Source: Gammaproteobacteria bacterium (GTDB lineage: Bacteria > Pseudomonadota > Gammaproteobacteria > Steroidobacterales > Steroidobacteraceae). Taken from it: a stretch of DNA of 64,000 nucleotides. The stretch spans positions 1-64,000 of the forward strand of contig JAJFKF010000080.1 of assembly GCA_021773365.1 (NCBI GenBank), given 5' to 3'. The notes under the pieces were generated by a model that was not told the DNA's origin, ran no database searches, and saw only the letters and a program-made list of their open reading frames with translations. Each line of letters starts with the position of its first letter. Position 1 is the first letter of the stretch. The translations under genes and the position numbers were made by a program. Of the stretch, positions 1 to 64,000 are shown piece by piece.

Positions 1-48
1 CGTGAAAAACAGGATGTTTTTCCCGAAGCCTACAGGGACGTATTCACG
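1..48. repeat. Nested inverted repeat at the window edge, downstream of nrdR
   Basis: Positions 4-11 and 15-22 form a perfect 8-bp stem with a 3-base loop, and positions 1-6 are the reverse complement of 43-48. The nested palindrome lies in the intergenic space after the nrdR stop, so it may act as a transcript end or be an intergenic palindromic repeat. It may continue beyond the window. No second copy was seen in this window. Positions 49-102 hold nothing else I can identify. Confidence 0.5.
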
Positions 49-102
49 GCGGTCCTGAAAGCCCCCTCCCGTCCCCGACCCGTGCCTCGCCGACGCCGAC
101 TC

Positions 103-618
103 TTAACTCTTCCTGTCTCCAGGCAACAACGGCAACTGCACATCATCGGTCTTCTCCGCCTTGCGCCGATGATGCCGCAACCGCTCGATTTCCTCCCGAA
201 ACGCCTCCACATCCTGAAAACTCCGATACACAGAAGCAAAGCGCACGTAGGCAACCTCATCCAGGTGCCGCAATTCCTCCATCACCATCTCACCGACCAT
301 GCGTGACGGCACTTCACGCTCACCGGTGCCGCGCAGCTTGTGACTGATGTGGGCGATGGCCTGCTCAATTTTTTCCTGACTGACCGGGCGTTTCTCCAGC
401 GCCTTGACGATGCCGCTGCGCAGTTTCTGCTCATCGAAGGGTTCGCGACGATTGTCACTCTTGACGAGCTGCGGCATGAGCAGTTCGGCGGTTTCAAAAG
501 TGGTGAAACGTTCCTCGCACTTGAGACATTCGCGGCGGCGGCGAATCTGCGTGCCTTCGCCGGCCAGTCGCGAGTCGATGACTTTTGTTTCCTCGTGTTG
601 GCAGAAGGGGCAGTGCAT
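103..618 (-). CDS. nrdR: Transcriptional repressor NrdR
   Basis: NrdR is a zinc-ribbon/ATP-cone repressor of ribonucleotide reductase operons that senses dATP/ATP and binds NrdR boxes. The 171-residue protein starts MHCPFC and has the four zinc cysteines at C3, C6, C31 and C34, followed by an ATP-cone segment from about residue 49. The length is close to the usual 150-170; the C-terminal tail after about residue 145 is charged and variable. The gene lies 82 bp downstream of glyA on the same strand, an arrangement common in gammaproteobacteria where nrdR often leads into the rib genes. No NrdR box or reductase gene is visible in the window. Confidence 0.97.
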
Positions 619-700
619 GGTTGTCGGGGCAGGCGATGGACCGTGCCAGCGGCGGCCGGGCTATCTGCTGTTCAAGCCTGTCAAGCCCCTCCGTTGATGT

Positions 701-1942
<1,242 letters not shown>

Positions 1943-2033
1943 TGAGGCCTCCGCTGAATCTGAGCGGGGATTCTAGCCGAGCAGGGGGGCTTTGCGGGGC
2001 TCGCTGACCTGCCCTCCAAACTTGTCCTCCAGA

Positions 2034-2996
2034 CTAGCCCTCCACAAGCGCGCGCACTACGCGGGTCCAGGCGCGGGCGATGTTGCGGCGGTTGTAGCCG
2101 CCACCGCCCATGGCGAGAACGCGGCCCTGGGCGTATTCGCGCGACAATACGCACAGACGTGCCGCGGCGTGGGCGTGGGCCTCCTCGCTGTAGCGCAGGT
2201 GCGTGATGGGGTCCTCCGCCAGGCTGTCGGCGCCGCACTGGAAAAGGATGAATTCGGGACGAGTGTCGTTCAGGTAAGCCTCGACCTTCTGCCAGACGGC
2301 GAAGAAGGCCTCATCGCCGGATTCCGGCGGCAGCGGAATATTCAGCTTGGTGCCCTGAGCAGGACCGGCGCCTGTCTCCGTTTCGGCGCCAGTGCCTGGA
2401 TATAAAGAGCGACCATCCTCGTGGATATCGGCGAACAGCAGATCGGGATCACTTTCAAAGCCGTAAAAAACACCGTCGCCGTGGTGCGCATCGATGTCCA
2501 CATACGCCACGCGCTGCACACCGTAGCGACCGCGCAGCAGTTCGATGGCCACCCCGCAGTCATTGAACACGCAGAATCCCGCCGCACCGGTGCGCGAGGC
2601 GTGGTGCAGCCCGGCGATGGGTACGAAGGCGCTGCGCGCACGCTTTTCCATGATTGCGTCCAGCGCTGTCAGCGTCGCGCCCACGACGTAGCTGGCCGCT
2701 TCAAAGACACCCCGGAAAACGGGCGTATCGCCCCCATCCAGGAACCCCTGCCCGTCCACGGAACGCTCAGCCACCCGATCGATGTATTCCGCGACATGAA
2801 AAGTCTGTAGCTCCGCGCGCGTGGCGCAGCCCGGATCGGCCTGCTCGACCTTCCTGTCGAGCTGCTCGGCCTTCAGCTCGCGCATGAACACATCATGCCG
2901 GTCCGGCCCGAACGGATGACCTTCACCGAACCCGTAGCGGGCGATCTTCTCGCCGGCTACCAGCAGGACGGGGGGGCGTTTCTTCTTCCAGACCAT
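2034..2996 (-). CDS. Histone deacetylase family / acetylpolyamine amidohydrolase-like protein
   Basis: This 320-residue protein belongs to the class II HDAC-like zinc hydrolases, which in bacteria deacetylate polyamines or other small N-acetyl compounds. The metal and active-site motifs are present in order: LHHASRTGAAGFCVFND (general-base histidines), the VDIDAHHGDG zinc-binding segment, DIHEDGRSLYPGTG, and the late GCDS-like segment, here QCGADSLAED. The C-terminal AMGGGGYN motif carries the glycine-rich oxyanion region. The substrate cannot be told from sequence. It is separated from glyA by 91 bp on the same strand and is divergent from the sigma factor gene at 3152. Confidence 0.9.
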   Translation of the reverse strand: MVWKKKRPPVLLVAGEKIARYGFGEGHPFGPDRHDVFMRELKAEQLDRKVEQADPGCATRAELQTFHVAEYIDRVAERSVDGQGFLDGGDTPVFRGVFEAASYVVGATLTALDAIMEKRARSAFVPIAGLHHASRTGAAGFCVFNDCGVAIELLRGRYGVQRVAYVDIDAHHGDGVFYGFESDPDLLFADIHEDGRSLYPGTGAETETGAGPAQGTKLNIPLPPESGDEAFFAVWQKVEAYLNDTRPEFILFQCGADSLAEDPITHLRYSEEAHAHAAARLCVLSREYAQGRVLAMGGGGYNRRNIARAWTRVVRALVEG

Positions 2997-3084
2997 TCAG
3001 ATCGCCGGTTTATAAGGTGCCGTAGCCTAGCAGAGGACGCTGGAACAGTTGCCGGAGCCCACCCGGAACAGGCCAGACCGGACC

Positions 3085-3121
3085 CAGGTAGCCATTTTCT
3101 CTTGTCAGGCACCCTAGTACT
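3085..3121 (+). promoter_or_regulatory. Promoter-like element upstream of sigma factor A, repeated before its receptor
   Basis: This stretch (CAGGTAGCCATTTT, a short spacer, then a GCACCCTA box) recurs almost unchanged at 4724-4760. Both copies lie in the short intergenic gaps of the same locus, one 31 bp before the sigma gene and one about 70 bp before the TonB receptor gene. The two conserved blocks are spaced like -35 and -10 boxes. The simplest reading is the target promoter of the ECF sigma factor encoded here, giving autoregulation and control of the receptor. It does not match the classical FecI consensus closely. Confidence 0.55.
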
Positions 3122-3151
3122 CCGCGAGAGTAGCGCCGAAGGAGGCTCGCC

Positions 3152-3682
3152 TTGACCGCGGACGAAAAACAGGCCTTTGTGACCGCCGTCGCGGCGCAGC
3201 ATGGCAAACGCCTGCGCCGCTTCCTGCTGGCGCGCGTGCGCAACGCCGAGGATGCCGCGGATCTCGTTCAGGAAGTGTATCTACGTCTGCTGCGGGTCGA
3301 TGACCATGAATCGATCCGCATGCCTGAGGCCTACGTATTCGCGTTGGCCAATCACGTCCTGTACCAGTACCGCCTGCGCCACTCCCGATCCATTGAGCCC
3401 GCCGAGCTTGCCGATATCTTCACCCCGCTGCACCTGGAGCTGGAACACGACCCGCTGGCGCGGACCGAAACGCAGCAGCGTATCGAGGAACTGGAGCAGG
3501 CGCTCGGGGGGCTCTCGCCCAAGGCACGCGCCACTTTGGTGCTGCATCGGCGCGACGGGTTCTCCCTGGAGGAAATCGGCACGCAGCTGGGCGTATCGCG
3601 CTCGATGGTAAAAAAATATCTGGCCAAGGCATTGCTGTACTGCCGACAGAGCTTCGAAGAGCAAGGAGCCGGGAAGTCGTGA
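3152..3682 (+). CDS. ECF RNA polymerase sigma factor, FecI-like (locus A)
   Basis: This is a 176-residue extracytoplasmic-function sigma factor that would direct RNA polymerase to the receptor promoter when released by its FecR partner. Region 2 covers about residues 14-70 (AEDAADLVQEVYLRLL, then PEAYVFALANHVLYQYR) and region 4 about 105-168 (LSPKARATLVLHRRDG, EEIGTQLGVSRSMVKKYL). The start is a TTG at 3152, chosen because a perfect AAGGAGG lies at 3139-3145, six bases upstream, and no better ATG exists. Its stop overlaps the FecR start as GTGA, indicating translational coupling. It is preceded by the repeated promoter-like element at 3085. Confidence 0.92.
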   Translation: MTADEKQAFVTAVAAQHGKRLRRFLLARVRNAEDAADLVQEVYLRLLRVDDHESIRMPEAYVFALANHVLYQYRLRHSRSIEPAELADIFTPLHLELEHDPLARTETQQRIEELEQALGGLSPKARATLVLHRRDGFSLEEIGTQLGVSRSMVKKYLAKALLYCRQSFEEQGAGKS

Positions 3683-4731
3683 ACACACAAATCTATCAGG
3701 AAGCCTGCGACTGGTTCGTCGATGTCAGAACGGGCGATATCGACGATGCGGGACGTAAAGGACTTGATGCCTGGATCCGCAAATCACCTGAACACCTGCG
3801 CGCCTATCTGGAGATCGCCGAGATATGGCAGGACGCGCCGTTGGTCGACCCGGAACGAAGCAGCACCCAGGCTGATCTGGTCACGGCGGCACGCGCCGGG
3901 GCGAATGTCGTAAGTCTGGAGTCGCTGGCGCGCGCCGGGCTTCCCACACCGACCCCGCCACCAAAGGCGCGAGTACCGGTCTACGCCCGGTATCGGGTGG
4001 CAGCCGCGGCACTTGCTGCAGTTGCCCTCGGCGGCCTGCTGCTGGCCTGGCTTTCTTCCCGCGCGGCAACTTACTCCACTGCCATCGGTGAGCAGCGGAC
4101 GCTCATCCTGCCTGATGGCTCGACAGTGCAGCTGAATGCACGTTCGCGGATTCAGGTCCGTTTTACGACAAGCGGACGCGATATCGAGTTGTTGTACGGA
4201 CAGGCCCTGTTCACCGTGGAGAAAGAGCCGGCGCGGCCGTTCATCGTGCACAGCGGCGCGACGCAGGTGCAGGCCGTGGGCACCCGGTTTGACGTGTATC
4301 GACGAAATACCGGCACCACAGTGACGGTGGTGGAAGGGCGGGTGGCCGTCGCCGAAGACAATTCGCTGCCGGACAGCCGGGACGCCGAGACGCCCATGGT
4401 GCTGTCTGCCGGCGAGCAGGTAACGATGGGGGCAAAGATCGCGCCGCAATTGACGCAAGCCGACATCGCCACCGCCACCGCCTGGACGCAGCGTCAACTG
4501 GTGTTTCACGCCTCCCCGCTACCGCAGGTAGCCGAGGAGTTCAATCGCTACAACGCGCGCCCGCTGGTGGCGAACGACCCGCTGCTGAAGGATTTCAGGA
4601 TCAGCGGCGTGTATTCATCGACGGATCCGGACTTGCTGCTGCGATTTCTGCGCGAGCAACCGGAGATCAACGTGCACGAGGCGGCAACTGAAATCACCAT
4701 CTCATCCCGAAAATCCAGACGCCGCAGGTAG
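3679..4731 (+). CDS. FecR-type anti-sigma/signal transducer (locus A)
   Basis: FecR proteins sit in the inner membrane, bind the cognate sigma factor on the cytoplasmic side and receive the signal from the receptor's STN domain in the periplasm. This 350-residue protein has a DUF4880-like cytoplasmic head (ACDWFVDVRTG, residues about 8-50), one membrane segment near residues 108-130, and the FecR periplasmic domain with the typical AIGEQRTLILPDGSTVQLN and GQALFTVEKEPARPFIV segments. The C-terminal 80 residues match the DUF4974-type domain. The GTG start overlaps the sigma stop by four bases. Signal pathway membership is established for the family; the ligand is unknown. Confidence 0.92.
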   Translation: MNTQIYQEACDWFVDVRTGDIDDAGRKGLDAWIRKSPEHLRAYLEIAEIWQDAPLVDPERSSTQADLVTAARAGANVVSLESLARAGLPTPTPPPKARVPVYARYRVAAAALAAVALGGLLLAWLSSRAATYSTAIGEQRTLILPDGSTVQLNARSRIQVRFTTSGRDIELLYGQALFTVEKEPARPFIVHSGATQVQAVGTRFDVYRRNTGTTVTVVEGRVAVAEDNSLPDSRDAETPMVLSAGEQVTMGAKIAPQLTQADIATATAWTQRQLVFHASPLPQVAEEFNRYNARPLVANDPLLKDFRISGVYSSTDPDLLLRFLREQPEINVHEAATEITISSRKSRRRR

Positions 4732-4760
4732 CCATTTTTTTCTTTGAGCACCCTATAGCT
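4724..4760 (+). promoter_or_regulatory. Second copy of the locus A promoter-like element, upstream of the receptor
   Basis: GCAGGTAGCCATTTTT and a GCACCCTATAG box repeat the element at 3085-3121 with the same order and nearly the same spacing. It overlaps the last bases of the FecR gene and lies about 70 bp before the receptor start, giving the receptor its own sigma-dependent promoter. Confidence 0.55.
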
Positions 4761-4768
4761 GCATGCAC

Positions 4769-4796
4769 GCCGTCATCGACACGCATCAATGACGGC
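4769..4796 (+). promoter_or_regulatory. Perfect 8-bp hairpin in the receptor leader
   Basis: GCCGTCAT at 4769-4776 and ATGACGGC at 4789-4796 are exact reverse complements around a 12-base loop. The hairpin lies between the promoter-like element and the ATG at 4830, so it would be in the 5' leader or at the start region of the receptor transcript. Its role (operator or RNA structure) is unknown. Confidence 0.4.
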
Positions 4797-4829
4797 CGAT
4801 ACGAATCTTTGGAACGCAAGGGGGCTTCG

Positions 4830-7610
4830 ATGCGCGGCATAACAATAATTGTGGTGGCAGTCGGTCTTTCACTTTTCGGACCGTCAGGTTTCGCCGATGT
4901 CGCGTCCACCGCGAAGCGGCCCACCACCATTCCCGCTCAAGGGCTGGAAACCGCGCTGGAAACCCTGGCGAAGGAATACAAATTTCAGATTCTCTACCGC
5001 ACGGAACTGGTCGGAAGCCTGCGGACCAACGGCGCCACCGGAGAGCTGACGCCCGATGAAGCGCTGCGACAGCTCCTTGACGGCACTGGCTTGACGTATC
5101 GCTACCTGGATGAGAAAGCCGTGACCATTGTCCCGGTCGAAACCGCTTTGAAGCCTGCCGCCTCATCGGCGTTGTCCGCGGGCGCTCCCGGCAAGGACGC
5201 GGCCGGGGATTTCAAATTGGCCCGCGTTGTAGCCGATCCTCCGGGGACGGCGCGGGAGACGGCGGACACATCCCATGCCGACGAAAAGTCTCTCGACCGG
5301 GCCGCGACCGAAAAACAGGCCGGCGACAGCAATGCCGGCGAACTGGTGGTCACTGGCAGCCATATCCGCGGCCTGAAGGAATCCACTGCACCGTCGATGG
5401 TCATCACCCGCGATGACATCGACAATTCCGGCAGCACGACAGTGGAAGCGCTGTTCAGAAATCTGCCGCAGAATTTCTCCGAAGTAAGTGCCGAGGGCGT
5501 ACGCACCGAGGGTGGTTCGCGCCTCGCAGGTTTCAATGGCGATCGCGCCACCGGCGTGGACCTGCGCGGTCTGGGCGCGGACTCCACGCTGACCCTGCTG
5601 AACGGTCAGCGCCGCGCCGGCAGTATCGACGGACGCGTGGTGGATATTTCACTTATCCCGCTGGCGATTATCGAACGCGTGGACATTGTCACGGACGGCA
5701 GATCGGCCATCTACGGCTCCGATGCGGTTGGCGGCGTGGTCAACTTCATCACCCGCCGGGAATTTCAGGGCGCACAAACCGACATCAGCTATGCGCACAG
5801 CCGTGGCGGTAGCGAAAACCTGCAGCTGAACCAGATCGTGGGCGCGAATCCGTCCCGCGGTGGTTTCGTTGCGGCCTATGGCTACGAGAAGGGCTGGAAA
5901 ATGAATCTGGTCGAACTGGGCGGCATTGCGCGCATCGACCCGTTCGACACCGAACAGATCTACATCGGTCAACCCCAGACCCTGCGTCATTCGGCATTTG
6001 CCTCCGGACATTTCCCGGCCAGCGAGACTGTCGAACTGCGCGCGGACGCGCTGTTCTCACGCAAGGAAATGGACAACAACGACATCTATCTGTACCCCGG
6101 CGCGGCGAACAACAGTTTTGAACTCACCCGCTATGCCAGCGACCACCTGGGAGTCTCCGCGGGCGCGGCAGTTACCCTGGGAGAATCCTGGGCCGTGGAT
6201 GTCTCGGGCGCCTACAGTCAGTTGGAGCAGGAGCTGAGTTTCGCCTTCGAGGTGGATCTCGGCGGCTTCGGTTTCGCGGACGCGAGCACGCAGTTCAATA
6301 CGATCTCAATCGCGACACTTGCAGCGGTGGCTGATGGCCCGCTGCCCCGTTTCGCGGGAATTCAACCGCGCGCCGCCTTCGGCGCGGACTACCGCAAGGA
6401 AGATCGTGATCTGTACACCACTGGAATCGACGGCCGCGATCCGCTGGCCCGCAACGTGCGCTCACTGTTCGGCGAAGTACATGTGCCGCTGGTCGAGGAG
6501 CGAACGCATCCGGGCCTGCAGCGACTGGAGCTGTCCCTGGCAGGTCGATACGATGACTACAGCGATTTCGGCGGCACCTTCAATCCCCAGGCCGGCGCGA
6601 TGTGGCAGCCGGTGGACGGGCTGACGTTCAAGGGAAACTATTCCTCCTCGTTCCGCGCGCCCGCACTGACGGATATGGGGCGGACAGCCAATGGCCGCCT
6701 GGCCAATTTCACCGACTCGACCGTGGCGGGCGGCAGCTCCCCGGTGCTTCTGCTGTCCGGCTCCAACCCCGACATCGGTCCGGAGCAAGCCCGCAGCTGG
6801 AGCTTCTCCATCGACTACCAGCCCCCTCTCCCGCAATACACCAGGTTATCTGTCAGCTACTTCGACATCCGCTACCAGGATCGTCTCGACATTCCGGCGA
6901 TCGGCGTGGACCAGTCTCTGATCCTGGAACGTGAAGACCGGTTTGTCGGGCTTCTCGAGCGCCAGCCCTCAGCAGCCCGGGTGGACGAGGTCCTCGCCAG
7001 CCTGAACGGACCGCCGCGGAACAATACCGGACGGCCCTACGACCCGGATACCGGGAGCCTGCTCGCCGCATTCCCGGACCTGGTCATCTTCGACAACCGC
7101 ACCAACAACATCGCCGTCGAAACCACCAACGGACTCGACCTGCTGATCGAGACACACTTTCCGGTCAGTGTCGGTGCGCTTTCCGTCCGCCTGAACGGCA
7201 TCTACACCCTGAGTCACGAACGCAGGATTACCGCCTCCAGCCCGCCCTTCGGGCGCGTCAACGAAGTCGGCAAACCTTCCAGTTTTCGCGTGCGCTCCCA
7301 CCTCGGCTGGACTGGCGACGCGTTGAGCGGATACTTGTATCTCAACCACATCAAGGGCTACGTCAATCCGTTTACCAGCCCCTTCTCCGCCGTGGACTCC
7401 TGGACCACGGTGGACGCTACATTTCGCTGTGAAAGTCTGCCGTCCACCGGGGGGTGGCTGAGCGGAATATCGCTGACGTTAAGCGCGCAGAACCTGCTGA
7501 ACGCTGCACCACCCGCCATTGCGGAAAGCGCGAGCGCATTGCTCTACGATCCGGCCAACGCCAGTGCACTCGGCCGGCATTTCTCAGTCCAGCTGCTGAA
7601 GAAGTGGTAG
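4830..7610 (+). CDS. TonB-dependent transducer/receptor with STN domain (locus A)
   Basis: This outer-membrane receptor would import a large ligand using TonB energy and signal ligand binding to FecR. The ATG at 4830 is preferred over a TTG at 4809, because AGGGGG precedes it and it opens a signal peptide (MRGITIIVVAVGLSLFG). An STN (secretin/TonB N-terminal) domain follows at about residues 32-105 (TIPAQGLETALETLAKEY). After a low-complexity linker comes a TonB box, ELVVTGSHIRG, then the plug and a long beta-barrel of a 926-residue protein. The last residues, VQLLKKW, end in the aromatic signal typical of barrels. The ligand cannot be inferred from sequence. Confidence 0.93.
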   Translation: MRGITIIVVAVGLSLFGPSGFADVASTAKRPTTIPAQGLETALETLAKEYKFQILYRTELVGSLRTNGATGELTPDEALRQLLDGTGLTYRYLDEKAVTIVPVETALKPAASSALSAGAPGKDAAGDFKLARVVADPPGTARETADTSHADEKSLDRAATEKQAGDSNAGELVVTGSHIRGLKESTAPSMVITRDDIDNSGSTTVEALFRNLPQNFSEVSAEGVRTEGGSRLAGFNGDRATGVDLRGLGADSTLTLLNGQRRAGSIDGRVVDISLIPLAIIERVDIVTDGRSAIYGSDAVGGVVNFITRREFQGAQTDISYAHSRGGSENLQLNQIVGANPSRGGFVAAYGYEKGWKMNLVELGGIARIDPFDTEQIYIGQPQTLRHSAFASGHFPASETVELRADALFSRKEMDNNDIYLYPGAANNSFELTRYASDHLGVSAGAAVTLGESWAVDVSGAYSQLEQELSFAFEVDLGGFGFADASTQFNTISIATLAAVADGPLPRFAGIQPRAAFGADYRKEDRDLYTTGIDGRDPLARNVRSLFGEVHVPLVEERTHPGLQRLELSLAGRYDDYSDFGGTFNPQAGAMWQPVDGLTFKGNYSSSFRAPALTDMGRTANGRLANFTDSTVAGGSSPVLLLSGSNPDIGPEQARSWSFSIDYQPPLPQYTRLSVSYFDIRYQDRLDIPAIGVDQSLILEREDRFVGLLERQPSAARVDEVLASLNGPPRNNTGRPYDPDTGSLLAAFPDLVIFDNRTNNIAVETTNGLDLLIETHFPVSVGALSVRLNGIYTLSHERRITASSPPFGRVNEVGKPSSFRVRSHLGWTGDALSGYLYLNHIKGYVNPFTSPFSAVDSWTTVDATFRCESLPSTGGWLSGISLTLSAQNLLNAAPPAIAESASALLYDPANASALGRHFSVQLLKKW

Positions 7611-7737
7611 TCGCGGACACCTGACCGGGGTTGTCCGTGGTGGGCGTGGGCCGTACTCGCGATCCTGTCGCGACTTCCCGGCCCGTTCCAGTGCAGCCGC
7701 CGCTGCCAGGGCTGTGCTCGCGCGCAGATTCCCTGGC

Positions 7738-7743
7738 TATAAT
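7738..7743 (+). promoter_or_regulatory. Consensus -10 box of the ettA promoter
   Basis: A perfect TATAAT lies 37 bp before the ettA ATG. The -35 region about 17 bp upstream is weak. Its position shows that the in-frame extension beginning at 7714 would start upstream of the promoter, supporting the ATG at 7780. Confidence 0.55.
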
Positions 7744-7779
7744 GCGCCCCCTTTTTCCGGCAGCACCCGCACATCCCTC

Positions 7780-9444
<1,665 letters not shown>

Positions 9445-9455
9445 CGCAAGCGGTC

Positions 9456-9511
9456 GGGGTGGCAGCCGGGGGTGTTATCCATTTGCAGATAACACCCCCG
9501 GCCGCCACCCC
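9456..9511. terminator. Strong bidirectional terminator hairpin between convergent genes
   Basis: Positions 9456-9479 pair with 9488-9511 over 24 positions with a single mismatch (9464/9503), around an 8-base loop. It sits in the 76-bp gap between the converging ettA and thioredoxin genes, 12 bp from the first stop and 10 bp from the second. There is no clear T-run on either side, so termination may depend on the exceptional stem or Rho. Confidence 0.75.
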
Positions 9512-9520
9512 TGTCACTGG

Positions 9521-10633
9521 TCAGCTGCCGATCAGCCGCTCGACCTCTTTTTTCAGCGCCTCACCACGTGCGTTGTCGTGCACCAGCTTGCCGTTCTGGT
9601 CCAGCAGCAATGCGGTAGGAATGGAGGTTACGCCGTACTCATCAGCGAAACGATTGCGCTCCTGCTCCTCTTCGAAGAACTGCGGCCACGGCACCTTGCG
9701 CTCGGCGACGAAGTCCTCAAGCTTCTTGAGGTCGCCGGCACGGTCGAGCGATATGCCCACCACCTCGAAACCTCGTTTGTTGTACTCACTGTAGACTGCC
9801 TGGACATTGGGCAGCTCCGCCACGCAGGGCCCACACCAGGTAGCCCAAAAATTGATCAGCACTACTTTGCCGCGCATCTGCGCCAGATTGACCTCGCGCC
9901 CGTCTATGGCGGTAAAGCGCATTTGCGCCGGCTCCTCCCGGATCTGTTCCACTCGCAGCTGACCGGAGGCAAGTCTGGCAACACGTTCGCTGGGACTTGC
10001 GGCCAGTTGCTCCAGCCAGGCCCGCGCCTGCGCCGGTTTGCTCCGCTTCAGCAGATCCACATACTGCAACTCGAGCATCGCAATTGAATGCGCTTCGGGC
10101 ACGCGCGCGACCAGTTCATCGAGGCGTGCGCGCAACGCGGTGAGATCGGCTTGCTCGTCACCACGCACTCTGCCCAGCTCCGCGCTGATCTGCTGCCCCT
10201 TGGCGACCTCCCAGTCCGAATCGTTGATGTCGTCGGCCACCAGCGCCTCCGCTGCGAGTTTTTCGGCGCGGGATTTTCGCGTCTCAGCCATCCGGACGAG
10301 AATGCTGCTGCTTTCCGCCATCATGGCCGCCGCAGTCCAGCGGCGCGGGTCCTGGGGATAGTCGCGATTGAAGCTCTCTGCCGCGCGGTAGAGCTTCAGC
10401 ATGTGCTGCTCATACCAGGCCGAGGCTGCCGGGCGATCCAGCCCCGGCGCCGGGCTCTCATTGAAAACGACATCCAGAGCCGCATAGGCCTCGTCGGCTG
10501 GCGTGGCCTGGGAGGTCCCGGCAGCAGGCGACGCAGGATCGGCGTGCGCCGTCTCTGGTGTCACCCCAAGGACCAGCACTGCCCCTACCGCGAGGGCCGC
10601 AAGCGAATCAAAAGCAGGTGTGTTCGTCATCAT
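9521..10633 (-). CDS. Exported TlpA/ResA-like thioredoxin protein with a helical N-terminal half
   Basis: Members of this family are periplasmic thiol-disulfide reductases. The start is one of two adjacent ATGs (10633 and 10630), chosen because a GGGGAAG site precedes them and a signal peptide follows (AALAVGAVLVLGVTPETAHA). A helical, mostly charged region of about 200 residues precedes the thioredoxin domain. That domain covers roughly the last 150 residues and contains NFWATWCGPCVAELP with the CGPC active site, then the cis-proline segment YGVTSIPTALLLDQNG. The long helical N-terminal half is unlike a minimal TlpA of about 180 residues. The gene stands alone, convergent with ettA. Confidence 0.85.
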   Translation of the reverse strand: MMTNTPAFDSLAALAVGAVLVLGVTPETAHADPASPAAGTSQATPADEAYAALDVVFNESPAPGLDRPAASAWYEQHMLKLYRAAESFNRDYPQDPRRWTAAAMMAESSSILVRMAETRKSRAEKLAAEALVADDINDSDWEVAKGQQISAELGRVRGDEQADLTALRARLDELVARVPEAHSIAMLELQYVDLLKRSKPAQARAWLEQLAASPSERVARLASGQLRVEQIREEPAQMRFTAIDGREVNLAQMRGKVVLINFWATWCGPCVAELPNVQAVYSEYNKRGFEVVGISLDRAGDLKKLEDFVAERKVPWPQFFEEEQERNRFADEYGVTSIPTALLLDQNGKLVHDNARGEALKKEVERLIGS

Positions 10634-10750
10634 TTTTTGACTTCCCCGTGAATCAGCCCAGTCGCTGAGGTGCTGCGTAGACCGCACGCATCGCAGATTT
10701 GTTCCTGTCGGGGTGTTCCCAACCCGCCGACGGCAGCTTACCCTTGCCCG

Positions 10751-11932
10751 ATGTTCGATCTGAGAGTGGAGAATGCGCGCCTGTACCCCATGGCAGGCGA
10801 TACGCGCCCGAGCGGGGCAACTTCCTTCGCCGTCCAGGACGGGCGCATCGTGATGCTCGACACCGATGCCCCGGCACTCGAGATATTTGATGCCGGCGGC
10901 CATGTGGTGCTACCCGGCCTCATCGACTGCCATACCCACGCCCTGTACGCCGGCAACCGCATGGCGGAACACGTGCTGAAGCTGCAAGGCACGCCCTACG
11001 CCGACATCGCCCGGGCCGGCGGCGGCATCATGAGCACGGTGCGCGCTGTGCGCGAGGCCACCGAAGAGGACCTGGTGGCGCAGACACGCCCCCGCATCGC
11101 CGCCCTCGCGGCCGAAGGCGTGACCACCGTCGAAATCAAGAGCGGCTACGGCCTGAGCACCGGACACGAACTGAAAATGCTGCGCGCCATCCGCCAGCTC
11201 GGCGAGGACAAGAACGGACCGCGCATCATCCCGACCTTCCTCGGCGCACACGCCATTCCACCGGACAGGGACCGCGGCGAGTATCTCGCCGAAGTGATCG
11301 ATCAGATGCTGGTGCAGGTGGACCGCGAGCGGCTGGCGCAGACAGTGGACGTGTTCATCGAGTCCATTGCCTTCAACCTGGACGAGGCCCGCCGCCTGTT
11401 CGACCGCGCCCGTGGCTTCGGCATGCAGGTGCGGGCACACGCCGAGCAGCTGTCCGCCAGCGGCGCCAGCGCGCTGGCCGCCGAGTACGGCGCCCTGTCC
11501 TGCGATCACCTCGAATACCTTGACGATGCCGGTGCTGAAGCCATGGCCCGCGCCGGCACGGTTGCCGTGCTGCTGCCCGGCGCTTTCTACTTCCTCCGTG
11601 AAACGCGTGTGCCTCCACTGCCACTGTTGCGCCAACACGGTGTGCCGCTGGCCCTGGCCAGCGACCTGAACCCCGGCTCCGCGCCCGTCGCCAGCCTCCT
11701 CACCGCACTGCACATGGGCGTGATCCTCTTCGGCCTGACACCCGACGAAGCCCTGCTGGGCGTGACCTGGAACGCCGCCCGCGTCCTCGGCCGCGACGAC
11801 CTCGGCGCCCTGGCTCCGGGTCGCCGGGCTGATTTCACTGTCTGGGACATCCCGGATCCGGCCTTCCTCACCTACCAACTCGGTGGCGTGCGCCCGCAGG
11901 CGGTCTTCATCGAGGGCCAGCGACGGATCTGA
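10751..11932 (+). CDS. hutI: Imidazolonepropionase
   Basis: HutI hydrolyses 4-imidazolone-5-propionate to N-formimino-glutamate, the third step of histidine degradation. Translation from the ATG at 10751 gives 393 residues, close to the family's 400-410. Amidohydrolase metal ligands are visible: DCHTHALYAGNR near the N-terminus, the conserved FLGAHAIPP, RAHAEQLS, and ASDLNPGSAP with the late aspartate. The substrate-contacting segment IKSGYGLS is intact. No hutH, hutU or hutG is in the window, so the pathway must be completed elsewhere or this is a relocated single gene. The longer in-frame reading from 10670 adds a tail with no family similarity. Confidence 0.94.
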   Translation: MFDLRVENARLYPMAGDTRPSGATSFAVQDGRIVMLDTDAPALEIFDAGGHVVLPGLIDCHTHALYAGNRMAEHVLKLQGTPYADIARAGGGIMSTVRAVREATEEDLVAQTRPRIAALAAEGVTTVEIKSGYGLSTGHELKMLRAIRQLGEDKNGPRIIPTFLGAHAIPPDRDRGEYLAEVIDQMLVQVDRERLAQTVDVFIESIAFNLDEARRLFDRARGFGMQVRAHAEQLSASGASALAAEYGALSCDHLEYLDDAGAEAMARAGTVAVLLPGAFYFLRETRVPPLPLLRQHGVPLALASDLNPGSAPVASLLTALHMGVILFGLTPDEALLGVTWNAARVLGRDDLGALAPGRRADFTVWDIPDPAFLTYQLGGVRPQAVFIEGQRRI

Positions 11933-12096
11933 CCCGGACTCTGTCGTGATGCTGCGGGCCTCCCGGCGCAGGACAGGGCGCGGAGCCCGGGCCAGATCCG
12001 TCGCACCCCGGCGACAATAGGACTACACTTCGCCCCAGCCGCGACCGGCGATTTGGGGAAATGCCCCGCGGCCGTTGAATAATCAGAGGTAAACCG

Positions 12097-12804
12097 ATGT
12101 CGATCTACGTCGATGCCCACGGCCGTCTGCACCATCCGGAGCAGAATCTGGCTGTGACCTGTCCGCACTGCCAGGTGCTCTCGCATATCACGCCCATTGC
12201 TGTGCCGCAGTACGAACTGCTGATTACCACCCGTCCCAAGCAGGTCGGCGTGGTCTTCGTCTGCGATTCCTGCAACGCGCCGGTGTTCCTGAAGTTCAAC
12301 GTCAAGATGTACGCCGCCAGTCGTGTAGAGCTGTCCAGCACTTTCATCGAGCTGGAGCGCCCGCGAGAAAAATTCAGCTTCACCTACCTGCCCGAAGAGG
12401 TCGAGCAACTGTTCAAGGAGGCCATCAGTTGCTACACCACGGCCTGCTACAACGCTTTCGCCTCCATGTGCCGGCGCACCGCCCAGACCATGTTTGTCGA
12501 ACTCGGCGAATCCGGCAAATTGAAGTTGTTTGATGAACTGGCCCGTGTGGGCGAAATGGCCAGCATCGACGCCGACACCCACGCAGTGATCAAGAAAGTG
12601 ATCTTCGGCAACGAGAATGATCCGAAGCCTGCCATGCCGGTGCTGGATACCTACCAGGCAGGCATCCTGCTGGAAGTGCTCAAGGACCTGCTCTACCAGG
12701 CCTATGTGCGCAAAGGCCGCCTGCAGCAGGCCATGGCCATGCGCCGTTTCTTCGTCGATGAGCACAACGACAAGGTCACGCCGATCTCAAAGCTCGGCGC
12801 CTGA
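12097..12804 (+). CDS. Zinc-ribbon protein with DUF4145-like region
   Basis: A 235-residue soluble protein with two CXXC pairs (CPHC at about residues 25-28 and CDSC at about 65-68) forming a probable zinc ribbon. A helical region (EEVEQLFKEAISCYTTACYNAFASMCRRTAQTM) resembles the DUF4145 fold found in HEPN-like proteins and some restriction accessory proteins. Neither a signal peptide nor a membrane segment is seen. It is flanked by hutI and the convergent purL and shows no operon partner. The function is not known; a role in nucleic-acid or tRNA-end binding would be guesswork. Confidence 0.75.
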   Translation: MSIYVDAHGRLHHPEQNLAVTCPHCQVLSHITPIAVPQYELLITTRPKQVGVVFVCDSCNAPVFLKFNVKMYAASRVELSSTFIELERPREKFSFTYLPEEVEQLFKEAISCYTTACYNAFASMCRRTAQTMFVELGESGKLKLFDELARVGEMASIDADTHAVIKKVIFGNENDPKPAMPVLDTYQAGILLEVLKDLLYQAYVRKGRLQQAMAMRRFFVDEHNDKVTPISKLGA

Positions 12805-12849
12805 AGCCGAGCTGCGCTTCAGCCGGCGCAGCATTACTCGGGCAGGTTC

Positions 12850-15800
12850 CTAGCCGATCCAGGCACGGGCATTACGGAACATCCGCATCCACGGCCCGTC
12901 TTCGCCCCACTCCGACGGGTGCCAGGAGTTCTGCACGCTGCGGCTGACACGCTCCGGATGCGGCATGGTCACCGTCACCCGGCCGTCGCGGCTGCTCAGC
13001 CCGGCAACGCCACCCACCGCGCCGTTGGGATTATCCGGATAGCGCTGCGTCGGCTGATGGTGGTTGTCGACAAACCTCAGCGCGATCATCCCCGCACTCT
13101 GACAACGCTCCAGACCACCCTGCTCCGTGAATTGCGGTCGGCCCTCACCATGTGACACGGCAATGGGCATGATCGCCCCCGCCATACCGCGCAGCAGGAT
13201 CGACGGGGATTCAAGCACCTCCACCAGACTCAGACGTGCCTCGAACTGCTCGGAGCGGTTGCGCACGAACAATGGCCAGTGTTCGGTGCCGGGAATGATT
13301 TCGCGCAGCGCCGAAAACATCTGACAACCATTACATACACCCAGCGCGAAGGTGTCCGGCCGCGCGAAGTACTCGGCAAACTGATCGCGGGTGCGCGGAT
13401 GGAACAGGATGGACTTTGCCCACCCCTGCCCCGCACCCAGCACATCGCCGTACGAAAAGCCGCCGCAGGCCACCAGGCCGCGAAAGCCCTTCAGGCTGGT
13501 ACGGCCGGACAGAATATCGGTCATATGCACATCGTGCGGTTCAAAGCCGGCGCGCAAAAACACCGCAGCCATCTCACCCTGGCTGTTCACGCCCTGCTCG
13601 CGCAGGATAGCCACCGGCGGTCGGGCGCCGGTACCGATGCAGGGCGCGGCAATGTCCTCGGCGGGATCAAAGGTCAGCCGTACGCTCAACCCCGGGTCAT
13701 CATGATCGGCCAGCCGTTCGTACTCCTCATCGGCGCAGTCCGGATTATCGCGCAGGCGCTGCATCTGCCAGGAGGTCTCCGACCAGATGCTTCGCAGTGC
13801 CGTGCGCGAGGCCTCGAACAAAGCCTTGCCAGCGACAATGCGGATAACATCGCCGCTCACCGCGGCGCCCAGATCGTGAGTCCAGTCGGCAAGACCGTGC
13901 TCGCGCACAATTGCCTGCACCGCGGCCAGATCATCGGTGCGAACCTGAATCAATGCGCCGGGTTCCTCGGCAAGCAAGGCCGCAAGCGCATCGCCTGAGC
14001 CCATCTGAATATCAAGGCCGCAGTGTCCGGCAAAGGCCATTTCCAGCAGCGCGATGAGCGCACCGCCATCGGAGCGATCGTGATAGGCCAGCACCAGTTC
14101 GCGCTGCTTCAGCGCACACATGACGGCAAAGAAATCCCGCAACAGGCGCGGATCATCGAGATCCGCCGCCTCGCGGCCAAGCATGCCGTAGACCTGCGCC
14201 AGACATGACCCGCCAAGCCGGTTGCGTCCGCGACCCAGATCAATCAGCAACAGGCGCGTCTCACCGGCATCCAGTCGCAGCTGCGGCGTCAGCGTGCGGC
14301 GCGCGTCGCGCACCGGCGCAAAGGCGGAAACGATCAGTGAAACCGGCGCAGTGACCGTCTTCGATGCATCCGCTCCACTGTCATCGCGCCAGCTGGACTT
14401 CATTGACAGCGAATCCTTGCCCACCGGGATGGCAATGCCCAGTGCCGGACACAGCTCCTCGCCTACGGCTTTCACCGTGGCGTAGAGGTCAGCGTCCTCG
14501 CCTGGTTCACCGCAGGCGGCCATCCAGTTCGCCGACAGGCGGATCTTCTCCAGGCTTTCCACGTCGGCCGCTGCAATGTTGGTTACGGCTTCGGCAATGG
14601 CCAGGCGACCGGATGCGGGCGCATCGAGCAACGCCACCGGCGCACGCTCGCCCATGGCCATCGCCTCGCCGGTGTAGCCGATGTAGCTGCTGAGGGTAAC
14701 GGCCACGTCACTGACGGGGACCTGCCAGGGGCCGACCATCTGATCGCGGGCGGACATACCACCTACCGTCCGATCACCGATGGTGATGAGGAACGTCTTG
14801 TCGGCAATGGTGGGCAGGCACAGCAGGCGTTCGACCGCCTCGCGCAGATCGACATCGACGGGGCCGGAATCTCCTTTGCGGGACGACCGATGCACGTCGC
14901 GCAGCATGCGCGGGGGCTTTCCCAGCAAGACCTCGATGGACATGTCCACCGGCCGATTGGCGAAGTGAATGTCTTCGACGCGCAACTCGCCATCGTCGGT
15001 GATCTCGCCAATCTCCGCGTACGGACAGCGCTCGCGTTCACACAGCGTACGCAGCACATCGAGCGCATCGTGCTGCACGGCCAGCACGTAGCGCTCCTGC
15101 GCTTCGTTACACCAGATCTCCAGCGGCGTCATGCCCGGCTCGACGCTGGGAATACTGCGAAAATCAATGCGCGCACCGCGATGACTGTGCGCGACCGCTT
15201 CCGGCACGGCGTTGGACAGCCCACCCGCGCCCACATCGTGAATCAGCAGGATGGGATTGGCCTCACCCAGCGCCCAGCAGCGATCGATGACTTCCTGCGC
15301 CCGGCGCTGCATCTCCGGATTGCCACGTTGCACGGAGGCGAAGTCCAGGTCCTGCTGACTGGCGCCGCTGGTCACCGAGGATGCGGCGCCACCGCCAAGG
15401 CCGATCAGCATGGCAGGCCCGCCCAGCACCACGATGCGCGCGCCCACGGTGACGTCCTTCTTTTCCACATGCATGCGGCGCACGTTTCCCAGGCCGCCAG
15501 CGATCATGATGGGCTTGTGGTAGCCGCGACGCAGGTGCGGCGGATCACCGGGCACATGCTGTTCAAAGGTCCGGAAATAGCCGCACAGATTGGGACGACC
15601 GAATTCGTTGTTGAACGAAGCCCCGCCAATGGGTCCTTCCAGCATGATCCGCAACGCGCTGGCGCTGCGCGGTGAGTGCCCGAAATCCTCTTCCCAGGGC
15701 CGCACATGACCCGGAATGCGCAGGTTGGAAACCGAAAATCCCGTCAATCCCGCCTTGGCTTTTGCGCCCGTGCCGGTCGCTGCCTCGTCGCGAATCTCCC

Positions 15801-16755
15801 CGCCCGAACCAGTGGCCGCGCCGGCAAACGGCGCGATGGCGGTGGGGTGGTTGTGTGTTTCGACTTTGATCAGGATGTCGATGGGTTCGGTGGTGTAGCC
15901 ATAGGTGCCGGCAGACGGATCGGGCATGAGTCGCGCGCCCTCCCAGCCCTCGATCACCGCCGCGTTGTCCCGGTAGGCGCTGAGCACTCCATCAGGACTG
16001 CACGCATGGGTGTTGCGAATCATCGCGAACAGGGACTTCGCCTGCTGCTCACCGTCGATGACCCAGTCCGCATTGAAGATCTTGTGCCGGCAGTGCTCGG
16101 AGTTCGCCTGCGCGAACATCATCAATTCCACATCCGTCGGGTTGCGGCCCATGCGACGGAAGTTCTCCTCGAGATAACCGATCTCGTCGGCCGACAGGGC
16201 CAGCCCCAGACGCCGGTCGGTCGCCTCCAGCGCCCCCCGGCCGCGTTCGAGCAGCGGTACGGTGTCCAGCGGCCGCGGCGCATGGTGCCGGAAGAGCTGC
16301 TCCGCCTCCTGCACCTCGAACAACACCGATTCGGTCATCCGATCGTGCAACACCGCCGACAACTCCAGCGTCGCAGTACCGTCCAGCGCCTCACCCCCGG
16401 CGGTACGCAGCCGGTAAACAATGCCCCGCTCCAGCCGCCGTACGGCCTGCAACCCGCACACGCGCGCGATATCCGTGGCCTTGCTCGACCACGGCGAAAT
16501 CGTTCCCAGTCGCGGCACCACCAGCACCTGGGCATGTGTTCCGGACTCCGGGGCAGGCGCCCCGGTGGCGCTGCCGTCATCCAGCAATCGACGAAGAATC
16601 TCCCCTGCGGCCGGCTCCAGGACATCATCCAGCTCGGCGAAATACAGCCATTGGGCACTGACCGCCGAGACCTGCGGCCGGCAGGCCTGCAGCGAGATGA
16701 GGAGCTTGTTGAGACGAAATGCGGAAAGTGCTGAAAATCCGGGCAAAACCTGCAT
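12850..16755 (-). CDS. purL: Phosphoribosylformylglycinamidine synthase, single-chain
   Basis: PurL converts FGAR, glutamine and ATP to FGAM in the fourth step of purine synthesis. The 1301-residue single chain is the proteobacterial large form: an N-terminal PurS-like part ([12 protein letters not shown]), two AIRS-like ATPase halves ([41 protein letters not shown]), and a C-terminal class I glutamine amidotransferase with [15 protein letters not shown] (catalytic cysteine) and PHPERVSR. The ATG at 16755 starts [13 protein letters not shown] like known PurL and has an AGGA about 6 bases upstream. The 12 extra codons before it lack family similarity. It is divergent from the FHA gene. Confidence 0.97.
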
Positions 16756-16930
16756 AAAAATCCTAGTGGCGCGGCCCTGCATACTGAACATAATTCGAAA
16801 CTGTGACTAGCTGCCCTATAAGGAAGGGAAAGTCGCTGCTAGCCTTGCCGACATTATACGGGGGCGGGTTGAAATGGGCCTGCCACCATGAAGGTTCAGG
16901 GGTTCGGGTTTATTGGCAGAGGGGAAGATC

Positions 16931-18334
16931 ATGGCGCTCAGGCTCAGGATCGTCAGCGCCCACGCGCACCAGCTGGGAGAATCGGCGAGCAAGGTTTTCG
17001 GCGTACACGGCGGCACTATCGGCCGCGCTGAGGACAACGATTGGGTGCTTCCCGATCCGGATCGCTTTATTTCCGGTCACCATATCCGTATCGAGTACCG
17101 TCAGGGCGAGTACTGGCTGGCGGATACCAGTTCCAACGGCACCTTCATCAATGACAGCGACCAGCCGATTGCCCAGAGCGGCCCGCGGGTACTGAAGAGC
17201 GGCGACCGCCTGCGCATGGGCGATTTCGAACTGGCTGTCACGGTCGATGCCGCCAACGACTTCCCCCCCGACAACAGCGCGATCATTGCCTACGACGGCG
17301 TGGACAACTCCTCGGCCGCCCGCCGCGTGACCGCGGAAGACATCGGCGCGGACCTGAACCTGCAAGACATGCTGGCCAGCGACAGCAGCGCCAGCCTCAC
17401 GCCGGTCAACGCCTGGGGCCAGGCGGTCAAATCAGCCGCAGTGCCTTCCCGCCGCCGCAAGCCCGCGCACAAGCGCCGGGAAGAACCGGAGGAGGAAGAG
17501 GATATCCAGCTGGAAGTTTCCCAGCCCCCACAGCAACAATCCGAACCGCAGGCAGCCAAACAGCCGCGCGAGGAAGTCCGCAAGGCAGAGCCCGCTGGGG
17601 AGCAACCCACCTGGCATCTTTCCACCCGCCGCGTCGAGCCCTACCGTAATCCTTTAAGGTCCGGGGCAGGCGCGCCAAACGAGGCGCCCACGGCCGACAG
17701 TGCCGCCAGCGTGCAGGCCCTGTTCCGCGGTGCCGGCATCGATCCTTCCTCGCTGCCGACATCGGCACAGACACAGGCCCTGCAACTGGCCGGTCAAATG
17801 CTGCGTGAGATGGTGCTCGGCATGATGGATGTGCTGCAGTCACGCACCGAAGTGAAGAACCGGTTTCGCATCGCCGAACCTGCCGTATCCGGCACACAGA
17901 ACAGCGAATACAACCCGCTGCAGTTTTCGGCCGGCGTGGACGAGGCACTGCGCAAACTCTTCGAAGCACAGAATCCGGCCAGCAGCCGCTACCTGGGACC
18001 ACTGGAGGCGGTGCGTGAAAGCTTCCACGACCTGAAGGTGCATCAGCAGGCCATGACGGCTGCCATGCAGGAGGCCTTTCAGGAATTCTTCAGTCATCTT
18101 GATCCGGCCGAACTGCAGGAACGCTTTGACAGGGGCCTGAAGCGCGGCGGATTGCTGGGCGCGGCCACCAACAAGATGAAGTACTGGGAGTTGTACTCGG
18201 AGTTCTTTCAGAGCCTGAGCGTCAATCAGCGCCACGAACTGCCGCATGTGTTCGTAGAGGAGTTTGCCCGCAGCTACGCGGAGAAAGTAACCGCGGCCGG
18301 TACGCGCCGCCCGCGGACCTCGAAAGCCTCCTGA
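16931..18334 (+). CDS. FHA-domain protein TagH-like (type VI secretion associated), orphan
   Basis: The 467-residue protein has an N-terminal FHA phosphothreonine-binding domain at about residues 20-95 (GTIGRAEDNDWVLPD, ISGHHIRIEYRQG, LADTSSNGTFIND), a long disordered acidic/proline/glutamine linker, and a C-terminal helical domain of about 200 residues with the LREMVLGMMDVLQSR...NPLQF pattern typical of T6SS TagH/ImpI proteins. In type VI clusters these relay kinase/phosphatase signals to the apparatus. No other T6SS gene is in the window, so it is an orphan or functions away from the main cluster. The ATG at 16931 is preceded by GAGGGGAAG. Confidence 0.85.
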   Translation: MALRLRIVSAHAHQLGESASKVFGVHGGTIGRAEDNDWVLPDPDRFISGHHIRIEYRQGEYWLADTSSNGTFINDSDQPIAQSGPRVLKSGDRLRMGDFELAVTVDAANDFPPDNSAIIAYDGVDNSSAARRVTAEDIGADLNLQDMLASDSSASLTPVNAWGQAVKSAAVPSRRRKPAHKRREEPEEEEDIQLEVSQPPQQQSEPQAAKQPREEVRKAEPAGEQPTWHLSTRRVEPYRNPLRSGAGAPNEAPTADSAASVQALFRGAGIDPSSLPTSAQTQALQLAGQMLREMVLGMMDVLQSRTEVKNRFRIAEPAVSGTQNSEYNPLQFSAGVDEALRKLFEAQNPASSRYLGPLEAVRESFHDLKVHQQAMTAAMQEAFQEFFSHLDPAELQERFDRGLKRGGLLGAATNKMKYWELYSEFFQSLSVNQRHELPHVFVEEFARSYAEKVTAAGTRRPRTSKAS

Positions 18335-18463
18335 ACAGCTCATTTCGGCCACAGCCCGACCGCGGAGGCGTATTCTGTACCGGGTAGCCGGTAATTCAGA
18401 ACGCCTGCAATACGCTGCGGTGGACTGAACCGGCAGAAAAACAATCATTCCGGGGGCACGCCC

Positions 18464-19375
18464 ATGGATCAGTTTCTGGACTGGCTTGCGCGCATGGGGC
18501 ATCTGATCGGCGATGCCGCCGTACAGATCGGTGACAGCCGTGTCAGCGTCACCAGCATCTTCACCCTGCTCACCGTACTGATTGGCAGCTGGCTGGCAGC
18601 CCGCTATCTGGAGCGCACCATTCAGCGGCTGCTGGCCCGTTCCGCCGGCGGCAGCGGATCCTCCGTGGGATACGCCGTGGGCCGGCTTCTGCGATACCTC
18701 GTCTGGGTACTGGGCAGCATTGTCGGCCTGCAGCTCATCGGCTTCGAGCTATCCAGCCTGGCGCTGATCGGCGGTGCGCTGGGCGTCGGCATCGGCTTCG
18801 GCCTGCAGAACGTGGTTGCCAACTTCGTGGCAGGCATCGTGCTGCTGGTGGAACGTACGCTCAAGGTGGGCGATTTCATCGAGCTGGCCTCCGGCGTGCG
18901 CGGCACCATACGTGAGATCGGCATCCGCTACACCCGCGTGACCACCAACTCTTCCGTCGATGTCATCGTGCCGAACTCCGAGTTCACCAGTCAGCGGGTG
19001 GTGAACTGGACGCTGGATAACCGCTACCGGCGATTGAATATTCCGTTTGGCGTGGCCTATGGTTCCGACAAGGAAGTGGTGCGCAGGGCCGTCGTGGCGG
19101 CGGCGAAAACCGTCGAGCACACAGTGGAAGACGAACATCGCCAGACAGACATATGGTTCACCAGGTTCGCCGACAGCGCGCTGGAATTCGAACTGGTCGT
19201 CTGGGTCGGGCCGACTGCGGTGCATCGACCGGGCGCGATGACCTCGCTCTACCTGTGGGCGATAGACGATGCGCTGCGCGAACACAGCATCGAGATACCG
19301 TTCCCGCAACGTGACCTGCATGTGCGCTCCGGCCAGCTACCGGTGTCGATGATCAGCCCGGACAAGCCCGCCTGA
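18464..19375 (+). CDS. Small-conductance mechanosensitive channel, MscS family
   Basis: A 303-residue inner-membrane channel that would open under membrane tension to release solutes on osmotic downshift. Three membrane segments precede the pore helix. The conserved MscS TM3 and beta domain are clear: GGALGVGIGFGLQNVVANFVAGIVL, then GDFIELASGVRGTIREIGIRYT and DVIVPNSEF. The C-terminal alpha/beta domain is complete. An upstream TM pair plus a short N-terminal periplasmic stretch gives a size close to MscS (286). It follows tagH after 129 bp; I see no operon evidence. Confidence 0.93.
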   Translation: MDQFLDWLARMGHLIGDAAVQIGDSRVSVTSIFTLLTVLIGSWLAARYLERTIQRLLARSAGGSGSSVGYAVGRLLRYLVWVLGSIVGLQLIGFELSSLALIGGALGVGIGFGLQNVVANFVAGIVLLVERTLKVGDFIELASGVRGTIREIGIRYTRVTTNSSVDVIVPNSEFTSQRVVNWTLDNRYRRLNIPFGVAYGSDKEVVRRAVVAAAKTVEHTVEDEHRQTDIWFTRFADSALEFELVVWVGPTAVHRPGAMTSLYLWAIDDALREHSIEIPFPQRDLHVRSGQLPVSMISPDKPA

Positions 19376-19539
19376 AGGGACCGAACGCATTCAACGCCTG
19401 ATCACCCGGATCGCCCACTACTTGCGGACCCGACCTTGCGCGTCAGGCCCGCGCAAGCTACGGTGCGCGCAGCCGAAAGAAGCATAGAAACCCTGGGCCG
19501 CTGTCCTGCCAAACTGCCAGCTGTTCACCGAGAACGATC

Positions 19540-20937
19540 ATGAAGGAATCCCCGTCGTCTCGCGATACAACGCCCGCGGTCGAGCAAGCCGTCCGCGCGG
19601 CCAGACTCGATATCGTGTTCGGCGGTCAGCCGATGGCATTGACGGTTTCGGTGACGCTTGCGGCGATCACGGTTGCCATCGCGGCGCAAACCACCCCCCC
19701 CTCCCTGCTGTATACCTGGTTTGGATCTATCATCCTGCTCAGCGTTCTGCGCGGCCTGCTGTATCGCCGCTACAAAGGCGTGTCGCGGGCCGATCCGTCC
19801 ATTTCGCCCGACCCGGCAATCTGGGAACGCAGATTCCAGCTCGGGTGCCTCGGCGCCGGAATCGTCTGGGGCTCATCGGCGCTGCTGGTCTTTCCGGCCG
19901 ATATCACCCTGCAGGTGTTCGTTGCGTTTGTGCTTGCCGGGGTATCCGCTGGCGCAATGATCGAGCTGGCGGTGATGCCGCGCGCTGCCCGGGCGTTTGT
20001 CATGCCCTGTGTGCTGCCCCTGGCCCTGCTGTTCCTGCTGCAGGGTGGAGCCATCGGCATCGCCATGGGAACAATGGCCTGCATGTACGTGGCATTGCTT
20101 GCCTTTGCGGCCCGACAAGCACAGGAACAGTTGACACAGACGGTCACGGCGCAGCTGGAAGCCACTGCCAATCGCCACGAACTGGCCAGCACTGCCGCCA
20201 ACCTGGAAACCAGTGAAGAACAGCTGCGGATCGCGCTGACGCGCTCGGAGCGGATGAAGAATGAATTCGTATCCATCGTTTCGCACGAGTTGCGTACTCC
20301 GCTGACCGCCATTCGGGGTTCCCTCGGCCTGCTCGCCTACCAGATGGGCAGCGAATCGGAAAAATTCAGGCAATTGCTGCAGCTGGCGGAGCGCAACGCC
20401 GAGCGGCTGGCGATGCTGATCGACGATCTGCTCGATCTGGACAAGATGGAAGCGGGAACCCTGCAGCTGCACCTGAATCCGCAGCCACTGCTGCCCCTGC
20501 TCGGACAGGCAATCAGCACCAACACACCTTTCGCCTCCACCCGCAACGTAACATTGTCGGCAGTGCAGCCACTGGCGCGCGGCATGGCCGCCGTGGATGG
20601 TCAGCGATTTCTGCAGGTCATGACCAATCTCATCTCCAATGCCGTGAAGTTCTCTCCTCCCGGTTCAGGCGTTGATATTGCACTCCTGCGCAATGGAGAA
20701 AATCTGAGAATAGAGGTGCGCGACTGTGGGCCCGGCATCGCGCCGGAGCTGCACACCAGAATCTTCGAGAAGTTCTACCAGGCCGACGCGTCCGATTCGC
20801 GCGCCAAGGGCGGCACGGGCATGGGCCTGGCGATTTCCAGGGCCATCGTCGAGCAGATGCACGGTAAGATCGGCCTGGAGAGCCGCCCGGGCTCCGGCAC
20901 CACCTTCTACTTCGAGCTACCACTGCGCGAACAATGA
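19540..20937 (+). CDS. Membrane histidine kinase without receiver domain
   Basis: A 465-residue sensor kinase. Six hydrophobic segments span about residues 30-190 with no large periplasmic loop. A short coiled-coil follows (QAQEQLTQTVTAQLEATAN), then HisKA with the phospho-acceptor H249 in VSHELRTPLTAIRGSLG, and a HATPase domain with NAVKFSPPG, DCGPGIAPE and GGTGMGLAIS. The polytopic N-terminus is MASE-like and probably senses a membrane or small-molecule cue. Its stop overlaps the next kinase's ATG by four bases, indicating co-translation. No DNA-binding response regulator is nearby. Confidence 0.9.
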   Translation: MKESPSSRDTTPAVEQAVRAARLDIVFGGQPMALTVSVTLAAITVAIAAQTTPPSLLYTWFGSIILLSVLRGLLYRRYKGVSRADPSISPDPAIWERRFQLGCLGAGIVWGSSALLVFPADITLQVFVAFVLAGVSAGAMIELAVMPRAARAFVMPCVLPLALLFLLQGGAIGIAMGTMACMYVALLAFAARQAQEQLTQTVTAQLEATANRHELASTAANLETSEEQLRIALTRSERMKNEFVSIVSHELRTPLTAIRGSLGLLAYQMGSESEKFRQLLQLAERNAERLAMLIDDLLDLDKMEAGTLQLHLNPQPLLPLLGQAISTNTPFASTRNVTLSAVQPLARGMAAVDGQRFLQVMTNLISNAVKFSPPGSGVDIALLRNGENLRIEVRDCGPGIAPELHTRIFEKFYQADASDSRAKGGTGMGLAISRAIVEQMHGKIGLESRPGSGTTFYFELPLREQ

Positions 20938-23900
20938 AATCCAGCACCGCAGCTGAACCCGCCGCCCGCCGCTCATGGGCAGAAACAACAACAATCGCGA
21001 TGTCACTGCTTCTCATGCTGCTGGGAATCGTGGTCATCGTCGGCTGGCACGGCGATCTGCCCGCACTGGTGCAAATCAGCCCCGGCCTGGCGCCGATGCA
21101 ATACAACACCGCGCTCGGCTTTGTCCTGGTCGGGATGAGCCTGCTGTTTTCGATAAGGGACTACCGGCGAACAGCGGCCGTACTGGGCGGATTCATCGGT
21201 GCTCTGGCCCTGTTGACGCTACTGGAATATGGGCTGGACAGGGACTTCGGCATCGATCAGGCCTTGTTCAAAGCCCCGTTGATGGATCAGACATCCCATG
21301 CCGGGCGCATGTCACCGCTGACCGCGCTGTGCTTCCTTCTCAGCGGCCTGAACCTGCTGCTGGCGGGATTGCTCCAACGACGCAGCTTCCGCTCATTCTC
21401 ATCGGCACTGTTCGGCTCGCTGATTCTGGCGCTTGGCGGCATGGCGCTGATCGGCTATCTCACCGGGCTGGTTGGCGTCTACGCCTGGGGGCAGATGACT
21501 CGAATGGCTGCGCATACAAGCGTGGGATTCGTACTGGCAGGCATCGCCATGCTCGGTTGGGTCTGGCACGGTGGCGGCAGACGGGAACTGGCCAGCCGCC
21601 GCTGGGTGCCGATCCCCGTCGGCATAGCCTGCCTGACCGCTACCTTTGTATTCTGGCAGGCCATGCTGTCCTACGAGCGGCAGACTGCTCTTCAGGCCAC
21701 GGAGGCCATGGCTGATTCAACTTCCGGGCTGATCCAGGCAACGATGGACTCCTGGATACTGGCCATCACACGCATGGCGCAGCGCATGGAGACAGCCGCG
21801 CAACTGCCACGCCGGGAGGAGTGGGAGAGCGACGCCCGCAATTATCTCGAGGACATCCCGGTCATTCACGCACTTGAATGGCTGGACAGCACATCCGTCG
21901 TACGCTGGGTCATACCACTGGAAGGCAACAAAGAACTGATCGGAACCAACCCCAATCAGGAACCAACGCGCCAGCGCATCATGCTGGAGGCTCAGCGAAC
22001 CCATGCCACACAGCTGTCTCCCGCTCTGGAGCTGATCCAGGGTGGCCAGGGCGTTCTGGCTTTCTCGCCGGTCCACCGCGAGGATGAAGCCAGAGGATTC
22101 GTGGTAGCCGTGTTGCACGTCGATCAGATTGTCGAATCGATATTGACCGGCCGTGGCACTGACGATTACCGGATCGAGCTGTTCGAAGGCGCAAGTCGCA
22201 TTTACACCTCATCCGTCCCGACGCCGGACGAACAGCGGCTGCCCTCGGCGAGGTCTGTGGTCACCCTGCCCGGCGCATCCTGGACCGTGCAGGTTGAACC
22301 CATTTCAGCCGTGCTCGCCGGGTGGTCGCCGTTCATCGCCATCGTTGCTCTGGCCGGCCTGATCGTTTCCCTTCTGGTACCCGCCTGCATTGCCTTTGCC
22401 CAGGCCGCCGCACGCAGGGCACGGGAAGCGGAACGCTCCGCGGAACAGGTGCGTGAAAACGAAGAGCGCTTCCGCCGGGCATTCGGCGATGCGCCCATCG
22501 GCATGGCTCTGGTAGGAACTGACGGCCGTTGGCTGCGGGTCAACCATTCCCTGTGCCGCATGCTCGGGTACTCGCCGGAGGAACTGCTGGCCACGAATTT
22601 CCAGACCCTCACCCACCCGGATGACCTGAACGCGGATCTCGATCAGATCAAAAAAATCATGGCCGGTGAGATCGCCTCCTACGACATGGAAAAGCGCTAT
22701 CTGCACAAGAGCGGGCGCCTGGTCGAGGCATCGCTCCATGTATCCCTGATACGCGATCGCCGCGGGCAACCGGCCTATTTTGTCTCGCAGATCGTGGATA
22801 TCACCCAGCGCAAGGAAATGGAGCGCATGAAAAGTGAGTTTGTTTCCACGGTCAGCCATGAACTCCGCACACCGCTAACCTCCATCCGCGGTTCGCTCGG
22901 ACTGATCGAGGCCGGCGCGCTCGGCCCGCTACCGGAGAAGGTTGCGGGTATGGTCCGGATTGCCCACCAGAACAGCGAACGACTGATACACATCATCAAC
23001 GACATTCTCGACATTGAGAAGATCGAATCCGGAAAACTGCAGCTGCACCTCACGAACATCAGGGTCGCGGACTTCCTGCGCGAGGCGCTGCAGGGCAACC
23101 AGGGCTACGGCGAAAAGTATCAGGTGCGCTTCGAGCTGGAACAGGCGCCCGCGGATAAGGTTGAAGTGGCCGCCGACCCTGACCGGCTGATGCAGGTTAT
23201 GGCCAACCTCCTATCCAACGCAGCCAAATTCTCCAACGCCGGCGAATCCGTTCGCATACGCGCCCGGGCGCAGGGCCAGTTGGTGCGCATCGAAGTTGCA
23301 GACACCGGCGCGGGCATTCCACAGGAGTTCCACGCAAGCATCTTCGAGAAATTCGTGCAGGCGGAATCCACCACCGCGCGTCGCTTCGAGGGTACCGGCC
23401 TTGGATTGAGCATCACCCGGCAGCTGGTCGAGGCAATGGGAGGCAAGATCGGTTTCGAATCAGCCGTAGGCAAAGGCACCACCTTCCACTTCGAGCTGCC
23501 TCAGGTCGCGCTGCAACCGGCGGCAGCTCACACGGATGGCGCATCTGGCGGCGCGAATCGCCGGGTACTGATCTATGGTGACGAGCTGACAATGACAGGC
23601 GAACGACCAGCGCTGCCTCGCATACTGCATGTCGAGGACGATGTGGATCTCAGCAATGTCATTGACGCCGCGCTGACCGGCAAGGCTGCGGTGGTGACGG
23701 CCACCAGCCTGCAGATGGCACAGCAGCTGTTGAGTGAACAGAGTTTTTCCCTGGTGGTACTGGACATCGCCCTTCCGGATGGCAGCGGCCTTGAACTGCT
23801 GGAGCGCCTGGATCAGGATTCCGGCAAGGCAGTACCGGTTGTGATTCTCTCAGCCAGCGAAACGACTCACGAAACCCGCAGCCAGGTCGCCGCTGCGCTG

Positions 23901-23984
23901 GTGAAATCACGCATGTCGGAAACACGCGTCGTGGAAACCCTGCTCGCCTTGATTCGAAAGGCATCGGGTACGCCTTCCCGCTGA
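20934..23984 (+). CDS. Hybrid histidine kinase with membrane sensor, CHASE-like, PAS and receiver domains
   Basis: A 1016-residue hybrid kinase translationally coupled to the preceding kinase. An N-terminal membrane block of several hydrophobic segments (to about residue 200) is followed by a transmembrane segment and a periplasmic CHASE-like region to about 470. Then come a PAS domain (FRRAFGDAPIGMALVGTDGRWLRVN), HisKA with H642 in VSHELRTPLTSIRGSLG, HATPase (NLLSNAAKFSNAG, GTGLGLSITRQL), and a receiver with D944 in VVLDIALPDGSG and the DD pair in HVEDDVD. The membrane block shares pattern with the kinase at 24171. The output partner is unknown; the C-terminal receiver suggests a phosphorelay. 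Confidence 0.9.
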   Translation: MKSSTAAEPAARRSWAETTTIAMSLLLMLLGIVVIVGWHGDLPALVQISPGLAPMQYNTALGFVLVGMSLLFSIRDYRRTAAVLGGFIGALALLTLLEYGLDRDFGIDQALFKAPLMDQTSHAGRMSPLTALCFLLSGLNLLLAGLLQRRSFRSFSSALFGSLILALGGMALIGYLTGLVGVYAWGQMTRMAAHTSVGFVLAGIAMLGWVWHGGGRRELASRRWVPIPVGIACLTATFVFWQAMLSYERQTALQATEAMADSTSGLIQATMDSWILAITRMAQRMETAAQLPRREEWESDARNYLEDIPVIHALEWLDSTSVVRWVIPLEGNKELIGTNPNQEPTRQRIMLEAQRTHATQLSPALELIQGGQGVLAFSPVHREDEARGFVVAVLHVDQIVESILTGRGTDDYRIELFEGASRIYTSSVPTPDEQRLPSARSVVTLPGASWTVQVEPISAVLAGWSPFIAIVALAGLIVSLLVPACIAFAQAAARRAREAERSAEQVRENEERFRRAFGDAPIGMALVGTDGRWLRVNHSLCRMLGYSPEELLATNFQTLTHPDDLNADLDQIKKIMAGEIASYDMEKRYLHKSGRLVEASLHVSLIRDRRGQPAYFVSQIVDITQRKEMERMKSEFVSTVSHELRTPLTSIRGSLGLIEAGALGPLPEKVAGMVRIAHQNSERLIHIINDILDIEKIESGKLQLHLTNIRVADFLREALQGNQGYGEKYQVRFELEQAPADKVEVAADPDRLMQVMANLLSNAAKFSNAGESVRIRARAQGQLVRIEVADTGAGIPQEFHASIFEKFVQAESTTARRFEGTGLGLSITRQLVEAMGGKIGFESAVGKGTTFHFELPQVALQPAAAHTDGASGGANRRVLIYGDELTMTGERPALPRILHVEDDVDLSNVIDAALTGKAAVVTATSLQMAQQLLSEQSFSLVVLDIALPDGSGLELLERLDQDSGKAVPVVILSASETTHETRSQVAAALVKSRMSETRVVETLLALIRKASGTPSR

Positions 23985-24170
23985 GAACCAGGACGCTTTT
24001 GTCACGGCGGCCCCGCTCCTGAAGTCGACAGATTCATCGTGCGCGGCAAGTGAAACACACTTCGCGACATGCACTATGGACAACCCCGATATCCATAAGC
24101 ACAATGGCGCGCCGTAGTCGTGCAGTACACTGCGGCGGCGCAATGACTGGCAGCCAGGCCTCGGTATTGA

Positions 24171-26792
24171 ATGCCCATCGAGCAGCGCATGAGTCAAGGA
24201 AGCAGCATCGAACGCCGTCTCACGTTGTTCTCCAGATTCGCGGCCGCATTGTCGGTCGCGGTATGCCTGCTGGTATTGCTGGGATGGGTAGTTGATATCC
24301 CGGCGCTGAAAAGCCTGCTACCGGGATTCGCCACGATGAAGGCGAACACGGCGGTGGCCTTCGGCCTGAGCGCGGCATCGCTGTGGCTGCTGACCATGGA
24401 GCGACACGAACCCTCGCAGGACATTGCGCGGACAATGGCGCGGCTGGCGGCCGCCGCCGTAGTGCTGCTCAGCGCGGTAACACTCAGCGAATACTTCTTC
24501 GGATGGCAATCCGGGCTCGATCAATGGCTGGTACGGGACCTCGCTCCCGGAAGTCTGCACCCTGGGCGCATGTCTTCGGCGACAGCCGCCAGTTTCATCG
24601 TGCTGGGAACCGGTCTGCTGCTGTTTGACATTCAGTCACCACGCGGGCGATGGGCCACCCAGTGGCTGGCGCTGGCGGTTGCCTTCAATGGGTTCGTGGC
24701 GGTGCTGGGCTATGTGTATGGCGTCCAGTCCCTCTATGGCGTTCAGCCCTACAGCTCGATGGCGCTGCATACCGCACTGCTGTTCTTTCTGCTCGGCGTG
24801 GCACTGCCATGCGCGCGGCCGGCGGTCGGTATGGTCGCGCGTGTAATCGCCGACGATGCCGGTGGCTTTCTTATCCGTCGCCTGCTGCCCGCAATCATCC
24901 TGGTACCGGTTGCCGTAGGCACGCTGCGCCTGTACGGACAGCTGGCGGGGCTGTATACCTCGGAATTCGGCGTGGCCATCTACACCGTCGTCAACATTGC
25001 GATCCTTGCCGTGCTGGTGTGGTGGACAGCCGCTTCGGTGCGACGCACCGACGCCAGCCGCAAGCGAGCACAAAGCAAGTTGCAGGCACAGCTCGGCCGC
25101 CTTGATCTGCTGCAGCAGATCACCCATGCCGTCGGCGAACGACAGGATCTGAGCAGCATCTTTCAGGTGGTGCTGAGCCGACTGGAGACGGACCTGCCGG
25201 TTGAGTTCGCCTGTGTCGGTCTGTTCGACACGACGACCCGGCGCTTCACAATCAACACCATCGGTGCGGCAACCGCACCACTTGCCAACGACACCCTCCT
25301 CACAGAACTCACGTCCATCGAAATCGAACACAACGGTTTGGCGCGTTGCCTCGAGGGCCAGCTGGTCTATGAGCCCGACATCAGCGCCATACAGCTACCG
25401 CTTCCGCGGCAGCTGACCCGTGCGGGAATGCGCTCACTGATTCTGGCGCCGCTGCTGTCCAACAGCGGCGTATTTGGAGCCATCGTAGTTGCACGGCGCC
25501 GGGCCGGAGCCTTCAGCAGCAACGCCTGCGAGTTCCTCAATCAGCTCGGCGAGCATGTCGGCCTGGCCGCACACCAGGCGCAACTGTACGAATCCCTGCA
25601 GCGCGCCTACGACGAGCTGCGCCAGAGTCAGGACGTGATACTGCAGCAGGAGCGACTCAAGGCCCTGGGGCAGATGGCAAGCGGCGTCGCCCACGACATC
25701 AACAACGCCATCTCGCCCATGGCGCTGTACACCGAACTGCTGCTGCAGCACGAGTCCGGACTCAATGAGCGTGCACGCGAGTACCTGACCACCATACAGC
25801 GCGCCACGGAAGACGTCGCGCAGACCGTATCGCGCCTGCGCGAGTTCTACCGGCCGCGCGAGCAGCAGGCGACATTCAGTGCCCTGGACCTCAATTCACT
25901 GGTGCAGCAGGTGATTGACCTGACGCGCGCGCGATGGGGCGACATCGCGCAAAGCCGCGGCATAGACATCCAGCTGCTCAATGAACCGGCCCCGGACCTG
26001 CCCTGCCTGCTTGGCGCCGAGAACGAGATCCGCGACGCCCTCACCAACCTCATATTCAACGCTGTGGATGCCATGCCCGAGGGCGGCACGCTCGGCGTAC
26101 ACACCCGGGCTGGCGACGAATCATGGGTGGAAGTCGAGATCTCTGACACCGGCCTGGGAATGAGCGAGGAAACACGGCGCCGCTGCCTGGAGCCTTTCTA
26201 TACGACCAAGGGTGAGCGCGGCACCGGCATGGGCCTGGCCATGGTCTTCGGCATGGCGCAACGCCATGGCGCAGAGCTTCAGATTGAAAGCACGGTTGGC
26301 GCCGGCACCGTGATGCGCCTGCGCTTTCCGGCAGCCGGCAATACCGAATCCACACACCACTCGGCCGAGCCCGCCAACGCCCCGGCGCGTGGCCTGCGCC
26401 TTCTCACGATCGACGACGACCCGCTGGTCATCCGTTCCTTGTGCAGTACGTTGGAGAGCGACGGCCATATCGTCATCACGGCGGATGGCGGCCAGGCTGG
26501 CATCGACACATTCCGCGACGCGCACGCGCGCGGCGAGCGTTTTGCCGCCGTCATAACCGACCTTGGCATGCCAGTGGTCGACGGACGCAAGGTGGCTGCC
26601 GGCATCAAGGCTGTTTCACCGGCCACGCCCGTGCTGCTGCTCACCGGCTGGGGCCAGCGTCTGACTGCGGAAAACGACATTCCGGCGCATGTCGACTACG
26701 TGCTGAACAAACCACCGCGGCTGCAGGATTTACGCGCAGTGCTGTCCAGCGTTGCCGCAAATGAACAGACTGAACCCGGCGTCTCCAACTAA
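24171..26792 (+). CDS. Hybrid histidine kinase with membrane sensor, GAF and receiver domains
   Basis: An 873-residue hybrid kinase. The N-terminal membrane block (about residues 20-290) resembles that of the neighbouring kinase, including an FATMKANTAVAFGLSA stretch matching LAPMQYNTALGFVLVG there. A GAF-like domain follows at about 310-470. HisKA has H508 in SGVAHDINNAISPMALY, the NtrB-like non-HELR type, and the HATPase shows NAVDAMPEGG and TGMGLAMVFG. The receiver ends the protein with D797 in ITDLGMPVVDGR and the TIDDDPL acidic pair. Start choice is uncertain: ATGs at 24171 and 24189 both lack a strong ribosome site. The HisKA type differs from its two upstream neighbours. Confidence 0.9.
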   Translation: MPIEQRMSQGSSIERRLTLFSRFAAALSVAVCLLVLLGWVVDIPALKSLLPGFATMKANTAVAFGLSAASLWLLTMERHEPSQDIARTMARLAAAAVVLLSAVTLSEYFFGWQSGLDQWLVRDLAPGSLHPGRMSSATAASFIVLGTGLLLFDIQSPRGRWATQWLALAVAFNGFVAVLGYVYGVQSLYGVQPYSSMALHTALLFFLLGVALPCARPAVGMVARVIADDAGGFLIRRLLPAIILVPVAVGTLRLYGQLAGLYTSEFGVAIYTVVNIAILAVLVWWTAASVRRTDASRKRAQSKLQAQLGRLDLLQQITHAVGERQDLSSIFQVVLSRLETDLPVEFACVGLFDTTTRRFTINTIGAATAPLANDTLLTELTSIEIEHNGLARCLEGQLVYEPDISAIQLPLPRQLTRAGMRSLILAPLLSNSGVFGAIVVARRRAGAFSSNACEFLNQLGEHVGLAAHQAQLYESLQRAYDELRQSQDVILQQERLKALGQMASGVAHDINNAISPMALYTELLLQHESGLNERAREYLTTIQRATEDVAQTVSRLREFYRPREQQATFSALDLNSLVQQVIDLTRARWGDIAQSRGIDIQLLNEPAPDLPCLLGAENEIRDALTNLIFNAVDAMPEGGTLGVHTRAGDESWVEVEISDTGLGMSEETRRRCLEPFYTTKGERGTGMGLAMVFGMAQRHGAELQIESTVGAGTVMRLRFPAAGNTESTHHSAEPANAPARGLRLLTIDDDPLVIRSLCSTLESDGHIVITADGGQAGIDTFRDAHARGERFAAVITDLGMPVVDGRKVAAGIKAVSPATPVLLLTGWGQRLTAENDIPAHVDYVLNKPPRLQDLRAVLSSVAANEQTEPGVSN

Positions 26793-26961
26793 TTGATTTT
26801 CTTATGAAATAACTGGCGGGCGCGAGAGATCCATATCCGAGGATTAATTCCTATAAATCAATGCGTTATAAGACCTGTGATTATCGGAACCACCAGAACA
26901 GGCTGCGCTGCTGCCTTATTTTGAGGCGGCGTTGTGAGGACAGCCCGGAGAGCGAGGCGGC

Positions 26962-27957
26962 TTAGCGCATCTCGCGGATGACGATGGTGTTCCCGGCGCG
27001 TTCCGCCGAGAGCCCAGCGACACGCACCAGATAATCCGCAAGCGATTGCGGATCGTCTGCGTCGAAGACGCCTGAGTACTGGCGCATGCGCAACTGCTCG
27101 CCCTCGATGTGGATCTTGGGGGTGCGGTTGTAGCGGTTGAAGTCCTCCGCAATCTCCGCCAGCGTGTCGCCGCTGAAGGTGAAGCTGCGGTTACGCAGGA
27201 CGGCGGTTTGTTCGTTCATCGTCAGGACGCGAGCCTGGGCCGGACCCGTCGCCGGCACCTTGATCGCCTCGCCCGCGCCGAGGATGCGCTCACTGTTCAC
27301 TTCCACCCGGCCCTCGAGCACCGACACCGTCACGCTCGCGCTGCGCCGGTGCACCGCGAACTGGGTGCCGAGCACGCGCACCACGGTGTCCCCGCTGGTC
27401 ACCCGGAAGGGGCGGTTTGCGTCGCGCTCCACGGTGAACAGGGCTTCGCCCGCGGTCAGGTTCAAATCCCGCCGTTCGCCGGTCAGGCGCACCTGCACGC
27501 GCGAAGAGGGGTCCAGTTCGATCATCGAGCCATCCTCCAGCTCGATGGTCCGCTGCTCGCCGATGGCGGTGGCATAGGTCTGCCAGGAGCCCGGTCCGGC
27601 CAGCATCCACCACCCGCCGGCGGCGGCCGCCACCGTGGCGGCGATGCCCGCGCTCCATGGCCACCGGTGCGCGCTCATCGGCGCAGTGGTCTGTCCGGTG
27701 CGCCCGCTGCCTAGACTGACGACATTGCTGACACCCGTCGCCGTCGCCAGGATGTCGTCCACGTCAAAGTCCGAAAGGTCGGTCTGGCCCGCTTCCTTGT
27801 CCAGGGCGGATGCCAGCAGGAACTCCTTCACGTGCTGCGGGGAAGCCTTTATCCACGCGGTGAATGCCGCCCGTTCGGCGTCGCCGCCGCGATTCAAGGC
27901 GCCAACCCAGCGGGCGGCCTGTTCCGGCATACCGTTTTCGGGTTGCTGAATGTTCAT
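26962..27957 (-). CDS. FecR-type anti-sigma/signal transducer (locus B)
   Basis: A 331-residue inner-membrane FecR protein: cytoplasmic DUF4880-like head (QAARWVGALNRGGDAERAAFTAW), one membrane segment near residues 100-120, and periplasmic FecR domain with YATAIGEQRTIELEDGSMIEL and GEALFTVERDANRPF. The ATG at 27957 overlaps the sigma stop by four bases as ATGA; a GTG nine bases upstream is possible but less likely. It would hold sigma factor B inactive until the receptor at 28647 signals through its STN domain. The 169-bp gap to the kinase gene downstream contains nothing I can name. Confidence 0.92.
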   Translation of the reverse strand: MNIQQPENGMPEQAARWVGALNRGGDAERAAFTAWIKASPQHVKEFLLASALDKEAGQTDLSDFDVDDILATATGVSNVVSLGSGRTGQTTAPMSAHRWPWSAGIAATVAAAAGGWWMLAGPGSWQTYATAIGEQRTIELEDGSMIELDPSSRVQVRLTGERRDLNLTAGEALFTVERDANRPFRVTSGDTVVRVLGTQFAVHRRSASVTVSVLEGRVEVNSERILGAGEAIKVPATGPAQARVLTMNEQTAVLRNRSFTFSGDTLAEIAEDFNRYNRTPKIHIEGEQLRMRQYSGVFDADDPQSLADYLVRVAGLSAERAGNTIVIREMR

Positions 27958-28541
27958 CGGTCCCACTGCATCCTTCGCAACTGGGTGCGTGCCTGCGTTA
28001 GACAGGTTTCAATCTTCCGTGCCGAAATTCCCAGCTTCGTGCCAATCTCTTCATAGGAATATCCGTCCCGTTTGTGCAGGAGAAATACCGCCAGGTGCAT
28101 GGCCGGGAGCTTCCCCAGCGCCGCCCGAAGCTGCTTCTGCATGTCCAGACGGTCGGTCATCTCGTCCGCCGCGACTTCGACCGGCTGTTCCGCCAGTTGC
28201 TCCACGGTCTCCGAATCGTAGGTGATCCAGCTGCGGTTGCGTCCCCGCATGCGGAACTCGAACACCACATGCGAGGCGATGCCAAACAGGTAGGCCCGGG
28301 GCTGCTGCACCATCTCGCTGTGGTCGATCCGCGAAAGGCGCATGAACACCTCCTGGGCCAGGTCTTCCGCATCCTCCGTGCGGCGCAGTCGGCGCATGAG
28401 GAACCGGTGCAGCTCGGCCGCATAGTTCTCGAAGGCCGACCCCGCGAAACTCGCGGCCCGGCTGGTTGTGCCTGCCTTGATCAAGGGCGTGCCCTGTTTT
28501 TTTCCGAGGCGGACCGTCCGACGGTCCCCGCCTGGGAGCAT
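27954..28541 (-). CDS. ECF RNA polymerase sigma factor, FecI-like (locus B)
   Basis: A 195-residue ECF sigma factor: region 2 at about 45-95 (TEDAEDLAQEVFMRLSRI, QPRAYLFGIASHVVFEFRMR) and region 4 at about 140-190 (LGKLPAMHLAVFLLHKRDG, YEEIGTKLGISARKIETCL). The first 25 residues are extra compared with minimal FecI proteins, so the true start might be internal. It is transcribed divergently from its probable target receptor at 28647 and overlaps the FecR gene by four bases. The 105-bp divergent region must hold both promoters. Confidence 0.92.
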   Translation of the reverse strand: MLPGGDRRTVRLGKKQGTPLIKAGTTSRAASFAGSAFENYAAELHRFLMRRLRRTEDAEDLAQEVFMRLSRIDHSEMVQQPRAYLFGIASHVVFEFRMRGRNRSWITYDSETVEQLAEQPVEVAADEMTDRLDMQKQLRAALGKLPAMHLAVFLLHKRDGYSYEEIGTKLGISARKIETCLTQARTQLRRMQWDR

Positions 28542-28576
28542 AGTGTGTGCGCCGCGGACTTTTTCCCGCTCTTTTT

Positions 28577-28582
28577 ATAATA
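28577..28582 (+). promoter_or_regulatory. TATAAT-like box in the divergent region of locus B
   Basis: A TATAAT hexamer lies about 65 bp before the receptor ATG within the divergent sigma/receptor gap. No convincing -35 is visible at the standard distance, so this is a candidate only. The locus A repeated element is not present here. Confidence 0.35.
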
Positions 28583-28596
28583 ATCCGGGGAATTTC

Positions 28597-28650
28597 ATGA
28601 AAACCACCACACCAGTGCCGCATCAGACCTGCAAAAGGGGAGTTTCATGA
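28597..28650 (+). CDS. Possible 17-residue leader peptide overlapping the receptor start
   Basis: An ATG at 28597 preceded by GGGGAATTTC opens a 17-codon frame (MKTTTPVPHQTCKRGVS) whose TGA overlaps the receptor ATG as ATGA. The two ribosome-site regions, GGGGAATTTCATGA and GGGGAGTTTCATGA, are near copies, so the second may have arisen by a short duplication. It could couple translation of the receptor to its leader, or be fortuitous. Confidence 0.3.
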   Translation: MKTTTPVPHQTCKRGVS

Positions 28651-31600
28651 ACGCGTTTCACCGTATCGCCGCAATTTTTCTGCTTGGGGTCCTGGGCCAG
28701 GCAGCCACGGCGCAACAAACCGGATCGACCATCGCCGTGAAGATCGATGCGCAGCCCATGGAACGTGCCCTCCAGTCCTTCGCCAGGCAGAGCGGTCTGC
28801 AGGTGATCTTCCCGACGGACCTGGCCAGGAACCTGACTTCTCCGCCGATCGACGGCCGGTTCAGCCCGCGGATGGCGCTGAATCTGCTGCTGGCTGGCAC
28901 GCAACTCTCGTATGAGTTCGTGAACGACAAGACCATCGCCATCCGGTCCGCTTCGATCGCCAGGGGCGGTGGCACCGGAGCCGTGCAGCAGGGCGGTGCG
29001 GAAATGCGGCTGGTCCAGGTCACCCCCCAGCAGGCGGCTTCTGCCCAGGCGAATCAGCCCGCCACGGTAGCGCGGCCCCCGCAGACCGCAGAGGAAGCCA
29101 GCGAACTGGAGGTTGTCTCCACCAGGATCGACGGCCTGAACAAGAAGTCGATCTTCCAGGCCACCGAGGAAGCGGCGCTGCCGTACAACGTCATGGACCG
29201 CGAGGAGATCGCGCGCATGGGCGTGACCAGCATCGATGAACTGTTCCGCAACATTCCCGAGATCACCGGCTACGGCAACAACACCCAGTCCCTGGTCGGC
29301 AACACGAGCAATTCAGGTGGCGCCACGTATTCCGCCAACTCGGTGAATATGAACGGTTTCGGCTCACAGCAGACGGTGGTGCTGGTCAATGGCCGCCGCC
29401 TCGGTGAGGCAACCCAGTTCGTGGGTCCTGACATCAGCCGCATTGCGATCGGATCGATCGAACGCATCGAGATCCTGCCCGCGGCGGCTGCGGCCATCTA
29501 CGGCGGCGGCGCCGCCGGCGGCGCCATCAACATCATCATGCGCAAGGAATACGAGGTCAAAGACCTGACGACGTACTTCGGCGCCGGCAGCAATGGGGGT
29601 GGCGAAGAGCTGCGCTCGACCTATGTCGACGGCCGCGCCTTCAACGGCGGCAGAACCCGCCTGACCTCGACCTTCGACTTCAGCAAGCGCCAGCCGCTGC
29701 GGGTGGGCGAACGCGATTTCCTGGATCGGGCGCTGCAACGGTACGGGCAGGACACCTCATACCAGATCAGCGGCCGCTCGGCTTTCGAGAGGGTTTTCCT
29801 TACCGCAACGGGCGCGCCTGTGGGCACCATAGTTTCCAACAGCGCGACACTGGGGCTGGGCATCCCCGGCAATCCGGGGGCCCGGTATGCGGCCATCCCC
29901 ACCGGCATCACCACCGCCGAATCCGCAGCGTTGACCCGCAATTCATTCGTGGCCACCGCCGGCACCTACAACCAGGGCACCCGCTTTGAGCGCTCCCTGC
30001 TGTACCGTCCGGTGGAGAACTACAGCTTCGGTGCTCAGTTGGAGCACGCCCTCCTGTCCGATGAAAAGCTCTCGCTGTTTTTCGAAACGGTGGTGTCCTA
30101 CCAGCGCCAGGACTACAGCTACCCCTCCTTTCAACGATGGAACCTGGAGGCGAACCACATCTTGAACCCGTTTCGCGATACCGATGGAGCCGGCCCGCTC
30201 GTGGGCGTACCCATCATCGTCTACATGGATCCTACCGATCTTGAGGACTCCAGTGATCTGCAGGAGCGCACGGATGCCCGCGTAACGGTGGGCCTGAAAG
30301 GCAAGATCGGCCCGCGATGGGACTGGATGTTCGACCTGTCCGCGCAACGCGGCGCCGCTGATTCCACCAGTTCGCAACCGGCAAACTACGCATATTACTT
30401 CGCCCGCACCAATGTCAGCACAGGCTCCCCTGCAGCCTCGCTGGCGGAGCGGTGGGCGGTTTACAACCCGTTCCAGGATCATGTGCAGTATCCAAACAAC
30501 CAGCCTGAACTCTGGCATTTTGTGCGCAACAGCTACTATATAAACAAGAATGCCGAAGGCGCCTTCCGTGCAGTGGGCACTCCGTTCAACCTTCCGGCAG
30601 GCGCCGTGAAGCTCTCCCCCGGCATGGATGTGCGTCTGGATCACAACACCTTTGCACAGGACTACGATGTGAGTGAGGAGGCGTTCGAACTGCTGGGACA
30701 AACCAGCGGCACCCAGAAAAGCGGCAATTCCAGAACCACCTATGGTGCCTTCCTCGAGGCGAACATTCCGGTGTTCAGTCCGAAGTGGAGCCCCCTGGGA
30801 CTGCATTCCCTCGATTTGAACCTGAGCCGTCGCTATGACGATTCCAATCGCTCCGAGCAGGTGAGTTCCGACACCCTCGCGATGCGCATCTCCATCGTGA
30901 AGGATGTGATGTTCCGGGCGTCGAGGACCAATGGATTCGTGCTCAACCGCAACAACACGGATACCTTCGCGGCGAGCCAGGATGTTCTCATCAACATCCA
31001 GGATCCGCGTCGTGGCAATGTGTCCACCTCCACCCTCGTGCCCACCTATATCACCGGTGGAAACCCGGATCTGAAGACGGAGTTCATCGAGTCCACCAAC
31101 TACGGTGCACTGCTGCGGCCGCGCTTCATTCCCGGTTTGTCGGTGAACGTGAACTACTTCGAGAACGAGCGGCTCGATACGCCCGCCTCGGTCACGCTGG
31201 CCAACCTGCTTAACTTCCCGGACGACTACCTGGGCCGTCTGGTACGTGCGCCGCTGACCGCTTCGGACACGCAAGCGGGATACACCGGCGGAGCCATCCA
31301 GTCCATCGACCTGCGCCGGATAAATCTCCAGCGAGTCCTCCAGCGTGGTGTGAACTACAACATCAACTACAGCCTTCCCGTCCCGGCGGAGTTTGGTGCG
31401 GTGGACTGGGCCATCAAAACCACCAACTATCGCACCTACATCCGGCAGGTTCGTCCCGGGGTGGCGCCTGTCGAATACGTGAACGCCCAGAACCAGCCGT
31501 TGAGCTGGAGGGGCAGCAGCAGCATCTTCTGGAAGCGTGGCCGTACGCTTGTCGGTGTGACCGGCAACTACATCAATTCCTACTTCGCGAGCACGACCGC

Positions 31601-31883
31601 GCCGTCGCCCTCGCTGCCTACCGCGAGCGGGGTCGATGGACCGAAGATCAAACACCAGCTGACCTTCGATCTCCAGCTGGGCTACGAGATTCCGCAGGGA
31701 ACCCTGGCGGGTCGCGGGTGGCTGAGCATCTTCGATGGCACCGACCTGCGCTTCGGCGTGCTGAACGTGCTCGACACCATGCCGCCGATGTACACGGATA
31801 CTTCCGGTTTCTACAGCCGTTATGCGGATCCGCGCCAGCGTTATCCGTACCTCTCGGTCAAGAAGAACTTCGGAGGGAAATGA
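28647..31883 (+). CDS. TonB-dependent transducer/receptor with STN domain (locus B)
   Basis: A 1078-residue outer-membrane receptor. A signal peptide (FHRIAAIFLLGVLGQAATAQ) is followed by an STN domain at about 32-100 (AQPMERALQSFARQSGLQVIF), a linker, a TonB-box-like segment (LEVVSTRIDGLNKKS), the plug (TSIDELFRNIPEITGYG, VNMNGFGSQQTVVLVNGRRLG) and a long barrel ending SVKKNFGGK. The ATG is preceded by AAAAGGGGAG. The plug has the AAAIYGGGAAGGAINIIMRKEY form seen in receptors for large or peptide-like ligands in high-TonB-content bacteria. Its regulators sigma B and FecR B lie just upstream on the other strand. Confidence 0.93.
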   Translation: MNAFHRIAAIFLLGVLGQAATAQQTGSTIAVKIDAQPMERALQSFARQSGLQVIFPTDLARNLTSPPIDGRFSPRMALNLLLAGTQLSYEFVNDKTIAIRSASIARGGGTGAVQQGGAEMRLVQVTPQQAASAQANQPATVARPPQTAEEASELEVVSTRIDGLNKKSIFQATEEAALPYNVMDREEIARMGVTSIDELFRNIPEITGYGNNTQSLVGNTSNSGGATYSANSVNMNGFGSQQTVVLVNGRRLGEATQFVGPDISRIAIGSIERIEILPAAAAAIYGGGAAGGAINIIMRKEYEVKDLTTYFGAGSNGGGEELRSTYVDGRAFNGGRTRLTSTFDFSKRQPLRVGERDFLDRALQRYGQDTSYQISGRSAFERVFLTATGAPVGTIVSNSATLGLGIPGNPGARYAAIPTGITTAESAALTRNSFVATAGTYNQGTRFERSLLYRPVENYSFGAQLEHALLSDEKLSLFFETVVSYQRQDYSYPSFQRWNLEANHILNPFRDTDGAGPLVGVPIIVYMDPTDLEDSSDLQERTDARVTVGLKGKIGPRWDWMFDLSAQRGAADSTSSQPANYAYYFARTNVSTGSPAASLAERWAVYNPFQDHVQYPNNQPELWHFVRNSYYINKNAEGAFRAVGTPFNLPAGAVKLSPGMDVRLDHNTFAQDYDVSEEAFELLGQTSGTQKSGNSRTTYGAFLEANIPVFSPKWSPLGLHSLDLNLSRRYDDSNRSEQVSSDTLAMRISIVKDVMFRASRTNGFVLNRNNTDTFAASQDVLINIQDPRRGNVSTSTLVPTYITGGNPDLKTEFIESTNYGALLRPRFIPGLSVNVNYFENERLDTPASVTLANLLNFPDDYLGRLVRAPLTASDTQAGYTGGAIQSIDLRRINLQRVLQRGVNYNINYSLPVPAEFGAVDWAIKTTNYRTYIRQVRPGVAPVEYVNAQNQPLSWRGSSSIFWKRGRTLVGVTGNYINSYFASTTAPSPSLPTASGVDGPKIKHQLTFDLQLGYEIPQGTLAGRGWLSIFDGTDLRFGVLNVLDTMPPMYTDTSGFYSRYADPRQRYPYLSVKKNFGGK

Positions 31884-31902
31884 CGGCTGGCATCACCCTG
31901 TT

Positions 31903-32025
31903 TCAGATCGGCGAATCGGAGCGCCCAGCATTGGGGGCAATTAACAGGTGCAAGCCTCCGCCGTCAGCGAGCTTTGTCGCGCGCTCGGAAGGCTTGGCGC
32001 TACGTATGCGGGGATCCGTGGGCAT
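31903..32025 (-). pseudogene. N-terminal remnant of a tyrosine recombinase (P4-type integrase)
   Basis: The 40-codon frame reads MPTDPRIRSAKPSERATKLA, then DGGGLHLLIAPNAGR, the classic arm-binding (DUF4102) start of tRNA-targeting integrases, then departs from the family and stops 19 bp before the locus B receptor stop. Just upstream (32030-32080) are TTGGTACC/GGTACCAA repeats of the kind often found between attachment sites and integrase starts. The tRNA-Ser-like attachment copy lies at 32189-32202, correctly oriented ahead of this start. The catalytic domain is missing. Confidence 0.7.
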
Positions 32026-32188
32026 GTGTTGGTACCTGGGGTCGTCCGTGGGTTGGTACCAACATGTATACCCACGGGGGCGGGAGATAGCTAAAAAGCG
32101 GGGTGAGACGGTTTGAGAAAGCAAGTCGCTGTTATTACTGGAATTATGCGGCCAGTGAGACCATTTGAAACAGCTGGAAACAGGGAAT

Positions 32189-32202
32189 TGGCGGAGAGGG
32201 TG
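32189..32202. repeat. Attachment-site-like copy of the tRNA-Ser 3' end
   Basis: The 14 bases TGGCGGAGAGGGTG equal positions 40561-40574, the CCA and acceptor end of the tRNA-Ser gene, in the same orientation. Immediately upstream, GCTGGAAACAGG resembles AATCTGGAAACAGG before the tRNA copy at about 40495-40507. It therefore marks the likely left end of an 8.4-kb element inserted at tRNA-Ser. Confidence 0.65.
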
Positions 32203-32210
32203 CTATCCAC

Positions 32211-32673
32211 ATCGCCATTCAAGATGTCCGGACAATCGCCCATCACACTGCCACCAGCGGGTACGCCATCGTTCCCAATGCGCTAAGCCAGTCAGAGGTG
32301 TCGGCAGCGAGACGGCTGGTTGGGGTCCTTGGTCGGTGAAGGACGGCCTCACCTATGCCAAAGCCCCTCATCGGCCCTTTCCGGCGTCGTCGCATTGAGG
32401 GTGCATCTGGATGACTCCGACGCCGACAATGGGTCACTGCGGGTTCTTCCAGGCTCCCATGTCACTGGCGTTCTGAAGGCGGAGGAAATCGACCTCATGG
32501 CAGCTCGAATTTCACCAGTCCCCTGCACCATCTCAGCGGGTGGCATTGTCATCCTGCGTCCTTTGCTGCTGCATGCCTCATCAAAGGTAACGCGCCCACT
32601 GCCGCGCAGGGTCATTCATATCGAATGCGCTGCTTCGGTCACGATGGGAGACGGACTTGAGATCACTCACTAA
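32211..32673 (+). pseudogene. Deleted phytanoyl-CoA dioxygenase family gene
   Basis: Two separate reading frames match different parts of a PhyH-family Fe(II)/2-oxoglutarate dioxygenase. Positions 32211-32339 read TSGYAIVPNALSQSEVSAAR and stop. Positions 32383-32673 in another frame read GVVALRVHLDDSDADNGSLR, VLPGSHVTGVL and RPLLLHASSK, ending normally. The second piece holds the last iron-binding histidine, but the HxD pair and roughly 100 middle residues are missing. The gene is inactivated by an internal deletion and frame change, and lies just inside the left attachment-like repeat. Confidence 0.75.
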
Positions 32674-33095
32674 AGTGCGGCCAGACCGTGATACGCCGCT
32701 TCTGATCGTGCTCGGCATCGCCCCTGGGTCCGTTATCTGATACTGGCTTACCATGTAGCTGTCGCCGTTATCGTCATCCTGACGGAAGAAGCCTCCGAAG
32801 ATCTCCATCCGCTCGTATTGCAGGGGTGCCTCATGCTGGCTTTCAGCGGCTGGTACTTCTTCAGCAAGAAGAATGTCGTCGCCTACTATTCAGATCAGCC
32901 GCTGCCCAAGGCGCGTTCATCGAACCGATGTATCCATTCACCCCCGCGGCACCTGTTCGGCAGCGTCCTGCTGGGGCATGCCGTCATATCGGGTACGGCA
33001 GCAGTGGGACTCTGGAAGCTGAAGGCGTGGGCGTGAATAGATTCTGCCGCTGTGAGTTTCGATGCTGTAGTGGAGCGTTGTTGATAGCGCCCGAT
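32674..33095. other. Intergenic remnant region, possible broken membrane-protein gene
   Basis: No intact gene is convincing here. On the plus strand a frame ending at 33036 reads MLAFSGWYFFSKKNVVAYY and, 35 residues later, AVISGTAAVGLWKLKAWA, which resembles a small multi-pass membrane protein, but it has no plausible start and no ribosome site. On the minus strand an open frame (QYERMEIFGGFFRQDDDNGD) is also open but unrecognised. I read the stretch as decayed accessory DNA. Confidence 0.35.
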
Positions 33096-35270
33096 TCACT
33101 GCGCGCGCTGCTGCCCGGGCGCCGCGGATTCTGGCTCGGCCGTCTTGGGGGCGCCGGAAGCGGGTATGCGCATGGCCGCGGTGCCTTCCATCTTCTTGAA
33201 CGCTTCCTCGACTTGCGTCGCGCGATTCTCGCCTTCCTTCTGGATATCCTCAGGCACACTATCAACGCCGGCTTTCGCCAAGTAGTACTCCACAAGAGCA
33301 GTGGGTTTATTCTCGTCGCGCGGCATACCCAGCGCACGGCCGACAATCCTTCCGTCGCGGTCGATCACGAACTGTGTGGGCAGGCCCTTCACTCCATACA
33401 GCGACCTTGCGGCGCGGCCAGGCGACCGCTCGGCCGAATCGAAGGCATACCGGACGTCAGGGAACTTGCGCTGGTTCTTCGCAATCCAGCCTGCGAAAGC
33501 GGCGCGCGCATCGTCCGTACCCGAAGCGAGCACTACCACGTCGTGGTCCTTGTACTTCGCGGCCAGCCCCTGCATGTGGGGCATGGCCGCCACGCAGGGA
33601 CCACACCAGGTGGCCCAATAGTCCAGTACGACTACCTTTCCGCGGTAGTCGGACAGCGTCACGGACTTGCCGCCGGCATCGATCATCGTGAAATTCGGCG
33701 CCATTGCACCGATGGGCAGTAGAGGAGTGGTGGGGGCGCCCAGCTCGGCGCATATATCCAGCCCGCCGCCGCCCTCGGCCCGGACTCGCGGCATCGCTCC
33801 CGGCGGTGGCTTGGAATCCCCGTTGGTTTTCTTCGCGGGGGCCGTTGCGCCGGGATCCCTCATGGACCTTTGAACCGGGACCGCAGAGCCGTCCAATTTT
33901 TTGAACTCCTCCTCGGCACGAGCAGCGTTCTCCTCACCTGTCGTCGCCACTTCTTCCGGCACCTTCACGCCCGCCTGCGACAGGTAGTACTCCAGCAAAG
34001 CGGTGGGACTGGCAGAGCCCTCGCGCGGCGTGCCCAGGGAGCGGCCGACGATTTTGCCGTCTCGGTCGATCACGAACTGCGTGGGCAGGCCTTTCACGCC
34101 GTACAGTGCATGCGATGCACGATTGGATGCGCGTTCGGCCGGATCGTGCGCATACACGATGCCGGGGAACTTGCGCTGGTACTTGCTCACCCAGCCCTCA
34201 AAGGCCGTCCGCGCATCGTCAGTGGCGGACCCCAGCACCACCACACCCTGATCCTGGTATTTTTCCGCCAGCTCCTGCATGTGGGGCATGGCCGCCACGC
34301 ACGGACCGCACCAGGTGGCCCAGTAGTCCAGCAGCACCACCTTGCCGCGGTAGTCCGACAGCTTAACGCTCTTGCCGCTGGCGTCGACCATGGTGAAATC
34401 CGGGGCCATCGCTCCGATGGGCAGTAGTGGAGCGGCGGCGGCGCGTTGACGTGCGCGTTCTTCCTCAATCCGTTTGTTGTATTGCGCGACCATCTCAGCG
34501 GTGAACACGCGTTTCGGGGCATCTTGCGGCTGCGGCTTCACCCCGGCGAGCAGCAGGAGATTCCCCAACCCTTCCCGCCCATGCTCATCGTCGGCCATGG
34601 AAACAGGGTCGCTGTTCCGACGCGGCGGGGCGCCAACGGAAACAACGCCGGCTAGTTTGCCGTCGCCGTCGAACACGACGGCGGCGGGCATGTCTGGGAC
34701 CGAGTAGTACACTCCCGGCCGCAGGGGCTCCCCGACGTAGGAGAGTTGGCCGACGACCGACGCCTTGAGGATGGCCATTCCCTCGTTCTGCAGCTGTTTG
34801 AGCTGCTGCGCGGTGACCTTTGACATATCAGCCGGCCGCGGTGCCAGCGGGCCCGCCGGATCAAACAACACCGGGAACGAATACCGGCCCTTGTTTGCCG
34901 TGAGCCACTGCTGAAAGTCTTCCCGCTTGCAGAACGTCGCGACGCCCACCACCCTCACGTCCTGCTTTCCATAGTCCCTGGCCAGCCTTTCAATGAATGC
35001 CAGGTTATCGCCTTCCGGACCTTTGTCCCAGAAAAACAGCAGGGTGCGGCCGTGGACATAGTCGCGCAGAGACACCGTTTTGCCTTCGGCGTTCTGCGCG
35101 CGCGCGTCGGGCAGGGGCTGGCCCATCATCAAGCCACCCAGCCGGCTCTGGAAAGGCGGATGGTCAGGAGTGGGCTGCTGCGCCAGTGAACAGACACTCC
35201 CGGTGACTAACATCACTGCAGTCGCGATGTAAAGCACCAGGCGGCCCGGGGAACGATGGAACGATTTCAT
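33096..35270 (-). CDS. Secreted three-module TlpA/redoxin-like protein (locus C)
   Basis: A 724-residue exported protein made of three redoxin-fold modules. After a signal peptide (residues about 1-30), module 1 (44-215) has no CXXC (FFWDKGPEGD occupies that position). Modules 2 (about 282-440) and 3 (about 517-675) are close tandem copies, each with YWATWCGPCVAAMPHM; the active sites are C321/C324 and C556/C559, and each has a KGLPTQFVIDRDG cis-proline loop. TlpA-like proteins reduce disulfides in the periplasm using electrons from DsbD-type partners. It follows the TonB receptor by 15 bp on the same strand with an AAGGAA ribosome site, so it is the last gene of the locus C operon. Triple modules in one chain are unusual. 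Confidence 0.88.
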   Translation of the reverse strand: MKSFHRSPGRLVLYIATAVMLVTGSVCSLAQQPTPDHPPFQSRLGGLMMGQPLPDARAQNAEGKTVSLRDYVHGRTLLFFWDKGPEGDNLAFIERLARDYGKQDVRVVGVATFCKREDFQQWLTANKGRYSFPVLFDPAGPLAPRPADMSKVTAQQLKQLQNEGMAILKASVVGQLSYVGEPLRPGVYYSVPDMPAAVVFDGDGKLAGVVSVGAPPRRNSDPVSMADDEHGREGLGNLLLLAGVKPQPQDAPKRVFTAEMVAQYNKRIEEERARQRAAAAPLLPIGAMAPDFTMVDASGKSVKLSDYRGKVVLLDYWATWCGPCVAAMPHMQELAEKYQDQGVVVLGSATDDARTAFEGWVSKYQRKFPGIVYAHDPAERASNRASHALYGVKGLPTQFVIDRDGKIVGRSLGTPREGSASPTALLEYYLSQAGVKVPEEVATTGEENAARAEEEFKKLDGSAVPVQRSMRDPGATAPAKKTNGDSKPPPGAMPRVRAEGGGGLDICAELGAPTTPLLPIGAMAPNFTMIDAGGKSVTLSDYRGKVVVLDYWATWCGPCVAAMPHMQGLAAKYKDHDVVVLASGTDDARAAFAGWIAKNQRKFPDVRYAFDSAERSPGRAARSLYGVKGLPTQFVIDRDGRIVGRALGMPRDENKPTALVEYYLAKAGVDSVPEDIQKEGENRATQVEEAFKKMEGTAAMRIPASGAPKTAEPESAAPGQQRAQ

Positions 35271-35285
35271 TGATGATTTCCTTGG

Positions 35286-38200
35286 TCAGAACGCGCGGTA
35301 TAGCGAGAGCGCGTACCGGCGCAGGCGTGAATCGACAACGGTGTTGTCGGGGAAGAACACGTCGCTGAACGGCGGGCGCTTGTTAAAGAGGTTGTAGACC
35401 GTAAGGCTGATCTTGGTATTGGCGAGAATACCCGGCGCCCTGACTTTGCCGAAGTCATAGCTGTACTGCGCATCCCAGCGGATCGCGGAGGGCGTGAAGG
35501 CAACGGTCGGCGTGGCGCGGTTAGCCGCCCGGTAGGTGACCAGCGTGCCAAGTCCCCACGCTTCGCGGAGGAAAAACAGGTTGCCGCTCAATTGCGCGGG
35601 AAGGCTGTCCACATTGATCGCAGGCGATGGCGCACCGCCAGGCGTGGGAATAGAGACATTTTTGGTGTACTTCGTGGCGCCGGCATTGGCCTGCAGAACG
35701 CCGCCGGCGAGATTGCGATCGTATTTCACGTTGATGTCGTAGCCGGTGATCTGGCTCAGCGCCACATTGATTGGCCGCAGATCGGCCGCGATGACCGGCC
35801 CGGCCCAGCCCGGCTGATCGGTGCCCAGGTTGGCGCCACGGGTTAGGCGCTCCGGAAACAGGAGCGCTGTTTGGTTGAACGTCAGTGTGCTGATACGGTC
35901 GCGATAGGTATTGTCGAACCAGTCAAATGACAGCGACACACCGGTGAGGAAAGGAATGTCGGCGACGATACCGGCGGTGGTGTTCTCGGAGGTCTCGGAC
36001 CGCAGATCCGCATTGCCGCCCCTGGTGAGCGGGTGTACCGGATTGATCGTGTTGCCGCGCAGGGGATCGAAGCTGGCTGCAACCGGCACTGTAGAACTGT
36101 TCAAGACCCGGATGGGCTGCGTGCGCTGTTGCAAGGTGGGGATCTTGGAGCCCTCGCCATAACTGCCCCGCAGCAGCAGCCAGGAGGCTGGACGCCACGC
36201 AATTCCGACGCGCGGATTGGTGGAGGCACCGCCCGCGCCGTAGTCCTCGGCGCGGTAGGACATCAGGATATTGAGCTGGCGCAGGAGGGTCCGCTGATAG
36301 TCCCGACCGAAGAGCGGCACACTCACCTCGGCGAAATAGGCGAAGACATCATCGCTGCCGGCCTGCGCGGTGATCACATCCGTCGACGTGCGCAAGGGAA
36401 AATCGGCGGATTCCTCGCGCCGCTCGACGCCGAACGCGGTGACGATGTCGCCGGCCGGCAGCGACCACACCGGGCCGTCGAACTGGAGCGTATAGGCACG
36501 GATCTGGTTCTTCTCCTCGTTGCGAGTCAGGGAGGTCAGCGCCTCGATCACACCGGGGGCGTTGGGATTGCTCACGCGTGAGCTGTCATAGAAGAGGTTC
36601 GGCGTTTGACCGGCAGCAACGGCCGCATTGAACAGCGTAGAGGAGATCGATGTGCCGCCTTCACCGTCCAGACGCGTGAGGCTGTCCGCAATACTCATCG
36701 ACAGATCGTAGCGCCAGCTTTTCGGCAGGTCGCCCGCGGCGCCGGCAGTCCAGGCCCAGGTCTCATTCAGCGCGGTGAGCCTCGGCTGCACGTCGTAGAA
36801 GGTTTTGTTGAGATACACCGGAATGCCGAAAGGATTGCCCGGATAGCCCGCCGGAATGGTGAGATACACCGCTTGCACCGGTGCGGTGAGCTGGAAGTTA
36901 CGGTCGCGCGCGAAGCGCGCAGTGGCATACAGACCGAGTGCATCGTTGATCGAGTAGTCAAACTTGGTGAGCACTGAGTAGCGGTCGTACGATGCGGCAT
37001 ATTGTGTGTACTGCGCGGCATCATACAAACCGCTATCGGTGCCTGCGGGCACATAGTCCGCGACAGCGAGGCCCGCCCCGCTGGTACCGGACGGGATGGC
37101 CGACACTGAAGTGGTCAGGCCCGGCAGCGGCGCGCCAGTGAAGACCGTGACGGTGCCGGCGCCGCCGGCGGATATGCGCCGGTCGGTGCCGCCGAAGGGC
37201 CGACGATCGAAGCTGGCGAGAAAATCGCGGTCGCGGAGCATCATGGCGTTGGCCTGCTCCCACGAGACGGCCAATAGTCCCTGGAGCTTTTCGGTTCCGA
37301 AGCCATGCGAGAGACTACCAGTCACGACGCCGGCATCGGAGTCGAAGGTGTTCTCGTAACCGACCCGGGCATCGGTGCCAGAATAATTTTTCTTGAGAAT
37401 GACGTTGATGACGCCACCCATCGCGTCCGCTCCGTACAAGGAGCTGGCCCCGTCGAGCAGCACCTCGATGCGCTCGACAGCCGCCAGCGGGATGCCGCTG
37501 AGATCGAAGCCGTCGCCACCACTGGACTGGTTGTTCTTCGGCACACGTTTCCCATCCACCAGGAGCAGCGTGGCGCCGGCGGGCGCGCCGCGTAAAGTGC
37601 CAGTCACCATGCCGGCGGTGTGGGACATGGACTTCGGCGCCCCATAGGTGGTGAGGGCGCCGGTGGCCAGGTTAACGCTGGTGACGGTTCCGTTTTGCGT
37701 GTTTGCCTGGCCGGTGGTGAACGCCGACACCTGGGGGATGTAGCGCAGCAATTCGCCAATCGACTGCACGCCGGTGCGATCGATCTGTGCGCGGTCGATG
37801 ATCAACACGGGCTGCGCCGTGGCATCGCTTAGCAGGCCACGCAGGCGAGTGCTGCTGACGGTTAGCTCGCCCTTTTCCGTGTCAGCGGCGGAAGGCTCTG
37901 CCACCTGCTGCTGCCTGGGGAGCTCGCTGGCGGGCTCTGCCTTTTCCATAAGCGGGTCGACTTCCGCGAGATTTACGCCTCTGTCCTGCATCCCGACCGA
38001 ATTGGAGTGGTTTTTTCCCTGAGGCAATACGATCACCATCGCCCCCGACTGCCCATCCACCCGCATCGTGAGCGGCGTCCCTTCCAGCAACTTCAGGACC
38101 GCCGCTTCGGCCGACAACTCCCCACTTACCCCCTGAGTTCGCAATCCCTTCAATTGCTCCGACTTGTAAACCAGTTCCACGCCTGACTGTTTCGCTAGCT

Positions 38201-38330
38201 TCTCCAGCGCCAGGGTCAAATCTCCCGGCGGCACCTCCACACGTTTCCAGTCCGCCAGCGCAGTGCCCGCGCACAACAACGAACAAGCAATTGCAATCAG
38301 TGCGGATCGCATCTTTTGGGACTTCAACAT
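35286..38330 (-). CDS. TonB-dependent transducer/receptor with STN domain (locus C)
   Basis: A 1014-residue receptor from the ATG at 38330, which has GGGGGAG six bases upstream and opens a signal peptide ([17 protein letters not shown]). The STN domain follows at about 28-95 ([21 protein letters not shown]), then a linker, a TonB box ([14 protein letters not shown]), plug ([18 protein letters not shown]) and barrel ending [11 protein letters not shown]. The late loop [24 protein letters not shown] closely resembles [24 protein letters not shown] in the locus D receptor, so C and D receptors are near paralogues. It is followed by the thioredoxin gene after 15 bp and preceded by sigma-FecR on the same strand. 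Confidence 0.93.
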
Positions 38331-38422
38331 GTCAGTCTCCCCCGTGAGGCTCTGTGGCCGTGTGGGAACCGTGACGATGGAGCGCGAAATATCCCACACA
38401 TCTCGTGAGACATATTTCCTGG

Positions 38423-39445
38423 TTATTGCTGGGGAGCGTCCGTCAAAACGATCGTCGCGCCCTTATCCACCCATTCAATCGCAAAGCCATCGTGGAGCAA
38501 TCTCAGGAATGCACCCACGTTCGTCGAGCGGAAATTGCCGCCGATCCGCACGTCCGCAAGTGCAGGATCCTCAATGACAATCTTGCGTTCGGTGTAGCGA
38601 TTGAATTCAGCCACCGCCTCCGCTAGCGGCGTCCCGCGAAACATCAGATACCCGCTGCGCCAGCTCAAACTCTGCTCGACTTCCTCTACCGGCCTCTCCT
38701 GGATCAGCACGCCTTCGCCCCCGCTCCGCGCGACGCCGCCCGCGGTAATTTCGGCCGGCATCCCGAACCCGTTAGTGCCGCTGCCCTCGATCCGGACCTT
38801 CCCTTCAGTCACAGCCACGCGCAATCCTCCTGCATCGCGGCGGACCGAAAATTTGGTGCCAACCGCGATCACGCGCTCACTGCCTACTGACACGATGAAA
38901 GGACGCGCGGAGTCCTTCGCGACTTCAAAGAAGGCTTCACCGTGGTCCAACTCGATGCGTCGCTCCTTTTCGTTGACCTCGATGCGAATCTTGCTGTCCG
39001 TATTGAGCGTTACAAGGGAACCGTCGGACATGGGAACGGCCTGAATCGCTCCGATCTGCGTGCGATAAGACCCCCCGCCTGGAAACAAATCACCAGCAAC
39101 ACCCAGCACGACAGCAACCATGACACTGGCCGCGACGGCGAACCACAGCCTTTTGGGCGCCGCGACTCTCCGCTTAGCCGCGGATGTGGCCTGCATTTGC
39201 TGAAAGAACGGCGACAACGTCCACTCCCCAGGCGCCGGCATCACGCCCGGTTTCGCCCCCGCACCCAAAGCCTGTAATCGCCCCATCTTGCGCAATGCGG
39301 CCTCGAGCCGGAGGTAGGCGACGCGATGCGCCGTGGGTTTGAGCCAATCGTTGAGCTCAGCCTGATCCGCCTGTGACCAAACGCCCCCATCCCGCTTCGC
39401 GACCCAAGCCGCGGCCTTTTCTTCGATGTCGACGCTACTATCCAT
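38423..39445 (-). CDS. FecR-type anti-sigma/signal transducer (locus C)
   Basis: A 340-residue FecR protein with cytoplasmic head ([28 protein letters not shown]), a membrane segment at about 110-130, periplasmic FecR domain ([39 protein letters not shown]) and the C-terminal DUF4974-like domain. The ATG at 39445 has an AAGGAGGGA ribosome site and overlaps the sigma frame by eight bases; the 22-codon extension upstream is not needed. It regulates the sigma factor encoded just before it. Confidence 0.92.
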
Positions 39446-40010
39446 GGTCCATCCCTCCTTCCAACTTCTCGATTCCCTTCCATGCTCCATCGGCTGCCGA
39501 CCGGGTGCCAAATACGTAGTCCGCCACGCGCCGGAGCCCTTTTGTCACATGCCGCTCCACCGTTTTTTCATCAACGCCGAGGAGCATCGCCACCTCCTTC
39601 TGCGGCATATGCTCTACCTTGCGCATCCACAACACCCGGCGGCACTTGGGCGGCAACCCATCGAAAGCCTGCGCCAAGCGCTTGAGCTCCTGCCGCCCGG
39701 CCACTTGCCGCTCCGGGGTGATCTCATCTACCAAGACGTTCAGGAAGTCCATATCCCCAACTGCCTCGATGGACACGATGCGGCTGCGCCGCACCCGGTC
39801 GGCCATCAGGTGCCGGGCAGAGCTGAACAAAAATGATTTCGCCGCATAGGGACGGGACTTTCCCGCTGCCTCATAGACCCGGATGTAGGCCTCCTGGCGC
39901 AGGTCATGGACATCATCCTGGTTGGGCCACACGCGCCGCAGATACCGGACCAGCGCCTCCTCGTGCGCGAGGATCTCGCGCTCGAACCAGCTGTCCAGGG
40001 TCTCTTCCAT
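39438..40010 (-). CDS. ECF RNA polymerase sigma factor, FecI-like (locus C)
   Basis: A 190-residue ECF sigma factor: region 2 (VHDLRQEAYIRVYEAAG, AKSFLFSSARHLMADRVRR) and region 4 (LPPKCRRVLWMRKVEHMPQK, VAMLLGVDEKTVERHVTKGL). The ATG at 40010 and a GTG at 40019 are both possible starts with weak ribosome sites. It begins the sigma-FecR-receptor-thioredoxin operon on the minus strand and is the last complete gene before the integrase remnant and tRNA-Ser. Confidence 0.9.
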   Translation of the reverse strand: MEETLDSWFEREILAHEEALVRYLRRVWPNQDDVHDLRQEAYIRVYEAAGKSRPYAAKSFLFSSARHLMADRVRRSRIVSIEAVGDMDFLNVLVDEITPERQVAGRQELKRLAQAFDGLPPKCRRVLWMRKVEHMPQKEVAMLLGVDEKTVERHVTKGLRRVADYVFGTRSAADGAWKGIEKLEGGMDHG

Positions 40011-40337
40011 GAAGGTCACACTACAGCGAAGACACAGAGAAATACACCGTGGTTTTTGTTTTCAAAGGCAGTGTGGGGTAGCCGCGTTTCAATCGTCTCG
40101 GTTAGGTCAGGAGGTCAAACTCCACGACGGTTCCGTTTGTCATGCAGCGCAGCGGCAAATCTGCCGTTGTCTACGCCTTACTTCGGTGGCCGCAATGACG
40201 AAAGTCTTTCGCGGCTGGATGTAGAGAAATTTCGCGCGGACGTGGGCGATGGCGTTCCAGAGGCTGCCGGCTGGCTCGGGAAGCCAGATTGCCCGGCGTG
40301 CGGGGAGAGGAACGCTCCTGGTGTGCCCGTCGGTCAC

Positions 40338-40556
40338 CGGCCACCCCATGCAGGCCAGCAACCTACTTCAAGTGGGGTTCGTTCCCGCCCTGGCGCGGGC
40401 CAGATCACCTTGACGATCTACGCTCACGCAGTTCCGAAACCACAACAGGGCGCCTGCGACAGAATGGCCGCGCTTTTGAATCAGGGTGGAAACAATCTGG
40501 AAACAGGTGCGCCCGGAGAGGATTTCACGCCGCTGGCGGTAGCCGCAAGCGGCTGA
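40338..40556 (+). pseudogene. C-terminal remnant of a tyrosine recombinase next to tRNA-Ser
   Basis: The frame from about 40401 reads QITLTIYAHAVPKPQQGACD, RMAALLNQGGNNLETG and ends 4 bp before the tRNA-Ser 3' end, which is the usual tail of a tRNA-inserting integrase; the nucleophilic tyrosine codon is at 40419-40421. About 60 bp upstream, a HPMQASNLLQVG segment in another frame looks like the preceding H-R box region, so the gene is frameshifted or deleted there. The rest of the catalytic domain is absent; 40011-40337 shows no recognisable gene. Confidence 0.65.
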
Positions 40557-40560
40557 AAAC

Positions 40561-40651
40561 TGGCGGAGAGGGTGGGATTCGAACCCACGTGGGGCGTGAG
40601 CCCCCATCGCATTTCGAGTGCGCGCCGTTATGACCGCTTCGGTACCTCTCC
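40561..40651 (-). tRNA. tRNA-Ser (anticodon CGA)
   Basis: The minus strand folds as a type II tRNA: acceptor GGAGAGG pairs with the complement before the genome-encoded CCA, anticodon loop CTCGAAA gives CGA, a long variable arm (GGGGGCTCACGCCCC-like), and a T-loop GTTCGAATC. It reads UCG codons. The 3' 14 bases recur at 32189, making this gene the likely insertion target of the element to its left. A TAGAAT -10-like box lies upstream at 40678-40683 (minus strand). Confidence 0.97.
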
Positions 40652-40677
40652 GGGTTACCCGACTCATCGGGCGCGGT

Positions 40678-40683
40678 ATTCTA
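40678..40683 (-). promoter_or_regulatory. -10-like box of the tRNA-Ser promoter
   Basis: TAGAAT on the minus strand lies 26 bases before the tRNA 5' end and is followed by a GC-rich discriminator, as expected for stable RNA promoters. The -35 region is poor, so the call is tentative. Confidence 0.4.
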
Positions 40684-40723
40684 CCCGACCGAAAGCCCGG
40701 AGCGAGCCGTTTCCCGCCCCTGC

Positions 40724-42118
40724 ATGCACAAGCACCTGTCCACCCTCAAGGCCCTGATCGCCGTCAGCAGCTACCTGCTGCTCGCCACCTGTCAGCGCGT
40801 GCCCTCCACGCTCGAGCAGGTGCTGGCGCTGAAGGAACTGCGGGTGGTCACGCGCAACAGTCCCACCGCCTACTACCTGGGCGCCGAAGGGCCTGAAGGG
40901 CCTGAATACGAAATGGCCAGCGCCTTCGCCGCCGAACTGGGCGTAGCGCTGTACGTCTACACCGTGCCCACCTTCGCCGAGCTGCGCCGTCAGATCGCCA
41001 GCGGACGCGCCCATGTGGCCGCCGCCGGGTTGAGCACCTCCAATGCCTGGGGCCGGGCAGTAATGTTCGGGCCCGCCTACCAGCAGGTCCGCCAGCACCT
41101 GATCTACACCCAGGGCGGGCATAAGCCGCGCTCGCTGGATGAGATCAACGGCCAGGATCTGCAGGTGGCCGCCGGCAGCGCCCAGGCCGAGGCGCTGCAG
41201 CGCATGCGGGTCGGCAAGCCGGAGCGCATGGGCGATCTGGTCTGGACGGAACGGCGCAGTGATGCCCTGGAGTTGCTGGCGGAGCTGGCCGAGGGGCAGA
41301 TCGACTACACCCTGGCCGACTCCACCGAATTCGCGCTCGGGCGCAACGCGCACCCGAACATCCGTGTGGCCTTCGACCTGGTGCCCGGCGAGTCACTGGC
41401 CTGGGCATTCAACGCCCGCGACCGCAGCCTGCTGGGGAGCGCAGGGAAGTTCTTCGAGCGTATTGCCACCGACGGCACGCGCGCGGCCATCATGGCCCGC
41501 TACTACGGCCAGTCGGAACGCTTCCAGCGCGTTGGCGCGCGCAACTTCATCCGCCATGTGGGCACCCGCCTGCCGCGCTACCGCAACTGGTTCGAGGAGG
41601 CAGCAGCGATAATCGGCGAGGACTGGCGCCTGCTGGCCGCGCTCGGTTACCAGGAATCGCATTGGGACCCCAGGGCCGTGTCGTACACGGGCGTCCGCGG
41701 ATTGATGATGCTGACCGAGCGCACCGCGCGGCAGATGGAGGTGGAAGACCGGGACGATCCCTACCAGAGCATCATGGGCGGCGCCCGCTACTACGCCAAT
41801 GTGCGCGACAAGATTCCGGAACGTATTCCCGAACCGGACCGCACCTGGCTGGCGCTGGCCGCCTACAACGTCGGCTATGGCCACCTGGAGGATGCGCGCG
41901 TGCTGACACAGGCCGCGGGACGCGATCCGGACTCCTGGCAGGATATTCGCGAGCACCTGCCGCTGCTGGCGCAGGAACAGTGGTACAGCAAAACCAGGCG
42001 CGGTTATGCCCGCGGCTGGGAACCGGTGCGCTTCGTCGACAATATCCGCAACTACCTGGACATCCTGGAGTGGCTGGCCACCGACAGCACGCCGCCGCCG
42101 CTCAACGCTTCGCGCTGA
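40724..42118 (+). CDS. mltF: Membrane-bound lytic murein transglycosylase F
   Basis: MltF cleaves peptidoglycan between MurNAc and GlcNAc at the outer membrane. The 464-residue protein starts with a lipoprotein-like signal (ALIAVSSYLLLATC), then a periplasmic binding-protein fold (about residues 35-265) and the C-terminal SLT domain. The catalytic glutamate is E311 in YQESHWDPRAVS, followed by TGVRGLMMLTERTA and ALAAYNVGYGHLEDAR. Both halves are complete. It is divergent from the tRNA-Ser gene and convergent with tadA, whose stop overlaps its C-terminus by 17 bp. Confidence 0.95.
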   Translation: MHKHLSTLKALIAVSSYLLLATCQRVPSTLEQVLALKELRVVTRNSPTAYYLGAEGPEGPEYEMASAFAAELGVALYVYTVPTFAELRRQIASGRAHVAAAGLSTSNAWGRAVMFGPAYQQVRQHLIYTQGGHKPRSLDEINGQDLQVAAGSAQAEALQRMRVGKPERMGDLVWTERRSDALELLAELAEGQIDYTLADSTEFALGRNAHPNIRVAFDLVPGESLAWAFNARDRSLLGSAGKFFERIATDGTRAAIMARYYGQSERFQRVGARNFIRHVGTRLPRYRNWFEEAAAIIGEDWRLLAALGYQESHWDPRAVSYTGVRGLMMLTERTARQMEVEDRDDPYQSIMGGARYYANVRDKIPERIPEPDRTWLALAAYNVGYGHLEDARVLTQAAGRDPDSWQDIREHLPLLAQEQWYSKTRRGYARGWEPVRFVDNIRNYLDILEWLATDSTPPPLNASR

Positions 42119-42551
42119 AGAACGCCCTCAGCAGCTCACCGCACTCATCCGACAGCACGCCGCCGAAGACATCCACACGATGGTTCAGCGACGGCAACCG
42201 GAAAATATCGATGATGCTGCCGGCGCCACCGGCCTTCGCATCCCAGGCGCCGAAGACCACCCGCTTCACCCGCGCATGAATGATGGCCGCCGCGCACATG
42301 ATGCACGGCTCCAGGGTGACGTAAAGCGTGGTATCCGCCAGGCGATAGTTGCTCAGCGTCTGCCCGGCTGCGCGCAGGGTCTGCACCTCGGCATGAGCGG
42401 TGGGATCATGCGCGGCGATGGGATGATTGAAACCGCGCGCCACGATGTCATCGCCGCGCACCAGTACTGCGCCCACCGGCACCTCGCCGGTCTTGCGCGC
42501 CAGGGCGGCACATTCCAGGGCTGCGCGCATGAAATCCGCATCAGAGTGCAT
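42102..42551 (-). CDS. tadA: tRNA-specific adenosine deaminase
   Basis: TadA deaminates A34 of tRNA-Arg(ACG) to inosine. The 149-residue protein from the ATG at 42551 has the zinc motifs HAE (H53-E55) and PCIMC (C83, C86), plus the usual VPVGAVLVRGDDIVARG lead-in and GAWDAKAGGAGSI. The TTG at 42566 adds five residues without support. It converges on mltF with a 17-bp 3' overlap. Essential in most bacteria. Confidence 0.96.
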   Translation of the reverse strand: MHSDADFMRAALECAALARKTGEVPVGAVLVRGDDIVARGFNHPIAAHDPTAHAEVQTLRAAGQTLSNYRLADTTLYVTLEPCIMCAAAIIHARVKRVVFGAWDAKAGGAGSIIDIFRLPSLNHRVDVFGGVLSDECGELLRAFFSAKR

Positions 42552-42679
42552 GGGTTTTCCGTTCAATGGTCAGCTGGAAGGTGCGGCCATGGTAGCGCGG
42601 GGCCGACCTCAGGCCCAGCGCCAAGCGGTGGCCTGCAGGTGCTGAGAGATGGCTGCACGCCTGGCATCCCGCCCTTCGC

Positions 42680-43969
42680 TCATGGCGTGCTTTGCCGGCA
42701 ATCGGCCGCAAGGAGCAATTCCGTCAGATCATGGTAGCGCTGCGCGTCCAGGCCAGTCAGGTCCTGGATTCGCTGCAGGCGCCCATACACCGTATTCGGA
42801 TGCACCTTGAGCGTGCGCGCGGCCTTCTGCACATTGATATCGGCATCGGCCAGCGCGCGCAACGTCTGCACCAGTGCACCACGCATCCGGGTATCGGCGC
42901 TGACGAGGTCGGCGATCCACGCCGGCAGCGCCGACTGCACATAGTCCGCCGCACGATGCAGCAGCAGGCGCCGGATCGGCAACCCGGCATACGGCACCAC
43001 CCGTCTGCCCACGCTGGCGAAATCCAGCGCGACAGTGGCCTCGTGCAATGCGCGGGGAATGTACGCCGTGGAGGGCTGATCGGTGCTGATGCCGATGAGC
43101 ACCGCCGGACCGAGCGTCAGCAATGCTGATTGCACACGCCCGGCCAGCTTGTCCTGCGGCGCGGTCCAGCCGGACAGCCGCCGCGTATCGGAGAACACGG
43201 CAATGACAACATTGTTACGCACGCCGACCAAGGCCCGCACGGAGGTGCCCGCCACCGCGGCGCCGACGGCCGCGACGATGCGCTGCTCGCGCGCCGGATG
43301 CTCCATCTCCAGCGGATCGGCGGACTGCGTCACCGCCACGCAGAAGGACTGTCGCTGCTCCAGGTATCCGGCACGTTTGAGCAGGCGCGCCACGCGCCCG
43401 TCGGATTCGTCGTAGCCATTGATCAGCAGCGCCAGCAGCTCGGTACGCCGGTCACCCGCCACTTCGGCCAGCACCCGGGTGCGCGTTACATACGCGGCGG
43501 CGCAGATGATGCTGATGGCGTTGGCATACTCGATCACAAAGTCGGCCACCGCCGTCGCCACCGCATCAGCCCTGTCAGGAATGACGGCGAGCGCCGCCTC
43601 GCCTATCCAGCGCGACAGGACCCTGTGCCCACACCGATAGGCCTGCAGCGTGGCCTCCAGCGGAAAGCGCTGCTCCGCGCGCCGCTGCGCATGCGCGCGC
43701 ACAAAGTCGAAGTCACCCAAGGGGCCGCCGCCGAGCAGCCGGATGATCTCGCGCAGATGCTGGCCGACGTGCTGTTCCAGATCCGGCAGAATCTGCGGAT
43801 TGCCCGACTCGGAGAAGGCAGGAATTTCCTGCTTGATAGCCCGTTGCAGCGATTCAGCGGTCTGTCGCAGAGTGTGATCAAGCGCGGGCGCCACCCGTGG
43901 CACCACCCCCAGCTCCTCCAGATGGCGCAGCGCCTGGGGCAAAGTGGCCTGATTGCCGGTGGCTGTCAT
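42680..43969 (-). CDS. PucR/CdaR-type transcriptional regulator
   Basis: A 429-residue protein with an N-terminal ligand/HAMP-like region (about 1-160), a central GGDEF-fold-like domain without catalytic motif (about 170-290), and a C-terminal PucR helix-turn-helix (ALADADINVQKAARTLKVHPNTVYGRLQRI). PucR-family activators respond to small metabolites such as purine or sugar-acid derivatives. No obvious target operon is adjacent. It faces the YCII gene divergently over 126 bp that probably holds both promoters. Confidence 0.85.
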   Translation of the reverse strand: MTATGNQATLPQALRHLEELGVVPRVAPALDHTLRQTAESLQRAIKQEIPAFSESGNPQILPDLEQHVGQHLREIIRLLGGGPLGDFDFVRAHAQRRAEQRFPLEATLQAYRCGHRVLSRWIGEAALAVIPDRADAVATAVADFVIEYANAISIICAAAYVTRTRVLAEVAGDRRTELLALLINGYDESDGRVARLLKRAGYLEQRQSFCVAVTQSADPLEMEHPAREQRIVAAVGAAVAGTSVRALVGVRNNVVIAVFSDTRRLSGWTAPQDKLAGRVQSALLTLGPAVLIGISTDQPSTAYIPRALHEATVALDFASVGRRVVPYAGLPIRRLLLHRAADYVQSALPAWIADLVSADTRMRGALVQTLRALADADINVQKAARTLKVHPNTVYGRLQRIQDLTGLDAQRYHDLTELLLAADCRQSTP

Positions 43970-44095
43970 GGCAGGGTGTCAACTATTCACAATCCGGGCG
44001 GCATATTATCAGCATTCTCGCCAGTCTCAGGCCCTGCCTCTGGAGATATTCTCCAGCCTGCATTGCATCCACACAGAACAGCACCGGAGTACATC

Positions 44096-44410
44096 ATGGC
44101 GAAATATCTTTTTATCTATCACGGCGGCACCAAGCCCTCGAACCCCGCGGACGTCAAGAAAGTAATGGACGCCTGGGGCGCGTGGTTCGGCTCCATGGGC
44201 GCGGCCGTCATCGACGGCGGCAATCCGGTGGGCAAATCCAGCACGGTGAAGTCCGATGGCTCCATTGCCAACGATGGCGGCGCCAACCCGGTCAGTGGCT
44301 ACACCCTGATCGAAGCGCCAAACCTGGACGAGGCACACAAGAAGGCCAGGGCCTGCCCCATTCTGGAGTCGGGCGGGTCGATCGAGATTGCCGAAGCCAT
44401 CGATATGTAG
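44096..44410 (+). CDS. YCII-related small protein
   Basis: A 104-residue protein of the YCII/DGPF superfamily, a small alpha-beta ferredoxin-like fold of unknown reaction in most members. It starts MAKYLFIYHGG, as is typical, with the conserved tail PNLDEAHKKARACPILESGGSIEIAEAIDM. The ATG has GGAG seven bases upstream. It is divergent from the PucR regulator, which may control it; that is inference from position only. The larger frame starting at 43130 is antisense to the regulator. Confidence 0.85.
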   Translation: MAKYLFIYHGGTKPSNPADVKKVMDAWGAWFGSMGAAVIDGGNPVGKSSTVKSDGSIANDGGANPVSGYTLIEAPNLDEAHKKARACPILESGGSIEIAEAIDM

Positions 44411-44656
44411 CGACGGACCTGCGGGCCATCCAGGCCCGTGGAACTGAGATCACGATCTCATCTTTCACGGGTCGGGATGGCCGGGCAGGAAACCACAAAG
44501 GTCCGGCACAGCGCGTGCGCGCATCTTCCGGCGCCGGCGCCATCTGCTTCTGATCACGAGGCCTGCCTGCCGTTGCCCGGGCGCAGGACTCTGCTCCCGC
44601 CGCCGGATGTTGTAGAGTTCCGGCTGATTCATAACACGAGATCAGCGGAGAGCGAG

Positions 44657-44923
44657 ATGGCCACAGGCTGGGCCGGCGACGGCGCCGTACAGGAACAGAT
44701 CGATGCGACGGTCAATGATGGAATCCGCCGTGCCAGGGAACGGCTGCCGCAGGGTCCGGCATTGACTCACTGCGCCGAGTGCGGTGCGCAGATCCCGGAG
44801 GCACGACGCCAGGCCATACCGGGCGTACGACAGTGCGTGCCCTGCCAGGAATCCAGCGACCAGGAAGCCGAACAGTTCAGCGGCTATAACCGGCGGGGCA
44901 GCAAGGACAGTCAGTTGCGTTGA
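44657..44923 (+). CDS. DksA/TraR C4-type zinc-finger small protein
   Basis: An 88-residue protein with a coiled start, then CAECGAQIPEARRQAIPGVR followed by CVPCQE, the C4 zinc finger of DksA/TraR-family proteins with a 17-residue spacer. Short TraR-like members can bind RNA polymerase in the secondary channel, but the coiled-coil is too short here to assume DksA activity. It begins ATGGCCACAG after a purine-rich site (CGGAGAGCGAG). The 246-bp gap upstream (44411-44656) holds only a GAGATC/GATCTC palindrome. Confidence 0.8.
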   Translation: MATGWAGDGAVQEQIDATVNDGIRRARERLPQGPALTHCAECGAQIPEARRQAIPGVRQCVPCQESSDQEAEQFSGYNRRGSKDSQLR

Positions 44924-44999
44924 ATCATCGGCGGCACCACGCCCGCCCGCATTCGCAACACGAACGCCACCGTATCGCAACCTGCCAACCTCATCAGAT

Positions 45000-45623
45000 A
45001 TGCCAACCAGCGCTGCCCCATCCATTCTGCTCGCACCCACCCCCACCACCTGGGTCGACGCCGCCGTAGAGCACTGGCGCGAACTGCTGGTTGACCACGC
45101 CAACTGCGAGAAGAAGGCGGCGTCATCGGCCATGGCGCTGATATTCGCGTACCCGGAAGACCGCGAGCTGACCTCGGCGTTATCACGCCTGGCGCGGGAG
45201 GAACTGCAGCACTTCGAACAGGTGCAGGCCATGATGGTGACGCTGGACGTGCCCTGCATGCGCCAGCGTCCCGGCCGCTACGCCTCCGGACTGCGCGCGG
45301 CGCTGCGCACCGCCGAGCCGGCACGCAAACTCGACCTGATGCTCACCGGCGCCTTGATCGAGGCGCGCTCCTGTGAACGGTTCGCCCTGCTCGCCCCGCG
45401 ACTGCAGGCACCTCTTGGAAATTTCTACGCGCGCCTGCAAGCGGCCGAGGCGCGGCATTTCGAGCTGTACCTCCAGTTCGCCGAGCGCGCCGCGGACGGA
45501 CAAAACTGGAAGAGTCGGCTGCACGAGCTGGCGATCTGCGAGGCGGAGCTGGCCGGTTCGGAGGATGCGGACTTCAGGTTCCACTCCGGGCCGCCGCCGC
45601 AGCAGCAGGCCCGCGCCCCGTAG
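45000..45623 (+). CDS. miaE: tRNA-(ms2io6A37)-hydroxylase-like di-iron protein
   Basis: MiaE is a ferritin-like di-iron monooxygenase that hydroxylates the isopentenyl group of ms2i6A37 in tRNA. The 207-residue protein has the expected carboxylate/histidine repeats: DHANCEKKAASSAMALIFAY, REELQHFEQVQAMM, ALIEARSCERFALL and AEARHFELYLQFAE, in the four-helix order. The start at 45000 is favoured over a long upstream frame lacking family similarity, though the ribosome site is weak. It stands between the small zinc protein and csaA. Confidence 0.85.
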   Translation: MPTSAAPSILLAPTPTTWVDAAVEHWRELLVDHANCEKKAASSAMALIFAYPEDRELTSALSRLAREELQHFEQVQAMMVTLDVPCMRQRPGRYASGLRAALRTAEPARKLDLMLTGALIEARSCERFALLAPRLQAPLGNFYARLQAAEARHFELYLQFAERAADGQNWKSRLHELAICEAELAGSEDADFRFHSGPPPQQQARAP

Positions 45624-45683
45624 CCAGTTCGCCGCCGGATGTGGAAACATTGCGCATCGAGTTTTCACACAAGGTAATCGCCG

Positions 45684-46055
45684 ATGCATCTCTCCCACGA
45701 TCCTGCCGCGCCGGCGGCAGAGCGTATCGAGTTCAGCCAGTTCCTCGCGGTGGACATCCGCGCCGGCACCATTGTTGATGCTCAGCCCTTCCCGGAGGCA
45801 CGCAAGCCCGCGCTGAAGCTGAAAATCGACTTCGGCGCTGCCATAGGTATCAAACAGTCCAGCGCGCAGATCACACGGCACTACGACTGCGCATCGCTGG
45901 TCGGGCGCCAAATCGCCGCAGTAGTGAATTTTCCGCCACGGCAAGTCGGACCGTTCATTTCGGAAGTGCTAACGGTGGGATTTCCGGACAGCGGGGGCGA
46001 GGTGGTCCTGTTCTCGCCAGACCGGCCTGTGCCGAACGGGGCGAGGCTATTCTGA
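45684..46055 (+). CDS. csaA: tRNA-binding protein CsaA
   Basis: CsaA is a small OB-fold dimeric protein with chaperone and tRNA-binding activity, homologous to the EMAP/methionyl-tRNA synthetase C-terminal domain. The 123-residue protein contains FLAVDIRAGTIVDAQPFPEA, ALKLKIDFGAAIGIKQSSAQI and VVNFPPRQVGPFISEVLTVG, the full set of CsaA blocks. It follows the MiaE-like gene by 60 bp, and both act on tRNA. Confidence 0.95.
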   Translation: MHLSHDPAAPAAERIEFSQFLAVDIRAGTIVDAQPFPEARKPALKLKIDFGAAIGIKQSSAQITRHYDCASLVGRQIAAVVNFPPRQVGPFISEVLTVGFPDSGGEVVLFSPDRPVPNGARLF

Positions 46056-46076
46056 CGGGAGCCCAGCCGGAAAGCC

Positions 46077-46430
46077 TCATTGCGGGAATTCGCTGCGCCC
46101 ATCCACCGCGGCCTGAAGGCTGCGGATCAGTTCGTTGGCACCGGTGATGGACAGGGAAAGCGGCATCATGTGGTAACTCATCGCGGCCCTGGAAGTCACC
46201 TCGATCCCCACATCCTTGCTGCCGGCGCCGCCCTCGAGTACGTGAACCTTCAGGACGGTTCTGGAGAATCTACCGCCGGTGGTATCGACCTCACCTACAG
46301 TACGGGCAATCCGGGCTCCAAACAGCGCACCCTTGAAGCCGCCATACTTGACGGTGCGCCACAGGAAGAAAACCGCGACCGCGCCGATGAGAAGCAAGGG
46401 GATGTACTCAGGGGACCACTGAACACTCAT
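46077..46430 (-). CDS. Small membrane-anchored protein, unknown function
   Basis: A 117-residue protein with one N-terminal membrane segment (PLLLIGAVAVFFLWRTVKY) and a soluble C-terminal domain of about 85 residues. The ATG at 46430 has an AGGAG site about 9 bases upstream. It converges on csaA and follows the membrane-anchored pair upstream by 31 bp, so it may share their transcript. I do not recognise the family. Confidence 0.6.
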   Translation of the reverse strand: MSVQWSPEYIPLLLIGAVAVFFLWRTVKYGGFKGALFGARIARTVGEVDTTGGRFSRTVLKVHVLEGGAGSKDVGIEVTSRAAMSYHMMPLSLSITGANELIRSLQAAVDGRSEFPQ

Positions 46431-46461
46431 TGGATATCGCTCCTCCTGAGACGGCCCGGGA

Positions 46462-47433
46462 TTACAGGAGCGCTTCCCGCTGCGCCGTTTCAGCCCGCAG
46501 CATCGCCTCCAGCACTTCATACTGCGCGCTCGACAGAAGCGGCTTCGCCTCGGCGAGCATGGCCGCATTCGTCCGCCGGGTCTGTTCCAGCGATCTCTCC
46601 CTGGCAATACGGGAGCGGGCTTCCCGATCCATACCGATGCCGGATGCCGACAGGCGTGCGCTCTCTGGCGAAGCCCACCACTCCTCCTGCGCGCGCTGGC
46701 CAGCTCCGTGCATCGCCACGGCAAGCTCTGCGAGGTTCTCATCGCGCACGATGTGTGTCACAGGCAGTTGCTCGTTCACGACCTTGATCCGCCCGCGCGC
46801 ATTGCTGGACTGGCTCCATTCCTGCCATTTCTGGTAGTTCGCCCCGCCGAGGAGCGCGCGGGTCGCCTGTTCATGGCGGGCCCGAAGATCCCCTTCCCGG
46901 GCACGCCATAACTGTCCGTTCTGGTCTTCGTCGCGCAACTGGTGGCGCATCACACCCAGCTCCACCCAGTGCTGCGCCTGCAGCCGGACAAAATCCTCAA
47001 ACACCCCGCCGGAGACCGTCATCCAGTGAGCCAGTCCCGACATCTGCTGACGCGCGCCGATTTCCTGCTGTTCGAGCACGGCGGCCCTGAAGGCAGGAAT
47101 AGTTTCGATGAATTCGTTCCGGCGGCGCATGAAGGTTTCACCGCGCCTGATCAGGTTTGCCTGATACTCGGCATTGCGCGCGGCAGTCTCCTGTGGTGAG
47201 TCGGCGGCCGCGCCGGCAGGCTTCTCCGATGCCTGCCCGGCAGGCAGGCTTGCTTCGGCCCGGACGGTGGGTCGCTGCTCCTGAACGGGCTGCGCCTCCC
47301 GTTCCAGCATCGCCAACCGTATACGCTGCGTCTCGAGTATCCCCTCGCCGGTATCGAGCTGCCGCCAGACAAACACACATGCCCCGCCAGCCAGCAGCGC
47401 GCAAACCCACAGCGCTCGTCCAGTGCGGCTCAC
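46462..47433 (-). CDS. Membrane-anchored coiled-coil protein, unknown function (paralogue 2)
   Basis: A 323-residue protein: one N-terminal hydrophobic anchor (LWVCALLAGGACVFVW), a short heptad-like stretch, a disordered glutamine/proline/alanine linker, and a helical C-terminal domain. The GTG start at 47433 overlaps the stop of the upstream gene as GTGA. The same layout and several matching positions appear in that upstream gene, so the two are paralogues. No enzymatic motif is visible. Confidence 0.65.
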   Translation of the reverse strand: MSRTGRALWVCALLAGGACVFVWRQLDTGEGILETQRIRLAMLEREAQPVQEQRPTVRAEASLPAGQASEKPAGAAADSPQETAARNAEYQANLIRRGETFMRRRNEFIETIPAFRAAVLEQQEIGARQQMSGLAHWMTVSGGVFEDFVRLQAQHWVELGVMRHQLRDEDQNGQLWRAREGDLRARHEQATRALLGGANYQKWQEWSQSSNARGRIKVVNEQLPVTHIVRDENLAELAVAMHGAGQRAQEEWWASPESARLSASGIGMDREARSRIARERSLEQTRRTNAAMLAEAKPLLSSAQYEVLEAMLRAETAQREALL

Positions 47434-48422
47434 GGCACCAGCTCCAGCATCATCCGCTCCGTCGCGTCCGCGGCGCGGACCTCCTCCAGCTTCAATTGCT
47501 GCAACTCCCGCAGCGCGGCGAGCTGCCGCGCCGACAGGTAGGAGGCTGCCGCGGCGTACTCCTGATCGGCGGCGCGCCGGAACCGCTCCAGTCTGTCATC
47601 CATCATCGCAACCTGAACCCGCGGATCACTTCTGTCCACGCCCCTCGGCAGGCCCTGCCCGAGCCAGACCGACCCGGAGGCCCGGGTCATCGCCACGGAC
47701 AACGGCCGAATCTGCGTCGGCGTCAGCGCATCGCTTGCCGGTAATCGCTGGTTGAGCGCGGCAAGCTGCATGCGGGCGGTCTCGGTCCGCCGATACTCGC
47801 GCAGCCTCCGGACACCCTCCTCTCCCAGTAAACCAGTGAGATCGACCTCCAGTTGCCGTTCACGGGCAGCCATTGCTTCCCTGCCAGACGACCCATCCGC
47901 CCCCACCAGTTGCTCACCCTCCGACATTCCGTCGACGAGGTAGGTGGTCACCCTGTCCGTGAGGGCCTGCATCCTGCCTTCATCCATGTCAGGCCAGAAC
48001 CGGAAATCCCGCAGATCGCGGTCGACCCTGAAGCGTTCCCGCTGTACCGCAAGCTGGTGTTGCGCCGGGCTGTCGAGCCCACCGGGATGCGGCATCAGCG
48101 GCGGCGACAGCGGCCCGGTCAGCACAGTCCTCCCGCCACCGTTGCTACCGCCGGCATTGAAGCGCACGGGCGCGATCCGTCGGGCCGACGTGGGTCCCGC
48201 GGACGAATCGGTGAGTTCAGATACCCCAGCCGGCACGGCCTGAGGCGGCGGTAGCGGCGGTGTTGGTCGATGCTTCGCAACGGCCTGTTCGAGCTGCGCG
48301 ATCCGGGTGCGCTGCAGGTCGATCAATCGGCGATCTGCCTGCTGGCGGTTGACGAGGAAAGCCAGTACAACCAGAAAGGCCAGGGTGGCCAGACCCGGGA
48401 CGATGTTTGTTGTTCTCTCCAT
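47430..48422 (-). CDS. Membrane-anchored coiled-coil protein, unknown function (paralogue 1)
   Basis: A 330-residue protein with the same plan as the downstream gene: N-terminal anchor (GLATLAFLVVLAFLVN), a basic coiled segment (LIDLQRTRIAQLEQAVAKH), a low-complexity linker and a helical domain (YLVDGMSEGEQLVGADGSSG). The ATG at 48422 has GGGAG 7 bases upstream. The 4-base overlap with the downstream gene indicates translational coupling of an obligate pair. A longer in-frame start at 48812 runs antisense to the YidB-like gene and is rejected. Confidence 0.65.
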   Translation of the reverse strand: MERTTNIVPGLATLAFLVVLAFLVNRQQADRRLIDLQRTRIAQLEQAVAKHRPTPPLPPPQAVPAGVSELTDSSAGPTSARRIAPVRFNAGGSNGGGRTVLTGPLSPPLMPHPGGLDSPAQHQLAVQRERFRVDRDLRDFRFWPDMDEGRMQALTDRVTTYLVDGMSEGEQLVGADGSSGREAMAARERQLEVDLTGLLGEEGVRRLREYRRTETARMQLAALNQRLPASDALTPTQIRPLSVAMTRASGSVWLGQGLPRGVDRSDPRVQVAMMDDRLERFRRAADQEYAAAASYLSARQLAALRELQQLKLEEVRAADATERMMLELVP

Positions 48423-48516
48423 GGCAAACTCCCTCGGCATGGACAGCCCTGCGGAGCATCCAACGGCCCGCTTGCGATCCCTACCTTGCCACAAACCCCG
48501 TGTGAGCGGAACTGGA

Positions 48517-48852
48517 ATGGCTTTCAAGCAGGCAGGCCAGAGCGGTGTCAAGGCTATTTTGCTGCAGCAGCTCATCGCCATGCTCAGCAAACCGGGTGCG
48601 CTGGGCGATCTCACCGCCAGTTTCCAGAAGGCCGGACTGGGCGCCATCCTGCAGTCGTGGATTGGCAAGGGAGATAACCCGCCCATCTCCGCCGACCAGG
48701 TGAAAAGCGTACTGGGCAACGTCATGCTCTCCGGTCTGGCCAGCAAGGCGGACGTCCAGCCGTCACAGGCCGCGGACATGCTCATCTCACTGCTGCCGCA
48801 GGTTGTCGACAAGGTGTCCCCCGGTGGTATGGCTGGCGACGTTCGACGGTGA
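48517..48852 (+). CDS. YidB-like (DUF937) protein
   Basis: A 111-residue protein with the YidB/DUF937 signature: GDLTASFQKAGLGAILQSWI, ISADQVKSVLGN, then SGLASKADVQPSQAADMLIS, and LLPQVVDKVSPGG. The function of the family is unknown. The ATG at 48517 lies 95 bp from the divergent membrane pair and was chosen over a frame from 48307 that overlaps them antisense. Confidence 0.85.
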   Translation: MAFKQAGQSGVKAILLQQLIAMLSKPGALGDLTASFQKAGLGAILQSWIGKGDNPPISADQVKSVLGNVMLSGLASKADVQPSQAADMLISLLPQVVDKVSPGGMAGDVRR

Positions 48853-48903
48853 CAACCGGATTGAGTAATCGAATTCGGCGCAGCCCATCCCGCCGCCCGG
48901 ACG

Positions 48904-49560
48904 CTATCTCACCTCGACAACCCGATGCCGATCCACCCAGTACGGCCAGGCAAACAGCAGCAGACTGCACATCCCCACGACGGCGATCGCCTGCGCACCC
49001 GGCGGCGGCGGACCGAAGATATTCGCCAGATAAATTACCACCAGCAGCACCATCAAGGACGCAAAGCCCCAGCGACCGATGCCGTCCCGCGGCTGCGTTG
49101 CCCGCAGGTAAACCCAGATACCCGTGAAAAAGATGGCACCCTCGATGATCAGGGTTGCCGCCAGGTGATTCCACAGCCCGAGCCCGACCACAGGACCCCC
49201 CGCCGGCAGCAGTGGCAGATCCGGACGATGGGTCAGGTAATCCAGCACCCAGTGACTGAGCACCAGCAGCCCGACCACCACCGCGCCGCGCGGGTAACGC
49301 CGCACGCCGAAATACACCGCGGCGAACGCGGCGGCCCACACGAACGACATCAGCAGGCTGTGACTGAAGGGATAGTGCTGAAAATCCAGCGCCGTGACGA
49401 CGGTATTGCCAGGGTCAACGCGCACCCGCTCCCAGCCCAGCAGCAGAAACAGCGGCCAGAGCACATCGACAAATCCGGCGGCGAGCATCAACGTGCCCAG
49501 CGAAGTTTTCGGGGATGCCTTCTTGGCGGCCAGCGCCAGACCGAAATGACCTATGAACAT
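48904..49560 (-). CDS. Multi-pass inner-membrane protein of the YdjM/DUF457-like metal-dependent hydrolase group
   Basis: A 218-residue protein with about six membrane segments. It begins MFIGHFGLALAAKKASP, and contains DFQHYPFSHSLLMS and LVLSHWVLDYLTHRPDLPL, the histidine-rich pattern of membrane hydrolase-like (DUF457/YdjM) proteins. The substrate is unknown. It converges on the YidB-like gene with a 51-bp gap. Confidence 0.75.
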   Translation of the reverse strand: MFIGHFGLALAAKKASPKTSLGTLMLAAGFVDVLWPLFLLLGWERVRVDPGNTVVTALDFQHYPFSHSLLMSFVWAAAFAAVYFGVRRYPRGAVVVGLLVLSHWVLDYLTHRPDLPLLPAGGPVVGLGLWNHLAATLIIEGAIFFTGIWVYLRATQPRDGIGRWGFASLMVLLVVIYLANIFGPPPPGAQAIAVVGMCSLLLFAWPYWVDRHRVVEVR

Positions 49561-49724
49561 GGGACCTCCGTAGTGGGCAGGAGTCTAGCAGTTCAGCGAC
49601 AATGATCTGCGTCCCGGCGATGAGCTCGTATGCCTCATGGAAGAATGGTAGTGCTGATGTATATATGCCATACTCTTGCAGCTTCACAAATAGAATAGCA
49701 CCTCCCCTCACTAAGCTAGCCAGT

Positions 49725-50039
49725 ATGGGCTTGATCAGCATAGAACTGCCGGACGATGCCGAGAAAAGCCTATCTCAGGAGGCAAGGAATTCGCGTCGTA
49801 CCAAGTCAGAGCTCGCCCTCGAAGCGATCCTGGCGTACCTCCAGCAGTCGGAGTCCGAGCGAGACCTGGCAAACCTCGAGACGGCGGCCAAGAAACTGGC
49901 AGAACACCCGCAAAGTCGCCATGAATCCTTGCGGATCGCCGAGGAGTTTCTGATTCCCGAAAATGAAATCCAGGACACTACCGACAGGCACGCATTGGCC
50001 CCCGACCCCATCCAGCAGGTCCGCGCGCAGGTAGGCTGA
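49725..50039 (+). CDS. Ribbon-helix-helix protein, possible orphan antitoxin
   Basis: A 104-residue protein whose N-terminal 45 residues (SIELPDDAEKSLSQEARNSR, TKSELALEAILAYLQ) have the ribbon-helix-helix (CopG/Arc) pattern of many antitoxins; the acidic, loosely structured rest could be a toxin-binding tail. No toxin gene follows. Directly after the TGA the same frame stays open for 40 codons to a second stop at about 50162 (APVKFIAREPERLPEADVAL), which may be the tail of a broken neighbour or a nonsense-truncated extension. The rest of 50040-50294 holds nothing recognisable. Confidence 0.6.
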   Translation: MGLISIELPDDAEKSLSQEARNSRRTKSELALEAILAYLQQSESERDLANLETAAKKLAEHPQSRHESLRIAEEFLIPENEIQDTTDRHALAPDPIQQVRAQVG

Positions 50040-50294
50040 CTGATCCGGGTGCTGGAGCCGAAGGCGCCGGTGAAGTTCATTGCCCGCGAACCGGAGCGAC
50101 TGCCTGAGGCCGATGTGGCGCTCACCGCGGAGCGTATGGCTGAGTATGTCAGGCGGTTATGACCCGACGGCATCCTTACAGTCCATTTGACCAGCCAGGC
50201 AGCACTCCGTTTACTCGCGCACAGCTCTGTGCGTACGTCATCTGGATAATCTGGAGATGGCAGCCGCCTATTCCAGACACAATGGCGCCCGACC

Positions 50295-50660
50295 TTACCG
50301 CCGCCTGACCTCGCCGTTGAAATCCGGCATCGAGCTATAAGAAACCGGCCCGTCCGCATACCCTTGCGCACAATCCGGCGCGTCGCAACTTCGAGCATCG
50401 GACAGCCAGGATTGAAACTTCCATGTAGTCACGAACTTCAAGCCAGGTGCTGTCGTGCAGATCCGGACCCCGGCCCGCAAACCGTTGCCTTCCTGGACGG
50501 GACAGAGAGGGCCGCACTGCCGCGTACACGCGACCGAATATCCCACGTCCTCGACCTGCCCACGCGGGCAGCCCTCATCGACGATTCTGAGCCAGCCAAA
50601 CGCAATGATCGGACATGCGATTGCAATGACAAGCATCGAAATAGTGGACTTCGATCGCAT
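50295..50660 (-). CDS. Small exported cysteine-rich protein, unknown function
   Basis: A 121-residue protein with an N-terminal hydrophobic segment (TISMLVIAIACPIIAFGWL) and eight cysteines after it, including CTRQCGPLC and CDAPDC, suggesting export and disulfide bonding. The ATG at 50660 has GGGAG five bases upstream. No family recognised. It lies among accessory genes. Confidence 0.6.
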   Translation of the reverse strand: MRSKSTISMLVIAIACPIIAFGWLRIVDEGCPRGQVEDVGYSVACTRQCGPLCPVQEGNGLRAGVRICTTAPGLKFVTTWKFQSWLSDARSCDAPDCAQGYADGPVSYSSMPDFNGEVRRR

Positions 50661-50780
50661 GGAATCTCCCTCCCAGCCTCACTCTCCACTGCAGCGATGA
50701 TATTCAGGCGATTGCCGCCGAGGAAGCCTGCTCAACCGCTCGGCCAGCACATCAGCCTGCCGTGTTCCCCGAACCACCGC

Positions 50781-51350
50781 TCAGATCTTTACCCTCCGCA
50801 GTCGCCCATTCACCGCCTGCAGATCGAATCCCGCAGGATCGAATACTCCACCGCACCAGGCCAGCATCTCCTGATGCCGCCGGTGTTTTGGATTGCCTAT
50901 CGCGGCCAGGAAGTCAGCATAGCCATACGGCCCGCCGACATCCTCCGGCGGACAGGCGTTCGCCCCCGCAAGGCACAGTAACGGAGGGGCGTCCGCACTC
51001 ATCGATCCTTCGGGCTCGACTTCGACCGCATGTTCCCACCCATCGCCGAAGTCGTAGCTGTACCGGAACTGCCGGACGGACGGCGTCAGGGCCTCGGCCA
51101 GCGTGACGCGTCTTTCGTTTATCATGGGCTCGTCCTGGAAGTCCGGGTCCGGAATGCCGTAGCGTTGTCCCTTGATCTCAAACTCATGCAGGTGGCTGTC
51201 CGTCCAGCCCATGGCGATCTGGAAAGCCTTGTGCAGTTTCGCCAGCGTCACCTGTCCCGGTACGCGCAATGACCGCCAAACGGCGGGCTTGACGGCCTGG
51301 AGTTCGATTCGGAGGCGGTACATCGGGGTGGAGGAGGTTTTACGCTGCAT
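50781..51350 (-). CDS. Plasmid pRiA4b ORF-3 family protein
   Basis: A 189-residue protein matching the pRiA4b ORF-3-like family: MYRLRIELQAVKPAVWRSLR, HKAFQIAMGWTDSHLHEFEI, YSYDFGDGWEHAVEVE and the CPPEDVGGPYGYADFL motif. The function is unknown; the family often occurs on plasmids and in islands. The first ten residues before MYRLRIEL may be outside the true start. Confidence 0.85.
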   Translation of the reverse strand: MQRKTSSTPMYRLRIELQAVKPAVWRSLRVPGQVTLAKLHKAFQIAMGWTDSHLHEFEIKGQRYGIPDPDFQDEPMINERRVTLAEALTPSVRQFRYSYDFGDGWEHAVEVEPEGSMSADAPPLLCLAGANACPPEDVGGPYGYADFLAAIGNPKHRRHQEMLAWCGGVFDPAGFDLQAVNGRLRRVKI

Positions 51351-51669
51351 ATGGCGACGGAAGGGTAATCATGGAGCGGTTTGCAGGCAATGCGTCCGTG
51401 TCAGTGCGGCGGCGGACATGCAACCACAGCGGAATCCTCAGTAGTTGACGCGGTGTCCCTGCCACTGCTTTGCCTGCCGAAAGCGAACTCCACCCATAGG
51501 CATCCCGATCGAGTGGTCGCGGTGCACGGTTGGATGTCACTCCGAGGCCTATATCGCCCATTTACAACTTACGATCGCTAACGTCTATAACGCTATGCGC
51601 ATTAACGCCCGAAACGTTGACGCCAGAAGCGCTTTCGCCATGTGTTCACGCACTTCGCCGCCTGATGCA
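51351..51669. other. Gene-free stretch
   Basis: No convincing gene is present. A run of AACG motifs at uneven spacing around 51578-51625 is the only pattern seen; it could be a degraded operator and I give it no function. Confidence 0.4.
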
Positions 51670-51837
51670 AAACCCCGCCCCCCCCGCGAACCGGCGAGAG
51701 CGGGCGGGCGGGGGTCCTCACTAGGCCAGGATGCGCTGGACCGTGCCCGGTTCGCCGGGCAGCGGATCGGCGGCGCAGGGCTCCAGGGATTCGATGAGGT
51801 CCTCGGTACGCGCGATCTGCTGATCGATACGGGCACG
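51670..51837. repeat. Dispersed repeat, copy 1
   Basis: This stretch matches 57013-57187 at about 85 percent by eye, including CCAGGATGCGCTGGACCGTG against CCAGGAAGCGCTGGACCGTG. It carries the 3' end of a small minus-strand frame ending PCAADPLPGEPGTVQR plus a GC-rich inverted repeat after the stop. Here only the 3' part of the frame remains, and its 5' edge abuts the truncated gene at 51846. Confidence 0.7.
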
Positions 51838-51845
51838 GCGGGGCG

Positions 51846-52091
51846 AATCTCTGTCCAATTCGCGCGCCAGGACTGAAGCCGCCTCAGGAGCGCATGAAGC
51901 GTTCTTGAATATGAGACTTCGCACAGATACACCGACTGCCTCTGCATATTGACCGCGACCGCATCGCAGTACCAGTGCCGATCCCTGCGGGGTGCATTCC
52001 CAGGCTCAAGCTGAATCAGGCACTCTGTATTGACGAATACCGCCCTGTCGGCACGGAGGAATTCCGTGACCACACCCTGAAAGTAATCCAT
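51846..52091 (-). pseudogene. 5' part of a truncated gene interrupted by the dispersed repeat
   Basis: The first 82 codons (MDYFQGVVTEFLRADRAVF, CLIQLEPGNAPR, HWYCDAVAVNMQ, VYLCEVSYSR) read as a coherent soluble protein start. At about 51846 the frame runs straight into the antisense of the repeat and loses similarity to it. The missing C-terminal half and the junction with a repeat copy suggest a rearrangement. I believe intact homologues of about 150 residues exist but cannot name a function. Confidence 0.6.
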
Positions 52092-52136
52092 CTGATACTC
52101 CTAATCCTGACGCTGAATCAGCCAACCTTCCGGACC

Positions 52137-52637
52137 CTAACGTGCCCAGCCGGCCTGCTGGGCAGCAATGACGATCCGGGCACAGGCTTCCGCGTCCGAA
52201 CCCGCATCATGATGCCGCAAGGAAATATTCAGATGACGGCAGACATCCGGAAGCCTGGTTGGCCTCAGACCCCATACTGCCCTTGCTACCACCACCGTGC
52301 AGACAAACGGTCTCGGAACCCCTTGCACTCCATGGCTCCTGCAGCATGCCTCCAACACTCGTCTGTCGAACGGCGCGTTGTGCGCAGCCAGGAAATCCAC
52401 TTGCCGCAGTCTGGGCGCGATACCACCCCACAGATCACCGAAGGAAGGCGCATCGCAGACATCATGCCAGGCGATACCATGGATATGCGTGAACGAGAAC
52501 TGCGGACTCGGCGGACAGATCCGATACTGCTCATTGAGCACAATACGCCCGTCCTCGACGAGCACTACGCCAAGCGCGCAGGCACTATCCGGGCTGTGAT
52601 TTGCAGTCTCGAAATCGATTGCGGCGAAGATGGTCAT
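52137..52637 (-). CDS. DEDDh 3'-5' exonuclease, DnaQ/epsilon-like
   Basis: A 166-residue exonuclease of the DnaQ superfamily. The metal motifs are present: AAIDFETAN (Exo I, D-x-E), AHNAPFDRRVLEACC (Exo II) and HHDAGSDAEACARI (Exo III, H-x4-D). Stand-alone proteins of this size act in repair or RNA/DNA trimming rather than as the replicative subunit. It lies in the accessory patch, next to the truncated gene and on the same strand as the Fic gene. Confidence 0.9.
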   Translation of the reverse strand: MTIFAAIDFETANHSPDSACALGVVLVEDGRIVLNEQYRICPPSPQFSFTHIHGIAWHDVCDAPSFGDLWGGIAPRLRQVDFLAAHNAPFDRRVLEACCRSHGVQGVPRPFVCTVVVARAVWGLRPTRLPDVCRHLNISLRHHDAGSDAEACARIVIAAQQAGWAR

Positions 52638-52792
52638 CCCTACACGACCAATCGATACTCTCTATAAAACAGGCAATGAAGCGGCTGTGGCGCCGCGAAC
52701 TTTGTTTTCATGTCCCTTGCATCCCTACCATTTTTACCGACGCCAACTCTAACGTCAGCATCCCGCCTGTTGCAAGATTGATCCGATGTGGT

Positions 52793-54388
52793 TCATCCGC
52801 GCAAGAAGCCATCCGGAACCCCAGCTGCAGCCGCTCCAGGACTCCAGTACTGCGCCGGCGCCGGTATTCCATTCCGCCACTCGATGCGAACATCCGCACG
52901 CGGCAGGGTCAATCGCGCATGGGCCCCCGCCTCCACGAAGGCGTATGTGGAGGCCCAGGCGGAAATCGCCTCGTCCGTCGTAGCGGCAGCGCAGGCGGCT
53001 GTGACCCGCTGGGCGAATGAGAAGGCCCGGACGATGGGCGCGGGATCATTGTGCCGATTCAGGGCGCGCAGGGCCCCAAGATAATCGTCGCGCCAGACGG
53101 TAGGTACCGTGATCCGCGAGAGGCCCGCCGCCAGCAGTTCCTTGGTCATCATGATGCGGCTGATGCGCCCGTTCCCATCGACGAACGGATGAACGTCCGC
53201 AACGAGGAAATGCACGAACACCGCGCGCGCGAACGGATGATCCAGCCCGCCCATGATGTCCAGCCCTGCCCGCAGGGTGCCGCGAACCCGGCCTGGTGAG
53301 ACAAAGACCGTACTGCCGGCGGCGTTGGGCTGCTGTTTGTAGCGGCCGGGATCGTTCTCCGGACGGCTGGCCATGAGGTCGGCATGCCGGGCCCGGATCT
53401 CATCCTCGAATTCATCGCCGTCCACAGCCGAAGGTGCGCGCGCGCCGAGGTTGATGAGCTGACGGTATGTCGCCAGCACATCGTGTCCATCCTGCGGACG
53501 CTGCGGAGGGACCTCGCCGTCAAAGACAATGTGCCGGGCCTCCTCGATGAGAAAGCGCGTGCCTTCGATGTAGTTGGAGAAATACGCCTCGATGAAGGAG
53601 GCCGCAATCCGGCCGTCCGCGGATTCGGACTCCCGATGTGTCTCAGGCAAAGCGGTGGCGCGCAATGCCGCAGCGAGAAGTGTGTAACGGTTCACCGCCG
53701 CCTCGTCGTACGCCAGCCCCTTGCCGCGCGCCCGGCCCGCTGCGGATTCCAGGCGGGCATCGCGGGTGCCGAGAAGCGCCCCGATGACCCGATCGAGAAC
53801 AGCGAACTCCGCGTTCAGCCCGAGTTGCGGCGCCAGCGTGCGCGCCTGGTCCCGGATGCGATTCAGATGCTGCTCCCCCTCCTGGTCGCCAAGCCGGTCG
53901 AGCCATTCCTCGACCCCTTTTTGTCCGCAGGTTCTCGACACCCCTGCAGTGCTGCGCGAGGGCGTGAGGTTATCGAGCAATGCACGCGCGACAGAGGGCG
54001 CATACAGACCCAGCAGCGGGAAATCGCCCGGCTGGGGACCGGCGCCCTGGATGACCCTGATCTCCAGACCAGGGAGTGAGAACTTCCGCCGCGCATTCGC
54101 GTGGCACAGAAACACAAAACCCGGTCCGGTTCTCGCGCCATCGGAACCCACGGCACGCACCGGCTGCATCTCCCGCGCCGTCCTGCCTGAAAGCACGGCG
54201 CCAGGAAACAGATGCGCGGCGATCCGGAAGCCATGCCGCAGGCCGATAACCTCGAGCGGCTCGGTGAGATTGGCGGTATAGATCCCGCGGTGGAGCCTGC
54301 GCAGTTCGCCCGCCGCCGCTCGCCGGCGGACCTGGCGGTCGGCATTCGGAGCGGAACCGGTGAAGATGAGCTCGGCTGGGATGTCCAC
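52793..54388 (-). CDS. Fic-domain protein with AbiEi-like N-terminal domain
   Basis: A 531-residue protein. Fic enzymes transfer AMP (or similar) to target hydroxyls. The catalytic motif is HPFVDGNGR at residues 400-408, with the flap region before it, and a self-inhibitory S-x3-E-G motif at 271-276 (SNYIEG), as in class II Fic proteins. The first 150 residues (QVRRRAAAGELRRLHRGIYT, PGAVLSGRTAREM) resemble the winged-helix and following domain of AbiEi-like type IV antitoxins rather than the usual Fic N-terminus. The start is a GTG. A true AbiEi/AbiEii pair lies 2 kb away. Domain assignment of the N-terminus is by pattern only. Confidence 0.8.
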   Translation of the reverse strand: MDIPAELIFTGSAPNADRQVRRRAAAGELRRLHRGIYTANLTEPLEVIGLRHGFRIAAHLFPGAVLSGRTAREMQPVRAVGSDGARTGPGFVFLCHANARRKFSLPGLEIRVIQGAGPQPGDFPLLGLYAPSVARALLDNLTPSRSTAGVSRTCGQKGVEEWLDRLGDQEGEQHLNRIRDQARTLAPQLGLNAEFAVLDRVIGALLGTRDARLESAAGRARGKGLAYDEAAVNRYTLLAAALRATALPETHRESESADGRIAASFIEAYFSNYIEGTRFLIEEARHIVFDGEVPPQRPQDGHDVLATYRQLINLGARAPSAVDGDEFEDEIRARHADLMASRPENDPGRYKQQPNAAGSTVFVSPGRVRGTLRAGLDIMGGLDHPFARAVFVHFLVADVHPFVDGNGRISRIMMTKELLAAGLSRITVPTVWRDDYLGALRALNRHNDPAPIVRAFSFAQRVTAACAAATTDEAISAWASTYAFVEAGAHARLTLPRADVRIEWRNGIPAPAQYWSPGAAAAGVPDGFLRG

Positions 54389-54542
54389 AATCGTTGCCTA
54401 AGGCGGTGCCAATGGTGGGAAATGTCCGTATCTTTAACGTAACAGCCCAGTTATGTCTATAACTATCTCGTAATGAGCGTATCCGCCCCACCCCGCTGCG
54501 CAGCGGCGGGGGTGGGCCGCCAGCAAACCGCACGCCCTGTTC

Positions 54543-55228
54543 TCAGTGCCCCTCCATCAACGCCAGCGTCAGCCGAACCATCAGCTCCTTCTGCTTCGGC
54601 GCGCTTTCCGCAATCAGCAGCGCCAGCGCCACGATGGCGTTGTCCGCGAACCGCACCACCCCATCCTCGCGGTACAGCAGGCCGTTGCGCCGCAGATACT
54701 CCAGGAACAGCAGCGTACCGATGCGCTTGTTGCCGTCCGAGAAGGGATGGTCCTTGATCACGAATATAGAGCAGATGGGCAGGCGCGCGTCTGCACCATG
54801 AGCGGCCACAGCTTCCTGCACGGGCGCCAGCCCCTTCTCGGCGAGCCGCTGAGCGTTGAGGGTGTAGCCTTGGGTGAGGTGATCGCGCAGGACGCCCGTG
54901 GCCCACTGGCGGAAGATGACACCGTGTCTGAGTTCACGCGGTAGCCGACGGAGATGATGGCGTCCAGGTTGTAGTGCTTGAGGCGGCGGTTGACCTGGCG
55001 GTCGCCCTCGGATCGAACTATCAAGTAATCCTTGATAGTTGCCTCCTCGGCAAGCTCTTGTTCTGTATAAATATTCTGCAAGTGCAGGCTGACGTTCGCC
55101 AGCGTGGTGTCGAAAACCTCGGCCATCTGGGCCTGCGTCAGCCAGACGCTCGCCCCCTCCAGCCGGACCTGCACCGGCTGGCCAGCGGCTTCGAATATGA
55201 CCAGGCGGGCTTCTTCTGCGACATTCAT
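54543..55228 (-). pseudogene. Frameshifted RhuM-Fic (Doc-like) family gene
   Basis: The 5' frame (55228 down to about 54920) reads EEARLVIFEAAGQPVQVRLE, VWLTQAQMAEVF, RLKHYNLDAIISVGYRVNS, a RhuM-family start. It then shifts: FRQWATGVLRDHLTQGYTLN and AQRLAEKGL continue in another frame, and AHLLY and FVIKDHPFSDGNKRIG lie in two frames separated by a one-base change near 54765. The 3' frame ends with the Doc-type HPFSDGNKR motif and LMVRLTLALMEGH. About 100 middle residues of intact RhuM-Fic fusions are missing. Multiple lesions make it a pseudogene. A GC-rich inverted repeat around 54493-54522 lies just beyond its 3' end. Confidence 0.75.
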
Positions 55229-55296
55229 CGGCGGACTCCTGAAGGTCGATTCTGGATCAGACACGTCCCATGGGACAGCGCAAACCCACCCGCCTG

Positions 55297-55320
55297 CGGT
55301 GCGCGTGATCTGCCGATCGA
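55297..55320. repeat. 24-bp fragment of the dispersed repeat
   Basis: These 24 bases are identical to 57148-57171 in the same orientation, starting CGGTGCGCGTGATC and ending GCCGATCGA. They lie at the 3' end of the AbiEii gene, immediately beyond its stop, and look like a recombination scar. Confidence 0.6.
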
Positions 55321-55322
55321 AG

Positions 55323-56150
55323 TCAGGACATCCATTCCGGACAACCCTTCCAGGGCGCCCCGCGAAGTTTCGAGATCAACCGGGCGTGAACGAGTCTGGC
55401 GGCATCAAGTGCTTCAAAGCCGCTGCCAGGCGCCAGCAAGGGCGCAATGTCATTCCCGAACGCCGGAGCATCCAGTTTTGCCGCGAGGTTCGCCTCAAAC
55501 TGCGCGCGCGAGACCGCATGTGCCCCACGGTCCATGTACTCCCGGAAGCATCGCAGGAGTTTGCCGTCGTCGATTTCATGCTGCGTGAGCGCGAGCCACA
55601 GGTCGTAAAGGTCCCTTCCCTTCTTGCGCTGGTACAGCGCGCGCACTTTCGTGCCGAGGAGTTCTTCGAGCTCATAGGTCGTAACGGGAGCGCTGCCCGA
55701 GAACCACGGGTTGTCGACCGTCATGGGTCGCTTCTGGTGCCCGAGAATGGTGAATTGCTCGCGGGTATTGATCTCCAGCTTCAGTCGCATCGATTGAACC
55801 GGCAACGAAGTCGTTTCGAACCGGTAGTGCAGCGTTGCGCGCCCCTGATTGAGCTTCCAGCCCGGCGGGCCCAGCCACGAATCCAGCACGGCGCGCACCG
55901 CGTCGAGTGCCGGCCCTATCGGGCCCGGCTGCGTCTGCACCAGGTCGATGTCCTCTGAATACCTGCCCGGTGAGGCAAAGACGATCTTGTGCAGCGCTGT
56001 GCCGCCACGGAATGCCAGCATTCGGGCAATGGCCGGATCGGAAAACAGTTCGACGATGACCCTCGACAGGACAAGATCCTGCTCGACCTGAGCATCGCTC
56101 GGCCACGGTGCAATCGCACGCCAGGCGGTGATATTGGCCCTTGGAATCAT
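55323..56150 (-). CDS. AbiEii/AbiGii-type nucleotidyltransferase toxin
   Basis: AbiEii toxins are DNA polymerase beta-fold nucleotidyltransferases of type IV toxin-antitoxin and abortive phage-infection systems. In this 275-residue protein the GG[ST] motif is FRGGTALHK (G49-T51) and the metal motif is SEDIDLV (D67, D69). The KVRALYQRKKGRDLYDLW segment at about 168-185 is the conserved helical part. The ATG overlaps the antitoxin stop by four bases (ATGA), as is usual for abiEi-abiEii operons. The target (tRNA in MenT-like relatives) is not provable from sequence. Confidence 0.9.
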   Translation of the reverse strand: MIPRANITAWRAIAPWPSDAQVEQDLVLSRVIVELFSDPAIARMLAFRGGTALHKIVFASPGRYSEDIDLVQTQPGPIGPALDAVRAVLDSWLGPPGWKLNQGRATLHYRFETTSLPVQSMRLKLEINTREQFTILGHQKRPMTVDNPWFSGSAPVTTYELEELLGTKVRALYQRKKGRDLYDLWLALTQHEIDDGKLLRCFREYMDRGAHAVSRAQFEANLAAKLDAPAFGNDIAPLLAPGSGFEALDAARLVHARLISKLRGAPWKGCPEWMS

Positions 56151-56959
56151 TGATCGACGTCCACGTCCTCATTCGGGATCACGCGCCAGACGGTATGCAT
56201 GGCCTGCTTGCGACCACTCTTCTCCCAGGGCGCCAGTACCACTGCCCGGCAGCGCCGCCGCTCGAGCACCGCCATCAATGGGTCCGCCAACTGCGCCGAT
56301 CCGATCTTCTCCAGCAGATACCCCAACCGCTGCACGTCGGCTACAGTCTGCTTCTCGGCCACACTCGCCAGCGCCAGCGGATCGATGCGCTCGCTGAGCT
56401 CGCTGAGGACCGTGGCGACATTGCTCAGGTAGCCGGACGCGGCGGCGAATCGCACCAGGTCAAAGGCGGTCGTCTCGGCAGTGGCGACCGACATAGCGCC
56501 GGTATCTGTCTGCGTCCGGACAGTAACTGCGGAAGCGAAGGACCGGCTCATGTGGAAATCTATCCGCAGTCGTCCCATGCGGATCGGCCGCGTCGGCCGG
56601 TCCGTCACGATCTGCAACACCATGGGCTGCTGATGCGCCGCGCCGTGAATCGCCGCAGCGCTCAGCAAACCCACGTAGTACGGCTGCGCCAGGAACCGCA
56701 TCAGGTCATCGATGAACCAGGCCACCGGAGGCGCTCCCGCTGCGCGGTACTCCACCGGCACGATCACGTAGAACTTCCTGCGGGGGCTGATGATGCGCCC
56801 ACGCCGTTTCAAGCGCCGCAGGGCATTTTCGAGCGCGATATCCGAGCGCTCAGCGGCAGAGGCCGCCTCTGCGCGGGTGAATGAGTACCGCCCGCGGGAC
56901 TGCAGATGGTCTGTCCAGGCCGCCACAGAGGAGACCGCAGGAGAAGATTTCGCCACCAT
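56147..56959 (-). CDS. AbiEi-type antitoxin / transcriptional regulator
   Basis: The 270-residue antitoxin from the ATG at 56959 has a winged-helix N-terminus (RGRYSFTRAEAASAAERSDI, ALRRLKRRGRIISPRRKFYV) and the AbiEi C-terminal domain (PVAWFIDDLMRFLAQPYYVG, AAAIHGAAHQQPMVLQIVTD, TAFDLVRFAA). AbiEi usually autorepresses the operon by binding inverted repeats in its promoter. The longer frame from 57022 is unsupported. The upstream region from 56960 holds the dispersed repeat copy. Confidence 0.9.
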   Translation of the reverse strand: MVAKSSPAVSSVAAWTDHLQSRGRYSFTRAEAASAAERSDIALENALRRLKRRGRIISPRRKFYVIVPVEYRAAGAPPVAWFIDDLMRFLAQPYYVGLLSAAAIHGAAHQQPMVLQIVTDRPTRPIRMGRLRIDFHMSRSFASAVTVRTQTDTGAMSVATAETTAFDLVRFAAASGYLSNVATVLSELSERIDPLALASVAEKQTVADVQRLGYLLEKIGSAQLADPLMAVLERRRCRAVVLAPWEKSGRKQAMHTVWRVIPNEDVDVDQ

Positions 56960-57012
56960 AATGCTTTCAGAAGCTAGCGCTTTGTGTCGGGTTCCGCAAG
57001 CATAATGGCCGG

Positions 57013-57187
57013 CACAACCCACCCACCCCCGCCGCGCACCGGCGAGGGCAGGCGGGCGTCCTCACGAGGCCAGGAAGCGCTGGACCGTGCCCGGTTCGCC
57101 GGGCAGCGGATCGGCGGCACAGGGCTCCAGGGATTCGATGAGGTCCCCGGTGCGCGTGATCTGCCGATCGAGACGGGCGCCGACGTC
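57013..57187. repeat. Dispersed repeat, copy 2
   Basis: This copy contains the intact 3' part of the small minus-strand frame at 57062-57274 and the GC-rich inverted repeat after its stop. It aligns with 51670-51837 and contains the 24 bases seen again at 55297. All three copies lie within 5.5 kb in the toxin/defence patch. Confidence 0.7.
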
Positions 57188-57274
57188 GAACTCCAGGACA
57201 TTGGCGATATCCCGATCCTGCTCGGCGTTCTGGCGCTTCAGGGCCTGGGTGGCGACGATGAGACCGGACTGCAT
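57062..57274 (-). CDS. Small protein associated with the dispersed repeat, unknown function
   Basis: A 70-residue frame: LIVATQALKRQNAEQDRDIA, LDRQITRTGDLIESLEPCAA, ending in a proline/glycine-rich tail. The frame is open upstream to about 57350 with PARIRHQLAELRRQLQLMQS, so the real protein may begin at a non-ATG codon or a frameshift removed the start. The helical, charged composition suggests a small coiled protein. Its 3' half is duplicated at 51670. No other gene is seen in 57275-57539. Confidence 0.45.
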   Translation of the reverse strand: MQSGLIVATQALKRQNAEQDRDIANVLEFDVGARLDRQITRTGDLIESLEPCAADPLPGEPGTVQRFLAS

Positions 57275-57539
57275 CAGCTGCAGCTGGCGACGGAGCTCCG
57301 CGAGCTGGTGGCGGATGCGGGCGGGGTAGACTGTGGGGTAACCATGATGTCAATCATAGCCCGGAGATGTCCATGTTTCCGTGGGAAGTCCACAGGCCTT
57401 GGTTGAGGTCCGGAATTTCGGGGGAAGCCCAACACTTATCTGCGAAGACCCTTTTTTTAGTTGATTTCCGGCCACCGGCTGGCAGCGTTCGGCACAGGCA
57501 AACTTCGACGCGCCCGAGAGGATGGCATTTCAACCCCGC

Positions 57540-59774
57540 CTATTTTCTAAGGTGCAAGTCGAAAAAAGCGATCACCTGCTGCCAGTAATCGCTGAGATGG
57601 GCCGGCGTGGCCAGCAAATGCCCCTCGCCCTCGTAGCGCAGATACGTGGCGTCTTTTTTCAGGTGTTGCAAGCCAACCCATACCGCATCCGAGTGATTGA
57701 TGATCCCCGCATCATCCGCGCCTGCCTGAAGGATCAACGGCGTGGTAATGCGGTCCAGATAGTAGATGGGCGAATTCTGCATGTAGCGCAGCGGCACCTC
57801 CCACGGCGCGCCGCCCATGGCGCCGGCGTTTTCCTGTAAAAACGGAATCCACCCTCCGCCGCGGGTACCGAAGAATGCCGTCAGATCGCCAAAGCCGGAG
57901 TTCACCACGGCGGCTTTGAAGCGCTGAGTCTGAACGATCAAAGCCAGCGTCGAGTAGCCGCCGTTGCTTTGTCCCATCACCGCCAGCCTTTCCGGATCGG
58001 TAATGTCCAACTCAACTGCGCGATCGATGGCGGGCATGACGGATTTCATCAGGTCCTGCATGGGGGTGCCTTGATGTACCGGTACGTCCGGATACAGAAC
58101 AGCATATCCCCGGGTAGCCAGCATCTGCAGGTTGAACTGCGGCATGCCGCTGAGCCCGAAACGATTCACATAACGCGAACCGCGGATGCCGGCATACACC
58201 CATACGACGGTGGGATGAGGGTGTCCTTCACTATGATCCGGCGGCAGCAGCACACTGGCTTGCAACGGCTCGCCATCGCTGCCGAGGTACTTGATGAGGC
58301 GGCTGGCGCCGAAGCGATATCGGCCAAGGGCTGGATTCAGCAACGTGAACGCGGTTGCCTGGGTGAACCGGGTATCTATGATCCGGTAATCCTTGCCTTC
58401 CTGCGATCCTTCGGCCAGGTAAAGCAATTGTCGCCCATCGGGCAGTACGACGGGCTCAGTGCCAGTGGAGATCAAATACGTCTTTTCCTCCTCGTAAAGA
58501 GAATGCATCTGCCCGGTCGAAACGTTCACGCGCGCAAAGCCGTAGCGCCCTCGCGCTGGATAGGCAACCGCGGCGTACAAAGCGCCGCCTGCAGCGGACG
58601 TCCACAAACGACTGTTGCCAGCTTCCCATACGAAGGACCGTACCTCAGCGGTTGGGTCGCTCGTCAGCCGACGGATGCGGCCTTTGTCCAGCGCAGCGCT
58701 CCAGATTTCTCCCGCGCGAATGGCATAAAGCGTACGGCTGCGCGCGTCCCACGCCGGAACAGCCCCGCACTCGACCGTGCTACCTTCAGCGGTGCTGCCG
58801 AATGTTCGCGTGATCCCGCCGTCGGCGCTGACCACGCTCAGAATGCCTCTTTCCGTTTCGCCACCACTGATGCTGATGGGGTCGCGAGCGGAGGTCCTGA
58901 CTTCGCTCGCAAGGTCTCTGGCGATGTACGCAATCCACTTCGAATCGGGTGACCAGGTGATTCTTGAAGAGAATCCGAACACGCCCGAGAAAACCTTGCG
59001 TACTTCGCCGCTGGCCAGAGCAACCGACGCTATACTGCCATCGAAACCAAACACCTGCGGATGCGGCCGCAGGCCCTTTACGGCTTCTATCCAGGCCAAG
59101 GCGCTCCCGTCGGTTGAAAGGCTCATCGGAGAAGCAATGAAAACGTCACTGGCCAGGCGCTTCACCACGCCCGTGACCACATCCAACAAACCCACATCGA
59201 CTGTATCGGGATTATCCCCTTCACGGCTCAGGGTGATAAACAGACCCCTGCCGTCCAAGGTCCATACCGGCGCTACATTGGCAAATCTATTTCGGGTGGT
59301 GACATCTGCAAGCTTGCGAAATTGATTGGTCTCTTTCTCCCACACCCATACGTTAGGCTGTCCGTCGCGATCGGAATAAAAAGCTAGCCGGCTGCCATCA
59401 GGCGACCATACCGGACTCCAGCTATTACCCGCGCCCGCCGTCAAGTTCCGGGCCACTCCACCGTCCGCAGGATAAAGCCAGATATCACTGCCGAGACTGC
59501 CGTAGGCAGACCCCTGCGTCGAGATGTTTTCGCTTTTGTTGTTTTCAGCCGTAATCTTGAGCGGATCGACGATGGTCAGCGCCACACACGCCGAGTCCGG
59601 TGAAAATGCCGGCGCGCTGGTGTAATGGGGCTTCCTTGGCGCTGTAGCGTCCTGGATCTCCAGCGCGGGTGATGGCAGCGCATCACCCGGCAGGGCGAAA
59701 GACAACAAGCAGATTACAGACGCTGGAACTGACAACCACGGCATTCCAATGCGGATGAATATGCCGGAACGCAT
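57540..59774 (-). CDS. Exported S9-family (prolyl-oligopeptidase-like) serine peptidase (locus D)
   Basis: A 744-residue two-domain peptidase. A signal peptide (PASVICLLSFALPGDAL) precedes a beta-propeller of WD/TolB-like repeats (SPVWSPDGSRLAFYSDRDG, ITWSPDSKWIAYIARD) to about residue 480. An alpha/beta-hydrolase domain follows with nucleophile S603 in MGQSNGGYSTL, acid D687 or D688 in LQAGADDAG and H719 in YEGEGHLL. It starts 10 bp after the receptor stop and ends the FecR-receptor-peptidase operon. The same gene order occurs with the lasso-peptide isopeptidases; whether this enzyme has that activity is untested. Starts at 59774 and 59744 are both possible. Confidence 0.9.
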   Translation of the reverse strand: MRSGIFIRIGMPWLSVPASVICLLSFALPGDALPSPALEIQDATAPRKPHYTSAPAFSPDSACVALTIVDPLKITAENNKSENISTQGSAYGSLGSDIWLYPADGGVARNLTAGAGNSWSPVWSPDGSRLAFYSDRDGQPNVWVWEKETNQFRKLADVTTRNRFANVAPVWTLDGRGLFITLSREGDNPDTVDVGLLDVVTGVVKRLASDVFIASPMSLSTDGSALAWIEAVKGLRPHPQVFGFDGSIASVALASGEVRKVFSGVFGFSSRITWSPDSKWIAYIARDLASEVRTSARDPISISGGETERGILSVVSADGGITRTFGSTAEGSTVECGAVPAWDARSRTLYAIRAGEIWSAALDKGRIRRLTSDPTAEVRSFVWEAGNSRLWTSAAGGALYAAVAYPARGRYGFARVNVSTGQMHSLYEEEKTYLISTGTEPVVLPDGRQLLYLAEGSQEGKDYRIIDTRFTQATAFTLLNPALGRYRFGASRLIKYLGSDGEPLQASVLLPPDHSEGHPHPTVVWVYAGIRGSRYVNRFGLSGMPQFNLQMLATRGYAVLYPDVPVHQGTPMQDLMKSVMPAIDRAVELDITDPERLAVMGQSNGGYSTLALIVQTQRFKAAVVNSGFGDLTAFFGTRGGGWIPFLQENAGAMGGAPWEVPLRYMQNSPIYYLDRITTPLILQAGADDAGIINHSDAVWVGLQHLKKDATYLRYEGEGHLLATPAHLSDYWQQVIAFFDLHLRK

Positions 59775-59784
59775 ATACGATCGG

Positions 59785-62700
59785 TCAAAAATTCTTTTTC
59801 AGGGAAACGTAGTACTTCATCAGATCCGCATCTCCAAACGGACTGTAGTAGCCGTACTGGAAAGAGGCGTCGAAGGGCGGAGTTTTGTCGAACAGGTTCT
59901 TGATTCCTGCAAGCACCTCGATGCCGGACAGCAGATTCTCACTGAAACGATATCGCATGAAAATATCGTGATACATCTGACTAGGGATCGACTGCGAACC
60001 CTGATTGAGAATCACGAGCGCACTTGCAACCGCGCTTGGATCGGCAACCAGGTAGGAGTCGAAATAGCGCGCAGTCCAGCCCAGAGTCAACGGACGGTAT
60101 TGCCAGGTGATGCCGAAGTTTCCCTTGAGTTTCAGCGGATTGGCGTTCGAGATACCTGCGTTTTCCGTGAGCGCTGCCGTCGATATCAGCTGGGTCTCAT
60201 AGTGCGTCTGCAAAGTGGCGATCGCGAAGAAAGCGAACGTGCCCGCAGCAGCGGTCTCATTCTGGTAGTCGAGCTGCGCATCGTAGGCCTCGACCTTGGC
60301 CTGCGCCACATTCACACTCGTACGGTCGATACTGGCAATAGGGCCTGCCCAGCCGGGCTGGTCGGTCGGCAGGTTAGCGCCCCGCACCACCCTTCCCGAC
60401 AGAATGCTTTCATTATTGACCAGCGTTTGCTGGTCGAGAGTGGCAATGTTATCCGTCTTGTGGATGCGAGTATAGTCCACTGACAAACGAAAGCCCGGGA
60501 CCTTCTGCGGCGTCAATACGAACCCGGCGGACCAGCTGGTCGACTTCTCCGGACGGAGCTCCGGATTACCTCCGGTGAGCAGCTCAAATACTCCCGTCAC
60601 CATATTACCTCGAAGCGGATCTACGATGGACGATCCCGTGGTAGGCGCATTGGGCAGCAGTTGCTTGGTCGAGGGAGCGACAAACCCGGTTCCATAGCTG
60701 CCGCGCAGGATAAGATCGCGCACAGGCTGGTACTTCAGACCTATCGTCGGATTGGTCGAATCTCGGCGGTTGGTCACGCGCTCCACGGGCGTTGGCGTAC
60801 CCAACAGAACGAAGCCCGTCGAACCATTGACCTCGTACTCGTCGTGTCGCGCGGCGAGCTGCAAATCGAGGGATTCGATTCCCCGCACGCGATTGCGCGC
60901 GGAAACCAGCGGCAACAGGGCTTCCAGGTAAGCGCTGTCGACCGATTGGGAGCGGCCGGGAATGAAGAAGAAACTGGAAACGACGGCGCCGGTAAAATCC
61001 TCATCACGATGTTCGAGCAGAGCGGAAAGCATCAGCTCGCCCCCAGGCAGGCTCGCAATCGGCCCCGCCAGCCGCACGGTCACGTCACGCAAGGTGGACA
61101 GGAACGGTCCAGACGTCTCTGGCGCCTGCAAACCGGAGGCGAAATCCACCGGATACAAGCTGGTGTCGCGCAGCACATCGATCGTGCCGTCCAATATCGA
61201 ACTGGCAATCGTGGGACTCAATGCGTTCGGCGAGGTGCGATAGTTCCGCAGGCGATTCCAAGTGTAGTCCGCTTCCACCTTCCAGGCATGCGGCAGACTC
61301 ACGATCACACCGCCTACCACGCGCCGATCACGAAAATCGGAGGTGATTAAACCATCGCCCGGATCGCCCGGAACGGAAACCCGAATGTCCTGACCGAACG
61401 GATTATTCGGCGCATTAGCCGCCACGGTGAATACACCGGTGACGACACCCTGATGGAAAACACCCAGATTGTTCGAGCCGGCCAGCTCTATGAAGGCGTG
61501 CACCCGGGAGCTGAATTTGCGACGCGCCGTGAAAGACAGGGACTCTATGGTGGGCGTATTGACGAAGGGGCTTTGCCTTGCGCCGGTGAAATAGACCTGG
61601 TCGGCCAGGTCGAGATTATATTCTCCCGCGTTCGCCGCCAGCGGCGCCAGGCCTCCGCCGCCGGCATAACCCGGCGGCACGAAGGTGATGCTGGGAGTGC
61701 CGGAGCCGAAAAGAGGTGAGCCGTCCAGGCTGCGAACGTTGGTTGTAGCGCCCAGGGGAGGAAATGCCGTGTCCAGATAGAAGCCAGGATTGTTGGCAAG
61801 GATTCCGGCACGACCTCGCTGATAAACGTCGCGATCCTGCGCAACCAGAGTGTTCGCATCACTATAGCTGCCTGCGAACAACAGGCTGGTCCGGCCATCT
61901 TCCAGGGTGTACCCCGCACTGAGGTCGATTCGTCGAGTCGAGGCGTCGGTATCGAAGGTATTGCCGTAAGTCACCTTCATCTCCGCGCCCACGTAGTCCC
62001 GGCGCAGAATCACATTCACCACGCCGCCCGTCGCGCTGCCTCCGTAGATGCCGGAAGAGGTGGTCGGCAGAACTTCAATGCGCTCGATGGCGGCGAGAGG
62101 TATGCCATTGAGGTCACCCTGCACTATGCTTTCGGCATTGAACGCGCTGATTGTCCGGTGGCCATCCACCAGTACGAGCGTCTGACTGGAACCCAATCCG
62201 CGCAGGTTGATGGTACTGGCATTGCCTCTGGTGGTTGGCGCCTGGCTGTATGTGGCGCCCTGGGAATTCATGGGCAATCTTTGCTTGAGAAACTCCTCCA
62301 GGTTCGTCACGCCCGATTGCTCGATCGCGCTGCGAGTGAAGATCACGTAGGGCTGAACATCATCGCGACTGCGCTGGATATCCATGTTAAGCACGCGCGA
62401 ACCTTCGACAAGGATTTCAGGAACACTTGCTTCGCCGGTAGCAGACTTTTGCACAGTTGCGCTGGCCCCGGATGAGGACGATGTATCGCGTTCCTCGGTT
62501 TCCTGCGCAGACTCGGTTTGCGCCAAGGCCAAGCGCAGCCTTCTACCGGCTTCGGCGGCGTCCGCGGCCGGCTTCGGGCCTGCCTGTGGACGGCGGATAG
62601 TCACCGTATCCTTGCCGATATCGCGGAAGGACAGATCGGTTCCAGCGAGAATGGCTTCCAGCGCAGCCCGAGCGGTGAGGCGTCCGCGTACCCCACTGGT

Positions 62701-62928
62701 TCGGTAGCCATCCAGATCTTCACTGGCCGTCAGCACCTGGATCTTAGTTTGTTTGGCAAACTGTAGCAACGCGGACGACAAGGATTGCGCGGCGATACTG
62801 AACTGAAGCGGTTGATTCAACTGCGCTTCGCTGGCGCCGACAGGCAGCATACAGATGGACAGGAGTATCGTTGGCAGCCAGAGTGCGGATTTGTGAATCA
62901 GGCGTCGCGCTCGATTGGATGGGCTCAT
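59785..62928 (-). CDS. TonB-dependent transducer/receptor with STN domain (locus D)
   Basis: A 1047-residue outer-membrane receptor. A signal peptide (ALWLPTILLSICMLPVGASEA) is followed by an STN domain at about 35-110 (IAAQSLSSALLQFAKQTKIQ), a linker, a TonB-box-like EILVEGSRVLNMDIQ, plug (GVTNLEEFLKQRLPMNSQGA, INLRGLGSSQTLVLVDGHR) and barrel ending YYVSLKKNF. The ATG at 62928 is preceded by GGGAAA. It shares the TDQPGWAGP loop with the locus C receptor. The peptidase gene follows 10 bp downstream, FecR lies 67 bp upstream. Confidence 0.93.
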   Translation of the reverse strand: MSPSNRARRLIHKSALWLPTILLSICMLPVGASEAQLNQPLQFSIAAQSLSSALLQFAKQTKIQVLTASEDLDGYRTSGVRGRLTARAALEAILAGTDLSFRDIGKDTVTIRRPQAGPKPAADAAEAGRRLRLALAQTESAQETEERDTSSSSGASATVQKSATGEASVPEILVEGSRVLNMDIQRSRDDVQPYVIFTRSAIEQSGVTNLEEFLKQRLPMNSQGATYSQAPTTRGNASTINLRGLGSSQTLVLVDGHRTISAFNAESIVQGDLNGIPLAAIERIEVLPTTSSGIYGGSATGGVVNVILRRDYVGAEMKVTYGNTFDTDASTRRIDLSAGYTLEDGRTSLLFAGSYSDANTLVAQDRDVYQRGRAGILANNPGFYLDTAFPPLGATTNVRSLDGSPLFGSGTPSITFVPPGYAGGGGLAPLAANAGEYNLDLADQVYFTGARQSPFVNTPTIESLSFTARRKFSSRVHAFIELAGSNNLGVFHQGVVTGVFTVAANAPNNPFGQDIRVSVPGDPGDGLITSDFRDRRVVGGVIVSLPHAWKVEADYTWNRLRNYRTSPNALSPTIASSILDGTIDVLRDTSLYPVDFASGLQAPETSGPFLSTLRDVTVRLAGPIASLPGGELMLSALLEHRDEDFTGAVVSSFFFIPGRSQSVDSAYLEALLPLVSARNRVRGIESLDLQLAARHDEYEVNGSTGFVLLGTPTPVERVTNRRDSTNPTIGLKYQPVRDLILRGSYGTGFVAPSTKQLLPNAPTTGSSIVDPLRGNMVTGVFELLTGGNPELRPEKSTSWSAGFVLTPQKVPGFRLSVDYTRIHKTDNIATLDQQTLVNNESILSGRVVRGANLPTDQPGWAGPIASIDRTSVNVAQAKVEAYDAQLDYQNETAAAGTFAFFAIATLQTHYETQLISTAALTENAGISNANPLKLKGNFGITWQYRPLTLGWTARYFDSYLVADPSAVASALVILNQGSQSIPSQMYHDIFMRYRFSENLLSGIEVLAGIKNLFDKTPPFDASFQYGYYSPFGDADLMKYYVSLKKNF

Positions 62929-62995
62929 GCAGCTTTTCCCGTTGGCTGAGACTACCTACAAGAACGATCACGCATGAGGAAAGTGCACCGATACA

Positions 62996-64000
62996 TCAGA
63001 AAGACACAGCCGTAGACGCAGGTTCGATAGCGATACCTGCGCCCTCCTGCTGGCGGATCGTGACCTGAAAAATATCGGGCAAACCGCGCAGCCAATCTTC
63101 AATACGATCCACCGCGACAGTTCCAGTGTAGTGAAGAGCACCTGTATTTTCGCCGTTCAAACGAATGGGAACCGCAGCATAGCGGTTGACAGCAGCGACA
63201 ACCGACGACAAGGGTTCATGCATGAACTGCAGTGTGCCGCCCTTCCAGGCAGTTGCGCTGTCTGCATCCACTGACACAACCACCGGCTCGGGATCGTCGG
63301 GCGCGAATATCACCTGATGGCCCGCGGCTAGGCGGATGTTTTCCGGCGGCGAGCCGGTTTGCGGCGGCGCGAACCGGCCTGCTGGCGTGCGATCCACGTC
63401 CACCGTGCCCTCGGTTACGGCAACTTTGACGACACCTTGTTCGGCACGCACATTGAAAGCCGTGCCGACAGCTGTCACCGTGGCATTCAGCGCCTCGACG
63501 ATGAAAGGACGATTACGCTCCTTTCTCACTTGAAAGAAAGCTTCTCCCTGCTCCAGGCGAATACGGCGCTGCGCGGCGGTATAGACAGTTGCAAGCCGGG
63601 AGCCCGCAGCTACGGTAACGGCGGTACCATCCGGAAGGACGAAGTCGCGATTGATCCCCGTCGTAGTAGCGATAGTGACGTCGTCATGGAGTGCGGGATG
63701 CCGGATGGCGAGCCACCAGGCACCCGCAACGATGGCTACAGTGGCCGTCGCTGCCGCCAGCGTCCAGGGAAGATGACGAAAGACGTTTTTTCTTGCAGGA
63801 GCCGCCAGAAAACTCTCCGACAGGCAGGGTGGACATTTTTCCAGCCCGGAAGTTTGCTGCCAGATCGACTGTATGCGGGAGAATTCCTCCGCATTCGCCG
63901 CCGAGGCTTCACACCAAGCCAACCACTCGTGGATTTCATCCGGCGCCACGCCAGGATCGCGCAGCCGGAACAACCATTCAGCAGCCTGCTCACGGCGGGA
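62996..64000 (-). CDS. FecR-type anti-sigma/signal transducer (locus D), 5' end beyond the window
   Basis: The frame stays open to the window edge: REQAAEWLFRLRDPGVAPDE continues upstream of the first in-frame TTG, matching the DUF4880-like cytoplasmic head, so the start lies outside. Visible parts are a membrane segment (TLAAATATVAIVAGAWWLAI), the periplasmic FecR domain (GEAFFQVRKERNRPFIVEAL, GTAFNVRAEQGVVKVAVTEG) and the C-terminal DUF4974-like domain. At least 334 residues are present. A sigma factor gene is expected just outside the window. Confidence 0.9.
   Translation of the reverse strand, partial: SRREQAAEWLFRLRDPGVAPDEIHEWLAWCEASAANAEEFSRIQSIWQQTSGLEKCPPCLSESFLAAPARKNVFRHLPWTLAAATATVAIVAGAWWLAIRHPALHDDVTIATTTGINRDFVLPDGTAVTVAAGSRLATVYTAAQRRIRLEQGEAFFQVRKERNRPFIVEALNATVTAVGTAFNVRAEQGVVKVAVTEGTVDVDRTPAGRFAPPQTGSPPENIRLAAGHQVIFAPDDPEPVVVSVDADSATAWKGGTLQFMHEPLSSVVAAVNRYAAVPIRLNGENTGALHYTGTVAVDRIEDWLRGLPDIFQVTIRQQEGAGIAIEPASTAVSF

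What the first reader, a model, noticed from the sequence alone, without database searches (positions are those of the whole stretch)
33096..40010. Sigma-FecR-STN receptor operon ending in a triple-redoxin protein
Locus C couples a signalling TonB receptor to a 724-residue secreted protein with one CXXC-less redoxin module and two nearly duplicated TlpA modules (C321/C324 and C556/C559). A receptor-linked periplasmic disulfide reductase suggests import of a disulfide-containing ligand that is reduced after entry. I know of no described system with this layout in proteobacteria.
Basis: inference. Interest (0 to 1): 0.7.

Follow-up and report, generated by a model that had tools for sequence, protein, structure and literature searches.

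The report
Signalling receptor operon with secreted redoxin
A bacterial surface receptor that senses and imports a molecule is encoded next to a secreted thiol-disulfide enzyme, and this is not a one-off: the same 4-Mb genome carries about 149 such sensing receptors, of which about 43 are followed by a protein of the same thioredoxin-like fold, which suggests that many of its unknown imports are processed at sulfur bonds as they enter.

Summary
On the minus strand, 40019 to 33096, lie a FecI-type sigma factor, FecR, an STN TonB receptor and a 724-residue secreted protein with one Cys-less redoxin module and two 75%-identical TlpA/ResA modules (C321/C324, C556/C559). It is one instance of a genome-wide theme. 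The genome (3.97 Mb) holds 150 STN and 91 AhpC-TSA domains. Of 149 STN receptors, 43 are followed by Trx-fold genes; 33 have a redoxin as the very next gene (about 3 expected). Linkage follows the receptor tree, 40 of 42 linked redoxins look exported and nearly all keep CXXC, so the pairing looks functional. The genome is an outlier: no other genome sampled has more than 10 STN matches, and the pairing was absent from the 13 checked. "No described layout in proteobacteria" is too strong: a Stenotrophomonas TBDR-pTFP pair was published in 2026. That pair needs a CQNC receptor motif, absent from all 149 receptors here; the finding's mature receptor has no cysteine. Best reading: a receptor-induced periplasmic thiol-disulfide oxidoreductase acting on the imported ligand (inferred). 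New variant of a known kind, notable for its scale.

The parts
39438..40019 (-). FecI-type ECF sigma factor (193 aa)
   Evidence: Sigma70_r2 and r4_2, sigma70-ECF TIGR02937 above cut-off
38423..39511 (-). FecR-type sigma regulator (up to 362 aa; true start uncertain, TTG as called)
   Evidence: FecR and FecR_C above cut-off, DUF4880 just below
35286..38399 (-). STN TonB-dependent receptor (up to 1037 aa; likely start at the internal ATG near 38330, followed by a signal peptide); no Cys in the mature part
   Evidence: Plug and barrel; Cys only at 39 and 43, within the signal peptide
38052..38174 (-). STN signalling domain of the receptor
   Evidence: alignment with PupA, FpvA, FecA and HasR signalling domains
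33096..35270 (-). Secreted triple-redoxin protein (724 aa)
   Evidence: AhpC-TSA in three stretches; ResA/TlpA-like by sequence and by fold
34842..35126 (-). Redoxin module 1, without CXXC
34047..34418 (-). Redoxin module 2, TlpA/ResA type, CGPC at C321/C324 (34299-34310)
33723..33893 (-). Linker between modules 2 and 3 (residues 460-516), predicted disordered
   Evidence: pLDDT under 50 in a low-confidence model
33342..33713 (-). Redoxin module 3, copy of module 2 (75% identical), CGPC at C556/C559 (33594-33605)

Best explanation
This is a FecI/FecR cell-surface-signalling operon. When the STN receptor binds its ligand, FecR releases the ECF sigma factor, which transcribes the receptor and the gene behind it. 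That gene makes a secreted TlpA/ResA-type thiol-disulfide oxidoreductase with two catalytic modules and one Cys-less module. It most likely acts in the periplasm on the imported ligand: it reduces a disulfide, or exchanges thiols, so that the ligand can be unfolded, cleaved or made to release its cargo. Its electrons would come from the inner-membrane DsbD. The locus is one of about 43 receptor/Trx-fold operons of an expansion in this lineage, each presumably tuned to its own ligand. Shown: anatomy, recurrence, inheritance of the linkage along the receptor tree, export signals, conserved CXXC, no Cys in the receptor. Inferred: induction by the ligand, direction of the redox reaction, and that the ligand is the substrate.
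For: Anatomy. Recurrence: 43 of 149 STN receptors are followed by Trx-fold genes, 33 with a redoxin as the next gene. Linkage clusters on the receptor tree: 27 changes against 35.4 +/- 2.2, none of 1000 shuffles lower; receptor and redoxin distances correlate, r 0.20, p 0.02. 40 of 42 linked redoxins have export-like N-termini; nearly all keep CXXC. Receptors are almost free of Cys. A DsbD-type protein is encoded. Other receptor operons end in S9, S41 or Met-zincin peptidases, and one has a redoxin followed by a Met-zincin peptidase.
Against: No ligand is known and no disulfide in it is shown. 62 receptors have no downstream gene, so the step is not needed for most ligands. Co-inheritance of receptor and redoxin is only moderate (r 0.20), so partners are exchanged. 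The exact pair is not conserved outside this genome. The direction (reduction or oxidation) cannot be read from the sequence.
Confidence: 0.5

Rival explanations
1. The redoxin is a general envelope thiol-repair or oxidant-defence enzyme, placed behind receptors because uptake (for example of iron, heme or redox-active compounds) causes oxidative or disulfide stress, not because it processes the ligand.
For: TlpA/ResA-like enzymes commonly serve envelope proteins (general knowledge); 39 or so of the 80 redoxin genes of the genome are not behind an STN receptor.
Against: A general enzyme would not need about 40 diverged copies under separate receptor control; linkage follows the receptor tree.
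Confidence: 0.2
2. Metal release: the ligand is a metal chelate and the redoxin reduces the metal centre or a thiol ligand so that the metal is let go, as is thought for some metallophores.
For: FecI/FecR receptors mostly serve iron carriers (PMC9249621); a TBDR/Trx-fold pair is induced by combined Mn and Fe limitation in Stenotrophomonas (PMC13217887).
Against: No metal-responsive or inner-membrane metal transport gene lies in this operon; the co-operonic enzymes seen elsewhere are peptidases and hydrolases.
Confidence: 0.15
3. Binding rather than catalysis: the redoxin modules, above all the Cys-less one and the helical N-domain of its paralogues, act as periplasmic ligand-binding or holding proteins.
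For: One Cys-less module here; confident all-helical N-domain of unknown role in the common paralogues.
Against: CXXC is kept in nearly all linked redoxins in spite of wide divergence.
Confidence: 0.1
4. As proposed for the Stenotrophomonas TBDR-pTFP pair, the redoxin reduces a cysteine pair in the plug of its own receptor.
For: Same gene order, receptor followed by Trx-fold protein; published proposal (PMC13217887).
Against: No CQNC motif in any of 149 receptors; 34 of 41 redox-linked receptors have no Cys after residue 40; the finding's mature receptor has none.
Confidence: 0.02

Closest known systems
FecI/FecR/FecA cell-surface signalling (FecA, FpvA, PupA, FoxA, HasR)
   Same: ECF sigma, FecR-type regulator and STN receptor in one operon; STN region aligns with PupA, FpvA, FecA and HasR
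   Different: A secreted triple-redoxin gene follows the receptor; no inner-membrane transporter gene in the operon; about 149 receptor sets in one genome
TBDR-pTFP locus of Stenotrophomonas maltophilia (PMC13217887, 2026)
   Same: TonB receptor followed by a periplasmic thioredoxin-fold protein with CXXC
   Different: There: MntR control, CQNC motif in the plug, a single Trx fold with CAPC. Here: sigma/FecR control, no Cys in the mature receptor, three modules with CGPC in two
TlpA / ResA / DsbE thiol-disulfide oxidoreductases
   Same: Modules 2 and 3 match ResA and TlpA in sequence and fold, with WATWCGPC
   Different: Three modules in one protein, one without Cys; placed in a receptor operon rather than with cytochrome maturation genes
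SusC/SusD loci of Bacteroidota with FecR and TlpA-like genes (general knowledge; one partial example L052)
   Same: Regulator, TonB receptor and Trx-fold protein close together
   Different: No SusD gene here; other phylum; redoxin N-domains are not recognised as DUF4369 except weakly in one of 20
Pseudoalteromonas plasmid NZ_CP133572 TlpA-DsbG-TBDR cluster
   Same: Two thiol-disulfide proteins beside a TonB receptor in a gammaproteobacterium
   Different: Redox genes precede the receptor; two-component genes and no sigma/FecR next to it

Membership tests
FecI/FecR/FecA-type cell-surface signalling | ECF sigma gene and FecR gene beside the receptor | tested here: met
FecI/FecR/FecA-type cell-surface signalling | STN signalling domain on the receptor | tested here: met
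   weak Pfam score, but aligned with solved signalling domains
FecI/FecR/FecA-type cell-surface signalling | Ligand-dependent induction of the operon through FecR | not testable with these tools
   needs expression data
TBDR-pTFP module (Stenotrophomonas) | CQNC motif in the receptor plug | tested here: not met
   absent from all 149 receptors and all called genes
TBDR-pTFP module (Stenotrophomonas) | Exported Trx-fold protein with CXXC encoded behind the receptor | tested here: met
TBDR-pTFP module (Stenotrophomonas) | MntR box and neighbouring mntR/mntH | tested here: inconclusive
   No metal regulator noticed among neighbouring ORFs; the MntR motif was not searched
TlpA/ResA thiol-disulfide oxidoreductase | Trx fold with WCxxC active site and cis-Pro loop, exported | tested here: met
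   modules 2 and 3: WATWCGPC and GLPT; signal peptide
TlpA/ResA thiol-disulfide oxidoreductase | Reducing activity fed by DsbD or CcdA | not testable with these tools
   A DsbD-type gene is present; activity needs an assay
SusC/SusD locus | SusD gene beside the receptor | tested here: not met
   The operon holds only sigma, FecR, receptor and redoxin

The most novel reading that the evidence does not exclude
One bacterial lineage built a guild of 40 or so separately induced receptor/oxidoreductase pairs, each importing a different disulfide-containing peptide (for example cyclised or defensin-like peptides of its neighbours) and reducing it on entry, alongside sister operons that use peptidases to the same end.
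Probability: 0.2. Interest if true: 0.85.

Novelty: new variant of a known kind. Interest (0 to 1): 0.6.

Why it matters
A dedicated thiol-disulfide step coupled to ligand-sensing outer-membrane import, repeated about 43 times in one genome, would point to a class of TonB-imported substrates with few known examples and offers a natural set for testing it. The expansion itself is striking: about 149 signalling receptors in 4 Mb, against 121 TonB-dependent proteins of all kinds predicted for Bacteroides thetaiotaomicron (PMC9249621).

Tried and rejected
Uniqueness of the locus: rejected. Receptor as redox substrate: rejected for lack of Cys. Chance adjacency: rejected. DUF4369-type N-domain: not supported. 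Conservation in relatives: not found; in 120 family genomes every listed match outside this genome covers only the TlpA part of the N-domain+TlpA profile, and in 399 phylum genomes (few candidates scored per genome) the single outside match does too. Redoxin near FecR in eight FecR-rich genomes: 0 of 52 listed sites within 8 kb. The genome-contig scan returned mainly Pedobacter and Planctomycetes redoxins without a receptor in reach, one exception being L052. The plasmid search gave only partial matches, none covering 80% of the query. Assembly contamination as the cause of the expansion: unlikely; stated contamination is 0.74%, GC of the fetched stretches is even (62.8 +/- 1.5%) and the 16S contig itself carries four STN receptors. 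Host species: not named by the tools; the 16S reads by eye as gammaproteobacterial, no more.

Full report
OBSERVATION. Four minus-strand genes run from 40019 to 33096: sigma (193 aa), FecR (up to 362 aa), TonB receptor (up to 1037 aa) and a 724-aa redoxin protein. The receptor's STN score alone is under the curated cut-off (23.3 against 28.4 bits), but the region aligns with the solved signalling domains of PupA, FpvA, FecA and HasR. The redoxin has Cys at 27, 114, 321, 324, 507, 556 and 559. Modules 2 and 3 are 75% identical in protein and 76% in DNA, so module 3 looks like a fairly recent internal copy; module 1 is 32% identical to module 2 and lacks CXXC. The closest solved relatives are ResA and TlpA-like proteins. 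A model of the whole protein is poor overall (mean pLDDT 61.6) but shows three Trx-type units and a disordered stretch between modules 2 and 3.

THE GENOME. The window lies in a 3.97-Mb, 157-contig assembly (99% complete, 0.74% contamination) that holds 150 STN domains and 91 AhpC-TSA domains in 80 genes. I fetched 1.39 Mb around these sites, called genes with a simple codon-usage caller and found 149 sigma, 156 FecR and 149 STN receptor genes. Behind 33 receptors the next gene is a redoxin, and behind 5 more a redoxin follows later in the operon. With related Trx folds (Thioredoxin_7, a divergent redoxin) the total is 43 of 149; 62 have no downstream gene, 35 have other genes, 9 run off a contig. 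About 3 next-gene redoxins are expected by chance if the genome has about 3600 genes. Two more triple-redoxin genes (C48, C107) and three double ones (C4, C90, C119) also follow STN receptors. The C48 triple is the nearest paralogue of the finding (48% over residues 32-541).

IS THE LINK FUNCTIONAL? On a tree of 138 receptors, Trx-fold linkage needs 27 changes against 35.4 +/- 2.2 for shuffled labels (none of 1000 lower), and receptor and redoxin distances correlate weakly (r 0.20, p 0.02). Twenty of 41 linked receptors have a linked nearest paralogue, against 20 of 93 unlinked ones. Forty of 42 linked redoxins have export-like N-termini; nearly all keep CXXC, mostly CGPC, although their sequences have diverged widely. 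The common form has a confident all-helical N-domain followed by a TlpA domain; the best structural matches are TlpA/ResA-like, for the C-terminal part. Receptors carry almost no cysteine: 34 of 41 linked ones have none after residue 40. So the redoxin's partner is unlikely to be the receptor. A DsbD-type transmembrane protein is encoded elsewhere. Among other receptor operons the last genes include S9, S41 and Met-zincin peptidases and erythromycin-esterase-like hydrolases; one operon has a redoxin and then a Met-zincin peptidase. No glycoside hydrolase turned up among those annotated. This hints at peptide-like ligands; it does not prove it.

HOW COMMON IS IT? No other genome of the genus is held. 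For FecR the first-look candidates are 175 here against at most 28 in 398 phylum genomes. Five sister genomes have 12-23 AhpC-TSA domains, none near a listed STN site. In eight FecR-rich genomes none of 52 listed FecR sites has a redoxin within 8 kb. In the family search the full N-domain+TlpA profile is matched along its length only in this genome; the phylum search, which scored few candidates per genome, agrees. These are samples, not a full survey.

WHAT IS KNOWN. A 2026 paper describes a TBDR-pTFP locus in Stenotrophomonas maltophilia: an MntR-controlled TonB receptor with a CQNC plug motif followed by a periplasmic Trx-fold protein, with synteny in Lysobacterales, Sphingomonadales and Opitutales; the authors suggest that the pTFP reduces the CQNC pair (PMC13217887). 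Our locus shares the gene order but fails the CQNC criterion, so it may work in a comparable place but is not a member. A Pseudoalteromonas plasmid has TlpA-DsbG-TBDR. In Bacteroidota, TlpA-like proteins beside FecR/SusC loci are familiar from general knowledge; one partial example appeared here (L052). For scale, Bacteroides thetaiotaomicron has 121 predicted TonB-dependent proteins of all kinds (PMC9249621).

MECHANISM. Most likely: ligand binding releases the sigma factor, which induces the receptor and the redoxin; the redoxin, kept reduced through DsbD, reduces or exchanges a disulfide in the imported ligand in the periplasm. Anatomy, recurrence and the exclusion of the receptor as substrate are shown. 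Induction, redox direction and the ligand as substrate are inferred.

LIMITS. Gene starts and operon calls come from a simple caller; signal peptides from a heuristic; the contigs are a draft; the ligand and the host's biology are unknown. Several searches scored only the first candidates of each genome. Only part of the downstream genes was annotated, and the chance expectation rests on an assumed gene number.

Noticed in passing
whole genome G000; in the window 4809-7610, 28647-31883, 35286-38399, 59785-62928: About 149 STN receptors with 149 sigma and 156 FecR genes in a 4-Mb genome, a lone outlier in its family, class and phylum samples. This expansion is more surprising than the single locus.
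   Followed up: partly
57540-59774 (-): S9 peptidase behind another STN receptor of the window; its best NCBIfam hit is the Atxe2-type lasso-peptide isopeptidase, well below that model's cut-off. Lasso-peptide uptake and opening is a possible analogue of the redoxin operons.
   Followed up: no
L193:10856-12109 and L194:810-2711 (contig C90): Four redoxin genes in a row behind one STN receptor.
   Followed up: no
L213:5581-9338 (contig C117): STN receptor followed by a redoxin and then a Met-zincin (DUF4953/DUF5117) peptidase in one operon.
   Followed up: partly
L126:5940-7292, L237:5257-6498 and other members of cluster K1: Erythromycin-esterase-family proteins behind several STN receptors; role unknown.
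   Followed up: no
26962-28541 (-) and 28647-31883 (+): In the window another STN receptor has its sigma and FecR-like gene pair divergently oriented, whereas the finding's set is co-directional; both layouts occur across the genome.
   Followed up: no
L235:1737-3608 (contig C152): Fusion of a DsbA-like thioredoxin domain with a Na+/H+ antiporter, two genes behind an STN receptor.
   Followed up: no
L267 (Pseudoalteromonas plasmid NZ_CP133572): TlpA, DsbG and a TonB receptor side by side: another thiol-disulfide/receptor cluster in Gammaproteobacteria.
   Followed up: no
L052 (Sphingobacterium hungaricum), 7534-14490: Redoxin, sigma, FecR and TonB receptor side by side on one strand in a Bacteroidota genome.
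   Followed up: no
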